Of a stretch of DNA of 64,000 nucleotides, positions 1-64,000 are shown in pieces; position 1 is the first letter of the stretch; every line of letters starts with the position of its first letter. The translations under genes and the position numbers were made by a program. This stretch comes from Astropecten irregularis (lineage: Eukaryota; Echinodermata; Asteroidea; Paxillosida; Astropectinidae), in contig OZ020250.1 in assembly GCA_963971285.1 (NCBI GenBank), positions 10,772,499 through 10,836,498 on the forward strand. The letters are read 5' to 3'. The notes beneath the pieces are model-generated. The model had not been told where the DNA came from. It saw only the letters and a program-made list of their open reading frames with translations, and made no database searches.

Positions 1-3000
1 CACATGGGTAAAGGCCTGAACAATGCATGACAGGGACATGGGCAAACGCTTATCAGCAGAGGGATTGTGCCGACGACAGCCCTCCATTAACTTAGAAACA
101 AGGAAGTCCTTTGTAGGGTCTGGCAAGGAATGAATCTTATGAAAATACCCTACCCCTGAGACATAAGAGGAAATAGTAGCTGGGGCCAGGCCCTGTAAAG
201 ATAGCCAGGCCACAAACTCTCTTATATCACTCACAGAAGCTGGCAGATAATCAAGGCTACAATGCTTAAATTTACAAAATGCCTCCCAGCCTGATGCATA
301 TGTCCTATGTGTGTTAGGTGAAAAAGCAGCCAGCAAGAGGCGTTTCATCTCATCCTCTACCAGACTTGGGGGAGAATTGGTAATGGTGACATTACTGCAT
401 CGGCCTGGGGATGAGCTGCTCGAAATTTCTCTGTCTGAAAGCGGGACAAATTATCAGCGATATTATTGCATACACCAGGCACATGCACAGATTTAAATTG
501 TATGTTGAATTTAAGGCAATCTAAAACAAACAACCGCAACAGGTGCATAATCTTTGGGCAACGAGATGTTTGCTTATTAATAATCTGAACCACCGCCATG
601 TTGTCGCAATGGAACATAACCCTCTGATTGGCAAGAGCTGAACCCCAACACCTAACAGAGGCGACAATTGGATAGAATTCCAAAAACGCAATTGACGGTG
701 AACTGGCCAACAGTTCTGGTATCCACCTCCCCTGAATCCAATGTGTTCCAAAATATGCCCCAAAGTCAACACTTGCGGCAGCATCAGAGTACAATTGTAA
801 AGATGCATTAGACTTCCATTCTTTGGCTTGAAATGCAGTGATACCATTAAAATGGGTTAAGAATTCAAGCCATAAGAGCAGATCAAGCTTCGCTCCTTTA
901 GTAAGTCGAATTTTGTGATGAGGGCGTGAGATGCCTCTTGTAAGGGCAATAAGCCGGCCCATAAACGTTCGACCCGGGGAAACTGCCTTACACAAAAAAT
1001 TCAGAGAACCAATCAATGATTGCATCTCAACCAGAGTTACTTTTCGTTTAGCAAGAGTTCGATGGAGCTTTGCCTTGAGGGCTTGTACTTTAGGAACCGG
1101 CACACGAATCTGAGTGCGCACCGTGTCAATTTCCAAGCCCAAATATGTGAGTTGTTGCAAGGGGCCCTCTGTTTTCTCTTGAGCAATGGGAACTCCCAGT
1201 TGCTTACAAACCGACTCGAAAACATGCAGCCGTGCCGCACATGCATCCGAGGATTTCCCTATGAACAAAAAATCATCCAGGTAGTGTGTAATCAAGGAAC
1301 TCTGTGATACTTGTTTGACTTTAAATTCCAAAAATGTACTAAACTTCTCAAATAGTGAGCATGAAATGGAACATCCCATGGGGAGACATTTGTCATATTT
1401 TGCCATCAAAGGAAAAACCCAAGAGATCATAATCATGTGGGGATACAGGAAGTAGACGAAATGCTGACTTGATATCTGATTTAGCTAACCAAGCCCCTTG
1501 ACCAACAGACATTGCTAAATCTACAGCATCGTCAAATGAACAATAATTAACACGGCACACCTCTTTGTCAATACAATCATTAATAGACTCCCCAGCTGGG
1601 AAGGAGAGATGGTGAATGAGCCGGAAGGAGTTAGGTTCCCTTTTTGGAACAAGCCCAATTGGGGAACATTGCAAATGGGGAAAAGGACGTTGTGAAAAAG
1701 GACCAGCAATCCTACCTAGAGCAATTTCTTTTTTCAATTTATCAAGTACAATTTTTGGTCTAGCAGTTGCGGAGGAAAGGCAGTCGGTATTTCGGCTTAA
1801 TCTTGGCCCAGAATATTGGAGGGAAAAACCATTACAGAAACCATTATGTAAAAGAGAAGCATCTTCCTTTTTAGGGTAGCCCTCTAACCAGTGCTGCAAG
1901 ACCACAGCCTTAATTGGGGTTGGTGGTACGAAAAGTATTCCCTGCCCTGGCACCTTGGCTAGGGACTTGCCCCCTCTGGAGGGTCTGGCGTTTGTCCGAA
2001 TCTCCAGCTGGTCTACTGGTGCCCTGATTGGGACGCCGCCAAGAAAATGAATTGGTGGGGGGAGCACCAGTGCCGAACTTACAAGTGGCTGCGCCATGGC
2101 CTGAGCTGGCACACCGACTGCAATTATGTGAGAATCGACAGGAACGGAAATGGCAGCCCTGTCGCCCATTAAATGCGAAACATAAGCCTTGCCCGCTGCG
2201 CCTAGGGGTCCTATCAGCCCGTTGACCCACCGCTAGCGATGACATGGTCACTGCCGCGGCAACCGTCAACCAAAGCTCAGTGTCAATGACACCCCAGGAA
2301 TTGGCAGGCGCAAGCTCTTGACGCAGACGAAATTGTTCGTCATAATTGCGCCAGCCAAATCCTGGGAATTGCCGGGCAGCCAGGCGGACAAGTTCGGCAT
2401 ATTTGAGCAACTCATCTGCACGGTGTGGGTGTTTCTGCAAGTAAATGGCCATAAAGGTATGGAAAGCTGAAGACCATTTATCGATGGTATCCAGCTTCTT
2501 GCTGGCGGCTGAAGCACGCCGAACAAACATTTGTGTGCCCTCAAGCGCCAGGGTGAACTCCCCATTGGCAGCATCGGGCCGGGCCATGATGGCCGCACCA
2601 GTATCATGATAAAGCAACGCCAGGTCAACATAAGCCTCATTCCAAATTTTTTCCTTAAGTGGCATAGCCACCTGGTAGCCTAAAGGGGCGGAAACACTAA
2701 CAATCTTGTCTCGACTGTCACGATCCAAAACACTACCACCATCAACATTGGGATTAGGACTAGTATTACTATTACTAGTATTAGTATTACTATTATTACC
2801 ATTAGTATTATTCAAATTGGCATTACTACTCAAGGATGGAGTAAATGACGGGACTGCAAGCCCCGCATCCCCCAAAGAGGGGGCAAGCGCTGGGCGTCCT
2901 AAATCCCCAGCATGTGTCTGATAAAGGGGTTGGCTGACAATATTACCACTAGTATCATTACTACTTAAATTAACACTACTGCCGGGCCTACCCTGACTGT

Positions 3001-3102
3001 CAACCTGTGGAGTCTGAATACAGAAATCGCTGTCCGCTTGGGTGGTGGGGCCTCCTCCTGAAAGCGGTGTGGAGTTTGACGTTGACGCTTGGGGCGGGGC
3101 AT
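1..3102 (-). mobile_element. DIRS-type tyrosine-recombinase retroelement fossil 1 (runs off left edge)
   Basis: Read on the minus strand, this holds the parts of a DIRS-order retrotransposon. A gag-like protein comes first (about 3102-1910), with an Asn/Ser/Thr-rich tract and a Cys/His cluster (GCHFRSCRFSHNC). Reverse transcriptase plus DIRS-type RNase H follow (about 2169-357), with RLIHHLS and the catalytic YLDD box (HYLDDFLFIG). Last is the N-terminal SAM-like domain of a tyrosine recombinase (about 348 to the window edge), starting near MKRLLLAAFSPNTHRTYASG. The recombinase catalytic half lies outside the window. Frames of neighbouring parts overlap, as is usual in the order. It is a partial fossil with at least one break. 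It looks moderately recent because long stretches remain open. Terminal repeats were not identified. Confidence 0.85.
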
Positions 3103-3534
3103 CACGAAGATCACAACCAAACAGAAAACTTGATAACTTGAAAAGTGTCCGGAAAAGTTCAGCAACAAATTAATTCCAAGTTGTGAAGTGTAAACCATCA
3201 GATGGCTGAGACAAAAGTGACCCCAGCCAAAAGGTTTGCCAAAATTGTGTTTCATGCCTTTCCATAAGGAAAGCACCTAATCCCTCTGATTGGTCAATTG
3301 TTCCAGGCAGTGATCAGCCTCCCACACACACTGTCCCACAGGAGCTACACACAAACTGACTCTCCACAAGGATCTTATTGTTTGCATGATGTAGACAGAC
3401 TGGGCTTTGTAAGTCACATACATTATGATAAAGGGCCACCCAAATTGAAGTCCTCAGCTTATAAATAATTTGATCATTGAAGTGATAAAATTTATTAGAG
3501 AGATGGAAGTGGAGACCCACTGAGCTTCTAGTCC

Positions 3535-5353
3535 ACGCGGAACGTCATGTCGGATGAGGCACTCAATGCCACCCAGGAGCTGCCAGTGCTGGACGAGCTG
3601 GATGCCAGACCGACTAAGGAGGAGCTGCAGAGCAAGGCTATCGGCTCTGTCGACCGGCAAGGCTCCAGGAGAGGAAAGCATACCCCCTGAAGTCATCAAG
3701 AGCGGGAAGGATGCACTGTTGCGGGACCTGCATGAGCTGCTCTGCCTGTGCTGGAGATAGGGCTCTGTGCCAAGGGGTATACGTGACACCAGGGTGACTC
3801 TCAATAAAGACAAGTGCAACTGCAGTGGTTGCAACAGCTACAGGGGTATCTCTATACTCAACATTAACGGCAGTCTTTGCAAGAGTCGTCCCGGCCCGAC
3901 TGCAGGTCCCACCAGTGTGAGTCTACCCTGAGTCACAGTGCAGGTTCAGGGCAGGCAAATTTACTACCGACATGTTTTTTTTTCCCGTTAGATAACTACA
4001 GGAAAGGTGTCGCGACCAGATCAAGCCTCTCTCCCCGGCCTTCATCGACCTGATGAAAGCCTTTTACCTCGTCAGCAGGAGCGGGCTGTTAAGCATCCCG
4101 AAGAAGGTTGGCTGTCCCTGGAGACTGCTCACTATCGTGGAATCCTTTCACGAGCTGCAGAGCACGGTTTCTTCAATGGAGCAATGTCTGAGCTGATTCC
4201 TGACAATCAGCAGTGGAGTAAAGCAGGGCTGCGTGCTCACTCCGACACTCTTCTGGATCTTCTTATCCACATTCCTCTCCTATGCCTTTCGAAAATGATG
4301 ATAGTGTGTAAACCTGCACACGTCTGATGGGCGCCTCCTCAACCTCGCCAGACTCTGGACAAAGACCAAGGTCTGAACCGTCACCATCAGGGAGGCCATA
4401 TTTGCTAATGATGCAGCCCTAGCGACCCACATCGAAGCAGCTCTGCAGCGACTGGTGGACCGACTGGCACACGCTTGCAGGGAATTTGGTCTCACCATCA
4501 ATTTAAAGACAAAGGTGATGGCCCAGGGCACTGACTCACCTCTATCCATCCACATCGGGGACTACTTCCTGAACCCAGTAGGCCAGTTACAGTACCTCGA
4601 CTCAACGATCGCATCGAACCTGTCGCTGGAGCCGGAGATCACCGCCAGGATCTCCAAGGCAGCGGGGGTGATGTACAAGCTCCAAAAGAGGGTGTGGTCC
4701 AACAACAACTTGACCGACAACACCAAGATGCAGCCTGCGTTCTCAGCACCCTGCTCTACTCAAATGAGGCTTAAACAACCTATGCCACTCAGGAGAGCAT
4801 CGAGGCTCAACAGATTTCACCTTCGCTGCCTCGGCCCATCCTTGGTATCCGTTGGCAGGATCGGATCCCCCCCATCGAAGTGCTTGAGCAGGCAGTGGTC
4901 GATTTCACAAAGATTTACGATTAACCTTTTAGAAGAGTTGTACCTGTTTCCATAGTTACTAGCATTGTGACATCATGCTTAGCAATTGACTGATACGCCC
5001 AGGACTATCTTTGCCCTCCTGACCCAGCGCCACTTGCATCTCAAAGAATCTGCCTTACGGTGAGCTCACGGTCATGTCATCCCCCCACCACTTCAAAGAT
5101 TCATGCAAGAGTAACTTGAGAGGCGTGGGCACTGACGTTGAGTCATGGGAACGACTCGCCGAGGACCGTGGAGCCTGGAAGTCAGCCTTTCAAAGCAGGG
5201 TTGAACCGTATTAGCTTCCTCCAGCAGAAGAGAGCTGAGTGCAAGGCCAGTTCCACAGACCCAGCAGCCACAGCCTTCGTCTGCCCATCCTGTTACAGGG
5301 ACTGTCATTCCTGCATCGGCCTGTACAGCCATAGCAGGAGATGCAGCGCCTGA
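3535..5353 (+). pseudogene. Degenerate LINE (non-LTR) reverse transcriptase, 5'-truncated
   Basis: Several conserved pieces of a LINE reverse transcriptase appear in order but in different frames. Near 3650-3760 is a STGKAPGEESIPPEVIKSG-like segment. An AFIDLMKAF-type palm motif follows at about 4035-4065, and SGVKQGCVL at about 4210-4240. The catalytic box is at 4398-4412, then comes the segment GLTINLKTKVMAQG at about 4490-4525. The end is a C-terminal zinc-finger-like motif, FVCPSCYRDCHS...H at 5275-5350. The catalytic FADD box reads FAND here (codon AAT at 4407-4409), so the copy is catalytically dead as well as frameshifted. The endonuclease domain is missing, consistent with 5' truncation on insertion. 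Clade (CR1/Jockey-like or RTE-like) is not decided. Confidence 0.8.
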
Positions 5354-5457
5354 AAGTGACTCTCAAAGCGTGCATCTATTGTCTTATACATGTAAGATGG
5401 ACGGAGGCTAACGCCGACAATGAGAGTTCTGTGCACTACAAATGGAGTACAGTACAG

Positions 5458-5785
5458 TGAAAGAGCGTCCCTCTGACAAACGCAATCGTCAGGCTGAGGG
5501 GTGGTATGCCTATTGCTTCCCTCACCCCTCACGGCAACAGTACAAGATCTTCGGCGTGGTAAGCCTTCCTACTGTGCCCTTTATTGGCAACTGGAGACCG
5601 CTAATGGTAGCAGGCCAAAGTCAGTGACATGGTGTGGGTTGGAGTAGCAGTTCAGCTTGTGGTAGCAGTGGTCTGGCAGTTCAGCCGTGTATGGAACTCT
5701 CCATGGGTTTCCGTCCGGGTAGAGCCAGACAATGGCCGGGGTGGTCACGGCGTTCATTGGCTGTTCCAGCCTCTACACATCTGTA
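5458..5785 (+). repeat. Dispersed repeat A, copy 1
   Basis: About 320 bp is clearly similar, in the same orientation, to 45748-46052. Shared landmarks are GTCAGGCTGAGGGGTGGTA, TAAGCCTTCCTAC and GGGTAGAGCCAGACAATGG. The copies differ at many positions and by small gaps, so it is an old, unclassified repeat. No open frame is shared by both copies. Confidence 0.75.
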
Positions 5786-6043
5786 TCGAGCTACCCCCGG
5801 CCATGCATAGGCCTCTTTGGGTTGGATTAGACACAGGTCCCGAAAGGGCATGCATATCTAATGCTCGGAATTCCTCAGGACTGGCAGTGGTACCACAATT
5901 AGCCCGGAATGAGGGGACAAACCCAAACTACCATTCCGTCTTGCGTACCTGCAGGCGGGAATGAGGGATCAAGCCACTCTCATCCATTCCCCCCGCATAT
6001 AGGCCTTTTCATTTGTTTTATTGGTAATGATTAATCATATAAG

Positions 6044-7066
6044 TAAAAAGGAAAAATATTATTCAAGTCTATACAGTTTAGGTGACCAAATCGAAAGAGC
6101 CCGCGAGGGGCATGTCCGCTTCATAGCACCGCTGAGAAAAGAAGGGCGATCACGGCATCTATGTCGGTATGCATTGTGGGAGGTCAGGGTGCACCACGGT
6201 TCATCAAGTCTTTTCAGTGAAGCAGCAAATTGGCGCAGGGGAATTTGCATATAATAATAATAATAATACACTTGTATAGCGCCAAATCTATTTAAGAAAA
6301 TGCTCTGAGGCGCTTTACAGAATACACATATCAACAATTTATACACTTTAGAATACAACAATAATAAAAACTAACTACGAGATTAAAAAAAAGAAAAAAG
6401 AGAAATATCTTTAAAAAGTAGGCACAATCAACTTAGAATGAATGTCCAAGAGTAAAACTGTAAACAAAGTCAATTAAAATAATGGATTAAAATTTAAAAA
6501 ATTAAAAATTAATAATTATGCAATGTACAATGAGACTATCAGTCATACAAGACACGATCTTGACCAAAATAATCAAAATCATGTCCTGCACAACAAAAAA
6601 ACAACGCTGCCCCGAGCAGCCCATCCCACAGTGTGCCGAGTAATACAGCAGGATAAAAAGAATTTAGGAGATTAATAAAAGGCTTTCTTATAAAAATAAG
6701 TCTTAAGTCTACGTCTAAAAATATCAAAAGTCTCTGCTTCCCGGATACAAACATCAAGGTCATTCCATACTTTGGGTGCAATAGCAGAAAAAGCTCCGTC
6801 TCCCATGGTACATAACCTAGTATTTACAGGCTGCAACCTAGTCCTATCATAGGAAAGTCGTGTAGTTCTTGAGGAACTAGATGTGTGCAAAAGATCAACA
6901 AGATACTCCGGACCCATGCCATTTAAACACTTAAAAACTAAAAAACACAATTTATACATAATTCTAAACTTGACTGGTAGCCAGTGAAGTTTCATCAGTA
7001 CAGGGGTAATATGAGCAAACTTTCCCATAACATATCATCGTCTGGGATAGGTTGAATGCAGTAGAC
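6044..7066 (-). repeat. Dispersed repeat B, copy 1, split by a LINE fragment
   Basis: 6044-6252 and 7034-7066 together match, on the minus strand, the element at 47060-47312 and part of 37190-37360. Landmarks are AATTTGCTGCTTC, CACAATGCATACCGAC and the end CAACCTACCCCAGACG. In the unbroken copy at 47.3 kb these two parts are joined. Here a 0.78-kb LINE 3' end separates them, which dates the LINE insertion as later. Confidence 0.7.
6253..7033 (-). mobile_element. LINE 3' end (reverse transcriptase C-terminus plus 3' UTR)
   Basis: The minus-strand frame 7028-6672 encodes the typical C-terminal tail of CR1/L2/Rex-like LINE reverse transcriptases. It begins HITPVLMKLHWLPVKFRIMY and includes YKLCFLVFKCLNGMGPEYL and FSAIAPKVWNDLD, ending YFYKKAFY. 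A ~400-bp 3' UTR follows, ending in GCGCTATACAAGTG and (ATT)n at 6253-6270, the usual microsatellite tail. It is strongly 5'-truncated. CATAT at both junctions (6248-6252 and about 7029-7033) may be the short target duplication. It interrupts repeat B. Confidence 0.8.
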
Positions 7067-7228
7067 TATTAAAGATAACACAAATCACAAATACAATACA
7101 TGATTGAAATATCTCTGATTTAATTCATAAATCCTCCACTTGGTCTTTTTGAGGCTATCAAAATAAAAAAACGAAATTTATTTTAATAGTTACCAAACTC
7201 CAGCTTCATTTACTTGCAAAAGTATCCC

Positions 7229-8263
7229 TTAAAGGTAATACATGTATCATACTTTGGTTTTTATCAAAGAAATACAGATTCAATGGCAAAAATATCAAGA
7301 CAGATACAGCAATAGTCATCTGTGAAAATTTCAGTCCCATACGGTACCCACTTTTTGAGAAAACAGTGAAAAACAGCCACAGTATTTCTTAAGTTCAACG
7401 CCGATTTAAAAAATCATGCTTCACATATGATATTAGCCCACTCCCTCTCCTATGAACAACGCTTACAAGAACTGAATCTCTCACCTATCTATAACAGGTT
7501 AATTTATTTGAGCATAGCTTTTGTTGCGAAATGCCTTCACAAGCACTTGGATGTTCGCTCCACCCTCCTCTCCCAGCCAAATACAAGGAAAACGGATGTC
7601 CTTCTCTTCAGTCACCAGTATAACTGTCTTAAATATTCTCTGTTTGTTTCTTTCCCCAGGTTGTTCAACGCACTTCCCTTTTAGCCTTCAGAATTTATGT
7701 CTTCTCCCCTCTCCAAATGAATTTTTCTGCTCTTTACGTGACCACTTGCTACACCTAGAACCCATCTCTCAAGCTTTCTAATCATTTCTTCCCCTTTATA
7801 TTTGTCTAGCTCTACTTAACTCCTCAAAAGGGTTCTGCGGCTCAGGTTTGAGGGTTGATATTTCTTCTGTTGCTGATCTGGGCGGTGGGGCTGGTACCAT
7901 TGGGGGGCGTGGATGTTTCCTCTTTGTGGTGATGTGTCGTTTGTTGTGCTGGTGTAATCATGGAGTGTGCAGTCTTGATAAATGCGCATTCCATGGTTGC
8001 ATGGTCATGACGGATGGTGCGTCATTGTAGAGGGGGTAGTGGAGCTTTACGGTGGTGCCGGTTTCGCCGCTCATTAATTGATGAGGGAGGTCTTCCCTTA
8101 GGCCTCGGTTGCGGAACTTTTTTGACGGGTTAAATACACCATTTCAGGCGGAAATATTTTAACGGTAGGTTTCTAATAAATCATCTGTATACCCTGAAAG
8201 TTATATGTAAATCTGTGAACATTTCTGTTTTGGTCTCTTACCAAAGTATGATACTACCTTTAA
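7229..8263. mobile_element. T2/Kolobok-like MITE with TTAA target site, copy 1
   Basis: The terminal inverted repeats read TTAAAGGTAATACATGTATC at 7229 and, as reverse complement, TTAAAGGTAGTATCATACTT ending at 8263. TTAA at both outer ends fits the TTAA duplication of the Kolobok/piggyBac groups, and TTAAAGG resembles the Xenopus T2 MITE terminus. The interior includes TCAGTCCCATACGGTACCCA. A LINE fragment (7424-7781) sits inside it. A second, left-truncated copy is at 8432-8725 and a piece is at 35095-35215. Confidence 0.7.
7424..7781 (+). mobile_element. LINE reverse transcriptase C-terminal fragment
   Basis: The frame at 7427-7681 reads LSYEQRLQELNLSPIYNRLI...FVAKCLHKHLDV...FPRLFNALPF. 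This has the form of the last ~80 residues of CR1/Rex-like reverse transcriptases (YEQRL..LNL, then the final FNALP). It stops there, and the continuation (about 7682-7781, CSLRDHLL) is in another frame. It is inserted in the T2-like MITE around it. No tail repeat is visible. Confidence 0.6.
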
Positions 8264-8431
8264 AGAATATGCCTGCAAAGCACAAAGTAGGATAGGATAT
8301 ACCTTTTAAACCTAAGTTGTGTTTAGCAACCCAATCAAATACCACTGTAAGGTAAACACATTTAAAAAGGTTGAACCAAAAGGTTTAAAAACATTTTTAA
8401 AAGAGTTAAGTACCTTATTTTATGGAGAACA

Positions 8432-8725
8432 AATCCGTAGTTTTTATCAAAGAAATACAGAATCATGGGCAAAAAGAGAGATACAGTAACAGTCGTCTGT
8501 GAAGATTTCAGTCCCATACGGTACCCACTTTTTAAGAAAACAGTGAAAAACAGCCACTTATTTTTAATCTTTTAAAAGATCAAAAAGATTTTCGGGCGGA
8601 CACCATTTCAGGCGGAAAAATATTAACAGTATGTTTCTACCACCACCATCTTCATACCCTGTAAGTTATACGTAAATCTGTGAACATTTCTGTTTTGGTT
8701 TCTTACCAAAGTATGATACTACCTT
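8432..8725. mobile_element. T2/Kolobok-like MITE, copy 2 (left end lost)
   Basis: Shares TTTTATCAAAGAAATACAGA, TCAGTCCCATACGGTACCCA and the right end CCAAAGTATGATACTACCTT with the copy at 7229-8263, and the block ACACCATTTCAGGCGGAAA at 8604. The left terminal inverted repeat is missing. It is shorter than copy 1 because copy 1 holds a LINE fragment. Confidence 0.65.
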
Positions 8726-8755
8726 AGAGTAAAAAACTTCTAAAATAATACTTAA

Positions 8756-9062
8756 TATTCGTGAAATAACCACAAGGGAAACTGACTGAGTTATTTTAAG
8801 TCATTGAAAAGTGAACAAAGAAAAATTGACTGGAGCGGGATTCGAACCGGCGACCTCCTGAATACCGTACAGGCGCTCTACCAACTGAGCCATCCAGCCC
8901 TATGTTGGTGGTGACCCCAATAGTCAACTATCCTTGTTCGTTTGGCAGTCAGAAGCCATGAAACCACGCACACACCGCCACACCCCAGGGATCGTTTCAA
9001 TGATACACGCAACAATGCTGCAACCTGGGAATGGTACATGGGGGATCACTCAAAGAGGATAC
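8756..9062 (-). mobile_element. tRNA-containing SINE, copy 1 of a perfect tandem pair
   Basis: This 307-bp unit is repeated without any difference I can see at 9079-9385. On the minus strand it has about 160 bp of unique head, then a 72-nt tRNA-like cloverleaf (8899-8828), then a ~70-bp tail ending GTTTCCCTTGTGGTTATTTC. Other copies lie at 63535-63790 (plus strand, tRNA part partly deleted) and 36863-36913 (3' part only), so this is a dispersed family. The tRNA unit lies internally, not at the 5' end as in ordinary tRNA SINEs. Confidence 0.75.
8828..8899 (-). ncRNA. tRNA-like domain of SINE copy 1
   Basis: Reads GGCTGGA (acceptor), TG, GCTC-AGTTGGTA-GAGC (D arm with A box), G, CCTGT-ACGGTAT-TCAGG (anticodon arm), AGGTC, GCCGG-TTCGAAT-CCCGC (T arm, B box GGTTCGAATCC), TCCAGTC. 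The spacing is exactly that of a tRNA. However, position 33 is C instead of U and two stem pairs are broken (31:39 and 51:63), so it is a tRNA relic supplying Pol III promoter boxes, not a working tRNA. Nominal anticodon is GGT (Thr). Confidence 0.7.
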
Positions 9063-9078
9063 GGCTTTTTAATTATTA

Positions 9079-9385
9079 TATTCGTGAAATAACCACAAGG
9101 GAAACTGACTGAGTTATTTTAAGTCATTGAAAAGTGAACAAAGAAAAATTGACTGGAGCGGGATTCGAACCGGCGACCTCCTGAATACCGTACAGGCGCT
9201 CTACCAACTGAGCCATCCAGCCCTATGTTGGTGGTGACCCCAATAGTCAACTATCCTTGTTCGTTTGGCAGTCAGAAGCCATGAAACCACGCACACACCG
9301 CCACACCCCAGGGATCGTTTCAATGATACACGCAACAATGCTGCAACCTGGGAATGGTACATGGGGGATCACTCAAAGAGGATAC
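9079..9385 (-). mobile_element. tRNA-containing SINE, copy 2 of a perfect tandem pair
   Basis: Identical over 307 bp to 8756-9062, starting 323 bp further on. The 16-bp joint between the two (9063-9078) reads GGCTTTTTAATTATTA. The duplication is very recent, or it is an assembly artefact of a heterozygous genome. Confidence 0.75.
9151..9222 (-). ncRNA. tRNA-like domain of SINE copy 2
   Basis: Same 72-nt cloverleaf as at 8828-8899, with the same C33 and the same two mismatched pairs. A and B boxes are intact. Confidence 0.7.
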
Positions 9386-10110
9386 TTTATTATACAAATA
9401 TACTTGTATTGACTATACACTGTATCGAAAGGTATAACAAATTGGTTATGGTAACAGAACAGCACCCACTCAAATCCAGCATGAAAAAAAATAAACCTGT
9501 GAAAATGTTTGCTCAATTGGACATAATAGTCACGATAAAAAAGCGAAACTCCGACTTAATTGTTCTTATGTAACAAAGAATAGTTTTGATCTTTCCCCAA
9601 GATCAAAACTATTTTCGATCTTTCTTGAAAGTTATACCGTACTGTAAATCCTGTACTGTACCTTTTAAATAAAGCAATACTGGAATAAAAAAAAAACGAG
9701 GCTCTAATCCGTTATTATTAGAGGAATAACAGTGACAATATCCGCAACATAATGGGAATAATCCTACATAGACCGATTGCGAGATCAATGTCTACATGCC
9801 ATTATGTGGGTGGGTGAGCATGTGCAAAGGACAATTTGAATGATATGCAGGAAATTCTCTGTGCTGTTATGCAAAAAAAAAAAAAAAATATACCCGCTAT
9901 AAAGTCAGGTCAACATTGGTCGCGCAATCTGACTACTGGTAACAAAAACATTCCAGCTGAAAATCTGCAGCTGTGCAAGGTGCTGTCGTCGGATGATTAA
10001 TTCTGTCAGAGAAATGGAATGATTTCAGAATAAGGGCAAAATAATTCAATTATTAAAGTGACATCATCGTCATCAAATATGTTACGAAAAAAACTTCATG
10101 TTACCTTGCT
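9386..10110. other. No recognisable gene
   Basis: AT-rich sequence with a short hairpin near 9585-9612 (GTTTTGATCTT...AAGATCAAAAC) and a poly-A run near 9873-9888. I see no coding signal or classified repeat. Confidence 0.5.
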
Positions 10111-11000
10111 ACAGGAGTCTTAAGCAGAGTGTACGTTGTCAACAATTTCGGTAACATGATGCCCAGTTAGGGCAACACACCTGGGAAACACGACTTTGGG
10201 CCCCGAGGTGTTTTTTTTTCCTAGCAACATTTGGCCAATATGTTACCGAGATAAACTTTAAAACAGTGCACAATGACCCCAGCTTTCGATGCGATGCACC
10301 TTGCTTCAGGGGAATGGGAAAAGCATTGAACTAAATGTTCATTCTGGGTAGAGCGTGCAGAGTTGGAAGATGATGAGCTGTTCCAGAGAATGGCACTGCG
10401 TGTTGGAAGAGGCCGTAATAACAACGCAGATGCGCCATCACACTCCATCAAGGACATGTGCGTCTGCGTTGTTACTATGGCCTCTTCCAACACGCAGCGC
10501 CATTCTCTGGAACAGCGCATCATCTTCCAACTGTGCACAATCCACCCTGACAGAATGAACATTTTAGTTCAATGCTTTCCCATTCCCCTGAAGAAGGTGC
10601 ATCGCATCGAAAGCTTGGGTCATTTTCATTCCTACACTGTTTTAATTTTATCTTCTATTTTATCTTATGATTCCAATGCAATGCAGCAACATTTCCTTGT
10701 ATGCACGTTACCAAGATGTTGCTGCGATGTTGTTTAAATAATGAGTGGAAATTAGCATTTGGATACCTATTTTTCAAATTAAGTTGCAATATCTTGCACA
10801 CTAGGGTCAAGTGACCTAGGAGCCTGACTGATTAATTGTGATTGGTTAATGAGTGAAACATGTTGCCGAAAAAAATGCATTTCCATTCTTTCGTTAACAT
10901 ATGAGCAAGAGTTGGGCTCTGTGTACACTGTCAACATTTTCAGCAACAAGATACTTGCTACCGAGATTGACAGTGTCCACTCTGCTTAACAGCTGTTGGA
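10110..11000. mobile_element. Foldback element with a long central palindrome
   Basis: Outer inverted repeats resemble each other: TTAAGCAGAGTGTACGTTGT near 10121 and the complement of ACAGTGTCCACTCTGCTTAA near 10989. Inside, 10256-10640 is a long palindrome with arms of about 185 bp and a centre near 10445. Landmarks in the two arms are GATGCGATGCACCTTGCTTC and GAAGAAGGTGCATCGCATC. Open frames on both strands here are mirror images forced by the palindrome. The arm ends carry CTGAAGA...GAAAGC, which resembles the hammerhead ribozyme core of Penelope-like elements. Unclassified. Confidence 0.6.
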
Positions 11001-12088
11001 GGAAAACATCAGTAATTCAGATTAAAAAGGTAAAACGTCTCTACATGACTTCATCATCGAAAAGCACAATAGAAATCGAGAGAAAAAAGTTTCACATGTT
11101 AGCTTGCTTACATACATAGAAACTGTAGCAATTGTAGAAAATTGAGGTACCCCTACAGTAAATTCCAATCACAGGAACAACTGCTGCTGGCTGAAAACTC
11201 TACTCAGGGTGTTGTTGAGGCTGTGGATACAAACCGGATGTTTCCTGCTTCTGGAGAGGTAGTGAAAAAAGAGACAGTAGAAATAGTAATGGTGGCCAAA
11301 ACCTAAACGCATAACATAATTTTAAATAGCTGAAAGTTAATTAAAAGTATTACTTTAATTGTTTCATGCCTTTACAGAAATTAAGGTAGTAAAAAACTAA
11401 ACGGGGTCGTAGATGAATGGTGAAGCCAAAAAGGTAACTTCACCTGACTACGTGACGATAGAAACCGGAAGAAAAAGTTTCACAGGTTATCTTGCTACAT
11501 ACCTAGAAACTGTAGCAATTGTAGACAATTGAGGTATCCCTACAGGCACAACTGCTGGTGGCAGAAAACATCTGCTCAAGGGGTTGTTGAGGCTGTTGTG
11601 GTCACAAGCGGGTGTTTCATGCTTCTGGAGAGGTGGTGAATAAAGAGACAGTCAAAAAAGTAAAGGGGGCCAACAACCAAAACGTAAACAGAATTCCAAA
11701 AAGCCAAACATTATTCAAAGCATTACAGCGAATGTGTCATGATTTTGCAGAAATAAAGGTAGTAAACAACTAACATAGACGAATGGTTGAGAAGCCAAAC
11801 AAGTAAAATGTCTCTACCTTACTTTATCGAAAATCATGATAGAACTCGGGCAGAACATTTCACAGGTTATCTTGCAAACATACCTAGAAATTGTAAACAA
11901 TGAGAAGGAGTCGCATAATGCGTACAGTAAATTTCAACTGCTGCTGGCTGAAAACTCTACTCAGGGTGTTGTAGAGGCTGTGGATACAAACCGGATGTTT
12001 CCTGCTTCTGGAGAGGTAGTGAAAAAAGAGAATCGAAATAGTAATGGTTGCCACAACCAAAACACCAAACGGAATTCCAAATTAATTA

Positions 12089-14083
12089 GGTGTTCGGGTT
12101 CAAGCCGAACACCTATTGTTATTGTTCGAGTTTTTGGCTTTTCCATGTTCAACGGAAAAGGTATTATTTTTGTTCTGATTTTTTTTCTTTCTTGTTCTTC
12201 TTCTTCTTTTTCTTGTCGTTTGAGTTACCATAGCCTTTGGTCATTTTTAAACAGCCGATTTTGACCAAACTTGGTTTGAAGGAAGTCCATATAGGTTAGT
12301 TGTTTCCCGAAACTTTTCGTCATTATGACGTCATCAGGTGTCATGTGACAAGAGATTTGAATTTAATAATCAAAATCTTTAAAAATCAACAAAAAATCAA
12401 CGGTTTGAGATATTAAAGTTAATTCTTTCACCAAAAGTGATTGTTAGGCAGGGTCTTTCTTTATGACACATTACTTGACCTCTGTGACCTCTACTTCCTT
12501 TCAAACAGGAAGTAGCTCCCTATTTAAAAGTGGTAAGAGCTAGGATCATGATTCTTTCACCAAAAGTAAATGTTAGGCAAGGTCTTTCATTGTAACACAT
12601 TACTTGACCTCTGTGACCTCTACTTCCGGTCAAACAGGAAGTAGCTCCTCATTTAAAAGTGGTAAGAGCTATGATCATGATTCTTTCACCAATCGACAAT
12701 GTTAGGCAAGGTTTTTCATTTGTGACACATTGCTTGACCTCTGTGACCTCTACATCCGGTCAAACAGGAAGTAGCTCCTCATTTAAATGTTGCAAGAGCT
12801 ATGATCATGATTCTTTCACCACTTTAGACAATTAGGCAAGGTCTCTCATTTGTGACACATTGCTTGACCTCTGTGACCTCTACTTCCGGTCAAACAGGAA
12901 GCATCTCCTGATTTAAAAGTGGTAAGAGCTAGGATCATGATTCTTTCGCCAAAAGTAAATGTTAGGCAAGGTCTTTCCCTGTGACACAAACATGACCAAG
13001 TCAAGTGACTTCTGATTAAAGGTACACACTTCAAAAGTATAAAACATGAGATCTTAATCAACTGTCTTTGTGTGTATAAGGTTATGAAATTTTTTTCAAT
13101 AAAAGCGGAAACGGAAAAGTCTTGTGTTCTGTTTTCAACAGACACAATCTCTAGTTTTTTTGGTTTTTTTTCCTTTTTTTTTTTTTTTCTTCCCACACTT
13201 GTCAGCAGGACTTCTTGGTGACAGGTACAAGATATTTACATGAAACTTAGTGGGAACTTTGGTCATGATGTCAAGTTGTATTTAAAAGAATGACGTCATG
13301 ATTATTGTATTAGGCCCTATGTATTGTATTCAGCGCATTTGAACATATTCATGGAAAATGCGCTATATAAATGCTTTATTATTATTATTATTATTATGTC
13401 ATCGGGTATCAAATAACACGCGTTTATAGGAAAAACTTTGGTGGTCTATAACTTGAGAATCACATGACCTACAATTTTGATATTGACATATGTTACTCAT
13501 CACGTAAATGTCAACAATTAATATATTTCGTGTTGTGTACTGAAAATAACTCAAAAACGGAAGGATTTGGGCACATAAAACATAGAGGGTTAAAAGATAG
13601 AGATCTTGGGCTTTCAGAAAAAATAAACGATGACGTCATGCGGGCTATATAGCGCCCTCTACGGTTGACATGTATGTGAAGTTTGACATCTGTGACGTCA
13701 TTCAACCGGAAGTTATACTCTTTTAAAGGGAAAATGACATAATTATTCAAATACTGTTTACTCAGTAATAACATGACGTGCATCAGTGAAAACTGCAAAA
13801 TATTTACATCGTACACATTCAATGACTTCTGTAAATGTTCAGTTACTTGTGATGAACTAACCGGTTATTGTTATTGTCCAGACAATGTTAAACATATTTA
13901 AAGGTGGCGCAATTTTCTATACTCTATCAGTCAGTGTACAAATACAGCAATCAGCATGATCAGTATTTTGTTCAGTCACACAGTTTAAGTGTACATTGTA
14001 TTTCAATATGGCATTATATGATCACATACGTTCCAACATATGTTCACATAACAGTTCCACTACAAAATGAGACCCCGAACACC
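12089..14083. mobile_element. Hairpin-ended element inserted in the 370-bp array
   Basis: The left end is a perfect 25-bp hairpin (GGTGTTCGGGTTC...CCGAACACC, 12089-12113). The right end is CCCCGAACACC at 14073-14083, so the termini are inverted repeats of ~10 bp. It contains a tandem-core element (12138-13160), a LINE/SINE-type 3' tail at 13310-13397 (GCGCTATATAAATGC then ATT repeats), and otherwise non-coding DNA. No clean target duplication was seen. Confidence 0.5.
12138..13160 (-). mobile_element. Tandem-core element, copy E1
   Basis: On the minus strand it starts ACTAGAGATTGTGTCTGTTG (near 13155) and passes a CTTTTCCG box. It has about 4.5 tandem units of ~129 bp (12421-12960), each with GTGAAAGAATCATGATC and GACCGGAAGTAGAGGTCACA. 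It then has a block with GATGACGTCATAATGACG, a GAAGAAGAAG tract, AAAATCAGAACAAAAATAAT, and the hairpin CTTTTCCGTTG...CATGGAAAAG (12160-12138). Same architecture as 29455-31115. No protein is encoded, so it is non-autonomous. Confidence 0.65.
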
Positions 14084-15005
14084 AAGTGGTTGTTCCCACA
14101 ACCACAATGTCTAGTTAAAAGCATTACTGTGGATGTTTCATGCTTTTACAGAAATAATAATGATACTTTAAGTAATGTAGGTTGGACCACCATTTCCCAG
14201 TTCGACTATCGTTTTTTTCAATACTGGACCTTGTCAACACCGGTTACCTTGGGAATACACCATGTTGTGATCACAACAGGCCTACACTTAATTCGAATCA
14301 CAGGAACAAACTGCTGGTGGCGGAAAGCAAAAAAATAAGGTCTCGCTGGGGCTGTTGTGGTCACAGCCGGGTGTTTCATGCTTCTGGAGATGTAGTGAAA
14401 ATAGAGACATCCGAAATAGTAAAACCAAAATGCCAAACAGAATTCCAAATAGCCGGCAATTTATTAAAAGCATTACTATGGATGTTTACAGAAATAATGC
14501 TATTAAACAACTAACTGGGTCAAAGTTAAAACCATTAAAGAACTCAGGAGAAAAAAGTTTCACTGGTTAAGTTCAGGTTATCTTCCAAACATACCTAGAA
14601 ATTGTACACACTTGAGAGGAGTCTCACATTCCTTAATACAGTAAATGCCAATCATGGGAACAATTGCTGCTTCTCTTTGGCGTTTTCGTTTTGCCCCCCC
14701 CCCCCCCCCCCCTTACTATTTCAACTTGGATTTGTCACTACCTCCAGAAGCATGAAACATCCAGTTGTGACCATAACAACCTCAACATCACCTTGAGTAG
14801 ATTTCTGCATTTTCTGGGTATACAGGTCATTTTATCAAGTATTGATCAAATGCATTATACACAACTCACAGACGGTATGCTTTACAGCTGTGCATGGTGG
14901 GCATTTGCAGGCTAGTTCAGTCAGGTTCATAGGGCAAGGTGAAGTGTTCGACCACCAGGACAGCATGGGGTTTGTTGCCAGGAAGACTGAACTGGCTCAT
15001 AGCAG

Positions 15006-15341
15006 AATTCCTTAAAGAGGATCTTCAACACTCAACAAACCTCGCTTTATTTGTTAGAACTATAATCATTAAATTACTTTCATTAAATGAATAGCTCATG
15101 ACGTCATAGTACGGAGCCTTTTCATGAAATGTCTGCTGCCCCCATTGACGAAATTCAGACAGTTTCAATTTTGGGTTAGCTTGCGGGTTGAGCATGTGGA
15201 GAGAAAAATCATCAAAAAGACTCTCTTTCTGTGTTCAGTGTGAGATAAATTTTTTTTTTCTCATGTCAAGTAATTTAATGATTATAGTTCTAACAAATAA
15301 AGCGAGGTTTGTTGAGTGTTGAAGATCCTCTTTAAGGGAAT
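15006..15341. mobile_element. Foldback MITE with ~70-bp inverted repeats
   Basis: 15006-15078 (CTTAAAGAGGATCTTCAACA...) is repeated as its reverse complement at 15269-15341 with nearly perfect match. The ~190-bp loop is non-coding and includes CATGACGTCATAG. No transposase. The family is not identified. Confidence 0.75.
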
Positions 15342-15352
15342 CATCCAAGTAG

Positions 15353-15434
15353 GTCAGGGATTGTGAAATCTTGGACCATATGCAGGGTCAAAAGCTAAGG
15401 TCAGGGATTGTGAAATCTGGGACCATATATATGC
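15353..15434 (+). repeat. Short tandem duplication (~47-bp unit)
   Basis: GGTCAGGGATTGTGAAATCT and GGACCATAT...GCAGGGT occur twice in a row, with a small difference between the units. Confidence 0.7.
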
Positions 15435-15439
15435 AGGGT

Positions 15440-17860
15440 TCAGGTACAAGTTGCATTCACTTTCGTCACAGCTTTGTTCATGCAACGTGGGCCCTTTTCT
15501 ACTGGAACAAAATTTCATTTCTACTGGAACAAAATTTTTTTCATGAATCCTTTCATGAATTAAGTTTCACAATTTCGGCAATTGACGACTGTATGCTGTG
15601 GTTTTGTCATTTTACTTCGCCGATCCCGTGTCCGGCCCCGTTGCACTTGCAGTTATACACGTATTCCTTTTCGACAGAATTTTGCGTCATCTGACTGCAA
15701 TTTCATTTTCCATGGACGATTGCTTGGTTGTTCTTTTCGGGAAATTGTCCATACTCATAGGCTTCCATCGCCTGAGGCTACCATAGGCGGGTCGTGTCAT
15801 GTAGCAGTTACACATCCATCCACCTTGAATTGACTTTACATTGTCCGATCAATGCCTTGTGCACGTCAAAAAGTCTGCTCCGCCGCTACGCCAGCGCGCT
15901 GAACCACTGCAGCGGGTCCAGTGGTGGGCAGACAGGCCAGGTCTTTGATGTTGCCAATTATGCGTGGTCCTCCGCAACCCGTCACTGGTCTACCCAGGCG
16001 AGATTTCCCGAGCACAAGTGGACGTACAAGCTCTAGCCAATAAAGCTAAGTTGATTCTAAATTTCATTCGTGTTCTTATCCAATACAACCTCAGGTGTCC
16101 TTCTGGATTCACTATGGTTTCCAGTCAGCACTGTCAATAGCACCTAAGTTGTAGAGGAAATTCCCAGTAGGATATGCAGTTCAACCCAGAGTTGTGAATC
16201 TACTGTAGTTATCTACCCAATACAGTGACAGTAAACGGCTTATCTTAGACCTTATCTAAGGTACGTCCTTAGATTGGTCAAGAACTTTCTCCATAACAAT
16301 GAGTTAAGGGTACAGTTGATTTGTAACATACCCAAACAGAGGTTTTCACGGCTTTGAGTATAATCTTAAGGCTATTAAGATGGCATTGGTGGAAACGTGC
16401 AGTTGACATGTTTCCGCCTGATGTGGTGTATTTATCCAGGTTAGTCAAACAATGACCACAAACAGTTTTGATCTTGAGGTAAGATTCTCTGTGTTATACG
16501 AGGGATTGAGTTATTTTCGCTATTCGCTATTTTCGTGTGACCCAGATGTCCGATTCAGCTCGGATTTTCACAGGTTTGTTGTTTCATGTACATGACACAC
16601 AAAGTTTGAGTGCTGCTCGGTGACCTTCACCAATCATGTATTAATTATACAGTATGAGACATGCACACTGCACTCCTTCTTAGCGAATGGTGGATACCTG
16701 TGCAAGTTAAATTTACTTGTCGATAGTTGCCCAGTGCAGCAACGAGGCTAATTGTGGTCATGTGGTCGAGTTGGGCAATGATAGGGCTCGGGGTTCAGGG
16801 TCGTTAGAGTCCAGGAAGAGCTCCACAAGGAAGGATCTGAGAACAGTCGACTTTAGTTCTCAAATCGTTTGCACGCAAAGTGGTTTATTGATGACCAATC
16901 AGTTGCACGTGTGACAGCCCATGTAGGCATTGGAACCCTGAACTCCAGGAGGTAGCCCTAAGTATATCTGCCTGACAGCTAGGTTTGTAAACGGAAGGGA
17001 CAAACACAACTGGGTTTTATATACCCTAGAGTTTTCAAGCATATGGCGAGTACATTACGGCTGCAGGGACTTTGGTTGCCCATGCAGGTATTCAAGCATC
17101 ATATAATGGCCGAACCTACTCCCCAATGGTTAAAATCCAGGGAAAGCTGTACGACAAGCATGTGTCCAACCTAGACACTGGTCGATATATCTCACAGGGT
17201 GGGGCCAATGTTCACTTTATATACAACATCACTTGACCCAAAATACTGACAATTGGGGCAAGACTTCTATTACGTCATCGAGTTTGGGATGACAAAGTTT
17301 TCTTGTCTCTTACAGATCATATTCACCAATGGTATTTGGGTTGCTGGCGTGGATGGGAATCGCCAGAACTGAGGGAGTTGGCAGCGCAACTTCCAATTGT
17401 GATACTGGAAGCAAGGCCAAGAATACTATGTACGGCTGTGCTCAGGAGTTTCCTAACGGTGGTCGGATTGGGCAAGACAGCAAACAAATGCAGAATCATT
17501 GATAGTTGTTTATAAGTAACCAAAATTAAGTCAAACTTGCAAGCCGTAATTCCCAGGGCAACAGTTACTAAAGTGCATGGTAGCATCCATCTTAGGCACA
17601 TAACAATGGCTGGAATCGATGATCACATTAGTTAACCACAGGGCAAGTTCACTCTTGCTCGAAGGCTCAAACGAAGGCTTCCAAAACCAATCAAATTGGA
17701 AAAGCCAGTGCCCTCATCTGTTGTCAAGGATAGATTGTACTGATAAGGTAGCACAGTTATAATACAGACACATACACCTATCCGATCCACAGCTGAAAGT
17801 TTAGAACCCATTGCCTGTATATTACGAGCTCTCTCAAAGGCGAAAAGAGGCTATAATTCG
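15440..17860. other. No supported gene; old repeat remnants
   Basis: Short open frames here have no recognisable motif. 16500-16650 weakly resembles the interior of the T2-like MITE at 23694-24043 (GTGACCCAGATG, ACAGGTTTGT). I see no splice-supported exon. A CAATAAAG string near 16038 could be a polyadenylation signal but has no coding partner. Confidence 0.4.
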
Positions 17861-17869
17861 GCATACATA

Positions 17870-18540
17870 GCCTCAGATCAAGGGGACAAGTGCCAGATAG
17901 TCTGGTAAAAGACATGGTATAAAGGTGGAAATCAGATTTGGCACAGGATGTGTATGTTGAGGATACTTTGGGAAATGGGTTATCAGTCTCTAATGCTGTG
18001 GGGGTTATAGGGTCGATAATTGCGTGAGGGCAGCCCAGTCTGGGGTGATACTACATTGCATGGATCAGACCTACGTTTCTCATCCTAAATGGGTTTTTTT
18101 TTTACGTAGCCGGCGAGTAGTAGTGCCACTCTATGCAAATTCAAGGGTGTACTCTGACAATTGCATGGGCCATGAATCAGTTATTTTCGTATTCAAGAGT
18201 AAGTGAAGTTGTCCTCGAGGCTTTGGCCCCATTATTTTGTTACAGATGTTAAGTGTCATTGGCTTGCATAGCCTAAGATCAAAGGGCACGTACCCGCCAC
18301 TTCCCAAACGGGAGTGCCAGATTATAATGTGAAGGATACTTTGGAAGAGATGTTATCAGTCCCTTCACCTGTTGGTTTGTCAGGTCAATAATTGTATGAG
18401 GGGCAGCCCAGTCTAGGGTGATGCTACATTGCATGCATCAGACCTACGTTCTCATCCTATATGGTCGGATTATTTTTCCTTACCCGACGAGTGGTAATGC
18501 CACTCTAAGCAAATTCAAGGAAGTACTCTGATAATATTTA
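17870..18540 (+). repeat. Direct repeat pair, ~280 bp each
   Basis: 17870-18165 and 18245-18540 share GGCAGCCCAGTCT(G/A)GGGTGAT, ACTACATTGCATG(G/C)ATCAGA and GTGCCACTCT-like blocks in order, at moderate identity. They may belong to the tyrosine-recombinase element that follows, because such elements have complex split direct repeats, but this is not shown. Confidence 0.6.
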
Positions 18541-18839
18541 TTGCTTGGTGCATGACATTTTGGGAACCAGACGGTATAAGGCCGGCCATATTGTGCTTGC
18601 AGCATTGAGTGTTTTGCCTACAGTGTAGAGCGTTCTAATGAGGGAATACATAATTCGCACTGTGTCCAGTTTATGCAAACTTACTTGCAGGCTCATCAGG
18701 AATACATATGTTTAATTTCTAATTATTCGTCAGATCGTATGCTGGGGTGTTATACAGTCTTACTGTGTTAATGGTATTATAGTTTAATACTGTATTGAAT
18801 TGTCTAAATGCCGTTGTATCTGTTAAAACATTCCCAGTG

Positions 18840-20790
18840 TTGTCATGGAGTCCCAAAGGGACGTGAATATTTCTAATTATTCGGTCAGATGGTATGTCAT
18901 AATACTTGTATTATTGTATTACTCAATAATTAAAAGGAGTTGTATCTTGTTCAAGCATTGCCCTTGTTGTTATGGAATGTTGACATGTTAAATGGTTTAT
19001 GGTTAAAAGGCAAATCCAGAGTTTGACAATGGTATCAGGGGTCGATTTCACGAAGCCCTACGATCGATCGTAACTCGAGATACGAAGGATAACACATCGT
19101 ATCCTTCGACTTCTACATAGGGCTTTAATGCATCATAATATTCCTACGATTGATAGTAAGTTACGATGAGTTTGGTGAAATCGACCCCTGGTCTGGGGGG
19201 TATGGAGTCTTGGTTACACTGTATGGTGTATGGTCCCAGCTGGTTCTACTTGTCCCTGATGAGGTCTAATTCTCAGGTGGGGTGTTCAAGAACTTGAATG
19301 CAGTGAAAAAGATCCGAAAAAAGGGTATGAACAGCGGTGAATCAGCATTCACTGGGTCAGCGGGCAGGATTCCTTTCGGATGGGTGCCGCTTCCACCGCA
19401 TTTGCGTTGGGCGTGCCGGTGTCAAAGATCAAGCTTTTGGGGCGCTGGCAATCCAATGCGGTCTTTCGCTACATTCGTCCCTTCCCGCCTGTTCTACCAT
19501 AACCTGTAATTGTACCGGGTCAAATTCCTTGTTTACTTTTCTTCGCAGGGGTGCATGAGGTTTGGGTAGTTGGTGATTCCATCGTGCGTAGATCAAGCCA
19601 GGATTTGAATTTACCCGCTTTGGTACATTGGAACGGGCAAGGTGGCCCCCGACTTGGTGACATTCGTGGTCTGCTTCGAGATTATGCAGGTCCTGACCCA
19701 TGCCTACTCATTTTGCATTTGGGTACCAATGATTTCATGGCGCATGACCTTTTCACAATGCGTCAACTCATTACCTCAAGTCTAGATTGTTGTAGGGAAC
19801 GGTTTCCTTAGGCCATTATAGTTTGGTCTGACATCCTCCCCAGGATGTTTTACTTTGGGGCAACATCCCAAAAAAAAAAGGAAAGGGTCCGAAAAGCGGT
19901 CAATCGGTGGGCCAGAGGACAGTGTAGACGGCTGGGGGCCAGGGTTCTGCAACACCCCCAATTTCGTTGATCTGATGCTACCCTGCATAGTTTTGATGGG
20001 GTACACCTTTCCAATTAAGGGTTGTCTTTGATCAGGGCTAACCTTCACAATTGCATTGTGGCCCTGCTGTAGCTGCGGTACTCTGTGGGTTTGTTGTAAT
20101 TTTCTTTGGGCGCGCTTCTCACGTGTGGCAATTTGTGATGGGAATATTACAGCAATCTTTCACTTCGGTGCCGCAGTTTGGTCAAATTGACAGGGCATAC
20201 ACTAATTTATTCCTCGGCTACTTAAGGTTGTTAAGTGTTCTAAAAGTGCCGAGATTTCCCTTGGACTAATCCCGACCGCAGCTCCCAGGGGGACGCGAAC
20301 ACTAAATTGAATAGTTATGGTATATGCCGGGTGATCTAAATAATGTGTACATGGTTTTATCCAATTTGTGTTTAAAAGAATTTGTATCTTGTAAAATATC
20401 CCATTGTTATATCAAATGGAATGTTGAAGTGTTAAATAGTTTCTGGTTTTAAGTCAAACCAGAGTTTGACAATGGTACCAGGTCTGGGGTACAGAGTCTT
20501 GGGTACTCTGTACGGTGTATTGTCCCAGCTGGTTTTACCTGAGGTCTAAGGTACCTCAGGTAGTGTGTTAATAATGGTGTTATTCGTATGTGTGTAAATC
20601 GGTATGCCCAAGGTGTTGGTATTCTGGTACCAGGTCTGTGGAACAGCGTCTTAGATACGCTGTTGTCCCAGCTGGTTTTACCTGAGGTCTAAGGTATCTC
20701 AGGTGGTGTGTTAATTATGTGCTATTCGTGCTATGTTAAAATCGGTATGCCCATGGTTTGGTATTCCGGTAGTTGTGTTTTTCAAGCACT
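18840..20790 (+). mobile_element. Ngaro-like tyrosine-recombinase retroelement fossil with SGNH hydrolase
   Basis: 19366-19508 encodes the end of a tyrosine recombinase: FRMGAASTAF, then LLGRWQSNAVFRYIR with the catalytic-type Tyr. Immediately after, 19551-19811 encodes the start of an SGNH/GDSL hydrolase: block I VVGDSIVRRS, block II-like Gly in NGQGG, block III HLGTNDF. A DGVHLS-like block V lies further on (near 19995-20015). Flanking direct repeats (about 18930-19280 and 20365-20560, and two ~160-bp units at 20475-20770) fit the split direct repeats of Ngaro elements, some of which are known to carry such a hydrolase. The element is a broken fossil with several breaks. Reverse transcriptase is not seen. 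Confidence 0.6.
19036..19190. mobile_element. 155-bp TIR MITE inside the Ngaro-like repeat
   Basis: The ends are CAGGGGTCGATTTCAC and its exact reverse complement. The interior holds nested palindromic blocks around ACGATCGATCGT. Comparison with the related repeat at 20465-20500 shows where it entered (GGTA(T/C)...GGTCTGGGG continues on both sides). No clear target duplication. Confidence 0.7.
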
Positions 20791-21009
20791 AAAATAAATG
20801 CTAGGAGCTGTGGCCATAAGCATACTTGCTGACGTGTAGGGTGACTTATATTGTGTGTTTGAGTATAATGTACGTATAACAAAAAACGCAACGAGATTTA
20901 ATTTCAGATTTGTGAAGATTGTGTTAGCTTTACAGCAAAGTAGTATCACGTTAAAGCCACATTTCTCCTCTTTCCAATGAAATGTTTTTTATTCATACAT
21001 GGTCATGGA

Positions 21010-22245
21010 TATGAGTATTCCGTCCGTTCCGACATTGGAAATGTCGAAACAGCTAATAATAATAAAAATCAGAACAAAAACAAAACCTGTTCCGATATCG
21101 GAAATGTCGGAACAGCTAGCTAGACAGGTTACAAACAACAAGATGTAACCAAGCTTTTACAAAAAGAATCATTGCCATAGCATTTGTCGTTCTCCAGATA
21201 TGCTGCTAACAATAAAATCAGCCTTTATGATGACGTTATGATGACATCATGTTAAATTTTGAGGCAGCATGCATGATGTTACAAAGCTTTTGCAAAAAGA
21301 ATCATTACCGTAGCACTCACCGTTCTCGAGATATGCTGCTAACGAAAAATCTGCATTTTTAATGACGTCATGATGACGGTCAATTTTGTGACAGCATGCA
21401 CAACTACATGATGATACAAAGCATTTCCAAAAAGAATCATTTCCGTAGCATTTATCGTTCTCGAGATATGCTGGTCACAAAATTTGCTAATTAAATATAT
21501 TCAAATGACTGTCACGTGGCTAATTAATTATTCATTTTAACAAACTCAGCCTTTTCAGAAACTTCAGCTTATAAGCTTTCATAAGATACCTCATAAAGCT
21601 GATAAGAAGATTAGAAAAGATTAGGATTAAACAAACTTACTACACTTAAGCTATGGAAGGAAGCCGATAAAGAATAATAATAAAAACTAGAACGAAAACT
21701 AAACCTGTTCCGACATTGGAGGGACAGCTAATCAGAACAAAAACAATACCTTTTCTGACATCGAAAATGTTCGAACAGCAAACTAGACATTTTTCGTGGT
21801 CGGACACGGAGCTGTTCCAACTTATTTAATCAGCTTTTTTAAGCTCTGATGACGTCGCGCTCATTTTGAAATCAGCATGCTATCTAGAGGATCTAACAAA
21901 GGTTTTGAAAAAAGAATCCGTACCATAGCATTTTTCATTTTCGAGATATGCGGCAAAAAAAAAAAATCAGCCTTTTGGATGACATCATGATGACGTCACT
22001 GTCAATTCCATGGCAGCATTCTCATGTACATGATGTAATAAAGCTATTACAACAAGAATCTTTGCCATAGCATTATTCGCCTTTTTGATGACGTCATGGT
22101 CATTCTCATAGTGCACAACTACATGGTGTAGCAAAGCTTTTGCAAAAAGAATCATGTCTGTAGCATTTGCCGTTCTCGAGATTATGCTGCGAAAAAAATT
22201 TACTAATTAAAATATTCAAATTAGCTGTCACGTGCTTAGAATTTA
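21010..22245. mobile_element. Tandem-core, hairpin-module element(s), copy E4
   Basis: There are two hairpins of the GTTCCGACAT...ATGTCGGAAC type, at about 21026-21051 and 21087-21115, joined by AAAAATCAGAACAAAAACAA. Three tandem units of ~135 bp follow (near 21140-21480; AAAAAGAATCATT, GTTCTCGAGATATGCTG, ATGACGTCATGATGACG). A second hairpin-module pair lies at 21705-21785 and a further three units at 21880-22200. It ends in the AATTAAATATTCAAAT...TCACGTG block that also occurs at 61150-61215. No protein. It looks like two related elements side by side. Confidence 0.55.
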
Positions 22246-22569
22246 AGTCATAATAATGTCATCACTAAAACATTATTGGAGTAGCACAGACATCACACCT
22301 ACCAATTTTCATGACGATCAGACATTCTTTACAATATGGAATAAAATTCAGCTTTTTTATGACATCATAAATTACATCATAAATGACATCACAGTTATTT
22401 TCACAGCCGCATACACATCTTCAGGATCTAATGAAGCTTTATGTCCGTCAGAACATATTTCGGAAAGTGTTAAAACACCAATTTCAGTTATTTGCCATAA
22501 TCTCAATTGGTTTTACAAGTAATTATGCTACTCTGGCGACAACTTTTGATTATTGCGGAGACACCATGT

Positions 22570-22625
22570 ATAAACTCTCCTGAGGACAGCCAGAGTACAC
22601 TGGCCGGAACGTCGAGATCCAACTT
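22570..22625 (+). ncRNA. Hammerhead-ribozyme-like motif (weak)
   Basis: CCTGAGGA, then a stem CAGCCAG...CTGGCCG, then GAACGTC. CTGANGA and GAA match the hammerhead core order seen in Penelope-like element termini, but the usual third A after GAA is missing. Function is doubtful. Confidence 0.25.
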
Positions 22626-22905
22626 CTCACTGGTTCTTTTCCGAACCATAAAGAGAATATACATGGTGTTTCCGCAAACCTTTCCTTATTACGTGACTTC
22701 CACCATGCAAAGCTTCAAATCCTAACTATTGATTAGTTATAGCTAGGTGCATTTTTCAACACAAAGTTTACTCACCGCATCATGTAGCTTCACATTTGTG
22801 TGGATAATCGATGCTGCTGATCATGGTGTTCTCTACACTTTGCCTTCCTCTAGTGTTTTGGATATTCCTTGCTGAACATTGTTCAATTGGCTCTGATAGA
22901 AAGTT

Positions 22906-23247
22906 GTGCGTCAACGTTGGCCATTTTTGTGTTCAGAGCCCTTGTGTGACCATTGGAATCCAAACAGTCGCCATACAGAGGTGCCTGTCATGCGAAGAGG
23001 GAGGACCGTCCAGCTTGCTATCCCGATAGCAAGAATTTACAGACCATGCGAATCCATTGTAGAATTCTCGAATATTGAATTATTAAAGGTGGCACTGAAG
23101 GAACGGAGCTTTGGGCTTGGTTTCATTAAGGGTGATTACATCAAAGTAATGCTGATTGATATGCACGTCTTTGCGCGAACGTTCGATTCCCCATTGATCC
23201 CCCTGCTGTTGTCAGATGATGGGTCAGAATGTTCAACTGAGGATTGA
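22906..23247 (+). CDS. Unidentified ORF, possible exon or gene remnant
   Basis: An open frame of 113 codons. From about residue 28 the sequence looks protein-like (PVMRRGRTVQLAIPIARIYR, LKVALKERSFGLGFIKGDYI) and it ends in an acidic tail, SDDGSECSTED, before a stop. I do not recognise a family. The first ~27 residues may be upstream non-coding sequence, and a splice acceptor could lie near 22970 (CCAAACAG). It lies about 1.2 kb beyond the stop codon of the minus-strand membrane-protein gene, on the opposite strand. It could be an unrelated gene's last exon or an eroded mobile-element ORF. Confidence 0.3.
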   Translation: MRQRWPFLCSEPLCDHWNPNSRHTEVPVMRRGRTVQLAIPIARIYRPCESIVEFSNIELLKVALKERSFGLGFIKGDYIKVMLIDMHVFARTFDSPLIPLLLSDDGSECSTED

Positions 23248-23693
23248 CAGCTTCCAACGAGAAAGCTAGAAGTTCAGGAATTTTCCGCCGATCCTGCGGA
23301 TCTACGTAGTCTCATATGTATACATGTACTTCCCAATGCTGGGAGGCGAACAGACAAGACACAAAAATAAACAGCTGGAACGATGGCTTGGGCGTAGTTT
23401 ATATAAGAAACTCCTTTGTACAAAAATAACTTACTCGACAAAAGAAGCAGGTGCTTAAGCGCCGAAGTGCTAAAGTAGAATAGTATGCACCCTGACACAA
23501 GCTTAGAAGAACAAGCACTGCAATCGAGTCAAGCACTTCCCTTCTTCATCTATTCTTCCTATTAGGTTATGAATGGAATGTCTGTTCACGAGTCGCCGAG
23601 GGTGTCATATCCAGGGGCTGTTTTTGCATGTCATGACTGCCATGCAACAATTTAATAAATTTATGAATTCTTTCTTTTTACACCTGTGGCCAT

Positions 23694-24043
23694 TTAAAGG
23701 GAGGGTACAGAATTGGTAAGACAAAATACACTTCATGATCACAGATTCACATAAAACTTACACAGTATAATGGTGATGATAGCAGAAATGCCATATTCGT
23801 TGAGAAATAAATGAAACTATTTTCCGATTGGAATAAATCGCTTCGAAGCGTTTAATTCATTCGTTGAAATGTGTACAGTTCTCTGTACACGGGTTTACAC
23901 TATTTTCTCGTGACCCAGATGGCTGATTGACCTGAAACTTCTACAGGTTTGTCAGTTAATAAGGTATATGATAGATTACATAATGTGCTTTCACTGTCAG
24001 CAACGGGTTTGTCGCAAAAACCAGTTCTGTACCATCCCTTTAA
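23694..24043. mobile_element. T2/Kolobok-like MITE, second family
   Basis: TTAAAGGGAGGGTACAGAAT at the left is mirrored at the right by CAGTTCTGTACCATCCCTTTAA, giving ~24-bp inverted repeats with TTAA at both outer ends. The end matches the TTAAAGGRR consensus known for Xenopus T2 MITEs. It is 350 bp, non-coding, with small internal palindromes (CGCTTCGAAGCG). It lies 377 bp past the stop codon of the host gene, possibly in its 3' UTR. Confidence 0.75.
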
Positions 24044-24419
24044 CTTTGGATGTTTTAATCATTACCAAAAAGTATTATTTCGATGGAACAATATATAACG
24101 GGTGTTTTCGTATCATACCAAATATTAATGTCTGAAACAATTTGCTCTGAAAAGGGAATCGAAATTGGCCAAAAAAATCTCGATTCAGAATGGGAACTAC
24201 ATGTTCGAACCATTTAAGATTGATTTAAAAACATTGTGACCGCTCTTAATGAACGGGGATTGAAATGAACTCTGATTTAATTCAACTAAACTATGAAACA
24301 AAATTTCAATCGCGCATTTCGCTTAACCACGCTTTCGGAATTTCAGACAAGAACTATTTTATCAACTAATTTCCACTAAACATCTAAAATCTTGAGAATA
24401 TGATTGGTAATGAGTTTTG

Positions 24420-24891
24420 TCATGACTGTGATTCCCTGTCATGTGACAGATCGACCTGAAAATCCCACCGCACCTGGAAATTTCCATTACTGCTTTGTTT
24501 ATTCCCAAGGGTAAAGTTTTCAGTAGCCACAAAGTCTATCATCTCTGTGACGTCATTAAAGCTTACCGACTTTCTTTTTAGACTTCGTTCCATGAAGAAC
24601 ATTTCATAGTCGGTGGTGGAGGCACCCTGTAGAATGTCTGGTAAGCCTCCTATGTGAGCCCCTCCATCAATCAATCTGGGGGGCTCAATGGACTCGAAGT
24701 CTGATAGGGACGAGGCCCTCGGGAGTTTTCCACCATCGCTACTTTCGCCCTCACTTTCACTAATACTAATATTTGCAAGATCGATAAGGATTCCAGCACG
24801 GATTGACGTAAGACGCCGAACGTAGCTATCCATCTGCATCTGGCCTGGCCTGAGTCCCGATTCATCGTTCCTGGTAAATTTAGCAGATCGT
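24420..24891 (-). CDS. Host gene terminal exon: cytoplasmic tail of a membrane protein
   Basis: The exon begins after a pyrimidine-rich acceptor (TATATTTTTAG at 24902-24892). One base completes an Arg codon from the previous exon, and then 156 codons run to TGA at 24422-24420. The open frame continues upstream to an ATG at 24971, but that part (FSRNYRKLPCN...) is intron by the phase and acceptor evidence. The tail is hydrophilic, with a Ser/Glu acidic run (SISESEGESSDGG), Ser-Leu-Ser-rich RASSLSDFESIEP and a basic LKRKSVSFNDVTEMIDF. KSVSF fits the RVxF docking consensus of protein phosphatase 1 and RKS a basophilic kinase site; both are inference. No catalytic domain. No AATAAA is obvious just downstream. 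Confidence 0.7.
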
Positions 24892-25141
24892 CTAAAAATA
24901 TACGATAGAAATTGATAAAAAAAAGTGTTACATGGAAGTTTTCTATAATTTCGTGAAAAGGAAAATGCCATTATACATGACGAAGAAATTTTTCTGTGAG
25001 AATAAGAACTTAAGGGCGTTTTGTACAGCTGAAAGTTACATAATAATTTTCTTCAAATCTATACAGACAGCATATTCCCTGTAAAGGTGCATAAGGTTAT
25101 ATGGCAAGCCAATTGCCCAATAATTTAATGAAGTGTTCATT

Positions 25142-27365
25142 AAACAGTGTGTCTATCACGATAAACACGTTTTTTCACCGATAAACACTGTTTTTCAACT
25201 GATAATCACTGTTTTCAACTGATAAACACTGTTTTCAACCGATAAACAATGTTTTAAAAAAAAAAAAATCTGTTTATAACTTGATAAACCGAGCTTTTCT
25301 CAAAAACTTTGTCTATTGCCAATAAACATAGTTATTCGCCAATAAATACAGTATTTCGAGATAAACCTTGTTTATCAAGTGATAAACATAGTTTTCTCGA
25401 AAAACAGAGTTTATCAGTGTTTATTGTCATCAAGTAATAAACAGTTTTTCTAAAAAAACAGAGTGATAAACAGTGCTTAAACAAAGTGACTAAGACCCCG
25501 TTCCCACTAGATCCACCAATTGGGGGATCTGATCCACCTTTTGCCAAATTGCCTGATCAGATCCCCCAATTGGTGGATCAAGCGTGTAGTGGGGACGCAA
25601 ACCGTTATAAGGTGGATCAGGATCTGATCCACCTTTCTTGATCCACCTCCAGAGTAGGATACAGATCCCCCAATTGGTGGATCAGATCCGGCAATTGGAT
25701 TATCACGATAAGTGGGAACGCAAAAGGTGGATCTGATCCGGCAATTTTACCTGTCAATATCCGGCCTGTACACGAGTGGCGCGAAAATGTTGCGGTTTCG
25801 TGAAAGAAGACTTCAGCCATGTACATGTAGATTATGTGACAATCAGCAACGGGCTTGACATACACTATAAACAACAACTAAACTACTGTAAAATCTGTAG
25901 TGTGTGCATCATGCATGTAGCTACACATTTATTAAAATCATGGAGGAAGGAAATCGTACAAGTAGACACGCATTTCATTTGAGATTTTGTTCGTTTTTTG
26001 CATTTTGCGAGCTTACTTTGATCGACTGCCTTGGAAAACACAAGGTATTTCACCCAACTGCTGCCCGAAAGTAAACAGGGCGGATCGAACCAATTTCAGG
26101 CCAATTTGGGGGGTGACAGAAAAGTAAAATAGAACATTATATTTATTGGAATCAATTATAATACCCATAAAATAAAAAGAGAACGGAGCAAAATGATTTC
26201 ATAGATTATGTTAGTGTGATTTACCAGAGTCTTATATCATGAAAGAAAGGGGATAATATTTTAGTTGCCGATTGAATTATTTTATGGTTTATCTACTCCC
26301 CCTGCGTAGAATGGATTGGTCCAAAATGGCTGTGCAACCACGTGCTAGATTTTGTAATATTCTCCGATGTTTTGAGTTGATAAAAAATGTCTTTTTATCA
26401 TCATAATCATTGAAAATGAAATTTATATTTCGTGTGCTTTGTCAATTTGTTATTTTAAAGAATAAACACGCCCATTCGAACTTAAGTTCGACCCCAATAA
26501 AATCCTGAAACGAACGTCCAGATCGGCACAGTGCATGCATTTTCACAAGGTATAACGTGAAATTTGTGTGTCTCCATCCAACAAATAATTATGTTTCGGT
26601 GATCTTTGTGACGGAAAATAACTCGAAATACATCATTTATCATTCATTTTAAAGCACTAAAACATGCTGGGGTACACAAATATGACAAATATTCAATAAT
26701 TTGTACATTATTCTTGAACTAAACGATCGCTAAAATGGTAAACATGTGAAGAGCCGTCACCCCCGGCCCGTTACTGAGCGACGATCTAGTACTTTCGTTT
26801 CACCTTCGTCAAAATGTCAGAATTAACCCCACAAAAATGGCCTTTAGAACCTTCCCCGATATTTCATCAAAAATAAAACTTTGTCTGCATTAATTCGTGG
26901 TGATATTTTAACAGAAGTTTATGCAAGGATAAGGCCATCTTAGCTCGAAAAACTTGATCAAATTTTGGCACGCTGTAACTGACGACGTTGTAGGAATGAT
27001 CTTTACGCTCTCCGATCTGTTACACACAGTTTGATTCAGCGGGCCGCGGGACAGACATAACATTCGGGCGGGCATTCACGTGGCCGATCGCCCATGAGTC
27101 TTGCTTTTGAACACGCTGATCATGCCTACCCAGCATGGAAAGCAGAACGCGCGCTCTCCCTGTCAACTCTGACCTTTTAAGACTCGACACTTCCGCTTAA
27201 AAAGGAGGATCAAGCTCGAGTGGGAACGCGACTTGCGGTTTTGTTGTGGGTAGAGAACGATCACACAAAATGCTGGATCTTGATCCACCTTTCCCCAAAA
27301 CAAGTGGGAACGCGGTCAAACATTGTTTATCCAGTGATAAACAGTGTTTATCAGGGAAAATCCCC
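25142..27365. repeat. GATAAAC/GTTTATC palindromic repeat, copy 1 (split)
   Basis: 25142-25493 and 27318-27365 consist of many short units pairing GATAAACA with TGTTTATC, giving potential cruciforms such as GATAAACAGTGTTTATC. A 1.8-kb TIR transposon (25494-27317) interrupts it. A second copy is at 35765-35945, and its edge ATTATTGGCCATTTGGC matches the left flank here (near 25105-25130) in inverted orientation. Confidence 0.65.
25494..27317. mobile_element. Non-autonomous 1.8-kb TIR DNA transposon with subterminal repeats
   Basis: The ends are GACCCCGTTCCCACT (25494) and AGTGGGAACGCGGTC (to 27317), complementary with one mismatch. Next to both ends are repeats of GATCCACCTTT / GGTGGATCAGATC, at least eight in the left 260 bp and one or two on the right. 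Such subterminal arrays are typical transposase-binding regions. Only short open frames are inside and none is transposase-like. The insertion point is inside the GATAAAC repeat. Flanks CTAA and AAAC leave at most a 2-bp AA duplication. Confidence 0.7.
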
Positions 27366-27663
27366 TCCACAGATGTGTGGTAGGGGTCTATGAACGAATA
27401 CTTGCCTGTAGAGCCACTACTTATGCATATTTCCCTAGACTATCAGGTATTGACGCTAAGAATTGATACAAAAGCGCCCCCTACTTCAGAAAACTCATGA
27501 AGCAACAGCTTTATAATAGCAAGAAGCAACTTATCACGAACCCGCCAGGGGAATTCATGTCAGGTTGCAACAGCGCCCGTTGCACTAACATGCGCAGAAG
27601 GAAATAACATGGATAGTAAAGGCCTGTGTAATGACATATTTATATTATATTTATTGGCCTTGA

Positions 27664-27763
27664 GGGAGATACCACATATATTTTCCAAACTAGTCTCATA
27701 TTGGCCCAAGTCAAAGATGAGGGCAATATGGGTCTAGTGAGGGAAATATATGTGGTATCTCCC
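27664..27763. repeat. 100-bp hairpin
   Basis: GGGAGATACCACATATATTT is followed by CTAGTCTCATATTGGCCC, and both return as reverse complement up to 27763, with a small loop near 27715. Probably a tiny foldback element. Confidence 0.7.
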
Positions 27764-27879
27764 GAAAGTAACGGCAGGTTCAACTCTTTCTGGTGCATGG
27801 GAATAGGAACAAGAAACGCGAAGTTGAACCATAAATATGGGAAGAATAAAACAAAAATAAAATAATTGTCCGCTATCTA

Positions 27880-29310
27880 TGGTTTCACCTCAATCAACGT
27901 GAAGTTACGCGTTTAAGTTAAGTTACGTTGAATGCGTTCCGTAAGGCAGACACCTCCTGGTTCCCATTGGATATGGCATGCCTCCGTCGTAAGGTGGTGA
28001 AGGGCTCGAACAGGAGCCTTGAAAACATGGCCAGCACGCTGAAAAGGTCCCAAGCCTGAGCATCGGGGGTACGACACAGACGTCCCCCTGAGCAACAATT
28101 GGAGAGCCCGATTATCCAACACTGAGGACCCGAGGGCCTCTGAGAACACCTGCTATGGTCGAACGATGACTCCTAATCATGGAGGCCACGTGGTTGCTTT
28201 CGAACAGGTAGGCTATACCAGAAAATTTGCAACCTGCACTACAGAAGCATTTAGGGGATGCGGAGATCAGATTCAGCACCATTTGGGAAGGGTGAGGAAT
28301 AAGCTATCGTAGATTTTCATGGTCGATGCCCTGCGGCTCCAGACTGCAACAAACGCAGCTCGCTGTGGAAGGCTAACTGCATGAAGGGGATGCTTGACAA
28401 CACCCAGCACGTTAGGTAAAGATCCTGCTGAGCCGGGTGAGTGAAAAAACCTGAGCTCAGCTGGAGCAGAATGTCCGCTCAATGCAGAAAAAAATACCGG
28501 TCAATGCATTAGGGGGCTGGGCAGCCTGGGAATCCAGGACTAGCAGGGCCAGAATGGAAGCTATGAGGAGGACTTTACAATCCTGTTCTAGCTTGGTCAC
28601 CACGCAAGGGATGAGGGAAAGGGCAGAAGGCATAAGCCAGCAGCCTGTCCCTCCACATCACCAGCGCTTGCATCCGACATGCCCGGGGGTAGGGGACACT
28701 CATGATAGACCAGCAGCCGCTGGTAGCCCTGAGCGCAAATAGATCGACATGGGGCCGATCTAATAGTCGTAAGAAAGTCAAGATAATCTGCGGGTGCAGA
28801 GACCACTCTGTCGGCCGGATACACTCACCTGAGAGTGCATTGGCAATGACGTTCTCCTCTCCCAGCTGGGGAGCAGCTGAAAGTGCGTACACCGATGGAA
28901 GATGGTTCATGTGGGTGCACATGGCTGGGCAGACCATGTCTCCCCTCTATGGCGGTCGATGTAAGACACCACGGTTGTGATGTCGCGTCAGTCGGGACAG
29001 ATCAACCCGTAAGATAGGTTCAGAACAGCCGGAAAGCATTGGAGACTGCCAACATCTCAAGCACATTGGAATGACTTGAGCGATGTTCTGGGCCACATAC
29101 TGGCCCAATACTTGGCGTGGGTGAACGGTGGCCCCCAAGCCAGAAAGTGCCATGACTGTCGCGACAGAAAGAGATAATTGAGGCCTGCGAAAAGGTGCGG
29201 CCCGACATAATGTTGGGGACGTCCACCAAACATCGAAGGTGCGGTAACGGCCAAGGCGTGACCGGCATGTGATGGCTCATGGGTTGAGGCCTCAACTGGT
29301 ATTAAAAAGG
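27880..29310 (-). mobile_element. DIRS-type retroelement fossil 2
   Basis: On the minus strand there are RNase H-like remnants (about 29290-28940). The DIRS-typical segment RPTEWSLHPQ, then RPHVDLFALRA (about 28820-28700) follows, and then eroded tyrosine-recombinase-region sequence toward 27880. It is related in sequence to the fossil at 49110-60050. Clearly old and heavily broken, with many breaks. Gag and most of reverse transcriptase are absent, and the 5' side ends at a G/C homopolymer patch. Confidence 0.65.
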
Positions 29311-29420
29311 AAGAACAGGGCCTGGGGGGGGGGGGGCACATGCCACCCCCCCCCCCCCCCCCCCCCACAAATTCTGAGTGTCCCCCCCAGGTGCCCCCCA
29401 CAAAAATTGTGGGTAGGAAA
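29310..29420. repeat. Poly-G / poly-C low-complexity patch
   Basis: A G run (about 29323-29336) is followed by a C run (about 29345-29366), and then CCCCCCCAGGTGCCCCCCAC. It resembles the G/C-rich interior of the hAT-like MITEs at 36232 and 56378 and may be a fragment of one. Confidence 0.5.
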
Positions 29421-29454
29421 AAAGTTTAAGTGTTATCTGTACGGTATGATAGAT

Positions 29455-30108
29455 ATAAAGAAAACTAGAGTTTATGGCTGTTTGAAACAGCACATAAGGC
29501 TTTTCCGCATGTGATATATAAATTGCTTGTCAATCAGATCGAATTGTGTCATTAGAAAGACCTTCCCTTACATTGACATTTGGCGAAAGAATCATGATTG
29601 TAGCTTTTACCACTTTTAAATGACAAGCTACTTCCTGTTTGACCGGAAGTAGAGGTCACAGAGGTCAAGCAATGTGTCACAAAGAAAGATCTTGCCTAAC
29701 ATTGATATTTAGTGAAAGATTCGTGATTGTAGCTCTAAAAACTTTTAAATGAGGAGCAACTTCCGGTTTGACCGGAAGTAGAGGTCACCGAGGTCAATTA
29801 ATGTGTCACAAAGAAAGACCCTGCCTAACAATAATTTTTGTTGAAAGAATCAAGTTAATATCTCAAACCGTTGATTTTTTGTTGATTTTTAAAGATTTTG
29901 ATTATTAAATTCAAATCGCTGGTCACGTGACACCTAATGACGTCATAATGACGTTATTTACGCGGGCACATCTATGCTATATGGACTTCCTTCATACCAA
30001 GTTTAGTTGAGATCAGCCATTTAAAAGTGACCAAAGTGGCCCGTAGAATGCCCCTGTACAAAGTCTATACGAAATTTGGCTGAAGAAGAGGAAGAAGAAG
30101 AAACTAGA
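29455..30108 (+). mobile_element. Tandem-core element, copy E2
   Basis: Starts AACTAGAGTTTATGGCTGTT with a CTTTTCCG box at 29501. About 2.3 core units of ~129 bp follow (GACCGGAAGTAGAGGTCAC twice). The ATGACGTCATAATGACG block is near 29939, and a GAAGAAGAGGAAGAAGAAG tract ends at about 30101, where copy E3 begins directly. The terminal hairpin module is missing in this copy. Confidence 0.6.
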
Positions 30109-31115
30109 GATTCTATGTCTGTCTGCAACAGAGCATAGAGCTTTTCCGCTCCATGTTTTTAAAATTAATTTATGAATCCATGCAACATTAGATCTACATA
30201 TGTGTCACAAAGAAAGACCTTGCCGAACATTGTTGTTTGGTGAAAGAATCATGATCCTAGCTCTTACCACTTTTAAATGAGGAACTACTTCCTGATTGAC
30301 CGGAAGTAGAGGTCACAGAGGTCAAACAATATGTCACAAAGATAAGACCTTGCCTAACATTGATATTTGGTGAAAGAATCATGATCCTAGCTCTTACCAC
30401 TTTTAAATGTGGAGCTACTTCCTGTTTGACCGGAAGTAGAGGTCACAGAGGTCAAGCAATGTGTCAAAAAGAAAGACCCTCCTAACTTTGATATTTGGTG
30501 AAAGAATCATGATCCTAGCTCTTGCCACTTTTAAATGAGGAGCTACTTCCTGTTCGACCGGAAGTAGAGGTCACAGAGGTCAAATATTGTGTCAAAAAGA
30601 AAGACCCTCCCTAACATTGATGTTTGGTGAAAGAATCATGATCCTAGCTCTTCCCACTTTTAAATGAGGAGCTACTTCCTGTTTGACCGGAAGTAGAGGT
30701 CACAGAGGTCAAGCAATGTGTCACAAAGAAAGACCTAGCCTAACATTGATATTTGGTGAAAGAATGAACTTAATATCTCAATCGGTTGATTTGTTGTTGA
30801 TTTTTGAAGATTTTAATTATTAAATTCAAATAGGTTGTCACATGACACCTGATGACGTCATCATGACGTAATTCACGCGGGCACATCTATGCCGTATGTA
30901 CTATGCCTATACAAACTTTGAACTATGTGAAATAAAGTTTAATGGAAAAAAAGTCCCGTAAAATAAAACGTGTGCAAAGTCTATGGGCCGTGGGAAAAAA
31001 AAGAAGAAGAAGAAAAAAAAAAATCAGAACAAACAGTATAGCTTTTCCGCAACTATGCGGAAAAGCTAAAAAAACAGAACAAAAGAAAAGGGTTTTCGCT
31101 GACACGAAAAAACCC
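30102..31115 (+). mobile_element. Tandem-core element, copy E3 with two terminal hairpin modules
   Basis: Begins ACTAGAGATTCTATGTCTGT, with a CTTTTCCG box near 30141. About 4.3 core units of ~129 bp follow (GTGAAAGAATCATGATC near 30240, 30370, 30497, 30628). Then come the GATGACGTCATCATGACG block, a GAAGAAGAAG tract and ATCAGAACAAACAGTAT. Hairpin 31040-31067 (AGCTTTTCCGC...GCGGAAAAGCT) is next, then AACAGAACAAAAGAAAA and a second hairpin 31090-31115 (GGGTTTTCG...CGAAAAAACCC). No coding capacity. Confidence 0.65.
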
Positions 31116-31285
31116 AATAAAAACAACTTAATAGCTTCTGCTGTTTCAAATGATACTTTTGACTTTCAGCAAATGTTCCCGAGTCCTTAAAACCCTAAAG
31201 TGAAGAAATCTGTGCAACATTTCAGTGTAAAAATACAATTTTCTTACGCGCTTACGGTTGCAAACAGCCCGTCTGTCATTTTGTC

Positions 31286-31518
31286 TGGGCCCTTTTCCAA
31301 ACCTCGGCTCCGGCTCAGGCTCCGGCTCCAGCTCCATTTCTTGAGTCAATTTTAAAATAACGGGTATCAAAATAGAGACTTTTGGCTGTGGTTCGGAAGT
31401 AGATTCTCTGGTTTGAAAAGGAAAACGGAGCTTCAGCTTCAATGAAAACCCACAACCTCTTTTTTCAGCATATGGATGACGGAGCCGGAGCCGGAGCCGA
31501 GGTTTGGAAAAGGGCCCT
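31286..31518. mobile_element. TIR MITE (GGGCCCTTTTCCAAACC ends)
   Basis: Left TGGGCCCTTTTCCAAACC plus TCGGCTCCGGCTC is mirrored at 31484-31518. The GGCTCC/GGAGCC repeats near the ends make a Glu-Pro-rich artificial frame on the minus strand. It is 233 bp, non-coding; hAT-like by the CAGGGCCC-type end, but no clean target duplication was seen. Confidence 0.65.
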
Positions 31519-31519
31519 G

Positions 31520-32185
31520 GTTTGACTAGTCTAGTTATTCTGGTCCCCTGACACAAAAGAGTCCTCAAAATGAGAGCCGCAGGAACCAGACTATACTCTT
31601 GTCTGCGGCCGTCCGTGCGGCCGTGAAAGTCGTGAAAAATCTTCGTTACCGTTTTTACCCCAAAAATTTTCCCAAAAAATCAAAGCCCTGCCCTCTTTCC
31701 ACACAATCAATCTTGCTAGTAATATTGAAGAGGACACCACAAAGGTATATTAGGGTAACAAACTTTGCAAGAAGTTGTTTTTATTTCCTTTAGGCCTAAA
31801 GTTATTGTACCCTTCCAGAAGGGGGCCTAAGGCTTACCAAAAAAAGGAGGAACTTAAAAGTAAATTTTGTGAAAAATCATGCATTATCTCAGCTCACCCC
31901 ACGAAATGGTAAGCTCCCCCAAAAATCCTACATGTAGCTATGCCCTGTATACCTATGTCTTGTGAAAAAAGTGTTTATAAAATTTTCACCGTTCTCCCAC
32001 TTGAGAGTGTTGGATTAAATAAAACAATGAAATAATAATATATTAATAAATGAATAAATTTATCGGAACCAATGCTTCCAAAATAAGGCTCAGATTGCAC
32101 CAGAGAATATCTAGAACCCCTGAGCTTCCAGGGCCCTTAAGCGGCCCCTGGACCCCGGCCGCAAGGACTTCACGCTTCGTGCTCA
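31520..32185. other. No recognisable feature
   Basis: AT-rich intronic sequence. I see no coding, repeat or hairpin signal worth naming. Confidence 0.5.
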
Positions 32186-32189
32186 TTTT

Positions 32190-32423
32190 CAGGAGTGGAT
32201 CCAGGATTTTTTTAAAAGGGGTGGGGGCGTGGAAATTAAATGCGTCAATTTAATAACGACGGATGCACTAAGGGGCGATCAAAGCTATAGCTAATTTTGT
32301 CTCCCCCTCTTGTTCTGCTCTTTTGGAGTCTTTCTGCCTCACTATTATCGTTTTTTTCCTTTTCCTTTTTTTGCTGGAAGAAAAAGGGGGCGTGCGCTTC
32401 CACACCCCCTGGATCCACCCCTG
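32190..32423. mobile_element. hAT-like MITE (CAGGRGTGGATCCAGG ends)
   Basis: CAGGAGTGGATCCAGG at 32190 is mirrored by CCTGGATCCACCCCTG ending at 32423, with GGGGGCGTG(G/C) inside both arms. An adjacent piece ending GGATTTTTTC...GCGGC-type (complement at 32495-32521) looks like the end of a second element with a CAGCGGCATAGCTAGGATTT terminus. Target duplication unclear (CATTTT/CATTTC). Confidence 0.6.
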
Positions 32424-32529
32424 CATTTCTCATATTGAAAAAAAAAGAAAAAAGGTGCCCCCCACAAAAATCCAAGGCCCCCCCAGTGCCCCCCTGCTGA
32501 AAAAATCCTAGCTATGCCGCTGGTGGTAA

Positions 32530-34642
32530 TGCGAGTGCACGGGGAGTCTGTTGTTGGGAAGCATCGTGAAAGGACGAGAGCCTGACTTACGTGGTAAGTG
32601 CATGCTTCCTTTGTGGGGTAGACTAGGCGGGTATAGCGGGATTGTACCTGAGGTGTGAACTTGATAGGACTGTAGTAACCGACTGGACTGAGAGGGATTG
32701 CCTATCGTCTGTAACACTGGTAGTGTGGTGACGTGGTTTGGGCGATCTGTTGGCCTTGTGTTACGTGTCCGTCTGTGAGGTTCACTGGTAGTAGCGTTGA
32801 GGATCCCGTGAGGATTATTGTAATCCTAGTTGTCAGTCTGCCTGGACTTGTTGTCTCGAGGAGGGAAACTATTACCACCTCGAGAGAGTGGCGCTTTGCT
32901 ATATATCAGTCGACCCTGGTGTGGGCCGAATGAGCATTTCAATGGGGGGTGGTCGTAAACCCGAACGCGTAGCCTTGGGCGGTCGGGTCCAGCACTAAAT
33001 GGTCAGGCCAACCCTGCAAACCCCTGGAGGCAGACTCCTACGGGTCCCAGGGCGGGGCCCACAGGAGGCAGTAGAGTAATTAACATCCCGGCCCGAGAAC
33101 CGGGTGGGGGGAGAAACAGCCTGGCCTCAGCGGATGTTGCCCTGTGGCAGGCTGGGGCTGCCAGGGATAGGCACAAGACGAGGTGATTTTGGGCCTCGAA
33201 AAATACCACGAGTAGAGCCGAGTGAGCTACGTCGGGGATCCACGAATGATGGCCTGCCTCTGCCCAGTGCTTTTACCCCCTTGGGATTACCCCCTCGGTA
33301 GTCCTCAAACTCTTGGCTTTAGTCAATCTTCCCTGCAAGGGAACGGTCCCAGCAGGGGAAGGGCTTTGCGACTATCGCGGTCGCCCTGAGATGGAGAATC
33401 TAGCACATTGCCCAGATGAGCCGAGGTGCAAGGGTGGACACATGGGCAGTGAAAATGCAGTGAAAAATCGGCAATCAGCGTGTTCAAGGAATCGCTGACT
33501 CCTCTTCAGGAACGCAATATTCCATGACAAGCGTGGAGGCAACACCCAAACAATGGCTGGAGGGGACTACCTTATCCAGTGTATCCCCAGCGTACTGCGG
33601 ACCTTGTTCATGAGGGGCTGTTTGGACATCGAGCGCCTCTCATTCAGCTGCCTACTTGTCCTTTTAGTGAAGAAGGAAATCTAAAAATCCGCCGCCGTGG
33701 AGAAACAATAATAATCGTGCTCAAGGAACAGGTAAGCATGCCATCAATCAGTGGACATGGACCCGGAAATTCAACCGCCACGCCTGGTCCAACAGGATTG
33801 CCGGGAAAAACATGTACCGTAAATGACCCGTTGTCCCACAGGGAAGGCTCCTCCTCGGTGGGGACTGTAACGAGTCATGTTTTTCTGCACGAGACAAAGC
33901 TCGGACTCTGTAATGGATAAACCACTGCAATTGGGCCACACCCTCATCTTCAGATAAATACTCTGAGGGATGAGACAATTGTGGCAAACAGGGATAATCC
34001 TGGGCAGCTGTAGGGACAGGCTGTCCAGTACTCGTACATGTAGTGTGGCCTCTTCAGAGACAATAGACATTGACAGGTGAAGGCTCAAAGCTTGAGGGGA
34101 CGCCGGCGCATAGCTAGCTTGCATGCTGTAAACTCCTTTGTCCCTGAGCCACCCAACCGTGACTAAAGATCGTGTGTGACTGAGCGTGGTACACGGGATC
34201 ACCCTGCCGATCAACGGTGCCTGTCTGACGGGAGGCAGAGAGGGTCGATAATGAAGCCGAGGTCGATTGAAAAGGCTTTGCAAAAAATTCGCCCCGTGAA
34301 AACAAGTTGTCGCGGCGGGACCGGCTAGATAAATACACATAGTTGACCGAACCCGGCCTAGGGCATGGAGGAAAAGCGAAGCCCTTCCAAATCCGATACG
34401 AGCGAGGCCGACAGACCGGTGTAGGCCCAGGCTGGGCCGCCGGAACTGTCCACAGCCTGCTCGGGCAACGGCTCCCAAGGCCCACGGTCTGAGCACGCGT
34501 TGTGCAGTCGGGGAGATTGGACAAAAGCCCGCCCCGGCAATGTGTGGCGCTCGCCAATGTGCCGGGAAGGCCGGGGTGCACCGTATCCACGGAGCCTCGG
34601 CGATCAGTCGGTTGAGACTGCCCCGGGTCCAGAGTTGTAGAG
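32530..34642. other. GC-rich debris, possibly old retroelement sequence
   Basis: This stretch is GC-richer than its surroundings and has long but motif-free open frames on the minus strand (about 34640-33770). Ser/Pro/Arg-rich composition there resembles DIRS gag regions, but I find no diagnostic motif. Continuation may be seen at 35601-35760, beyond the hAT-like insert. I make no firm call. Confidence 0.3.
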
Positions 34643-34650
34643 GGTGTAAG

Positions 34651-35600
34651 CAGTGTTGTAGTACTCGTACTCGTACTCGTACTCGAGTACAACTCGAGTC
34701 CACCAAAGTACCTGGCCCGTACTCGATTAAAAGTACTCGAAAACAAAATGTACTTGGCCCATACTCGATCCGATGTACTTGGATTTTGGACGTACTCGAC
34801 GTTTAGTACTTGGTACTCGATCCCAGTACTCGACAATTTCTGAAAAAGAAAAAATCGTCGACGACATTGCTCAACCTCGAACATATCGTAAGCTCGGTAG
34901 CAAGATATCCATTTAATTATAACGTGTAGAAGCCCAGAGGCTTTCCTTGCCCTGGGTACAGTGTGAGTGCATGCACGTGCAAAGAGCGCAGAGATACATG
35001 TAGTGGAGTTAGTGGTTATCGCGGCCCGAATTGGGATGTCGGGCCCAATGCCCAATTATGGTTGGGTCAAAATGATGCACTATATGTACATGTACAGTCC
35101 ATGGTACATTCTCAATCGGTACATATTAAAATTGTGATTTATGGGCAAAAATATCAAGGAAGATACAGCAAATATCCAGTCCCTTACAGTGCCCACTTTT
35201 TTTAAAAGAAAACATCTGGAGTTTTGATCTCACCCTAAGATCCAAAGTCCAATATTTTATTTTATTAAGATCCAAAGTGTTTTTGGCTTGTGATTTGAGG
35301 ATAAAGGGCAGTTGTTTTTGTTTCTTTTAAATTTACCCGCTGACTGTGTTGTGTAATAAAGAGCACATGACTGTCATGAACTGCATTTGTTGGTACTGTG
35401 CATTGGTTAAGTGCATGAACTCGGCCCGGGACTCAAACTTTGGTACTCGGACTCGGCCCTGTACTCGGCCTTGAATGTACTCGGACTCGATACTTAGGAC
35501 TTGGACTCGGCAGCAATGTACTCGGACTCGGCCCAGTACTTGGACCCTGAAGTACTCGGAGTACTCTGTACTCGGATCTGAGGACTCCACTACAACACTG
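34651..35600. mobile_element. hAT-like element with GTACTCG repeats and 8-bp target duplication
   Basis: The ends are CAGTGTTGTAGTACTCG and CTCCACTACAACACTG. The flanks carry the perfect 8-bp duplication GGTGTAAG (34643-34650 and 35601-35608), diagnostic of the hAT size class. Subterminal regions are packed with GTACTCG/CGAGTAC variants. There is no transposase frame, so it is non-autonomous. Inside, 35095-35215 matches the T2-like MITE interior at 7260-7380. A decayed relative is at 60648-60800. Confidence 0.85.
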
Positions 35601-35764
35601 GGTGTAAGGCACGCAGCCGAACCGCGTTTACCATGTCAACCACCCTTTTTGGGTTTGGCTCTGTGGCAGAGGAGGTTTAGTTTTATTGGAACCTTGTCAG
35701 AGCCACCCTTCACTTTCCTTGTTCCGTCTGAACTGGCCGCAGACGGGGACCGGTTGTGGTCCGG

Positions 35765-35945
35765 TTGCTGATAAAAAGAGATGAAAACAGTGTTTATCGA
35801 GTGATAAACAGAATTTTTCTCTTGAAAACTTTGTTTATCAGCGAAAAACTATGTTTATCGCTAAAAAACATAGTTTGTCGAGATAAACTGTGTTTATCGG
35901 TTGAAAACCGTGTTTATCGAATTATTGGCCATTTGGCGTACCATA
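35765..35945. repeat. GATAAAC/GTTTATC palindromic repeat, copy 2
   Basis: Repeated GTTTATCG/GATAAACA units, as at 25142-25493. Ends with ATTATTGGCCATTTGGCGTA. Confidence 0.65.
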
Positions 35946-36231
35946 GACGGTCCCGCAGAAGGTACGATATCCGCGTTACCGACCATCGTGTCACTAGTCA
36001 GCCTTTTCTTAATGTTAGAAATAGGTGGCTAAAACAAATGTGCCAAGTCTGTATTGTGGAAAGTTCGCTGACAATAAGACTTAAAAATTCATAAAAATTG
36101 AAGTGATGACGCCCTCATGATGTAACTTCAAGAATATAAATTCCCAACATACATTTCACCAACCCACCACATTTCGAGCAATCGGCAAATGCCTCCTATG
36201 TTATTTTGTATTTTGTCTATACCGTGTTAAT

Positions 36232-36534
36232 CAGGCGCGGTTCGACGGGGGGCTAGGGGGGCCCCAAACCCCCCCCACCCCCCCCCCCCCCCAAAATGCA
36301 AATGAAAAAAAAAATATTGAAAATACTTGATTTTTTTCAGTTATGAAGCGCCAATTACATAAAAAACGCGTTGTGTGGGCTATAGGTGCATGTTTTTCGA
36401 CCCCTAATAAGACATACGGTAGCAGAAGCGAGTGTTAGAAGAACCCAAAATATTGGGTTTTCTAGGCCCCCCCCCCCACCAAAAAAAATGGCTCTGCTAG
36501 CCCCCCAACAATTTAGGCTCTAGAACCGTGCCTG
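36232..36534. mobile_element. hAT-like MITE, CAGGCGCGGTTC family, copy 1
   Basis: The ends are CAGGCGCGGTTC and GAACCGTGCCTG. Flanks GTGTTAAT (36224-36231) and GTGTTCAT (36535-36542) are an 8-bp target duplication with one mismatch. The interior has poly-C runs and GGGGGGCTA / TAGGCCCCCC. Same family as 56378-56704. Confidence 0.8.
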
Positions 36535-36862
36535 GTGTTCATCTATGTTGTATGCTTAAGAATTATCGAGAAGAAATTCAAGATATCTTGTTTGGTTCAC
36601 TAGCTACATGTATCCTTAAAAGACGCAAAATTTAAATAAATCATAAAAAATCGAAGGATAACGTCATGATGTTATGTCATTGCAATTTTAAAATATAACA
36701 CTTCCCAACTTAGATACATACCAAGTTGAAACTCGGGTTTGTTCATAATTGAAGCATGATGCAATTTACCCCTTTAAAGTGCTGTTATGTGACACCTGAC
36801 AACATTATGATGACGTCATTGCAATTTTTTTATATAATTCTTCTCAACTTGAAAAGGGGATT

Positions 36863-36913
36863 GCTGGTTTGATTCCCACTCCAGTCAATTTTTCTTTGTT
36901 CACTTTTCCATAA
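36863..36913 (+). repeat. SINE 3' fragment
   Basis: GCTGGTTTGATTCCCACTCC (B-box region) followed by AGTCAATTTTTCTTTGTTCA matches the tRNA 3' half and tail of the SINE at 8756-9062. Confidence 0.65.
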
Positions 36914-37132
36914 ATAGGGGATACAGTTAAAACTCAACCCATAATGCTCTTATTTCAACATGGCCTATAATAGTTGAGATGAGACAATGGTTTGATAGAG
37001 AAAATAGTTTTGGAAAAACACTTTTATATTCACATTGTTCCCGAGACACTAGCCATTTGAGTTACAATTGAACAACCTGACTGATTACCGGTAATTCCTC
37101 ATGGCTTGATATTCACACAGGGAAGGCAGGAA

Positions 37133-37413
37133 ACTCCCCCCACCTGTTGTGGGTTGAGTCTACTAGTTTATACCTACCCCAGACGGTTACTACTATATGC
37201 AAATTCCCCTGCGCCAATTTGCTGCTTCGCTGGAAAGACTTGATCAACCGAGGTGCATCCCGACCTTCCACAATGCATACCGACATAGCCACCATTATCG
37301 TTTTCTTTTCGAAGCCAGGAGGCACGAGGCCAGAAGTGGGGAAGACGGGCGGGACACAACCGTCTGGGGTAGGTATGAACTAGTAGACTCAACCCACAAC
37401 AGGTGGGGGGAGT
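37133..37413. mobile_element. Foldback MITE carrying repeat B
   Basis: ACTCCCCCCACCTGTTGTGG and the following ~32 bp, down to CCCCAGACGG, return as reverse complement at 37365-37413, with one or two mismatches. The interior 37195-37300 is repeat B (AATTTGCTGCTTC, CACAATGCATACCGAC). Just outside on the right, CTACTGCATTCAACCTACCCC repeats the alternative border of repeat B seen at 47290-47312. Confidence 0.75.
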
Positions 37414-37419
37414 CTACTG

Positions 37420-39885
37420 CATTCAACCTACCCCAGATGGATACTGCTATGTGCAGAAAGGCACCGAATTCCGGTGGTGGGCTGGCTACATGGAGAGCCA
37501 GGAGAGTATGGTGGATATGAATGAGGTTTATAGCATAATGGACACAATTCCCATCGTGAGTTCGCCATGGGCAGAGCTTCCGTGGAGGTCTTGCCCATCT
37601 GTCAGCAGGCCTGAAGGACTCCTAACTTCCAGGTGGCTCTGGTGGCTCAAAGACAGGGCATCGGTTCTTGGTGAAGAAGCCTATGGTTGGAAGGAGTCGA
37701 GCGCTGCGTGGCGTCCAGCGTATGTGGCATTCAGCTATCAATAGGGCCCTGATCTCACTGGTCCTCATAGGCATAACCACCAACAGAAGGAAGGTGAGTA
37801 GATGCATGGTAGCGTGCTAGGGGCTGTTCGGTAAACGTGGCCCATAGGAGGTTGTGCATTGGCCACATAGGTTGAGAGGGGAGGCCATCCTCGAAACCAT
37901 CGCGTGTAGTCCCAGCAGACTTGTAGCTGCGAGTAGAAGAAACTTGGAGCCTGGTGTGGAGCTGGTGCATAGGCAGAGGTCCACCATAGCCGTTAGTGGT
38001 GCATCAGTAGGAGAAGGAGAGGAAGGTATAAACGGTCACCGGGTAGCCATGAGAAAGGCATGGCTGTGAGGCCCCGCCAGGGTAAGGGGTCCTTGTATGA
38101 TGTCCAACGCATTGGGTGATGGTTTTTGGGGCCAGGTGTAGGCCCCCTGCCAAGTGTAGTGGAGGGTGTCTGGCCCGGGTAGTATGACTGGTCGTTGGGC
38201 AACTGGTCCGGGCCGAACCCCTTTCAATGGTGGTGAGAAGTTTCCTGCCCATACGCACGACTATGGGAGGCGTATGTCCAGTGCTTGGTGTAAGTCACTG
38301 CCAATACTGTCCTTGGGGGCGACATGGGGCGCCTAAGATGGCTTGTACATGATACATGGTATGTAGGAGGGCAGACGAGTGTCTCGGTCGCAGCGGCCAC
38401 CTGTGGGGTCGTTATTGGCGGTCGAGAAGTGGAAGGTGGAGTGAGGTGGTGTCCTTGCTGGCGTCCCCTGGATGATCCAGGGCAGGGACGCAGGTCAGAG
38501 GGGCACAACCCTCCCGCTCTGGGTGACAGGTCAGGAGCAGGCGTGTACATGTTCTTGCTTGCTGCTGCCGGTATAAGTGAGAGTGCTGGCATGTGGGTTG
38601 CAGGGCTACAAAGCATCTCACAGTGGTTGTGGTTTCGTTGCTGGTACGGAAAGGCGGCCTAATCATTGCGCCAGTCCGGATGACCCGGGTTCAAATGAAG
38701 GACAGAAATGAAGGAGGAAAATTCCAATCTATACCATACTTTGTACAGTGTTTATCACTTTTCAAAGCATAAGAATGAGGATAAAATGAGGAAGTCAGCT
38801 GATCCAAAGAGGTTGCAAGCGTGATTAAGTAGTGTTTGTTCATCTCAGATTATATAACACCATAAGGTCATGGAGGTAGCTAGGACAAGATCAGGTTGAC
38901 TAGTCACTTCCCAGTACCCAAAGTATTAGGCGTCTATGTGATGAGCAGTACAATTGTACAATAATTATCACATGTATGAAACATGTACATGTATTATCAC
39001 ATACAGGACGACATGCATGGCGAGTGTGCTAGCCGAATTTCGAGTTGATGCATGTTCACATTTTAATCACCTTTATCACTCTATTCATTATCCAATGTCC
39101 AAATACAGGATATTACACTTAGGGACAGTGACCATTTAAGGGCCCCCGGTAAGCCCGCCTGGTTGTCAAAACCCCTTTCTTACCAGCCCGGCTACCGACC
39201 CGGCTACTCCACCGGGACACTAGTCAGCTTGTTGATCTCGAAGTTCTTTATACTGAGGTCTATTGTTTGGAAGTACTGATACAAGTAATCTGTCACTGAG
39301 GAACTCCACTGTGGTTTCCGTCCTTAAGTGGTACACAATAGAACTGATGGCTGGCAGAGATCAAAACCCATGCCATGGGTTAGGCAAACAATGGGACATG
39401 ACTCACCAACACATTTGATCTCTTCCATAAAGGGTTATCACTCCCTCCAAATCTTTAATCCGATAAGTAGCTTTTTGTTCAGCTCTGTGGTGGGCATGAC
39501 CAACTTCAAAGCTGCAGCTCACAGAAAGACTCTGAAACCGGACCGGGTGGGCATTATACTGGACGGGCTTTATACCGGACAAGAAAGAGCCGGGCACTTT
39601 TCAAACCAGGTCTATTTGGTCACTGTCCCTATGACTGCCAGGGTCACCGAGGTCACTGATGTGGTGCCATACAGCGCTCTGTGCTGTAGTCATTGTTGTA
39701 GTGTGCAAGCCGTCATGTCAAAGGTTGCATGTTGTGCCCGGAAGTGCAGTGATGCGTGGTCGTTGAAGGTGCAGTGTGTGTGAGCCCTCTCGGGTACATG
39801 TTTCCGCTCCGTAGGGTCGGGCCGTAAGATAGTACGCATTATCGGCCCATGGGCACCGAACAACTCGACTGGGAACAACTCCACT
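37420..39885. other. No supported gene
   Basis: The stretch has several short open frames on both strands, Ser/Pro/Thr-rich on the minus strand at 38224-38666, without recognisable motifs or splice-supported exons. It is GC-richer up to about 38670 and AT-rich with TACATGTA strings around 38950-39010. Confidence 0.4.
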
Positions 39886-40426
39886 TGAGGCAGGTCGACT
39901 GCTAGTCTAGATTGCTAGACGTAGTTATCGTACCCGCCACCACGAGAGGGCGTATCATGACAATCCGCTAGCGACGCACGAGTGCACGACTACTAACTTG
40001 GACTTCGAAACTACGTCTAGACGAACTGCTATTATTTCCCCCCGAAAACGGGGGGAAACTAGTGCGTGCTTACACACATCACGATTATGCACAATAGCCA
40101 GGTAGGTCACTTTTTCTTCCACTGGCTGGAAGTTCCTGGGCCTGTAGGCGGGAGGATTGGTACGGTGTGTACGTAACCGGGCTCGCCTCGTACTCGTAGT
40201 ACGTAACCCTACGCGTACGGTGAGGCGGGGAGCTACGGACCGGGACGGCGGCCGGGCATGGTCTTAGCCCTCAGAGAAAACATGGCCCACATGTGTCAGT
40301 CAAGTCCCATAAATACTTGTGCACAATAAATTGAATGATGGTCGTCGGTGAAATTCTTCCCCGGCAATTTTTTACACGTACTTGATGGGTTATGCATGTT
40401 GAAAACATAAGGCTTTTCAGAATTAT

Positions 40427-40668
40427 TCACAAAATGTTTTTGAGTTGAAGCAATGTTTGCGAGTTGACGCAATGTTTTTGAGTTGACGTATTGTTTTGGA
40501 GTTGACGTATTGTTTTTGAGTTGACGTAATGTTTTTGAGTTGTCGCAATGTTTGCGAGTTGACGTAATGTTTGCCAGTTGTCGCAATGTTTGCGAGTTGA
40601 CGTAATGTTTGCGAGTTGACGCAATGTTTGCGAGTTGACACAATGTTTGCGAGTTGATGCAATGTTTT
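40427..40668. repeat. 19-bp minisatellite, about 12-13 units
   Basis: Units of GAGTTGACGCAATGTTTKY with small changes. Because 19 is not a multiple of three and the unit lacks stops on the minus strand, all three minus-strand frames stay open across it, giving spurious Asn/Ser/Thr/Gln-rich proteins. Confidence 0.85.
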
Positions 40669-41024
40669 TGACAAAAGGAATTCGGGGCATGATCGATGAA
40701 ACAATTTCGATCTGTTCCTAGCTCTATGTTTTGAGGGACCGAAAAGATTTCCACATGAATACACAAAATATAATTTTGATGACACAAAAATATTTTGAGG
40801 CCATGAAATGATTTTCATGCATGACAAGAAATTGTCTCTATAGGCTTTCCCGCTCCGCTCGAAAATCCCCCCTCCCCCCCAAAAATGCAACGGGGACCGG
40901 GTGACTGACTCAGTCAACTTGCAGGCCGAGCGGTCTCACATAAAAAATACTACACGAACGTCCGTGCGTGAATGGACCGCACTGGTTATCACGGGCCCAT
41001 GCCTCGGGCTGAATGCGTCGCAAC

Positions 41025-41086
41025 CCCACGCGCTATGTCTGCACCGGTGGTAATTTACCACCGGTGCAGACATAATAGCGCGTGGG
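41025..41086. repeat. 62-bp near-perfect palindrome
   Basis: CCCACGCGCTATGTCTGCAC...GTGCAGACATAATAGCGCGTGGG with the centre at TAATTTA. Two extra bases in one arm. Confidence 0.85.
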
Positions 41087-42311
41087 CCGGGGGCTTGGTA
41101 ATGCACCCGCAGCATGGGTTTGTGGTTTGTGCCTACCGATCATATCGAGCATCATTATTTCGTGTAGGCCTACATACAGTTTTCCTACATGGTTTTACCA
41201 TGGAAATTCCTTCACGGTTTTACAAAACTTCGTGAATTAAGTACAATATACCAGTACATGTATACCTCCATGGTATGTACAGTGTACATTATGTACATGT
41301 ACATGTACTGTACATGTACATGTGTATATATACTACTACTACTAGTACTGTACAGTACATTACATGCAGTGCATTATAGATGGTCAGGGGACTAGACATA
41401 TGAATATGCATTGATTGACCTAATTATGCATTATATATTATGCATACGCCATATAATTAGGCACGGTAGGTGCGCGCGCATACGGTAAATAATAGCAGTT
41501 CGTCTAGACGTAGTTATCGAAGTCCAAATTAGTAGTCGTGCACTCGTGCGTCGCTAGCGGATTGTCATGATACGCCCTCTCGTGGTGGCGGGTACGATAA
41601 CTATGTCTAGCAATCTAGACTAGTCGACTGCAAGCGGGAGAGGGCCGAGCCGGAAGCATAGTGCGGACTGGCATGGCCATTGGGCGGTAAAAGCTGCAAA
41701 TGGGAATCCTTGCAGCTTTCCTCTCCGCTAGGAAGAAAATATTATCCATCTCTGTGTCCGTGGAAGCATAGAGCTAGCCTTAAGTCGTCCGCAGGCCAAC
41801 TCGGCCCAAGGCGCGTCGACTGTAGTCGGGAGTGGGCAGAGCCTGGTGACATCGTTTCCGCTCCAGTAGAGCCGGACAATAGGAAGGGATGAATGTACAG
41901 TACAAAGTACGTGTACAGTGTGAGGAGAACAGTGGCCCTATCCCATCCAGAGACCATTACTCTTATAGTTTGACTTGAATAAAACAATGGGTTTATTCAT
42001 ATATTGTATATTCTCTTGTGTGTTTATTTCCCGTGAACAAAAACAGAGTGGGTTTTGTAAATGGTGGGAATAAAAATATCAACAACGCTAGTGTGCGAAC
42101 CAAAACCAACAGTACCCAAGCAGGGGGTTGGGTGGGGTTGTATACCAGGGCATAAGCGGTAATGCATTTTCGTCCGTTCACGGACCCATCAGCCGCTAAA
42201 AGGGTATTGGTTTATGAGTTGCTGTGGGAACTCATGAGATTGGAAAAATGTATGTACTTGGTGTACTCATTCAGATATATATCCATGTGACATTTACAAC
42301 CAAAAGGATGC

Positions 42312-44116
42312 TTACTGTTCATCGATTAGTGAAGTAAGGATATCAATTAGAACTTCGTCAATGTCAGCGGTGGAAGATTCGTCATCTTCTTGTGGGCTGA
42401 CATTTTCAACAATGAAAGATGGGTCATCTCTCTGTGGGTTGAGTTTGGCTCTGATAAGTTCTTTGTGAACATTGTTGGCTTTCATAAAGGCAATAAACGG
42501 AGGTTTTGGGAAAATCCTCTGTAAAGATGGGTTGCCTGCGATAAGATGCCAGTGTTTTAGGAGCGCTCGCTTGATATCAGTGGGTTTCACATGGGGGTTG
42601 TAAGTGGTGTAAAAGACAAGAGGTAGTTCATGGGTGGTTTTCACTTTTTGTTTGTGAATCAGTGAATTTCGTTGGGAGAAATTTGTTTGCGTGGTTTGGT
42701 GGATTTCGGCTGGGGTGTAGCCTCTGTCCAATAGTTTATCCTTGAAACTTTGTACCTTATTTATGAAATCGTCTTCATTATTAGTGTTGCAGATATATCT
42801 AAGGATTTCTCCTTTGATGAATCCATGGAACACATGTTCATGGTGGGATGAAGAACGATCTAGATATTGATATGTTTCTGTGGGTTTGGTGAATACTTTA
42901 GTATCCAAGGTACCCGTATTTGAGAAACGTGGACCTTTAAAAATGGTAAGGTCCAGGTAGGTGATGGAAGTTTCAGATGCCTCGAAAGTGAATTTGAGGG
43001 AGGAATGCAATTGATTCAGATGGTGAACAAAAAGGGTGAATGAATCCAGAGAGCCATTGTAGATGATAAGTATATCATCCCGGTAACGTGCCCAGAAAAG
43101 GATTTTGTCCGTGAGTGTTGAGATCTGTTTCTCAAAAACATGTAGTGTGATATGCAAATTATTTTCTGGACTAGCTACAGAACCCATGGCACATCCTATC
43201 TTCTGTCGGAAGAATTGGCCTCCGAACTGGACGAAATTATGGCCTAGAACAAGCTCTAGGAGTTGACGGATGTATGTGGATTGGGTGGGTTGGGCAGAAA
43301 CAATGGGAAGAAGGAAATAATCCACAAATTCTGAAATCTTGGCCGTTGGGCTCGTACAACCGCTAATGACGGGTCTGCCGACAAAGGGTTCACCTTGTGG
43401 AGGTGTTTTGTGTATTTTTGGTAGAAAATACATTGTTGGGCAGGATGTGGGTTGTGAGGTAGGATCAAGATAGGCGAAGGTGTGTTTGTCAAATGTGTGG
43501 TTGCAGTGCATTTGTACGAGGACATGTCTCTGTCCCATGGTTCATAGTGGTGGGAACTGAGGTGTTTGAAACCAACTTTAAGGTAGTCTGTTTGGTTCAT
43601 GATGCAAATACCACGGCCTTTATCGTATGGCTTAATTACAACAGATGGGTTGTTTTTAAGTTTGCGAATGGCTGATAATTCAGCTTGGTTCATGTTTGTG
43701 GGAGAATTTCTAAGTCTCAAATGGGCTAGTTCCATCTTGGTGGCTTCCAAATAGTTCTCAAGAATACTATTCTGAGTGGTTGCATTGTGTTGCATTAAGA
43801 ATGCAATTCTCATACGTCTTTGATATTTATGGATATCATGAATATGTGACAAATGGGTTGGTTTGGGTGGTGTGGGAACAAATTTCAAACCTTTACCTAG
43901 TGCAATCTTTTAAGAGTCTGAGAGTGAGAGCGTGGATAGGTTGGTAATGAAACGTTCACTGCAATGGACCAAATTTTTCCGCTGTTCGGCAAAGGATATA
44001 TGTTCAAGATTTGAGCGGTGGTGGGTAAATCTTAGGGTTTTTCCTTTTATTCTTTTCTTTTTATTGGAAAAGGTGGTGTTTGTGGTTTTCCTAGGCATAG
44101 TAATAACAACAGACAT
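42312..44116 (-). pseudogene. Penelope-like reverse transcriptase
   Basis: The N-terminal part has the typical LSTLSLSDS and GLKFVPTPPKPTHL, then VVIKPYDKGRGICIMN. A second frame takes over with FLPKIHKTPP, GRPVISGCTSPTAK, a catalytic box ARYRDDILII, YLDLTIFKG, HHEHVFHGFIKGEILRYI and the PLE-typical FIAFMKANNVHKELIRAKL. The last ~45 residues are acidic (SPQEDDESSTADIDEVL) and end in a stop, where other Penelope-like proteins continue into GIY-YIG. The family relates to telomerase and primes on nicked DNA. The reading frame is split, so this copy is not intact. Confidence 0.85.
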
Positions 44117-44847
44117 CTCTACACTCTTTTGTGAAGTCGTATGGCTCTGAAAGAGCCGTTTGGGTTGTATTTTGGGTTGCCGGAAGGTTTTCTAATGCTT
44201 TCTCTTTCTCTTGACTCCTCTCGCCGGTCGTTCTCGAAGAAAGTGGGTCAGCAGCCTCTTTCCGGTCTTGGTGTCTTCGGGGACCACCAGATGCCCGCGA
44301 ATCTACTCCGCCGCTCCTCACGCTTTGCCGCCAAGTTGGTGTCAACTCCCGTCTCCAAGCTTCGTGCTGCTTTAGGCTGATTATGGTCAGCTGTTTGGCC
44401 GTACTGGTGAGAACCTTTTCCCAGGTGGTCATGATTTCTTGAGGGATTTCAAGACCTTTGGGAGGCATGGGAAGAGGAAATTGGCACTTCAGAGAGTGCA
44501 CTGGTTCCAACTTCTCCAATGCAGTTCTCAGATGGTGGAGGTTTTGATCGATCGACACTTTCTTGGCAACTAGCGCTTTGAGGGGCAGGGCGAGTCCACG
44601 GACAAACCTGTAGTCCTCGTCTGACAGGCGGTTTCGTTGTCGGCTGTTGATCTTGGGTTTCTTGGCTGGCGGTTGTTCTTCTTCTGGTCCGGTCAAAATG
44701 GTGCCTTCTAGCAGGGTTTGGCTAAAGTTTCTTCTCTAACTTGTGGGCCAACCCCGTGTAGAAATCTTCGTCCTCCGAGTCGGTTTCGGGAATGACGACT
44801 TGGGCGCACTGGATCGGTGAAGATGGTGGAGTGGTAGTTCCAGACAT
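44091..44847 (-). pseudogene. ORF1 of the Penelope-like element
   Basis: A start near 44847 (MSGTTTPPSSPIQ, then an acidic PETDSEDEDFYTGLAHKLEKKL) and a second frame from 44696 (MTGPEEEQPPAKKPKINSRQ) lie just upstream of the reverse transcriptase. The second contains a helical, charged middle (LKALVAKKVSIDQNLHHLRT) and a basic/acidic C-terminus (TTGERSQEKEKALENLP). It has no GIY-YIG or zinc finger that I can see. Role unknown; a nucleic-acid-binding accessory protein is a guess. Confidence 0.5.
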
Positions 44848-44899
44848 TGTGGTGGAGTGGTAGTTCCAGACATGTACAGTACAAAGTACGTGTACAGTG

Positions 44900-45745
44900 G
44901 ATACATGAACCAGGTTCAATTATGGATAGGCAGAGGACAAGTCGGCTGCGGGTACGGCCCGACTCTGAGGGTGACAAGTCGGTTGGGCTCGGCTGCGTTA
45001 AGGGCTATCGCAGCTGAGTTGGTGCAGGCATTGAGGCTCGCCGCTTTCGTTGAGCGATGGTGGGGGATGTGTCCCTGCCTCTGCAATGTCGGTTTAGGCT
45101 CGTGTGAAATCCATCTCGAGCTATAAATTATGCTGTAAATTATGGCCCGATGACTAGGGATAATAATTGATTTGCGCCATGAGCGTCATGCTTGGCGGAT
45201 ACCGGCGCACTCAAAATGTTCATTATTATTATTATTAAAGCGACACTGCACCATGGAGCCTGGGCCGGGCAGAGAGGGGCCAGATAAGTGGGGCCCCTTG
45301 ACGGGTCCAGGCGGCAATCGCCACTGGACGTCGGTGTAGTACTGTAGTGGCCTAACTAATTGTAACCGCCGATGCGTCACGGGACAAAGCCGATGCTGTT
45401 GACCTGGCTTGTATGGACGTTGGGCCGTGCAGCTGATCTCTCCACATCTTTCCGCTTGGGCAGAGCCCAACAATAGCAGGGATGTGCGTGTGACAACTCA
45501 TGTATTGAATGAAGGGAGGTAGCTGCTGGTGGAGGCGGGTCAGGCCTGGTAGCGTGGCTAACAAAGCCGTGCATGAGGTTCCCGTGTCCTTCCCTTCGCA
45601 TCGGAGGTGGCTGACAATAGTAGGGGATGGATACCCAGTCCCCATACTAACGGGCTGTGATAGTGAGCCAGGCTGACAAGGCCTGTTGAGGGGTCTTGTT
45701 GTGTGTGAACCCCTGAAGCTTTCAGCTCTATGCGGCTGGGCCACA
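44900..45745. other. No supported gene
   Basis: GC-rich sequence with short frames and an (ATT)n stretch at about 45221-45237 that may be a LINE/SINE tail. Style and wording (GAGTGGGCAGAGCCTGGT-type strings) resemble 41640-41890, the other flank of the Penelope-like insertion. Confidence 0.4.
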
Positions 45746-45747
45746 CA

Positions 45748-46052
45748 GTAAAAGAACGTCAGCAATCGTGCTCGTCAGGCTGAGGGGTGGTAGGCCTATT
45801 GCTTCTCTCACCCCTCATGGCAATAGCACATGATCTGTGGTGTGGTATTAAGCCTTCCTACCGTGCCCTGTATAGGCGACTGGAGGCCGCTAATGGTAGC
45901 GAGCTGAAGTCAGTGGCATGGTGCGGGCTGGAGTAGCCGTATGGCAGTTCAGCCGTGTTTGGAACTCTCCATGGCTTTCCGTCCGGGTAGAGCCAGACAA
46001 TGGCCTTGGGGTCACGGTGCTCATTGGCTGCTCAATCCTCTACACATCTCTT
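45748..46052 (+). repeat. Dispersed repeat A, copy 2
   Basis: Matches 5458-5785 in the same orientation (GTCAGGCTGAGGGGTGGTA, GGGTAGAGCCAGACAATGGC, CTCTACACATCT). Confidence 0.75.
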
Positions 46053-46059
46053 TGAGGTC

Positions 46060-47040
46060 CACAATGGTGTTCGCTCGGGCGTAGCAGTGGTACAATTGTA
46101 GCACTCCTCATATTCACTGATGTCTGAGGCTTTGTACATCGGACAAAGGCGTGGTGTGTGCAGAATAATAGCTAGGGGTGCACCCAAGTAAATAGTGCCA
46201 AAATCCGTCCGCTGAGCTCATGAATAAAAGTTAAGCACTCAATATATTTTAAATAAGAGAGTTGTGAGAGCTATGAAAATGAAGGATTGAAGAAATATGG
46301 CACTGGACCTCCTGCCTGGACTCTGGGCTTCCATTTGTGACAATTTTTGTTGCAATTGGGTGAGAAAGTGGGTCTATTTCAGCTGCTTTGCAGAGGGATG
46401 TTTGTTTGAAAATGGCTTCTTTGACTGGAGTGATCCATACCTTGTTTTAGGGGTGGTCAGCTGAGAATGAGTATATCTCAAAAATTCAATGGTCACCCTA
46501 CCATAAAATGAAAAGAAAATGAAAGGTGACATGTTCATCATCATTTTTCTCTGCAACTTGAACAGCTCTGAGAGTTCTGTCTATTTTTAAATGATTTTTG
46601 AAGTTGGAGGATTTACCACTGTTGTCTATGGGAGTTTGGGTGCAACCCTAGGACCACTGGGGGCTGCACACAGACAGGGCATCTCCTCGACGTCCGCAAT
46701 CGAGCCAAGCAGACATGGGGACCGAAAGCACGTGTCATCACGGTTCTTACCCGTAAACAGCTAGCATATCGGCTCGGGGAAACCAGAAATCATAACCAGG
46801 GCGAGCCTCTGTTCAGCGGGTCATAACATGGAGCCTAAAAGGAGCATGTTACGCCCGGGCCAGTCAGTCTGTTGTGGCGGTATCCTTCGTCGCCACAGGT
46901 AGCGAGCGGTATAACCCCGGTATAACATAGAGGTGAGTAGACCGCGTCGACGTAGGACCGCGAAACCTGTAGGATGCACAAAGAAAAAGAGAGAGAAAAA
47001 TACCAAAAACAAATGCACAAGAGAACACTGTTTATTGGTA
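46060..47040. other. No supported gene
   Basis: Unremarkable intronic sequence; no coding or repeat signal identified. Confidence 0.4.
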
Positions 47041-47049
47041 ACGGTCAAT

Positions 47050-47312
47050 CAGATAAAGGAAAAATATCAAGCCTATACAGTTTAGATGAGCAGCTGGAAA
47101 CGGAAACTCGAAAATCGAAAGAGCCCACGAAGGGCACATCTGTTTCATAGCAGCGCTGAGAAAAGAAGGATGATCAGCTATGTCGACGCGGTATGCATTG
47201 TGGGAGGTCAGGGTACACCACGGTTGATCAAGTCTTTTCAGCGAAGCAGCAAATAAGACAGGGGGATTTGCATATAGTAGTAACCGTCTGGGGTAGGTTG
47301 AATGCAATAGAC
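47050..47312 (-). repeat. Dispersed repeat B, copy 3 (unbroken)
   Basis: Minus strand reads CAACCTACCCCAGACGGTTA at the start, then ATTTGCTGCTTCGC, CACAATGCATACCG and CTTTCGATTTTCGAG, ending near CTGTATAGGCTTGATA. It shows the continuous form of the repeat that is split at 6044-7066. Confidence 0.7.
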
Positions 47313-47526
47313 TGGACAATTTCCACCAAATTCACATAGACTGTTGAAAATGACATTGCTGAGAGTTCCATACATGCACGTTAAATTGCTCCTCAATCCA
47401 AACAAAGAAGCAACAAGCCACTGTCGCCATAGGAACTCAGATGTTTATTGTCCTATTTGTCAATTTTTGTTACTATGGGGCAATGGTCCATAAAAATTCC
47501 CTCAAGCTAAAAAAGAAAATTCTCAC

Positions 47527-47644
47527 CTCAAACGTTGCTTTCTTTTCCTCCTATATAACAGTGCCACAAAGCTTACAGCAAAGATGATAAACATTGCTCC
47601 AATCAACCCCAACAAGAGCATTCGAACCAAGTGAGGGTTGCCCG
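47527..47644 (-). CDS. Host gene internal exon: transmembrane helix
   Basis: 118 bp flanked by acceptor TTTTTATCCAG and donor GAG|GTGAGA. In the phase demanded by the upstream exon it reads GNPHLVRMLLLGLIGAMFII and FAVSFVALLYRRKRKQRL. This is a ~23-residue hydrophobic helix (roughly MLLLG...VALLY) followed at once by the basic stop-transfer RRKRKQR, so the C-terminus is cytoplasmic (type I topology). Both other frames contain stops. It begins with two bases that complete an Ala codon with the upstream exon and ends with two bases of an Arg codon completed by the terminal exon. Confidence 0.75.
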
Positions 47645-47724
47645 CTGGATAAAAATGGGAGCAGTAGTATTAAACGCAGTCATCAGCTTGCAAAAAAAAT
47701 AACATGGTTATAAAAACGTTATTC

Positions 47725-48070
47725 CGTGTCAAATCAACCAGTGGTCCCCCAGGTGACCCTCTCAGATTTTGATGAAATTTCATCAGAATGATGTGATGGG
47801 TCCAGATTGAACATATGCAAAAAATTAATGTCAAACTCTACGTCATTTTTGAAATATGGTTCGTCCAATTTTGGATGCGAAAGGCATTTATTGCACTCTT
47901 CGGTCATAAAAAGTGTTTTTTGTGATATTTTCTGACTTTGAAAGTTCATAACTCAGTCTTTATACTTGGTATGCTGGCTTAAGTTACTTTCTGTCAAAAA
48001 GTAAGAATCTGCACTCAAATTGTGTATCTCTTTTTGTTTTCTAGTTATGGTCCCCCAAATGTTTTCTTTG
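47725..48070 (+). repeat. Dispersed repeat C, copy 1
   Basis: Similar, in inverted orientation, to 60275-60645. Shared blocks are GTGTCAAATCAACC, CCTCTCAGATTTTGATGAAATTTCATC and AAAAAGTGTTTTTTGTGATA. Lies directly upstream of the inverted repeat at 48200-49105. Confidence 0.7.
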
Positions 48071-48199
48071 GTGATTTTTGGGGTCATATTGATCCTATAT
48101 TGTATAGGTATTATCTATGGGTACATGTCTCATAAGTAGTTATGAGCTCAACAATGCATTCATTGAGAAATGACATCTGCTTAAAGTGGGCCCCGGCTA

Positions 48200-49105
48200 G
48201 AAAAAATGTCAAAGTGTTGACCTTGAACTTTACCCCAGTTGACCCCGTGATCAATTGAAATATGTTTTCAAATTTATACCAGTTGAAGATATGCATAATA
48301 TCTAGTGACCCACCAAATTTGAGCTTTGGCACTCAACTCTTTCATGTTGTGGTGGAAGATAAAAAAACAGACATTTTTAGCACATTTTTGTATGTAATAA
48401 CATAGGAAACATGGCGTGTGCATTATACCGTAGACCTATATGGTAAATAGATTCCAGGGTGTTTTGCATGGTGGAGAACCCCTTATCCCAGTTATTTGCA
48501 ACACATCATAACACATAGGCAGAATTCTCAATTACCATTCCAAGACAAGCCAATACCAATTATACTGCCATTTCACTAACTTAATTTACACCCATTTCTG
48601 AGTAATTTCCCATACTTTTATAAACACTGTCAGGGCTTTTTCAGTACTTGTCTTCCTTGTTTTATATGTCCTCCCCTTTTTCTACATAGTTTGTTTTCAT
48701 CCCTTCTTCAAGGGCTTATTCAGTACTTGTCTTCCTTGTTTTCTATGTCCTCCCCTTTTTCTACATAGTTTGTTTTCATCCCTTCTTCAATCCCCTTTCT
48801 TTTTTGCTTTAATTTGCTGTAGTCCCCCAAAATTGGCTCTTCTATCCCCCCCCAAAAAAAATAATTTCAATTCTAGCCCCAAAAATATTGGCCCAGGAAT
48901 CTAAAATATGTGTAAATGCACACATCATGCTTCCTATATTATATTACATACAAAAACGTCTGCTTTTCAAACTGCCACCACAATATGAAGGAGTTGAGTA
49001 CCAAAGCTCAAATTTGGTGCATAACTAGATAAAATGCATATCTTCAACTGCAGGTGTAAATTTGAAAACCTATTTCAATTGATCGTAGGGTCAACTGGGG
49101 TCACG
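48200..49105. repeat. Inverted repeat, ~220-bp arms
   Basis: 48200-48440 (TCAATTGAAATATGTTTTCA, GATATGCATAATATCTAGTG, CAAATTTGAGCTTTGG) is complemented by 48900-49105 (CCAAAGCTCAAATTTGG, GATAAAATGCATATC, CTATTTCAATTGATC) at about 80% by eye. With repeat C it may form one long-TIR element. The loop contains a ~73-bp tandem duplication. Confidence 0.65.
48632..48790 (+). repeat. Tandem duplication, ~73-bp unit
   Basis: AGTACTTGTCTTCCTTGTTT through TTTGTTTTCATCCCTTCTTC occurs twice in a row, almost identical. Confidence 0.85.
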
Positions 49106-50489
49106 TTCAATTAATTATTTAGTTGGTTTAGTAGGCCAGTCCAAGGAAGAGTTTTGAATCGTCCTAACCACCCAGCGAGAGATGGTATCATGAGTGGCTG
49201 GTCTATGAGGGGATGTTGAAGTTATGAATAGCTGGGAAATAGTGCCTCTGAGAGTTTTAGTGCGGGCAAGGTACCATTTAAGGACCCGAACAGGGCATCA
49301 CAACTTGTCCTCGGCAACTGCTGAGATTGTTTTTGTCTCGGGGACGAAAATGTCCGGAGGTGAAAAGGAGGTTGATTGGTTCTTGGCCAGGAAACCCTGG
49401 TGCGGGATCGGACGAACACCATGCGGCTCCCATCTAATGTGGCCGTCAGCGAGCGTGAGCGCGTGAAGCTCACTGTACGTCTCCTGGCTGTTGCCACAGC
49501 CAAAAGGAAGGCCGTCTTAACAGACAAATCCATAAGGGATGCACCAGCAAGCGGTTCAAAGGGCTGCCGAGTAAGTGCCTCTAGAACCTTACCCAAATCC
49601 GAAGAAGGCACGAGGCGGCATTGCGGCGGCCGCTCAACGAACATGCCCTTAAGCAATTGGAACAGAGCATTATTGGATGAAACACTCGATCCATAAAGGA
49701 TTTGGCCGAGCGATAATCCCTAACAGTCGCCACGGACAGATTCTGGGAGAGGAGACCCATCAAGAAGTCCCCAATCGAAGCTAGAGATGCTGAGCAGGGA
49801 TCAGCAGCTTCCCTTTTGCACCAAGATAGTGCTGTATTCTGCGAGTAGACTCCCTTCGACCCTTGGCTGCCAGGGTTGCAGCATTTGCCGAAAGGCCTGC
49901 TGTTCGAAGGGCCTCGACAAAGATTCGACAAAGGCCAGCAGGTTAGGTGGTGTTTCCCTGGGTCCGGGTGGAGAAACCCCGACCGGGGCTGGCTCAGGAG
50001 GTCCACCCGCATCGGCAGAATGATCGGGCAGTGGACCAGAAGGTGGATCAACCTCTGAAACCACAGCTGTCTTGGCCAGAAGGGAGCAATTAGAAGGAGC
50101 TTGCATGGTTCCGTCTCCACTTTTACCAACACACGTGGAAGGAGGGAGATTGGGGGAAATGTGTAAGCGTACATGTTCTCCCATCCCAGTGACATTGCAT
50201 CTGTTGCCCAAGCCTGCGGGTCGGGAGCTCTGCTGCAGTACACTGGGAGTTGGTTGTTCAGGGCCGAGGCGAACAGGTCTATGTGGGGCCTGTCGAGTGT
50301 TGAGAAGATGCCTTGCACCACTTAAGGGTGGAGAGTCCACTCTGTGGGGAGAACTTTGCCTCTGGACAGGGCATCGGCCATGACATTCAGCTTGCCTGTC
50401 AAATGAACCACCATTAGTGTTGTGTTGTTGGATATGCTCTGCTGGTGAAGTCTCCATGTGTGCATGCATAACTGACTGGACCCAGTGCC

Positions 50490-50665
50490 TGTAATGATGT
50501 TGCTGTCCACAAGATATGTTGGAACAATTACCGCATGAGGTTTTATTGTAACCCATGATGTACTGTACTGTACAAACTGTAAACTGTACTATCAATGAAT
50601 ACACAATAGTGATAGTGCAATGCGATGCGAGGTCAAAGGTCATAGTCTACGACTGTTCTATTACA
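50490..50665 (-). repeat. Gypsy 3' LTR (176 bp)
   Basis: TGTAATGATGTTGCTGTCCA...GACTGTTCTATTACA. Identical to 55510-55685 except for one base that I can see. TG...CA ends. A purine tract (AAAAAGGGGGA on the minus strand) lies just inside it. Confidence 0.9.
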
Positions 50666-53600
50666 TCCCCCTTTTTATGAAAGTAAATTTGTTCCTGAAC
50701 ACTGAAACAACTGAACACTTGAAACACTTAACCGAATGAGCACATAATGCTTTTTATGAGGCTCATGTAATAGAAATCTAATCTCAAGTGAATCATCAAC
50801 TTATCAAAACATGAAATGGTTGTTTTGCAGTAACATGACAAAATGGCATGTGAAACTTAATGGGAGACTTTTTAGGACCGGTCTTCAAGTCAACAGCGCA
50901 CGCGCACGCACAACAGCGCATGCGCAAAACAATGCGCGCATGCTCACAATTGCGTGCGCGTGCGCTGTTGACTTGAAAAACGGTTCTCCAAAGTCTCCCA
51001 TTGAGCCAATGGAATTGCTTTGGTGGTTGAAAAAATTTGGCAAACTGAAAAAATGAAAAACTTATGTTTCTTTATATTTGCCTGCTTGTGAGTGTAACAT
51101 TTTTTCCAAATGATTTCCTTTTAAGCTTTTCTGGATTGATACATATATCTGATGCACTTCTAAGACAGTAGTTGGAATAACACATGTTGGAAATGGGTCA
51201 ATTATTAAAAACACACGTGTAGGTGAATGTACACCATTAAGTGCTGATGTTTAAGTTTCGACAAGCCTTGTGGGCTTTCGAACAGCTCGACCACTACGCG
51301 TGTGGTAAACCTGATCAGAGTTTTTGTTTGTGTCCAATGAGGTATCTCTCATGAGTTCAGTTTGTCCATGAAAAGGTTGGTTTTGGCCTGTGTTTGGCTT
51401 TGCTTGTCTCTGCTCCTTGGATGTTCCTTGGGACGCGATAAGTTCGTCGTCTGCGAAGAGGACTTTTTTTTCGTGGGCACAAGCGTGCGCAGATGGCTCC
51501 TGTTGCGCCGCAGTGTCTTTCCATTTGGTGTCTCGACCAAGTACGAGCGTGGTTCGACGCATTTCTCCTTCACTACAGCTGGGATCCATCTCCCAGACTC
51601 GTGGTGCAATAGGCCCACATGTTGGCCTACTATCAGGGGAGGCAGAGCATGTACACCATGTTTGTCGTGGTGTTCCTTCTGCGTGTGCTGTCGCGTGTCC
51701 AAACGCTGCTGAATCTCATCCTTGCTGGGGTTGGTGTTGGGAATTTTCACTGGGAGGTTACTCCTGAGTTTCTGTCCGTAGAGCATCTCTGCTGGCGATG
51801 GAATTACGCTATCCACCGGTGTTGTACGTAGACACAACAGTGCAAGGTCGATATCCATGTGTGAGTTGGACTGCTGCGTTTTCCGCAGTGTTGCCTTGAC
51901 TGTCTGTATGGCCCTTTCAATAAAGCCATTGCTTCTTGGGTATCGGGGGCTCGAGGTTACGTGAACGAATCCCCAGTCGCTCGCGAATTTGCGGTATTCC
52001 CGACTGTCGAAATGGGGACCATTGTCGCTGATCACCTTCGTCGGAATACCCTGCTCGCCGAAGATTTCCTTCGTGAGGCGTACGACTGTTGCACTTGTGC
52101 ACTGTCCGCGAACTTTCCTGATAAAGGGGTACTTCGTGTAGTAGTCGGCAATAATCAGATATTCTGCTCCATCAAAATGGAACATGTCTGTACCGACTGT
52201 TTGCCATGGACGCTGTGGAATGTCGTGCTGAAGAAGTGGTTGTGCGGGCTGCCGTTTTTGTATTTTCTGCAGTGTCTCATTCTGCATTGCTGGAGGAATG
52301 ATGATTCGATCCCCCTTTAGCACAAGACCATCATCGACTGATAGTTCATCTTTGCAGGACCAGTAGTTGCGGATGGCTTTTGGTAAGTCCTTTGAGTCAT
52401 TCGGCCAGCCTTTGACGATTGTGTCCATGAGCAACTGCAGCACCGGGTCATTGCGTGTATGATGCTGAATTTCAGCGAGCTTGGCTGTGGAGAACTGCAC
52501 CATGTATATGGCTGTGTCAAGCTCGATGTGTGGCCCTGATACAGGGCTGAGCCGCGAAAGTGCGTCTGCCAGCACCATTTCACGTCCCGGGCGGTATGTT
52601 ATTTCACAGTCGTAGGGCTGGAGGCGGAGCATCATGCGTTGCAGCCTTGGGGGAACGTTGGCCATGCTCTTGTGTTGTATGTTCTCCAAAGGCTTGTGAT
52701 CAGATTCCACTGTGAATTTGGATCCGTAGATGTATGTGTGGAAGCGAGTACAGCCAAATACTACGGCCAGTAGTTCTCGCTCAATGTTCGCGTAACGCGT
52801 CTCTGCATCCGAGAGGGCCTTGCTTGCGAACGCGATTGGTTTGCCACCCTGCATGAGGGCTGCACCAAGGCCTTTGGTTGAGGCATCAACTTGGATCACC
52901 GTTGGTTTGTGGGTGTCGAAGTATGTCAAGGTACACTCAGCACTGATCAGTGATTTCACGTTGTCAAACGCTTTCTGGTGCGAGGCTGACCACTGCCATT
53001 CACTATCTTTGCGTGTGAGTGCTCGCAAAGCATTTGTGTGGTCTGCGAGGTTTGGTATGAAAGGCGACATGTACTGTACCAAACCGAGAAACTGTTGCAT
53101 CTCGTTAACGCTCGCTGGTGCTGGGAGGGCATGGATGTCGTTGACCTTGGCTGGGTCAGGGTGTACACCCTGAGCATCGTAGTAGCAGCCAAAGAAGTTG
53201 ATGCATGGTATGTTGATCTCACACTTGTCAAAGTTGAATATGAGACCATATTTGCGGGCTACCCGCATCAGGTTGTGGAGATTCTTGTCATGATCCTCCC
53301 GGTTCTTTCCGAATACTGCGATGTCATCGGCAATGCCCAGCGCTCCAGGGCATTGTTCCAAGATCATGTCCATTTTCTCTTGGAATATGTCCTGTGACAC
53401 CTTGAGTCCGAAGGGGAGCCTTAAGAACCGGTATCGTCCAAAAGGCAAGTTGAACGTAGTCAAGTAGCTGGACTCGGTGTCTAACTCAATACTCCAGTAT
53501 CCATGTCGTGCGTCTAGCTTGCTGAAGACACGCCCTCCACTAAACTGGTGTGTTATCTCCTCCAGTGTGGGCATTTTATGATATGTGCGCTTCGATGCTC

Positions 53601-55509
53601 TGTTCAAGTCTTTGGGGTCCAGGCAAATCCGCAGCTTGCCGTTGGATTTCCTGCTGAAGGCGAGTGAGGAGACCCAGTCTGTTGGTTCCGTAACCTTCGC
53701 GATGACATTCAGCGTTTCCATACGGTCAAGCTCTGCTTTCATCTCATCCTTTAACTGGATGGGATATTTGCGGGGTGGCTGCACTGTCGGTTCTGCGTCA
53801 GCCTTGAGTGTTATGTGGAATTTACCTGGAAAATTACCAATCCCCGTGAAGTGGTCAGGATACTGGGCCTTGAGAGCATCCTTGTCTTGAATGGGGCTCA
53901 AGCTCGTTGCTGCAGCTGGGATCTTTGACTTGGCTGTTATGGCACAGTTCAGTGATATGACGTTGTGTGTGCGTAGACTCGGCAGTCCCAGTATCGCAGG
54001 CCCGTACGACTCAGCTACGTAGAACTCTGTATTTGTCCACTCACTGTTGTCAAACTGACATGGAATAGTGAGGCTACCTTGCTGTGGTATGTTCGTACCA
54101 TTGTATGCAGTGAGGACTGTACGACGGGGGGTGGTACTGCCAGTTTTAGGGAAACCCTCAGCATCCAGTAATGTGGGAAACATGCGACGAAAAATGCGCA
54201 GAGGGATGATGTTTTCTTGTGCACCCGTGTCAACTTTGGCCTTTAATGTATGGACTCCAGGCCGTTGAGGAAGCTTGATGTTCAGTGATGTGAATGCCTC
54301 ATTGCAGGTGTCTGGACTCGCACTGTTGGCACTGTTCACACCATCAACATGCTGAGTGAACATCACAGTTTTGAATGTTAAGTTCTCCAAGTCACTCACC
54401 ATATCATCTTGTTGTACAGAGTGGACTTCACTCTGACGCTGTTGAGGTTTGGGAGTAGCGCTTCTCTTGTATGATCTGCATGTCCTGCTTCGTGACCGCG
54501 ATCTTGGGTTGCGATGTTGTCGTGTAGATTTTGTGCCTGAACTGAGGCACACGTGCTGCCAGTGTCCCGTTTTGCCACACTTTCGACAGGTGGTCCCATG
54601 AGCCTGGCAGTTTTCCCTGGGCTTTTGGGGGTGATTGCCCCCACAGTTCTTGCACCATCCACGAAGTTTAACTGCATCCACTCTGCTGTCATGTGACTGG
54701 CCAATGTTGCCAAGCTGGGCCATGTGTGTAACACTGGCTTCCTGCGTACGGCAGATGTCGAGGGCGTCTTGTAGTTTCAAACTGTCGTCTTTGCCAAGCA
54801 GTTTTTTCTGTGTCTGTGGGTACTTGATGCCAGAAATAAGCACCTCGATGATGCGTTCCTCAAGCGTATTGTTGTCTGGGAACTGACACTTGATGGCCTT
54901 TGCTTTGCATCGAGTGTAAAACTCATCCACAGACTCCTGTTCGCCCTGTTTGTATCTCTGAAATTCCAATCTATGGATGCGGAAGTTCTCATGTGGTTCT
55001 ACATGCTTCGAAAATCTGTCCCAAATGTTGGTTGGGTCTTCTAGCTCTTCATCGGTGAGGCCCCAGGTGTTAAAAATCCTGAGCCCGTCATGACCAGACC
55101 AGAGTATGATGTAGTTGTGTTGCTGTGTGGCTGGAATGTTCTTAACTTGGAACCACATGTTTGCTGTCTGTTTAAACTCCTTGTAACCTTGTGGACGATC
55201 TGGGTGTCCCCAGTCCATTTTTGGATGCGGTATCGTATCAGCCATTGTATTTATCCACACTATGACAACATATGATAAAGGAGGGCGACTGCTTTCTCCG
55301 TACTCACTGTTATGGAGACCGCTGCACACAGGGCTTGCTGGAACAGCGTATCGTGTATTGTATGCACTGTACATGTGCTCGTAGTCGTAAAGTTAGGTAT
55401 CAAAAACGCTGTGCAGTCACATGGCAATCCGGACGTTTTCGTACTAAATCTGTCCACAGTTCTATGCCTAGAATGTTTCATCGACAGCCTTGGTTCGTCG
55501 CTGCCACCA

Positions 55510-55685
55510 TGTAATGATGTTGCTGTCCACAAGATATGTTGGAACAATTACCGCATGAGGTTTTATTGTAACCCATGATGTACTGTACTGTACAAACTGT
55601 AAACTGTACTATCAATGAATACACAATAGTGATAGTGCAATGCGATGCGAGGTCAAAGGTCATAGTATACGACTGTTCTATTACA
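55510..55685 (-). repeat. Gypsy 5' LTR (176 bp)
   Basis: Partner of 50490-50665, one visible difference over the whole length. Confidence 0.9.
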
Positions 55686-56377
55686 GTGCTCCCCTGCCGG
55701 TTGATGTAGGAGACGACTGTCAAGTTGTCTGACACGAACAACCTTCCCTGCGGTTTCTTTGTGGAAGTGGGTCAGCACGTTTTCCACAGCCAGGAGTTCC
55801 AGGATGTTGATGTGGAGAGCCCGCTCTACTGGGGACCATGCAGGTCCCGGCAACAGAGAATTCCTCTATGTGTGCCCCCAACCGTCGTTCGATGCAGTCA
55901 GTGTCGGTTTGGGGAGAGGGAACCTTAAGCCAACTGAGAGATTGCGAGGATCGGTCCATCACCTCATATGGCCGCGGACCGGTGGGAGCACTGGCACCTG
56001 CAGAGACGGCGGATGGAATTCGGGCCTGTATTGGGCAAGTAAAATGCAACTGGATAGGCCGCATGTTCAGCCGGCAGTAAGGTATGAGGTCGAACATACT
56101 GGCCATCAGGCCCAGGAGGTGTAGCCAGGCCCTTGCTGGGGCCGAGTTGACTGACGTCATTAGGGCTGCACATTCCAAGAGATTGTCCAGCCACTCCTGA
56201 GTTGGGAAGGCCATGCCGCTGGACAGGTCCAGCTCTGCCCCAAGGAAGGTTGGACGAGTTGATGGTATAGGGTGCAACTTTTTGTCGTTGATAATGAATC
56301 CCAGATTGACTGCAATCTTCCTTGTGGAGGACACCGCTTGATGCGTTTGCCACTTGGACCTGCCCACTATCAGCCAG

Positions 56378-56704
56378 CAGGTGCGGTTCTAGAGCCAATA
56401 TTTTTTGGGGGCTAGAAAAGCCATCATTTTTTTTGTTGGGGGGGGGGGGGGGCTAGAAGACCCAATATTTTGGGTTCTTGTAACACTCGCTTCTGCTATA
56501 TCTTATTGGGGGTAAAAAAAAACATGCACCTGTATCATACACTACGCGTTTTTTATGTAATTGGCGCCTAATAACTGAAAATATCCAGTATTTTCAAGAA
56601 TTTTATTTTCCAATTGCATTTGTTTGGGGGCACTAGACAACATTTTGGGGGGCTATAGCCCCCCCCCCCCCCCTCCCCCAAGCCCCCCTGTAGAACCGCG
56701 CCTG
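56378..56704. mobile_element. hAT-like MITE, CAGGCGCGGTTC family, copy 2, with perfect 8-bp TSD
   Basis: The ends are CAGGTGCGGTTCTA and TAGAACCGCGCCTG. Target duplication TCAGCCAG (56370-56377 and 56705-56712) is perfect. G-rich left interior and C-rich right interior, as in the copy at 36232-36534. It is inserted in the reverse-transcriptase region of DIRS fossil 3 and so is younger than it. Confidence 0.9.
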
Positions 56705-57052
56705 TCAGCCAGTCGTCCAGGTAGACAAAAATCAGGATGCTTCTCTGTCGGAGAATAGCCATGACAAACTTTGCCAAACATGTGAAAACCCTTGGAGCGG
56801 TTGATAGGCCAAATGGGAGCATGATGAATTCGTAGGTTACTCCCGCGTACAGGAAACGGAGGAAATTTGAATGGTTGTCCCGGATGGGCACGTGGAGGTA
56901 GGCATCCTTTAGGTCCAAGGTTGCCGCCCAAGAGTGTATCGGTAGTGAATCCAAAATGCTCCACTGTGTGGAGCGTTTCCATCCTGAATCGTTTTAAATG
57001 GATGAACCTGTTGAGAGGACGGAGGTTCAGAATGGGGCGCCACTCGCCTGTT

Positions 57053-57540
57053 TTTTTCTTTGGAGTCAGGACAAATGTGGAGAAGAACCCTTTGTACAAC
57101 AGGCTCTGAGGTACCCTTCGTATAGCGAGTTTCCGGAGGAGAGACAAGATTTCTGACTCCAGAGCCTGGTACTTTGCCAGGTCGAGAGGCACCGGGGTGG
57201 GGCGACGGGTTGTATTTCTTTGGAGTCAGGAAAAATGTGGAGAAGAACCCTTTGTTCAACTGGCTCTGAGGTACCCTCCGTATAGCGAGTTTCCGGAGGA
57301 GAGACAAGATTTCTGACTCCAGAGCCTGGTACTTTGCCAGGTCGAGAGGCACCGGGGTGGGGCGACGGGTTGTATTTCTTTGGAGTCAGGAAAAATGTGG
57401 AGAAGAACCCTTTGTTCAACTGGCTCTGAGGTACCCTCCGTATAGCGAGTTTCCGGAGGAGAGACAAGATTTCTGACTCCAGAGCCTGGTACTTTGCCAG
57501 GTCGAGAGGCACCGGGGTGGGGCAACGGGTTGTATCCGAC
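57053..57540. repeat. Three tandem ~160-bp units within DIRS fossil 3
   Basis: The block TTCTTTGGAGTCAGG...GGTGGGGCGACGGGTTG occurs three times in a row (about 57053, 57212 and 57372). Units two and three are nearly identical and unit one differs at several positions, which suggests stepwise duplication. Confidence 0.85.
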
Positions 57541-60274
57541 AGGGGGGAGCTCGTAAACTCTAGAGCATACCCTAGAGCTACGCAGCCGAGCAACCACCGG
57601 TCGGAACATAAACGGGCCCAAGTCTCTGCGAAAGACTTTAAGCGGCCCCCGACAGGCCCGGGGTCTGGGACCACGATAGTGACACTTGTGCCAGGATCTT
57701 CCTCCGAAGCCCCTCCCAAGGCGAGGGGCAAAGGATGATCTCCCATCTCTGCCTCTACGGCTAGAGGAAAGTGGCCAGAAGAAGGCCGCTGAGGCTGCCT
57801 TTGTTTATAGGGCAGTCGAGGGCTGAAACATGGCAGATAAGTCAGCAACAGGCTGGTTCGGCCGAAACCGAAAGGGCCTTAGCGGCTTGCGTGGAAGGCG
57901 CTGGGAAGAGGTCTGTTCCCACGCTTGGCCGTCCGAGATGCTTTAGGCTCCCGAGATTTATCTTCTCAGTGGCTTTGATCCACTTTGCCTCAACCTCCAT
58001 CAATTCCTGGAATCTGTTGTTTAACAAGTCCGGACCCAGAAGTGGAAAAGCATCTAGGCGAGAACGTGCCCCATCCGAGGGGAGAAAATTGTGTCAAGGA
58101 CATTCGATCTTCGGACCATCGTAGCAAAGGTTGAGATTTATGTAAACTGCTCCATGCACAGTTGCAAACACTCATCCATGGATCAGAATGCCATTTCTGC
58201 AGATCCATTTCTGTAGATTCCGGGGAAACTTCAGAGTTAGCTTCACAAGCAAACACCAAGAATTCAGAAAGCAACTGAGAAAGACAGCTGACTTTCAAGC
58301 CAAAACGTGAGGCAGTGTCTACCTTCGTCAGGGTGTCTTCCAACTTGCCCCGCACACAATCCTGAAAGGGGGATTGCCCTGACACACGGTTGCCTCCATC
58401 GGCCGCCATTTTATCCTTGGCAGCATCCGGAAATGCCGGCACCGACACAAACATTTTGTGATCTTTCAGCGGCGCTCTGAAGGTCCGAGCTTTTATATTA
58501 TCTTTGGGTCGGCACTTCTTATACGCCGCCAGAGTTCCGATCCGATCCGCACACACCTTATCGGCCCGAGAATCGGACGGGGCGGTTCGGCGTTTCAAGG
58601 ATTGTCTTTCATCCTTATCCACTTGGGGCTCATCCTCAGTGGGAATCTTGAGCACCCGAATCATATCCGCCATGACCACCCGAAAGCAGAGGTCAGAAGC
58701 AGAGATGGGGTTTGTGGTCAAAGGCTCGTCGCCGGAGAAATTATCCTCCCCGGATAAGAGGTCGACGACTGTCTCGGGCGCCGGGGGCGGGACTGAGCCA
58801 CCCGAAGCACCAGCCTTGTCCCCGTCGGCCAGCTTGCTGTGAGCGGGCCCTCTAGATGGACAAAAGGTTCGGCCTGTGTCTGGACTAGAAACAGAATCAG
58901 AGAAATCCTCTGATGGGCACAGTGAAAGCTCGTCCCCACACTCCGGGGAAGTCGATCCCAGAGGGGGCGGAACTGTTTGATCGGCTCGGGTTAGAGCTGC
59001 GGATAAGCGCTGGGAGACCAGTGACATCAGCGTGGCCGACAATTTTTGAAAACCCCACAGCAGTAACGCCTGAGTGGTGTTTCCTTTCCCGTGACGATGG
59101 CGGTGCAGGGAATCTGTAGAACAGCTAGACGAGGATTGACCGGAAGAATTTGACCGAGACGTTCGAAACCTCACGCAATGGGGGCGGGAATCGAGCCGAT
59201 GGGGCCCATCACCTCGGACCAAGCCAAACATCCGGGCACATTGGCCGGGTCCGGCAACTGTATCGGCCTGGGCGCCGCCCAGCTACCGCACTTCTTGGGT
59301 TTGCCGGCTTTCGTTTTTTTCTTCCGCGCTCCGCCAATGGGTGGCGCACTTGGAGTGTCGGCTGGGGCCCTCTCGGCCGCAGTGGGTATATCACCAGGGA
59401 CCGTGTTGTCGGCTGGCGCCCCCTGTCCAGGGCCGGGGGAGAGTGACCGAATAGGTATGTCTCCGGGCCCAGAATCGTCAGCCGGGAATTTCCTGGGGCT
59501 TGGCCCCGAGGACAGAGTCCGAACAGTCGTGTCCCCCGGGACCGGTTTGCCGGGCTTTGACTTTTGCCGGTGCTGGACAGCGGCCTATCAGGCATGTCAG
59601 TAGAGCCTAGTAGGAAAGACTTTCGTCGGCTGGATGGTTCAGAAGAGCTGCTCTGTACGGAGTCACCGCTGGGGGAATGGCTGCGCAGCCAAGCTACGAT
59701 CCCATTCCAATCCTCCAAAGCCCACCCCTTGCAAATCTCACACAGGTGGGTCCGGGAACAAACCCTACACTTCGGCATAAATCATGCGCGTCCTGCTTGG
59801 AATGCGGCTGAATTATCCTACACTTTGTACAAGTAACAAAATTAGGTGGCCGTCGTACGCTACCCATCTTGGAAAAGAAAGAAAAAAGAACGACGAAGTC
59901 CCATATGCAACTCGCACTCGGAGACTCAAAATAACACAAAAATGAAGGACTGAGGAATGCTGAAAACAAACGAATACACTTCTTTTTTTCAAAAGGTAAC
60001 AAAATACGGTTTGACTGAGAAGAACATGCTACTAGAACTAGCAAAAATTGTATATAGCAAGAGCTACAATAAAATATGACTACACCTGATTGGCCCTAGA
60101 AAAAAAAGAGGACGACATGCCGCTTGGCATCATGGGTACTGGGTATGGGCCCTAGAGGGCGCTGTGGTATACGTAAAATCTAGCGAATTAAGCCTTCGGC
60201 CAAGGGGGAATATGCAAATGTAGAAATTAGCAGGTAAGTGAGGGCCCAAAGTGGACTTAAGTGGCAACTTTGGA

Positions 60275-60645
60275 GAACCATGACTAGAAAACAAAAACAG
60301 ATTTTGAGTTCACTCAATTTGAATTCAGATTCTTACTTACAGTTCTATTCTATTCTTACAGTATACCAAATTTGAGGTTCTCACCTAGTATAAAGACTGA
60401 GTAATGAGCTCCCAAAGTAAGAAAATATCACAAAAAACACTTTTTGTGACTGAAGCGTGCGGAAAATGGGTGTCACCTCCAAATTTGGATGGGCATATCT
60501 CAAAAACGACATGAAGTTTGACATTAATTTTTTGTAAGTGTTCAATATGGACCCATCACATCATTCTGATGAAATTTCATCAAAATCTGAGAGGGTCACC
60601 AAGGAACTTTTCAGAAAATTGGTTGATTTGACACAGAATGAATAG
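60275..60645 (-). repeat. Dispersed repeat C, copy 2
   Basis: Reverse complement of 47725-48070 with moderate divergence (GATGAAATTTCATCAAAATC, TATCACAAAAAACACTTTTT, TTGATTTGACAC). Confidence 0.7.
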
Positions 60646-60647
60646 TG

Positions 60648-60800
60648 TTGGAGTCGAGTACTTCAAGGTCAAGGAGTACTGGGCCGAGTACATTGCTGAC
60701 CAAGGTATCGAGTATATTTAAGGTTGAGTACAGGGCCGAGTCCAAGTACCAATGTCCGAGTCCACGTCCAAGTACATGCACAGTACCAACGCTCAGTGCC
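60648..60800. repeat. hAT-like GTACTCG element, decayed fragment
   Basis: Starts TAGTGTTGGAGTCGAGTACT and contains GGGCCGAGTAC-type repeats like 34651-35600. Right end lost. Confidence 0.65.
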
Positions 60801-60805
60801 AACGT

Positions 60806-60981
60806 CACTTTAACGAACACCACTATACCGAACAATTGGCTATACCGAACATCATCCTTGACATCCTTTTTTGTGTACAATGCATACTGAACATGTTCTT
60901 TAAATCATTATAACGAACGACCAATATTACAGACAATATCTGTGCATCCCCCCATGTTTGTTATAGCGGCATTCCACTGTA
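60806..60981. repeat. Tc1/pogo-like TIR transposon end
   Basis: Repeated TATACCGAAC / TATAACGAAC motifs ending in GTTATAGCGGCATTCCACTG then TA, the form of a pogo/Tigger-like terminus (CAGTGGAATGCCGCTATAAC) at a TA site. Only one end is present. Confidence 0.55.
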
Positions 60982-61020
60982 CTGAATCTAAACATCATGG
61001 AAAGTTGGAATACCACATAC

Positions 61021-61082
61021 CTGTAGGAGTTGTAGAGCTTTTTACTACATCACACTGTTCACCTTCATGGCTCATGTCGCAG
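61021..61082 (-). CDS. Host gene internal exon: end of the extracellular part
   Basis: 62 bp between acceptor TTTTCGATACAG and a textbook donor CAG|GTATGT. With one leading base it reads CDMSHEGEQCDVVKSSTTPT and leaves one base that completes Ala with the next exon. Two Cys in a C-x(8)-C spacing with GEQC look like the last loop of an EGF-like module (inference), followed by a short Ser/Thr linker before the transmembrane helix. The other two frames each contain stops. The preceding exon must end with two spare bases; none could be identified in the remaining 2.9 kb. Confidence 0.65.
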
Positions 61083-61149
61083 CTGTATCGAAAAATTGTA
61101 ATACCAAAATAAATAAACAAAATATAAAACTAAAATGTATCATACCGGA

Positions 61150-61250
61150 ACTGAGTTATTAAAATTGTTATTTAATTAGTCACGTGACAGTCATTTGAAT
61201 ATTTAATTAGTCATTTTTTTCGCAGCGTATCTCGAGAGGAGGAAATCTTA
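61150..61250 (-). repeat. Fragment of tandem-core element family E4
   Basis: TTTAATTAGTCACGTGACAG, then TCATTTGAATATTTAATTAG and CGTATCTCGAGAGG, matches the complement of 21460-21540 and 22150-22245. Confidence 0.6.
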
Positions 61251-61262
61251 CACTTTGATCCA

Positions 61263-62096
61263 ATGGGAGGAACCACGACATCCTTAACCCTAGCGATAGC
61301 GACTGTCAACCTCAAATCACGAATCTGCAAACGCGGCCTCTCTGCTCGGGAAATGTGGTATCAATGCGACCAATTCTCCAATCAACAGATCCCCTTTTCT
61401 GATGTCCAAATGATACAGACCCAAACACCAGCTCCGCAAGGCAAACCATCCGCACAGTGAACATTCCAAGGCTCCCCAGGGATCCATGCCCCCAACACCG
61501 CTGCTTGAGATTGGTGACCTTGTTTATCTGTACTGGGATCGCAACAAGGCCCACGGTAGAGACAAATACCTTGTCTCATCTATTGATGGAGCATGGAGCA
61601 ATATCCGCAAATTCACCGGCTCGCAACTCAGATCCGCATAGTACATAGACTTGGGGCCAAGTCTTTCTTAGTCCGCGCGGTGATTGTCTCTTTTTTTCGC
61701 AACTCTAGCGAAACCGCGCGAGACTCATGGCTACGGCGAGAGTTGCGGGGAAAAAAGAGAGAATCCCCGCGCGGACTAAGAAAGACTTGGCCCCAAGTCT
61801 ACATAGTACAGGGTGAAGAAGTCTGAGTGCTACAAGGTTCCATCACACGCCCACAGCCGTTACACCCCGTTCATCCCACCTGAGCTGTCCACACCTGCAG
61901 AGAATCAATCTAGTGTGTCTCCATCATCCACGCCATGGAGCCATACTGACCAAAGCCCCATTGATGACTCTCATACCACTCCGACCTCAAGCGAGACTGT
62001 CAGCTCCACCATCGAGTCAGAAAAATCATTGTCAGCTCAACCACGTTCAACTTCCACGCCGCCCCGGCATTCCTGCCGACAAACATTTCAATGACT
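61263..62096 (+). mobile_element. Ty3/Gypsy-like integrase C-terminal fossil
   Basis: The parts resemble the end of an integrase and its tail: GLSAREMWYQCDQFSNQQIP, then GDLVYLYWDRNKA and the family-typical RKFTGSQLRSA. After a small transposon insert comes VKKSECYKVP, then a Ser/Thr/Pro-rich tail (61860-62090) to a stop. Broken, with several breaks. The rest of the element is absent. A possible LTR of the same or another element follows at about 62353. Confidence 0.7.
61646..61801. mobile_element. 156-bp MULE-like MITE with 9-bp target duplication
   Basis: The ends are TAGACTTGGGGCCAAGTCTT... and its exact complement, about 38 bp of inverted repeat including TTAGTCCGCGCGG. Perfect 9-bp direct repeats CATAGTACA at 61637-61645 and 61802-61810. 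The 9-bp size fits Mutator-like elements (inference). The terminus itself contains a small palindrome, ACTTGGGGCCAAGT. Inserted in the integrase fossil. Confidence 0.85.
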
Positions 62097-62104
62097 TTGT
62101 TATG

Positions 62105-62310
62105 GACAAGTAGATTCTGCCACCTTAGAATGCCGGAAGACCATGCTGTTCTAACTTTACTGGCGATAGATCTTAGATTGTAACTGGACTGATTTACATG
62201 AATGAGATCACACAGGTATGAGGGTGAAAGACCATTAAGGGCTTTAAAGTGTAGCAGTCTTAAACTGGAGTCTATGTTGTACAGGGAGCCAGTGCAGAGT
62301 GTTGAGTAGA
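62105..62310 (-). mobile_element. LINE reverse transcriptase C-terminal fragment
   Basis: Minus strand near 62300 reads HWLPVQHRLQFKTATL, then a frameshifted remainder similar to LINE C-termini (LNGLSPSYL-like, SKVRTAWSSGILR-like). Strongly decayed; no tail found. Confidence 0.65.
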
Positions 62311-62352
62311 GGTGAGGTGTGGTGTGGGTGTTCTTAGGCTGACGAAAAATAA

Positions 62353-62560
62353 TGATTTCCTTTGTTTTGTTGTTGTGCTATGGCGCCCTCTGGTGGCGAG
62401 TTGTTGTGCCTCCACGGGCGCCGCTATCTTTATTATCCTCGTGTCTTGTTGACATATTAAAGCAGTTACTCTCGTTCCTAAAGTCAGTGTTTAGTTGTGT
62501 TTCATTCATCTAGAGTAACCTCATTCTCATTTATGGCGCCGGGTGTTCCTTTGCATGACA
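62353..62560 (+). repeat. Possible solo LTR with primer-binding-like site
   Basis: TGTTTTGTTGTTGTGCTATG... through about 62532, followed by TGGCGCCGGGTGTTCC, which starts like a tRNA-primed binding site. A CATATTAAAGC string could be a promoter or polyadenylation element. No second LTR in the window, so tentative. Confidence 0.35.
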
Positions 62561-62579
62561 GTCTGTAATGACAGACAGC

Positions 62580-63045
62580 TGTTGTAAAGCTATTTCTATC
62601 TTCTGCCCAATATTATAAAACTGACATCCAATCTGGAGACTGTTGCTGGGGGTCTTCAAGGCATTTCTTCTTCACTTTGGATGAAATCGAAGAAGAGAAA
62701 GAACGTTTTGTCTTGCATTTCCAAGGGGTTGGTGACCAGGTAGTACCGGACCAGATCCGACATTTGTCGCCGGTTGGAAGGCCATATTCCCAGTCCCAGT
62801 GTGTGTGAGCACATGGGGCCGGTGGTGGTGGGGGTTTGAAGACCTGGCGGTGTAGCCTGTTCAGTTAGCCCACAGATCCAAGTGGGTTGTTTCGGGGTAC
62901 TGCGATGTCATTGCCAGTTGCTGGTGGGGCCGATCCCACGGAGTGCAGGAAGACTGTTGCAGTGTCAGGCTGGGTGAACCTACGTACATGTAAAGGTAAC
63001 TCTACTCTACTCTACTCTAATCTAATCTAATCTAATCTAATCTAA
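62580..63045 (+). repeat. Probable LINE 3' UTR with (TCTAM)n tail
   Basis: A ~420-bp non-coding block containing GGACCAGATCCGACATTTGT and GGTGTAGCCTGTTCAGTTAG ends in TCTAC x4 then TCTAA x6 (about 63000-63044). Short-period tails of this kind mark LINE 3' ends. No coding part is attached. Confidence 0.45.
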
Positions 63046-63534
63046 CTCCACATATAAATGATCAATGGGAAAAAGAGGAACCTGGACAAAATTAATAAAG
63101 GGTGGTGGGGTCGTCAGGGCACTTGAAATAAAATAAATTTTAAAAACCCTAGCAAGGCCAGTAGGCTTTGACAGGGATGCCATTTTCCCTTCTCACTTGA
63201 GGAGGACCTTGTACAAGTATGGAGGCCTCTCTTGCATGGTCCTAATAGTTCAGAAAAATGCTTCCCCTGAAGTTGTATAGATACAGATCTGTTAGTGTTT
63301 GGATAAACATTCCAGTACAGTAACTTAAAAAGCTCTCACATACATCTGTTTTTGTTTGGCCCTCTCTATATTATTACATGTGACTCTTCTTCCTTTTGGA
63401 GTTAAAACCTCCAGTAATGCTGGAAATTTCACCACCTTACCTGGAGTCAATTACATGTATAAATGGTTACCAACAGATTGTTAAAAAAAATAACAATGAA
63501 AGTTTCCCTGATTCAAACGCTGCATATTTTTTTA

Positions 63535-63790
63535 GTGATCCCCATGTACTGTTTCTCAGGTTGCAGCATTGCTAATGCTGCATGTATCTGTAACAAATCT
63601 GTAACAAAGTGGTACATTTAGTGGTATGTGAGAGGTTTCATAGCTTCTGACAGCCAAGCGAACAAAGAAAATTGACTATTGACTACAGTATTCTGTAGGT
63701 TGCTGGTTTGAATCCCACACTTCAGTCACTGTTCACTTTTCAACGATTTAAAATTAATCCAGTCAGCAGTTTCCCTTGTGGTTACTTGAT
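63535..63790 (+). mobile_element. tRNA-containing SINE, diverged copy
   Basis: Matches the head (GTGATCCCCATGTACTG, AGGTTGCAGCATTG, TTTCATAGCTTCTGACAGCC), the tRNA 3' half (ATTCTGTAGGTTGCTGGTTTG) and the tail (GTTTCCCTTGTGGTTACTTG) of the SINE at 8756-9385. The block holding the A box is deleted, so it cannot be transcribed from its own promoter. Confidence 0.7.
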
Positions 63791-63945
63791 GATTATAAAA
63801 GAATAATGCTCAGGCTTTAGGGAGGGGCCGACCTTTAAATCCTTGCAGGATATTTCTAAATGATCTAGTGTTACATCACTACATCAATAGCTTTTTAAAA
63901 TTTGACTGAGCAAAGCTTGAAATTTAAAACCTGACCAGGGGTGCG

Positions 63946-64000
63946 TTCCGCTTGCGCGAACGTTGCCACCGTTTGCCAACGTTTGCAAACAATTTCGGGT
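63946..64000. repeat. Left end of a TIR element cut by the window edge
   Basis: CAGGGGTGCGTTCCGCTTGC, then GTTGCCACCGTTTGCC and further AACGTTTGC repeats, has the look of a MITE terminus with subterminal repeats. The partner end is outside. Confidence 0.35.

Follow-up and report, generated by a model that had tools for sequence, protein, structure and literature searches.

At four places in the window, the whole 64,000-nucleotide stretch of Astropecten irregularis DNA analysed here, an A-rich spacer is followed at once by a hairpin, usually twice in a row, which raises the question of what these units are and why they are stacked. The build described in the initial annotation is present at all four places: on the minus strand, the hairpins at 12160-12138 and 12115-12087 follow a spacer resembling CAGAACAAAA, and on the plus strand so do those at 31039-31068, 31090-31115, 21026-21050, 21087-21115, 21705-21727 and 21750-21778. 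The spacer, which had been taken as conserved, is indeed there, but it varies by subfamily and is part of the unit. Folded as DNA, six of the eight hairpins (all but those at 21705 and 21750) gave z-scores of -2.4 to -7.5, with at most 6 of 200 shuffled sequences folding equally well. The hairpin at 21705 has a degenerate appearance.

Chance palindromes within A-rich DNA would be the simplest reading, and counts within the window alone do not exceed those of shuffled sequence: a loose spacer-hairpin scan returned 7 matches against 1-6 in 20 shuffles, which is not beyond chance, and the spacer core with one mismatch allowed was found 12 times against 8.5 expected, too weak a difference to decide. 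The proof that the units are real comes from the genome-wide search that had been proposed as a check, which found homology in hundreds of candidates across the 475.7-Mb genome, with 64 matches in the best 40 of 518 candidate loci for the query 31020-31120 and 138 matches in the best 40 of 617 for the query 21019-21140. Both arms change together, as had been claimed: for ten hand-chosen hairpin classes with TTC/GAA as the anchor, pairing holds in 89 of 103 cells, 17 are changed on both sides, and none of 2,000 shuffles paired equally, so that self-complementarity is retained under sequence change. The genome-wide candidates, the changes on both arms and a terminal region common to the coding loci described below refute the chance reading, to which we give practically no credence.

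Each spacer-hairpin unit is one end, a palindromic subterminal repeat (subTIR), of a Helentron (a rolling-circle transposon that bears an endonuclease) or of one of its HINE relatives, which lack genes. At the opposite end stand CTAG, another hairpin and a repeat that matches the unit. Every subfamily has a hairpin of its own, to which the subTIR at the opposite end corresponds, and this is why the two arms vary in concert. The coordinates first reported do lie at element ends, but they span one end of each element only; the opposite ends are at 14114 and 13154 (minus strand), at 29465 and 30104 (plus strand), and probably at 21120 and 21783. The order that we assign to an element on the strand read here is CTAG, hairpin, subTIR, a body with tandem repeats of about 130 bp, a (G)AAGAAG purine tract, the spacer CAGAACAAA, and the palindromic subTIR hairpin followed by CTAA or CCAA, and this anatomy is directly observed. 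By Helentron convention the 5' end is the hairpin unit and the 3' end is CTAG, with the Rep/helicase/endonuclease frame directed against the strand read here. The subTIR hairpin stops 1-4 nt short of the terminus, and the second subTIR begins 28-39 nt from CTAG in 57 of the 58 left ends scanned, the 58th being a double call; in mite elements one subTIR lies about 2-4 nt from its terminus and the second 38-60 bp from the opposite one, so the CTAG-side repeat is slightly nearer here. A palindrome also lies near the CTAG terminus, with stems beginning 7-9 nt inside CTAG at four left ends of the window (z-scores of -2.0 to -2.7, modest alone). Distinct left ends are preceded by AA in 54 of 56 cases and by TA in two, and at the single site set beside its three diverged unoccupied paralogues there is no target-site duplication and 9-10 bp of the paralogues are gone. 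CTAG with its hairpin was first read as a canonical Helitron end, until published descriptions and a domain scan led to the Helentron assignment with the frame reversed. A canonical Helitron (Helitron1, with 5' TC and insertion between A and T) was ruled out by the ends TTAG/TTGG.. and CTAG and the AA flank, and a Helitron2 without endonuclease by the endonuclease domain found in the domain scan.

The Rep/helicase-encoding relative with matching ends that had been suggested as a further check was found at two loci, C15 and C1. The autonomous copy on C15 (15,973 bp) contains one left end, a 3,115-aa frame, 130-bp repeats, the tract and two hairpins. Its single frame encodes OTU, Helitron_like_N (Rep), PIF1 helicase and Exo_endo_phos domains (PF14214, E 6e-36, and PF05970, E 1e-28, both of which are also on the C1 frame), together with an HTH (HxH) motif at 1873, GGAGTGKS at 2456 and a candidate Y-x3-Y at 2101. 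The endonuclease domain PF03372 occupies positions 1690-1863 of a 1,883-aa C-terminal piece of the C15 frame (E 2.8e-8) and is weaker on C1 (E 3.6e-5, 24.1 bits versus a cut-off of 24.5). The window element shares 651 bp at 93% with the C15 coding locus, and the C15 and C1 loci share 574 bp at 82%, with the terminal region in common. The C15 coding locus also carries an A-type left end, and no left end was found in the stretch read at C1. Genome-wide, the Rep profile PF14214 gave 149 matches, with 150 of 154 candidates scored, and no match inside the window.

Two of the window's stacks belong to composites in which one non-autonomous Helentron interrupts another. On the minus strand, an outer, older copy of type G (12086-14114) begins at 14114 with the left end CTAGACATTGTGG.., in which CTAG and a hairpin are followed by the repeat TTGGTGTTCGG (14075-14114); this repeat matches G's own hairpin unit, TAGGTGTTCGG...CCGAACACCTA after the spacer CTCGAACAATAACAA, at 12087-12115, and the last base of the hairpin end (..CACCTAA) is 12086. 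Inside the purine-rich tract of the outer copy (13155-13190) starts an inner, younger copy of type c (12134-13154), with the left end CTAGAGATTGTGTCTGTTG.. at 13154, 4.4 copies of a central tandem repeat of about 130 bp (12422-12988) and the hairpin unit CTTTTCCGTTGAACATGGAAAAG after the spacer ATCAGAACAAAAATAATAC (12138-12160). Unoccupied paralogues of the local repeat that flanks the outer G copy are found in the window at 11254-11381, 11628-11756 and 14387-14487 and are 74-77% identical. On the plus strand, an outer, older non-autonomous copy of type b (29465-31117) is interrupted by an inner, younger one of type A (30104-31069), which begins in the outer purine tract (GAAGAAGAGG.., 30082-30103) and has the left end CTAGAGATTCTATGTCTG.., 129-bp repeats, a purine tract of its own and the hairpin unit TAGCTTTTCCGC...GCGGAAAAGCTA with a 13-bp stem (31039-31068). 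The unit GGGTTTTCG...CGAAAAAACCC at 31090-31115 is assigned to the outer b. An unoccupied paralogue of the plus-strand site was sought within the window and none was found.

The remaining units, also on the plus strand, are of a related I type. Two stacked hairpin units (21026-21117) are directly followed by a probable left end, CTAG at 21120, of a degenerate I-type element (21120-21779; CTAGACAGGTTACA), which comprises repeats of about 135 bp (21151-21480), a conserved tail at about 21530-21690 and hairpin units at 21705-21727 and 21750-21778, and the next probable left end, CTAG, is at 21783. The conserved tail is common to three of the four I-type loci read, and I-type loci show runs of overlapping matches, implying up to about seven like units.

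Heterologous stacks are very probably the product of nested Helentron insertion in a last-in-first-out order. A new copy would enter after AA (TT on the opposite strand), and because the element's own purine tract provides such runs beside its end hairpin, later copies would often insert there. A newcomer landing in the tract, between the older copy's body and its end hairpin, would leave the older hairpin outside and add its own inside, and each further insertion would extend the stack in the same way. Rep may read the hairpin, the purine tract may be chosen as such, and recombination between the 130-bp repeats may later delete bodies while the hairpins stay.

Repeated insertion next to a previous terminus, one of the two routes originally suggested, is supported by the mirrored order of left ends and hairpins, by uninterrupted counterparts, by relative age and by the diverged unoccupied paralogues that the window holds for the minus-strand site. 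In 11 arrays with equal numbers of both (26 left-end/hairpin pairs), the summed match is 286 in mirrored and 240 in parallel order, and the mirrored score was reached by 32 of 20,000 within-array permutations. These arrays comprise the window's two and nine of the 18 loci read upstream; nine others (L003, L006, L013, L015, L020, L024, L026, L029 and L030) were left out because left ends and hairpins differ in number, a unit lies between bodies or the array is incomplete, and stacks are over-represented in the sample because loci were chosen by similarity to a two-unit query. In 8 of the 11 arrays, including all seven that hold an H, d or G subfamily, no other order scores as well as the mirror; L002 gives a tie, and the mirror does not come out best in L011 and L027, where sister subfamilies have subTIRs that are too alike. 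For example, L017 has left ends H,A,d and hairpins d,A,H, L010 has H,A,c and E,A,H (the third hairpin being imperfect and spotted by eye), and the minus-strand array of the window has G,c and E,G. When the L018 flanks were joined without the nested copy and used as a query, the best 40 of 1,016 candidates all matched uninterrupted, from query base 1-3 to 175 or beyond, and 28 of them stop no more than 1 nt from the hairpin's CTAA; the search ranks best matches first and gives no fraction of interrupted H copies. Over the first 200 nt of each, similarity between the nested A copies exceeds that between the H hosts carrying them in 26 of 28 pairs, and over whole uninterrupted A it does so in 10 of 10; the pairs are drawn from eight loci and not independent, and the comparison runs the opposite way for L022/L020. 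Since several loci show an identical point of insertion, we also weighed whether A-in-H moves as a single unit; whole H copies diverge by 7-15% in 27 of 28 pairs, against 1.3-5.8% for whole A copies in 10 pairs, and separate insertions therefore fit better. The pair L018/L023 stands at 98.0% for H and 98.6% for A, and there the two may have moved jointly.

Other routes to a stack have to be weighed against arrays in which hairpins and left ends do not correspond one to one. Among 15 complete arrays, that is, those read whole from an outermost left end without a preceding tract or unit, hairpins equal left ends in 11, exceed them in four and are fewer in none; the surplus arrays are the C15 copy (one left end, two hairpins), L006 (one, two), L020 (three, five) and L009 (one, nine). 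Termination bypass, the second route originally suggested, would have an element read past its own end and gain further hairpin ends as alternative termini. End bypass is known for Helitrons according to the available part of PMC5148889, and copies with a single left end and at least two hairpins exist (the autonomous C15 copy, L006 and L009). However, a second H-type unit is absent from 38 of the 40 best joined-flank L018 matches and an extra H-type match occurs in two, in a search blind to extra units of non-H classes, and heterologous stacks need no bypass: the bodies to which the outer hairpins belong remain upstream, in mirrored order. We regard it as an improbable general source of stacks, and bypass, duplication or recombination may explain the four surplus arrays. 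Equally improbable is a tandem duplication or slippage of the hairpin unit independent of insertion. It agrees with L009, a tandem duplication of units in which variants recur in the same order through nine units, with two consecutive H units in L013, and with the runs of like I-type units, but series such as A then H, E then A then H, or E then G are not derivable from one unit, and every hairpin class has its own body upstream; for heterologous stacks duplication is already excluded.

Somewhat less probable still are rolling-circle concatemers, tandem copies off a circular intermediate inserted as a unit. Non-nested head-to-tail junctions, in which a hairpin end is joined straight to CTAG, are found at five places (L013, L027 twice, L003 and L026), probably also in I-type loci, and a 13-copy array lies on C19; a pattern search for the exact A-hairpin/CTAG junction found one locus. 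Concatemers would put a unit between all bodies and make adjacent bodies alike, whereas the nested arrays have no units between bodies and their units, of different subfamilies, are stacked on one side. Nested insertion remains the preferred source of the heterologous stacks, the surplus hairpins and head-to-tail junctions being only partly explained.

Where new copies land points to a preference for the family's own sequence. Among 121 exact A-type left ends, 39 are preceded by twelve straight purines, or 26 of 108 once one tandem array is set aside, against a background of 75 of 9,877 positions after AA in the window. In samples whose queries carried some A- or G-rich flank, 15 of 20 c-type left ends follow a family tail, two a hairpin unit and three unrecognised DNA, and 9 of 17 A-type left ends follow a family tail and eight other DNA; with only 9 of 17 A-type ends placed after such a tail, self-targeting is strong but not exclusive. 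Tentatively, the purine tract beside the terminal hairpin could act as a landing pad that draws new copies into old ones. Host genes would then be spared, ends would be swapped between subfamilies, with an outer hairpin and an inner CTAG end possibly forming mobile composites, and 'truncated tandem' helitron arrays, for which our results suggest a re-reading, may be nested, their missing ends stacked at the far side. Rolling-circle transposons insert without duplicating their target and are difficult to date, and a hairpin stack offers a readable log of their insertion order. What Rep recognises in each subfamily may be marked by the co-varying hairpin together with its counterpart repeat at the opposite end, so that the rules of end pairing become testable.

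The build had been thought to match no described family, a view that did not hold: the available part of PMC4067079 describes Helentrons and HINEs with palindromic subTIRs, a palindrome at the opposite end, a microsatellite and central repeats. Our elements share with those Helentrons and HINE/DINE-1 elements a single protein with Rep, helicase and C-terminal AP endonuclease, subTIRs that lie close to the terminus at one end and some tens of bp inside it at the opposite end, where the palindrome is also found, the microsatellite and central tandem repeats, and a T-rich target without duplication (PMC4067079). That source, as far as available, places OTU proteases in accessory frames, whereas OTU is in the Rep frame here, and notes a minus-orientation frame in one Drosophila Helentron; it reports clusters and ascribes tandem arrays in other genomes to bypassed termination, and its available part describes no subTIR hairpin stacks or mirrored nesting. 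The Fusarium oxysporum FoHelis, of Helitron2 type, similarly have hairpins at both termini (FoHeli1, FoHeli2), asymmetric terminal inverted repeats, and several short 5' termini with one 3' terminus, attributed to self-insertion, but in this fungal set an endonuclease was not found, one nested case is named, and the accessible text describes neither mirrored multi-subfamily stacks nor a landing tract (PMC5148889). Maize helitrons likewise show multiple termini from nested helitrons, but are canonical CTAG Helitrons whose internal 3' termini mostly have no intact CTAG, according to the part available (PMC3288121). Oyster Cg_HINE and Pearl elements share the subTIRs, microsatellite, satellite-like central repeats, palindrome and T-rich target, whereas 'nested', 'hairpin' and 'tandem insertion' are absent from the text available (PMC7492417). 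Helentrons are known already, as is the proposal for Fusarium and maize that multiple termini arise via self-insertion; to those few earlier cases from fungi and maize the present arrays add replicated evidence, and what is new here is the abundance, the tract in which copies land, and a last-in-first-out order that can be read off.

The sites at which the initial annotation had claimed spacer-hairpin modules proved real, and at each of the four the units, consisting of a spacer and a terminal hairpin (palindromic subTIR), stand in pairs: at 12087-12160 on the minus strand and at 21026-21117, 21705-21778 and 31039-31115 on the plus strand. Folded as DNA, six of the eight hairpins gave z-scores of -2.4 to -7.5. 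In the window alone the pattern is weak, with 7 matches in a loose scan versus 1-6 in 20 shuffles. Genome-wide (475.7 Mb in 168 contigs), the 31020-31120 unit had 518 candidate loci, of which 40 were scored and gave 64 matches; for the 21019-21140 unit, 40 scored loci out of 617 candidates gave 138. The units are therefore repeats. The proposed co-change of the hairpin arms was confirmed across ten hairpin classes, where 89 of 103 cells are paired and 17 are altered on both sides; none of 2,000 shuffles matched the observed arm pairing.

Each unit terminates an element of constant architecture. On the spacer's strand the element starts with CTAG (the left end); of the 56 distinct left ends, 54 are preceded by AA and two by TA. 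The CTAG is followed by a hairpin and then by a short repeat beginning 28-39 nt in (57 of 58 left ends scanned, the 58th being a double call on locus L018), after which come tandem repeats of about 130 bp, a purine tract, the spacer, the hairpin and a terminal CTAA or CCAA. The arm of the terminal hairpin is a copy of the short repeat near CTAG; the Rep protein would read this hairpin, and the partner repeat would keep pace with it. In 23 of 32 loci a GATGACGTCA motif with at most one mismatch lies no more than 450 bases upstream of the first unit, and a GATGACGTCA-like palindrome, presumably CRE-like, precedes the purine tract in several subfamilies, for example at window positions 12325 (+), 13640 (-) and 30850 (+). 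The window holds two composite elements, at 12086-14114 (minus strand) and 29465-31117 (plus strand). Its other features include a tandem duplicate, with a 100% match, of a 323-bp unit that contains one tRNA gene (8755-9385; the two minus-strand tRNAs lie at 8827-8899 and 9150-9222), a reverse transcriptase fragment (357-1436), and a minus-strand frame of 1,341 aa with reverse transcriptase, RNase H and integrase (51349-55374) that is Ty3-like by its domain order.

The coding partner places these elements in a known class. The Helitron Rep domain has 149 matches in the genome, many within open frames of more than 3,000 aa. One coding copy on contig C15, 15,973 bp in total, comprises a left end, a 3,115-aa frame, 130-bp repeats and a purine tract, and closes with a pair of identical hairpin units; the DNA before its left end is unrelated, and no further left ends were found in the C15 stretch. 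Its frame contains PHD, Herpes_teg_N-like, OTU, DUF6570, Helitron_like_N and PIF1 domains and a C-terminal Exo_endo_phos domain. A second coding locus, on contig C1, is 74.5 and 76.2% identical to C15 over two frame blocks, has the same terminal region and bears three units. According to PMC4067079, the hallmark of Helentrons is a C-terminal endonuclease fused to Rep/helicase; their architecture, like that of their gene-less relatives, HINEs, combines palindromic subTIRs with a palindrome at the opposite end, microsatellites and central repeats. The described build matches ours, and the initial statement that no described family has it is therefore wrong. By the Helentron convention, our hairpin unit forms the 5' end and CTAG the 3' end, and the frame runs in reverse, a feature that the same paper reports for one Drosophila Helentron. 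At locus L063 (1-3696, minus strand), the Helentron protein has, in its N-terminal part, an OTU protease domain, a PHD finger and a Herpes_teg_N-like match. Rep-coding elements occur in same-strand rows on C11 (16.2-16.4 Mb), C14 (10.48-10.65 Mb), C15 (21.49-21.60 Mb) and C20 (6.83-6.90 Mb), with neighbours about 19-51 kb apart, many of them 20-30 kb, and some domain scores identical, as would be expected of autonomous copies arrayed in tandem or nested in one another.

Left ends were found lying directly inside a purine tract that belongs to another, upstream member of the superfamily. The upstream DNA, read for 18 of the 30 loci with 31020-31120-type units, showed nesting: bodies run from outer to inner and hairpin units from inner to outer. 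With letters denoting subfamily types, left ends H, A, d are followed by units d, A, H at L017; left ends H, A, c by units E, A, H at L010 (the last unit imperfect and identified by eye); and left ends H, A by units A, H at L018, L019, L022 and L023. The minus-strand composite of the window has left ends G, c and units E, G, and its G repeat TTGGTGTTCGG at 14085 matches the outer unit TAGGTGTTCGG. We scored subTIRs against hairpin arms in the 11 arrays with equal numbers (26 pairs; nine of the 18 loci plus the window's two); the nine loci left aside had unlike numbers of left ends and units, bodies separated by a unit, or arrays that were incomplete. The summed match was 286 for the mirrored order versus 240 for the parallel one, and 286 was reached by 32 of 20,000 random permutations. 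The mirror was the sole best order in eight of the 11 arrays; it tied in L002 and was not best in L011 and L027, because the b, c and A subTIRs hardly differ from one another.

Both unoccupied sites and uninterrupted elements were found. Within the window, the joined flanks of the outer minus-strand composite led to a local repeat with three unoccupied paralogues, which are 74-77% identical, show no target duplication and are 9-10 bp longer than the occupied copy; a joined-flank search within the window found no unoccupied paralogue for the plus-strand composite. The local repeat, at 11254-14487, is present in at least four copies, one holding the nested Helentron insertion. When the flanks of L018 were joined without the nested A copy, all 40 loci scored, the best of 1,016 candidates for a query by which other unit classes are undetectable, matched from base 1-3 to at least base 175 of 185, and they read as uninterrupted H elements. 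At 28 of these loci the match stops no more than 1 nt from the CTAA of the unit, which defines the terminus, and a second H-type unit is absent in 38. When the first 200 nt of both are compared, nested A copies resemble one another more closely than their host H elements do in 26 of 28 pairs; the figure is 27 of 28 against the whole H and 10 of 10 pairs for whole uninterrupted A. The pairs are non-independent draws from eight loci, with L022/L020 opposite in both counts of 28. By and large, then, inner copies are the younger ones.

By analogy with the cited family, Rep/helicase would perform rolling-circle transfer and T runs would be preferred. The purine tract would act as a landing place by offering A runs on this strand, and the endonuclease may help select it. 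In an exact-pattern count, which is without tract bias, 39 of 121 A-type left ends are preceded by 12 straight purines, or 26 of 108 without one tandem array on contig C19 that contributes 13 of the 39; the background in the window outside elements is 75 of 9,877 after AA and 51 of 3,485 after AAA. That array (C19:2370143-2381061), with thirteen A-type left ends spaced about 0.77 and 1.03 kb, is satellite-like and assembled from Helentron pieces. Judged by eye, a recognisable family tail precedes 15 of 20 c-type left ends sampled from 40 listed, with a hairpin unit before two and neither before three; among 17 A-type left ends, again from 40 listed, a family tail precedes nine and is absent before eight. 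Both samples lean towards tracts, because the queries whose best matches they were carried some A- or G-rich flank. Family membership is seen only for tracts actually read.

Fifteen arrays could be followed in full, starting at an outermost left end that neither a tract nor a unit precedes. Left ends equal units in 11 of them (the window's two, L002, L010, L011, L017, L018, L019, L022, L023 and L025), units are in surplus in four (left ends/units 1/2 in the C15 copy, 1/2 in L006, 3/5 in L020 and 1/9 in L009), and none of the 15 has fewer units than left ends. At L020 an A left end passes into a d-element tail, the outcome expected of recombination between the 130-bp repeats that the two share; such recombination would delete bodies but keep their units. 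In L009, units are simply duplicated. The CCAA at the end of a unit is joined to CTAG in exact head-to-tail junctions at L013, L027 (two), L003 and L026, and 16 of 137 I-type matches outside the window reach, by alignment extent, 6-9 nt beyond the unit into the query's CTAGACA. These junctions could be joined-end concatemers or, alternatively, insertions at the exact terminus. I-type stacks directly followed by a probable new left end are seen at window positions 21120 and 21783.

Elements with several termini have precedents. Self-insertion was the explanation given for Fusarium FoHelis that bear several 5' termini (PMC5148889), and nesting was invoked for the several 3' termini of some maize helitrons (PMC3288121). 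Among the matches listed on nested Helentrons, self-insertion, landing pads, head-to-tail arrangement and multiple termini, no title or abstract opening describes mirrored stacks of several subfamilies. The element class is known and the process was previously proposed; what is new is the replicated evidence, the built-in landing tract and the readable order.
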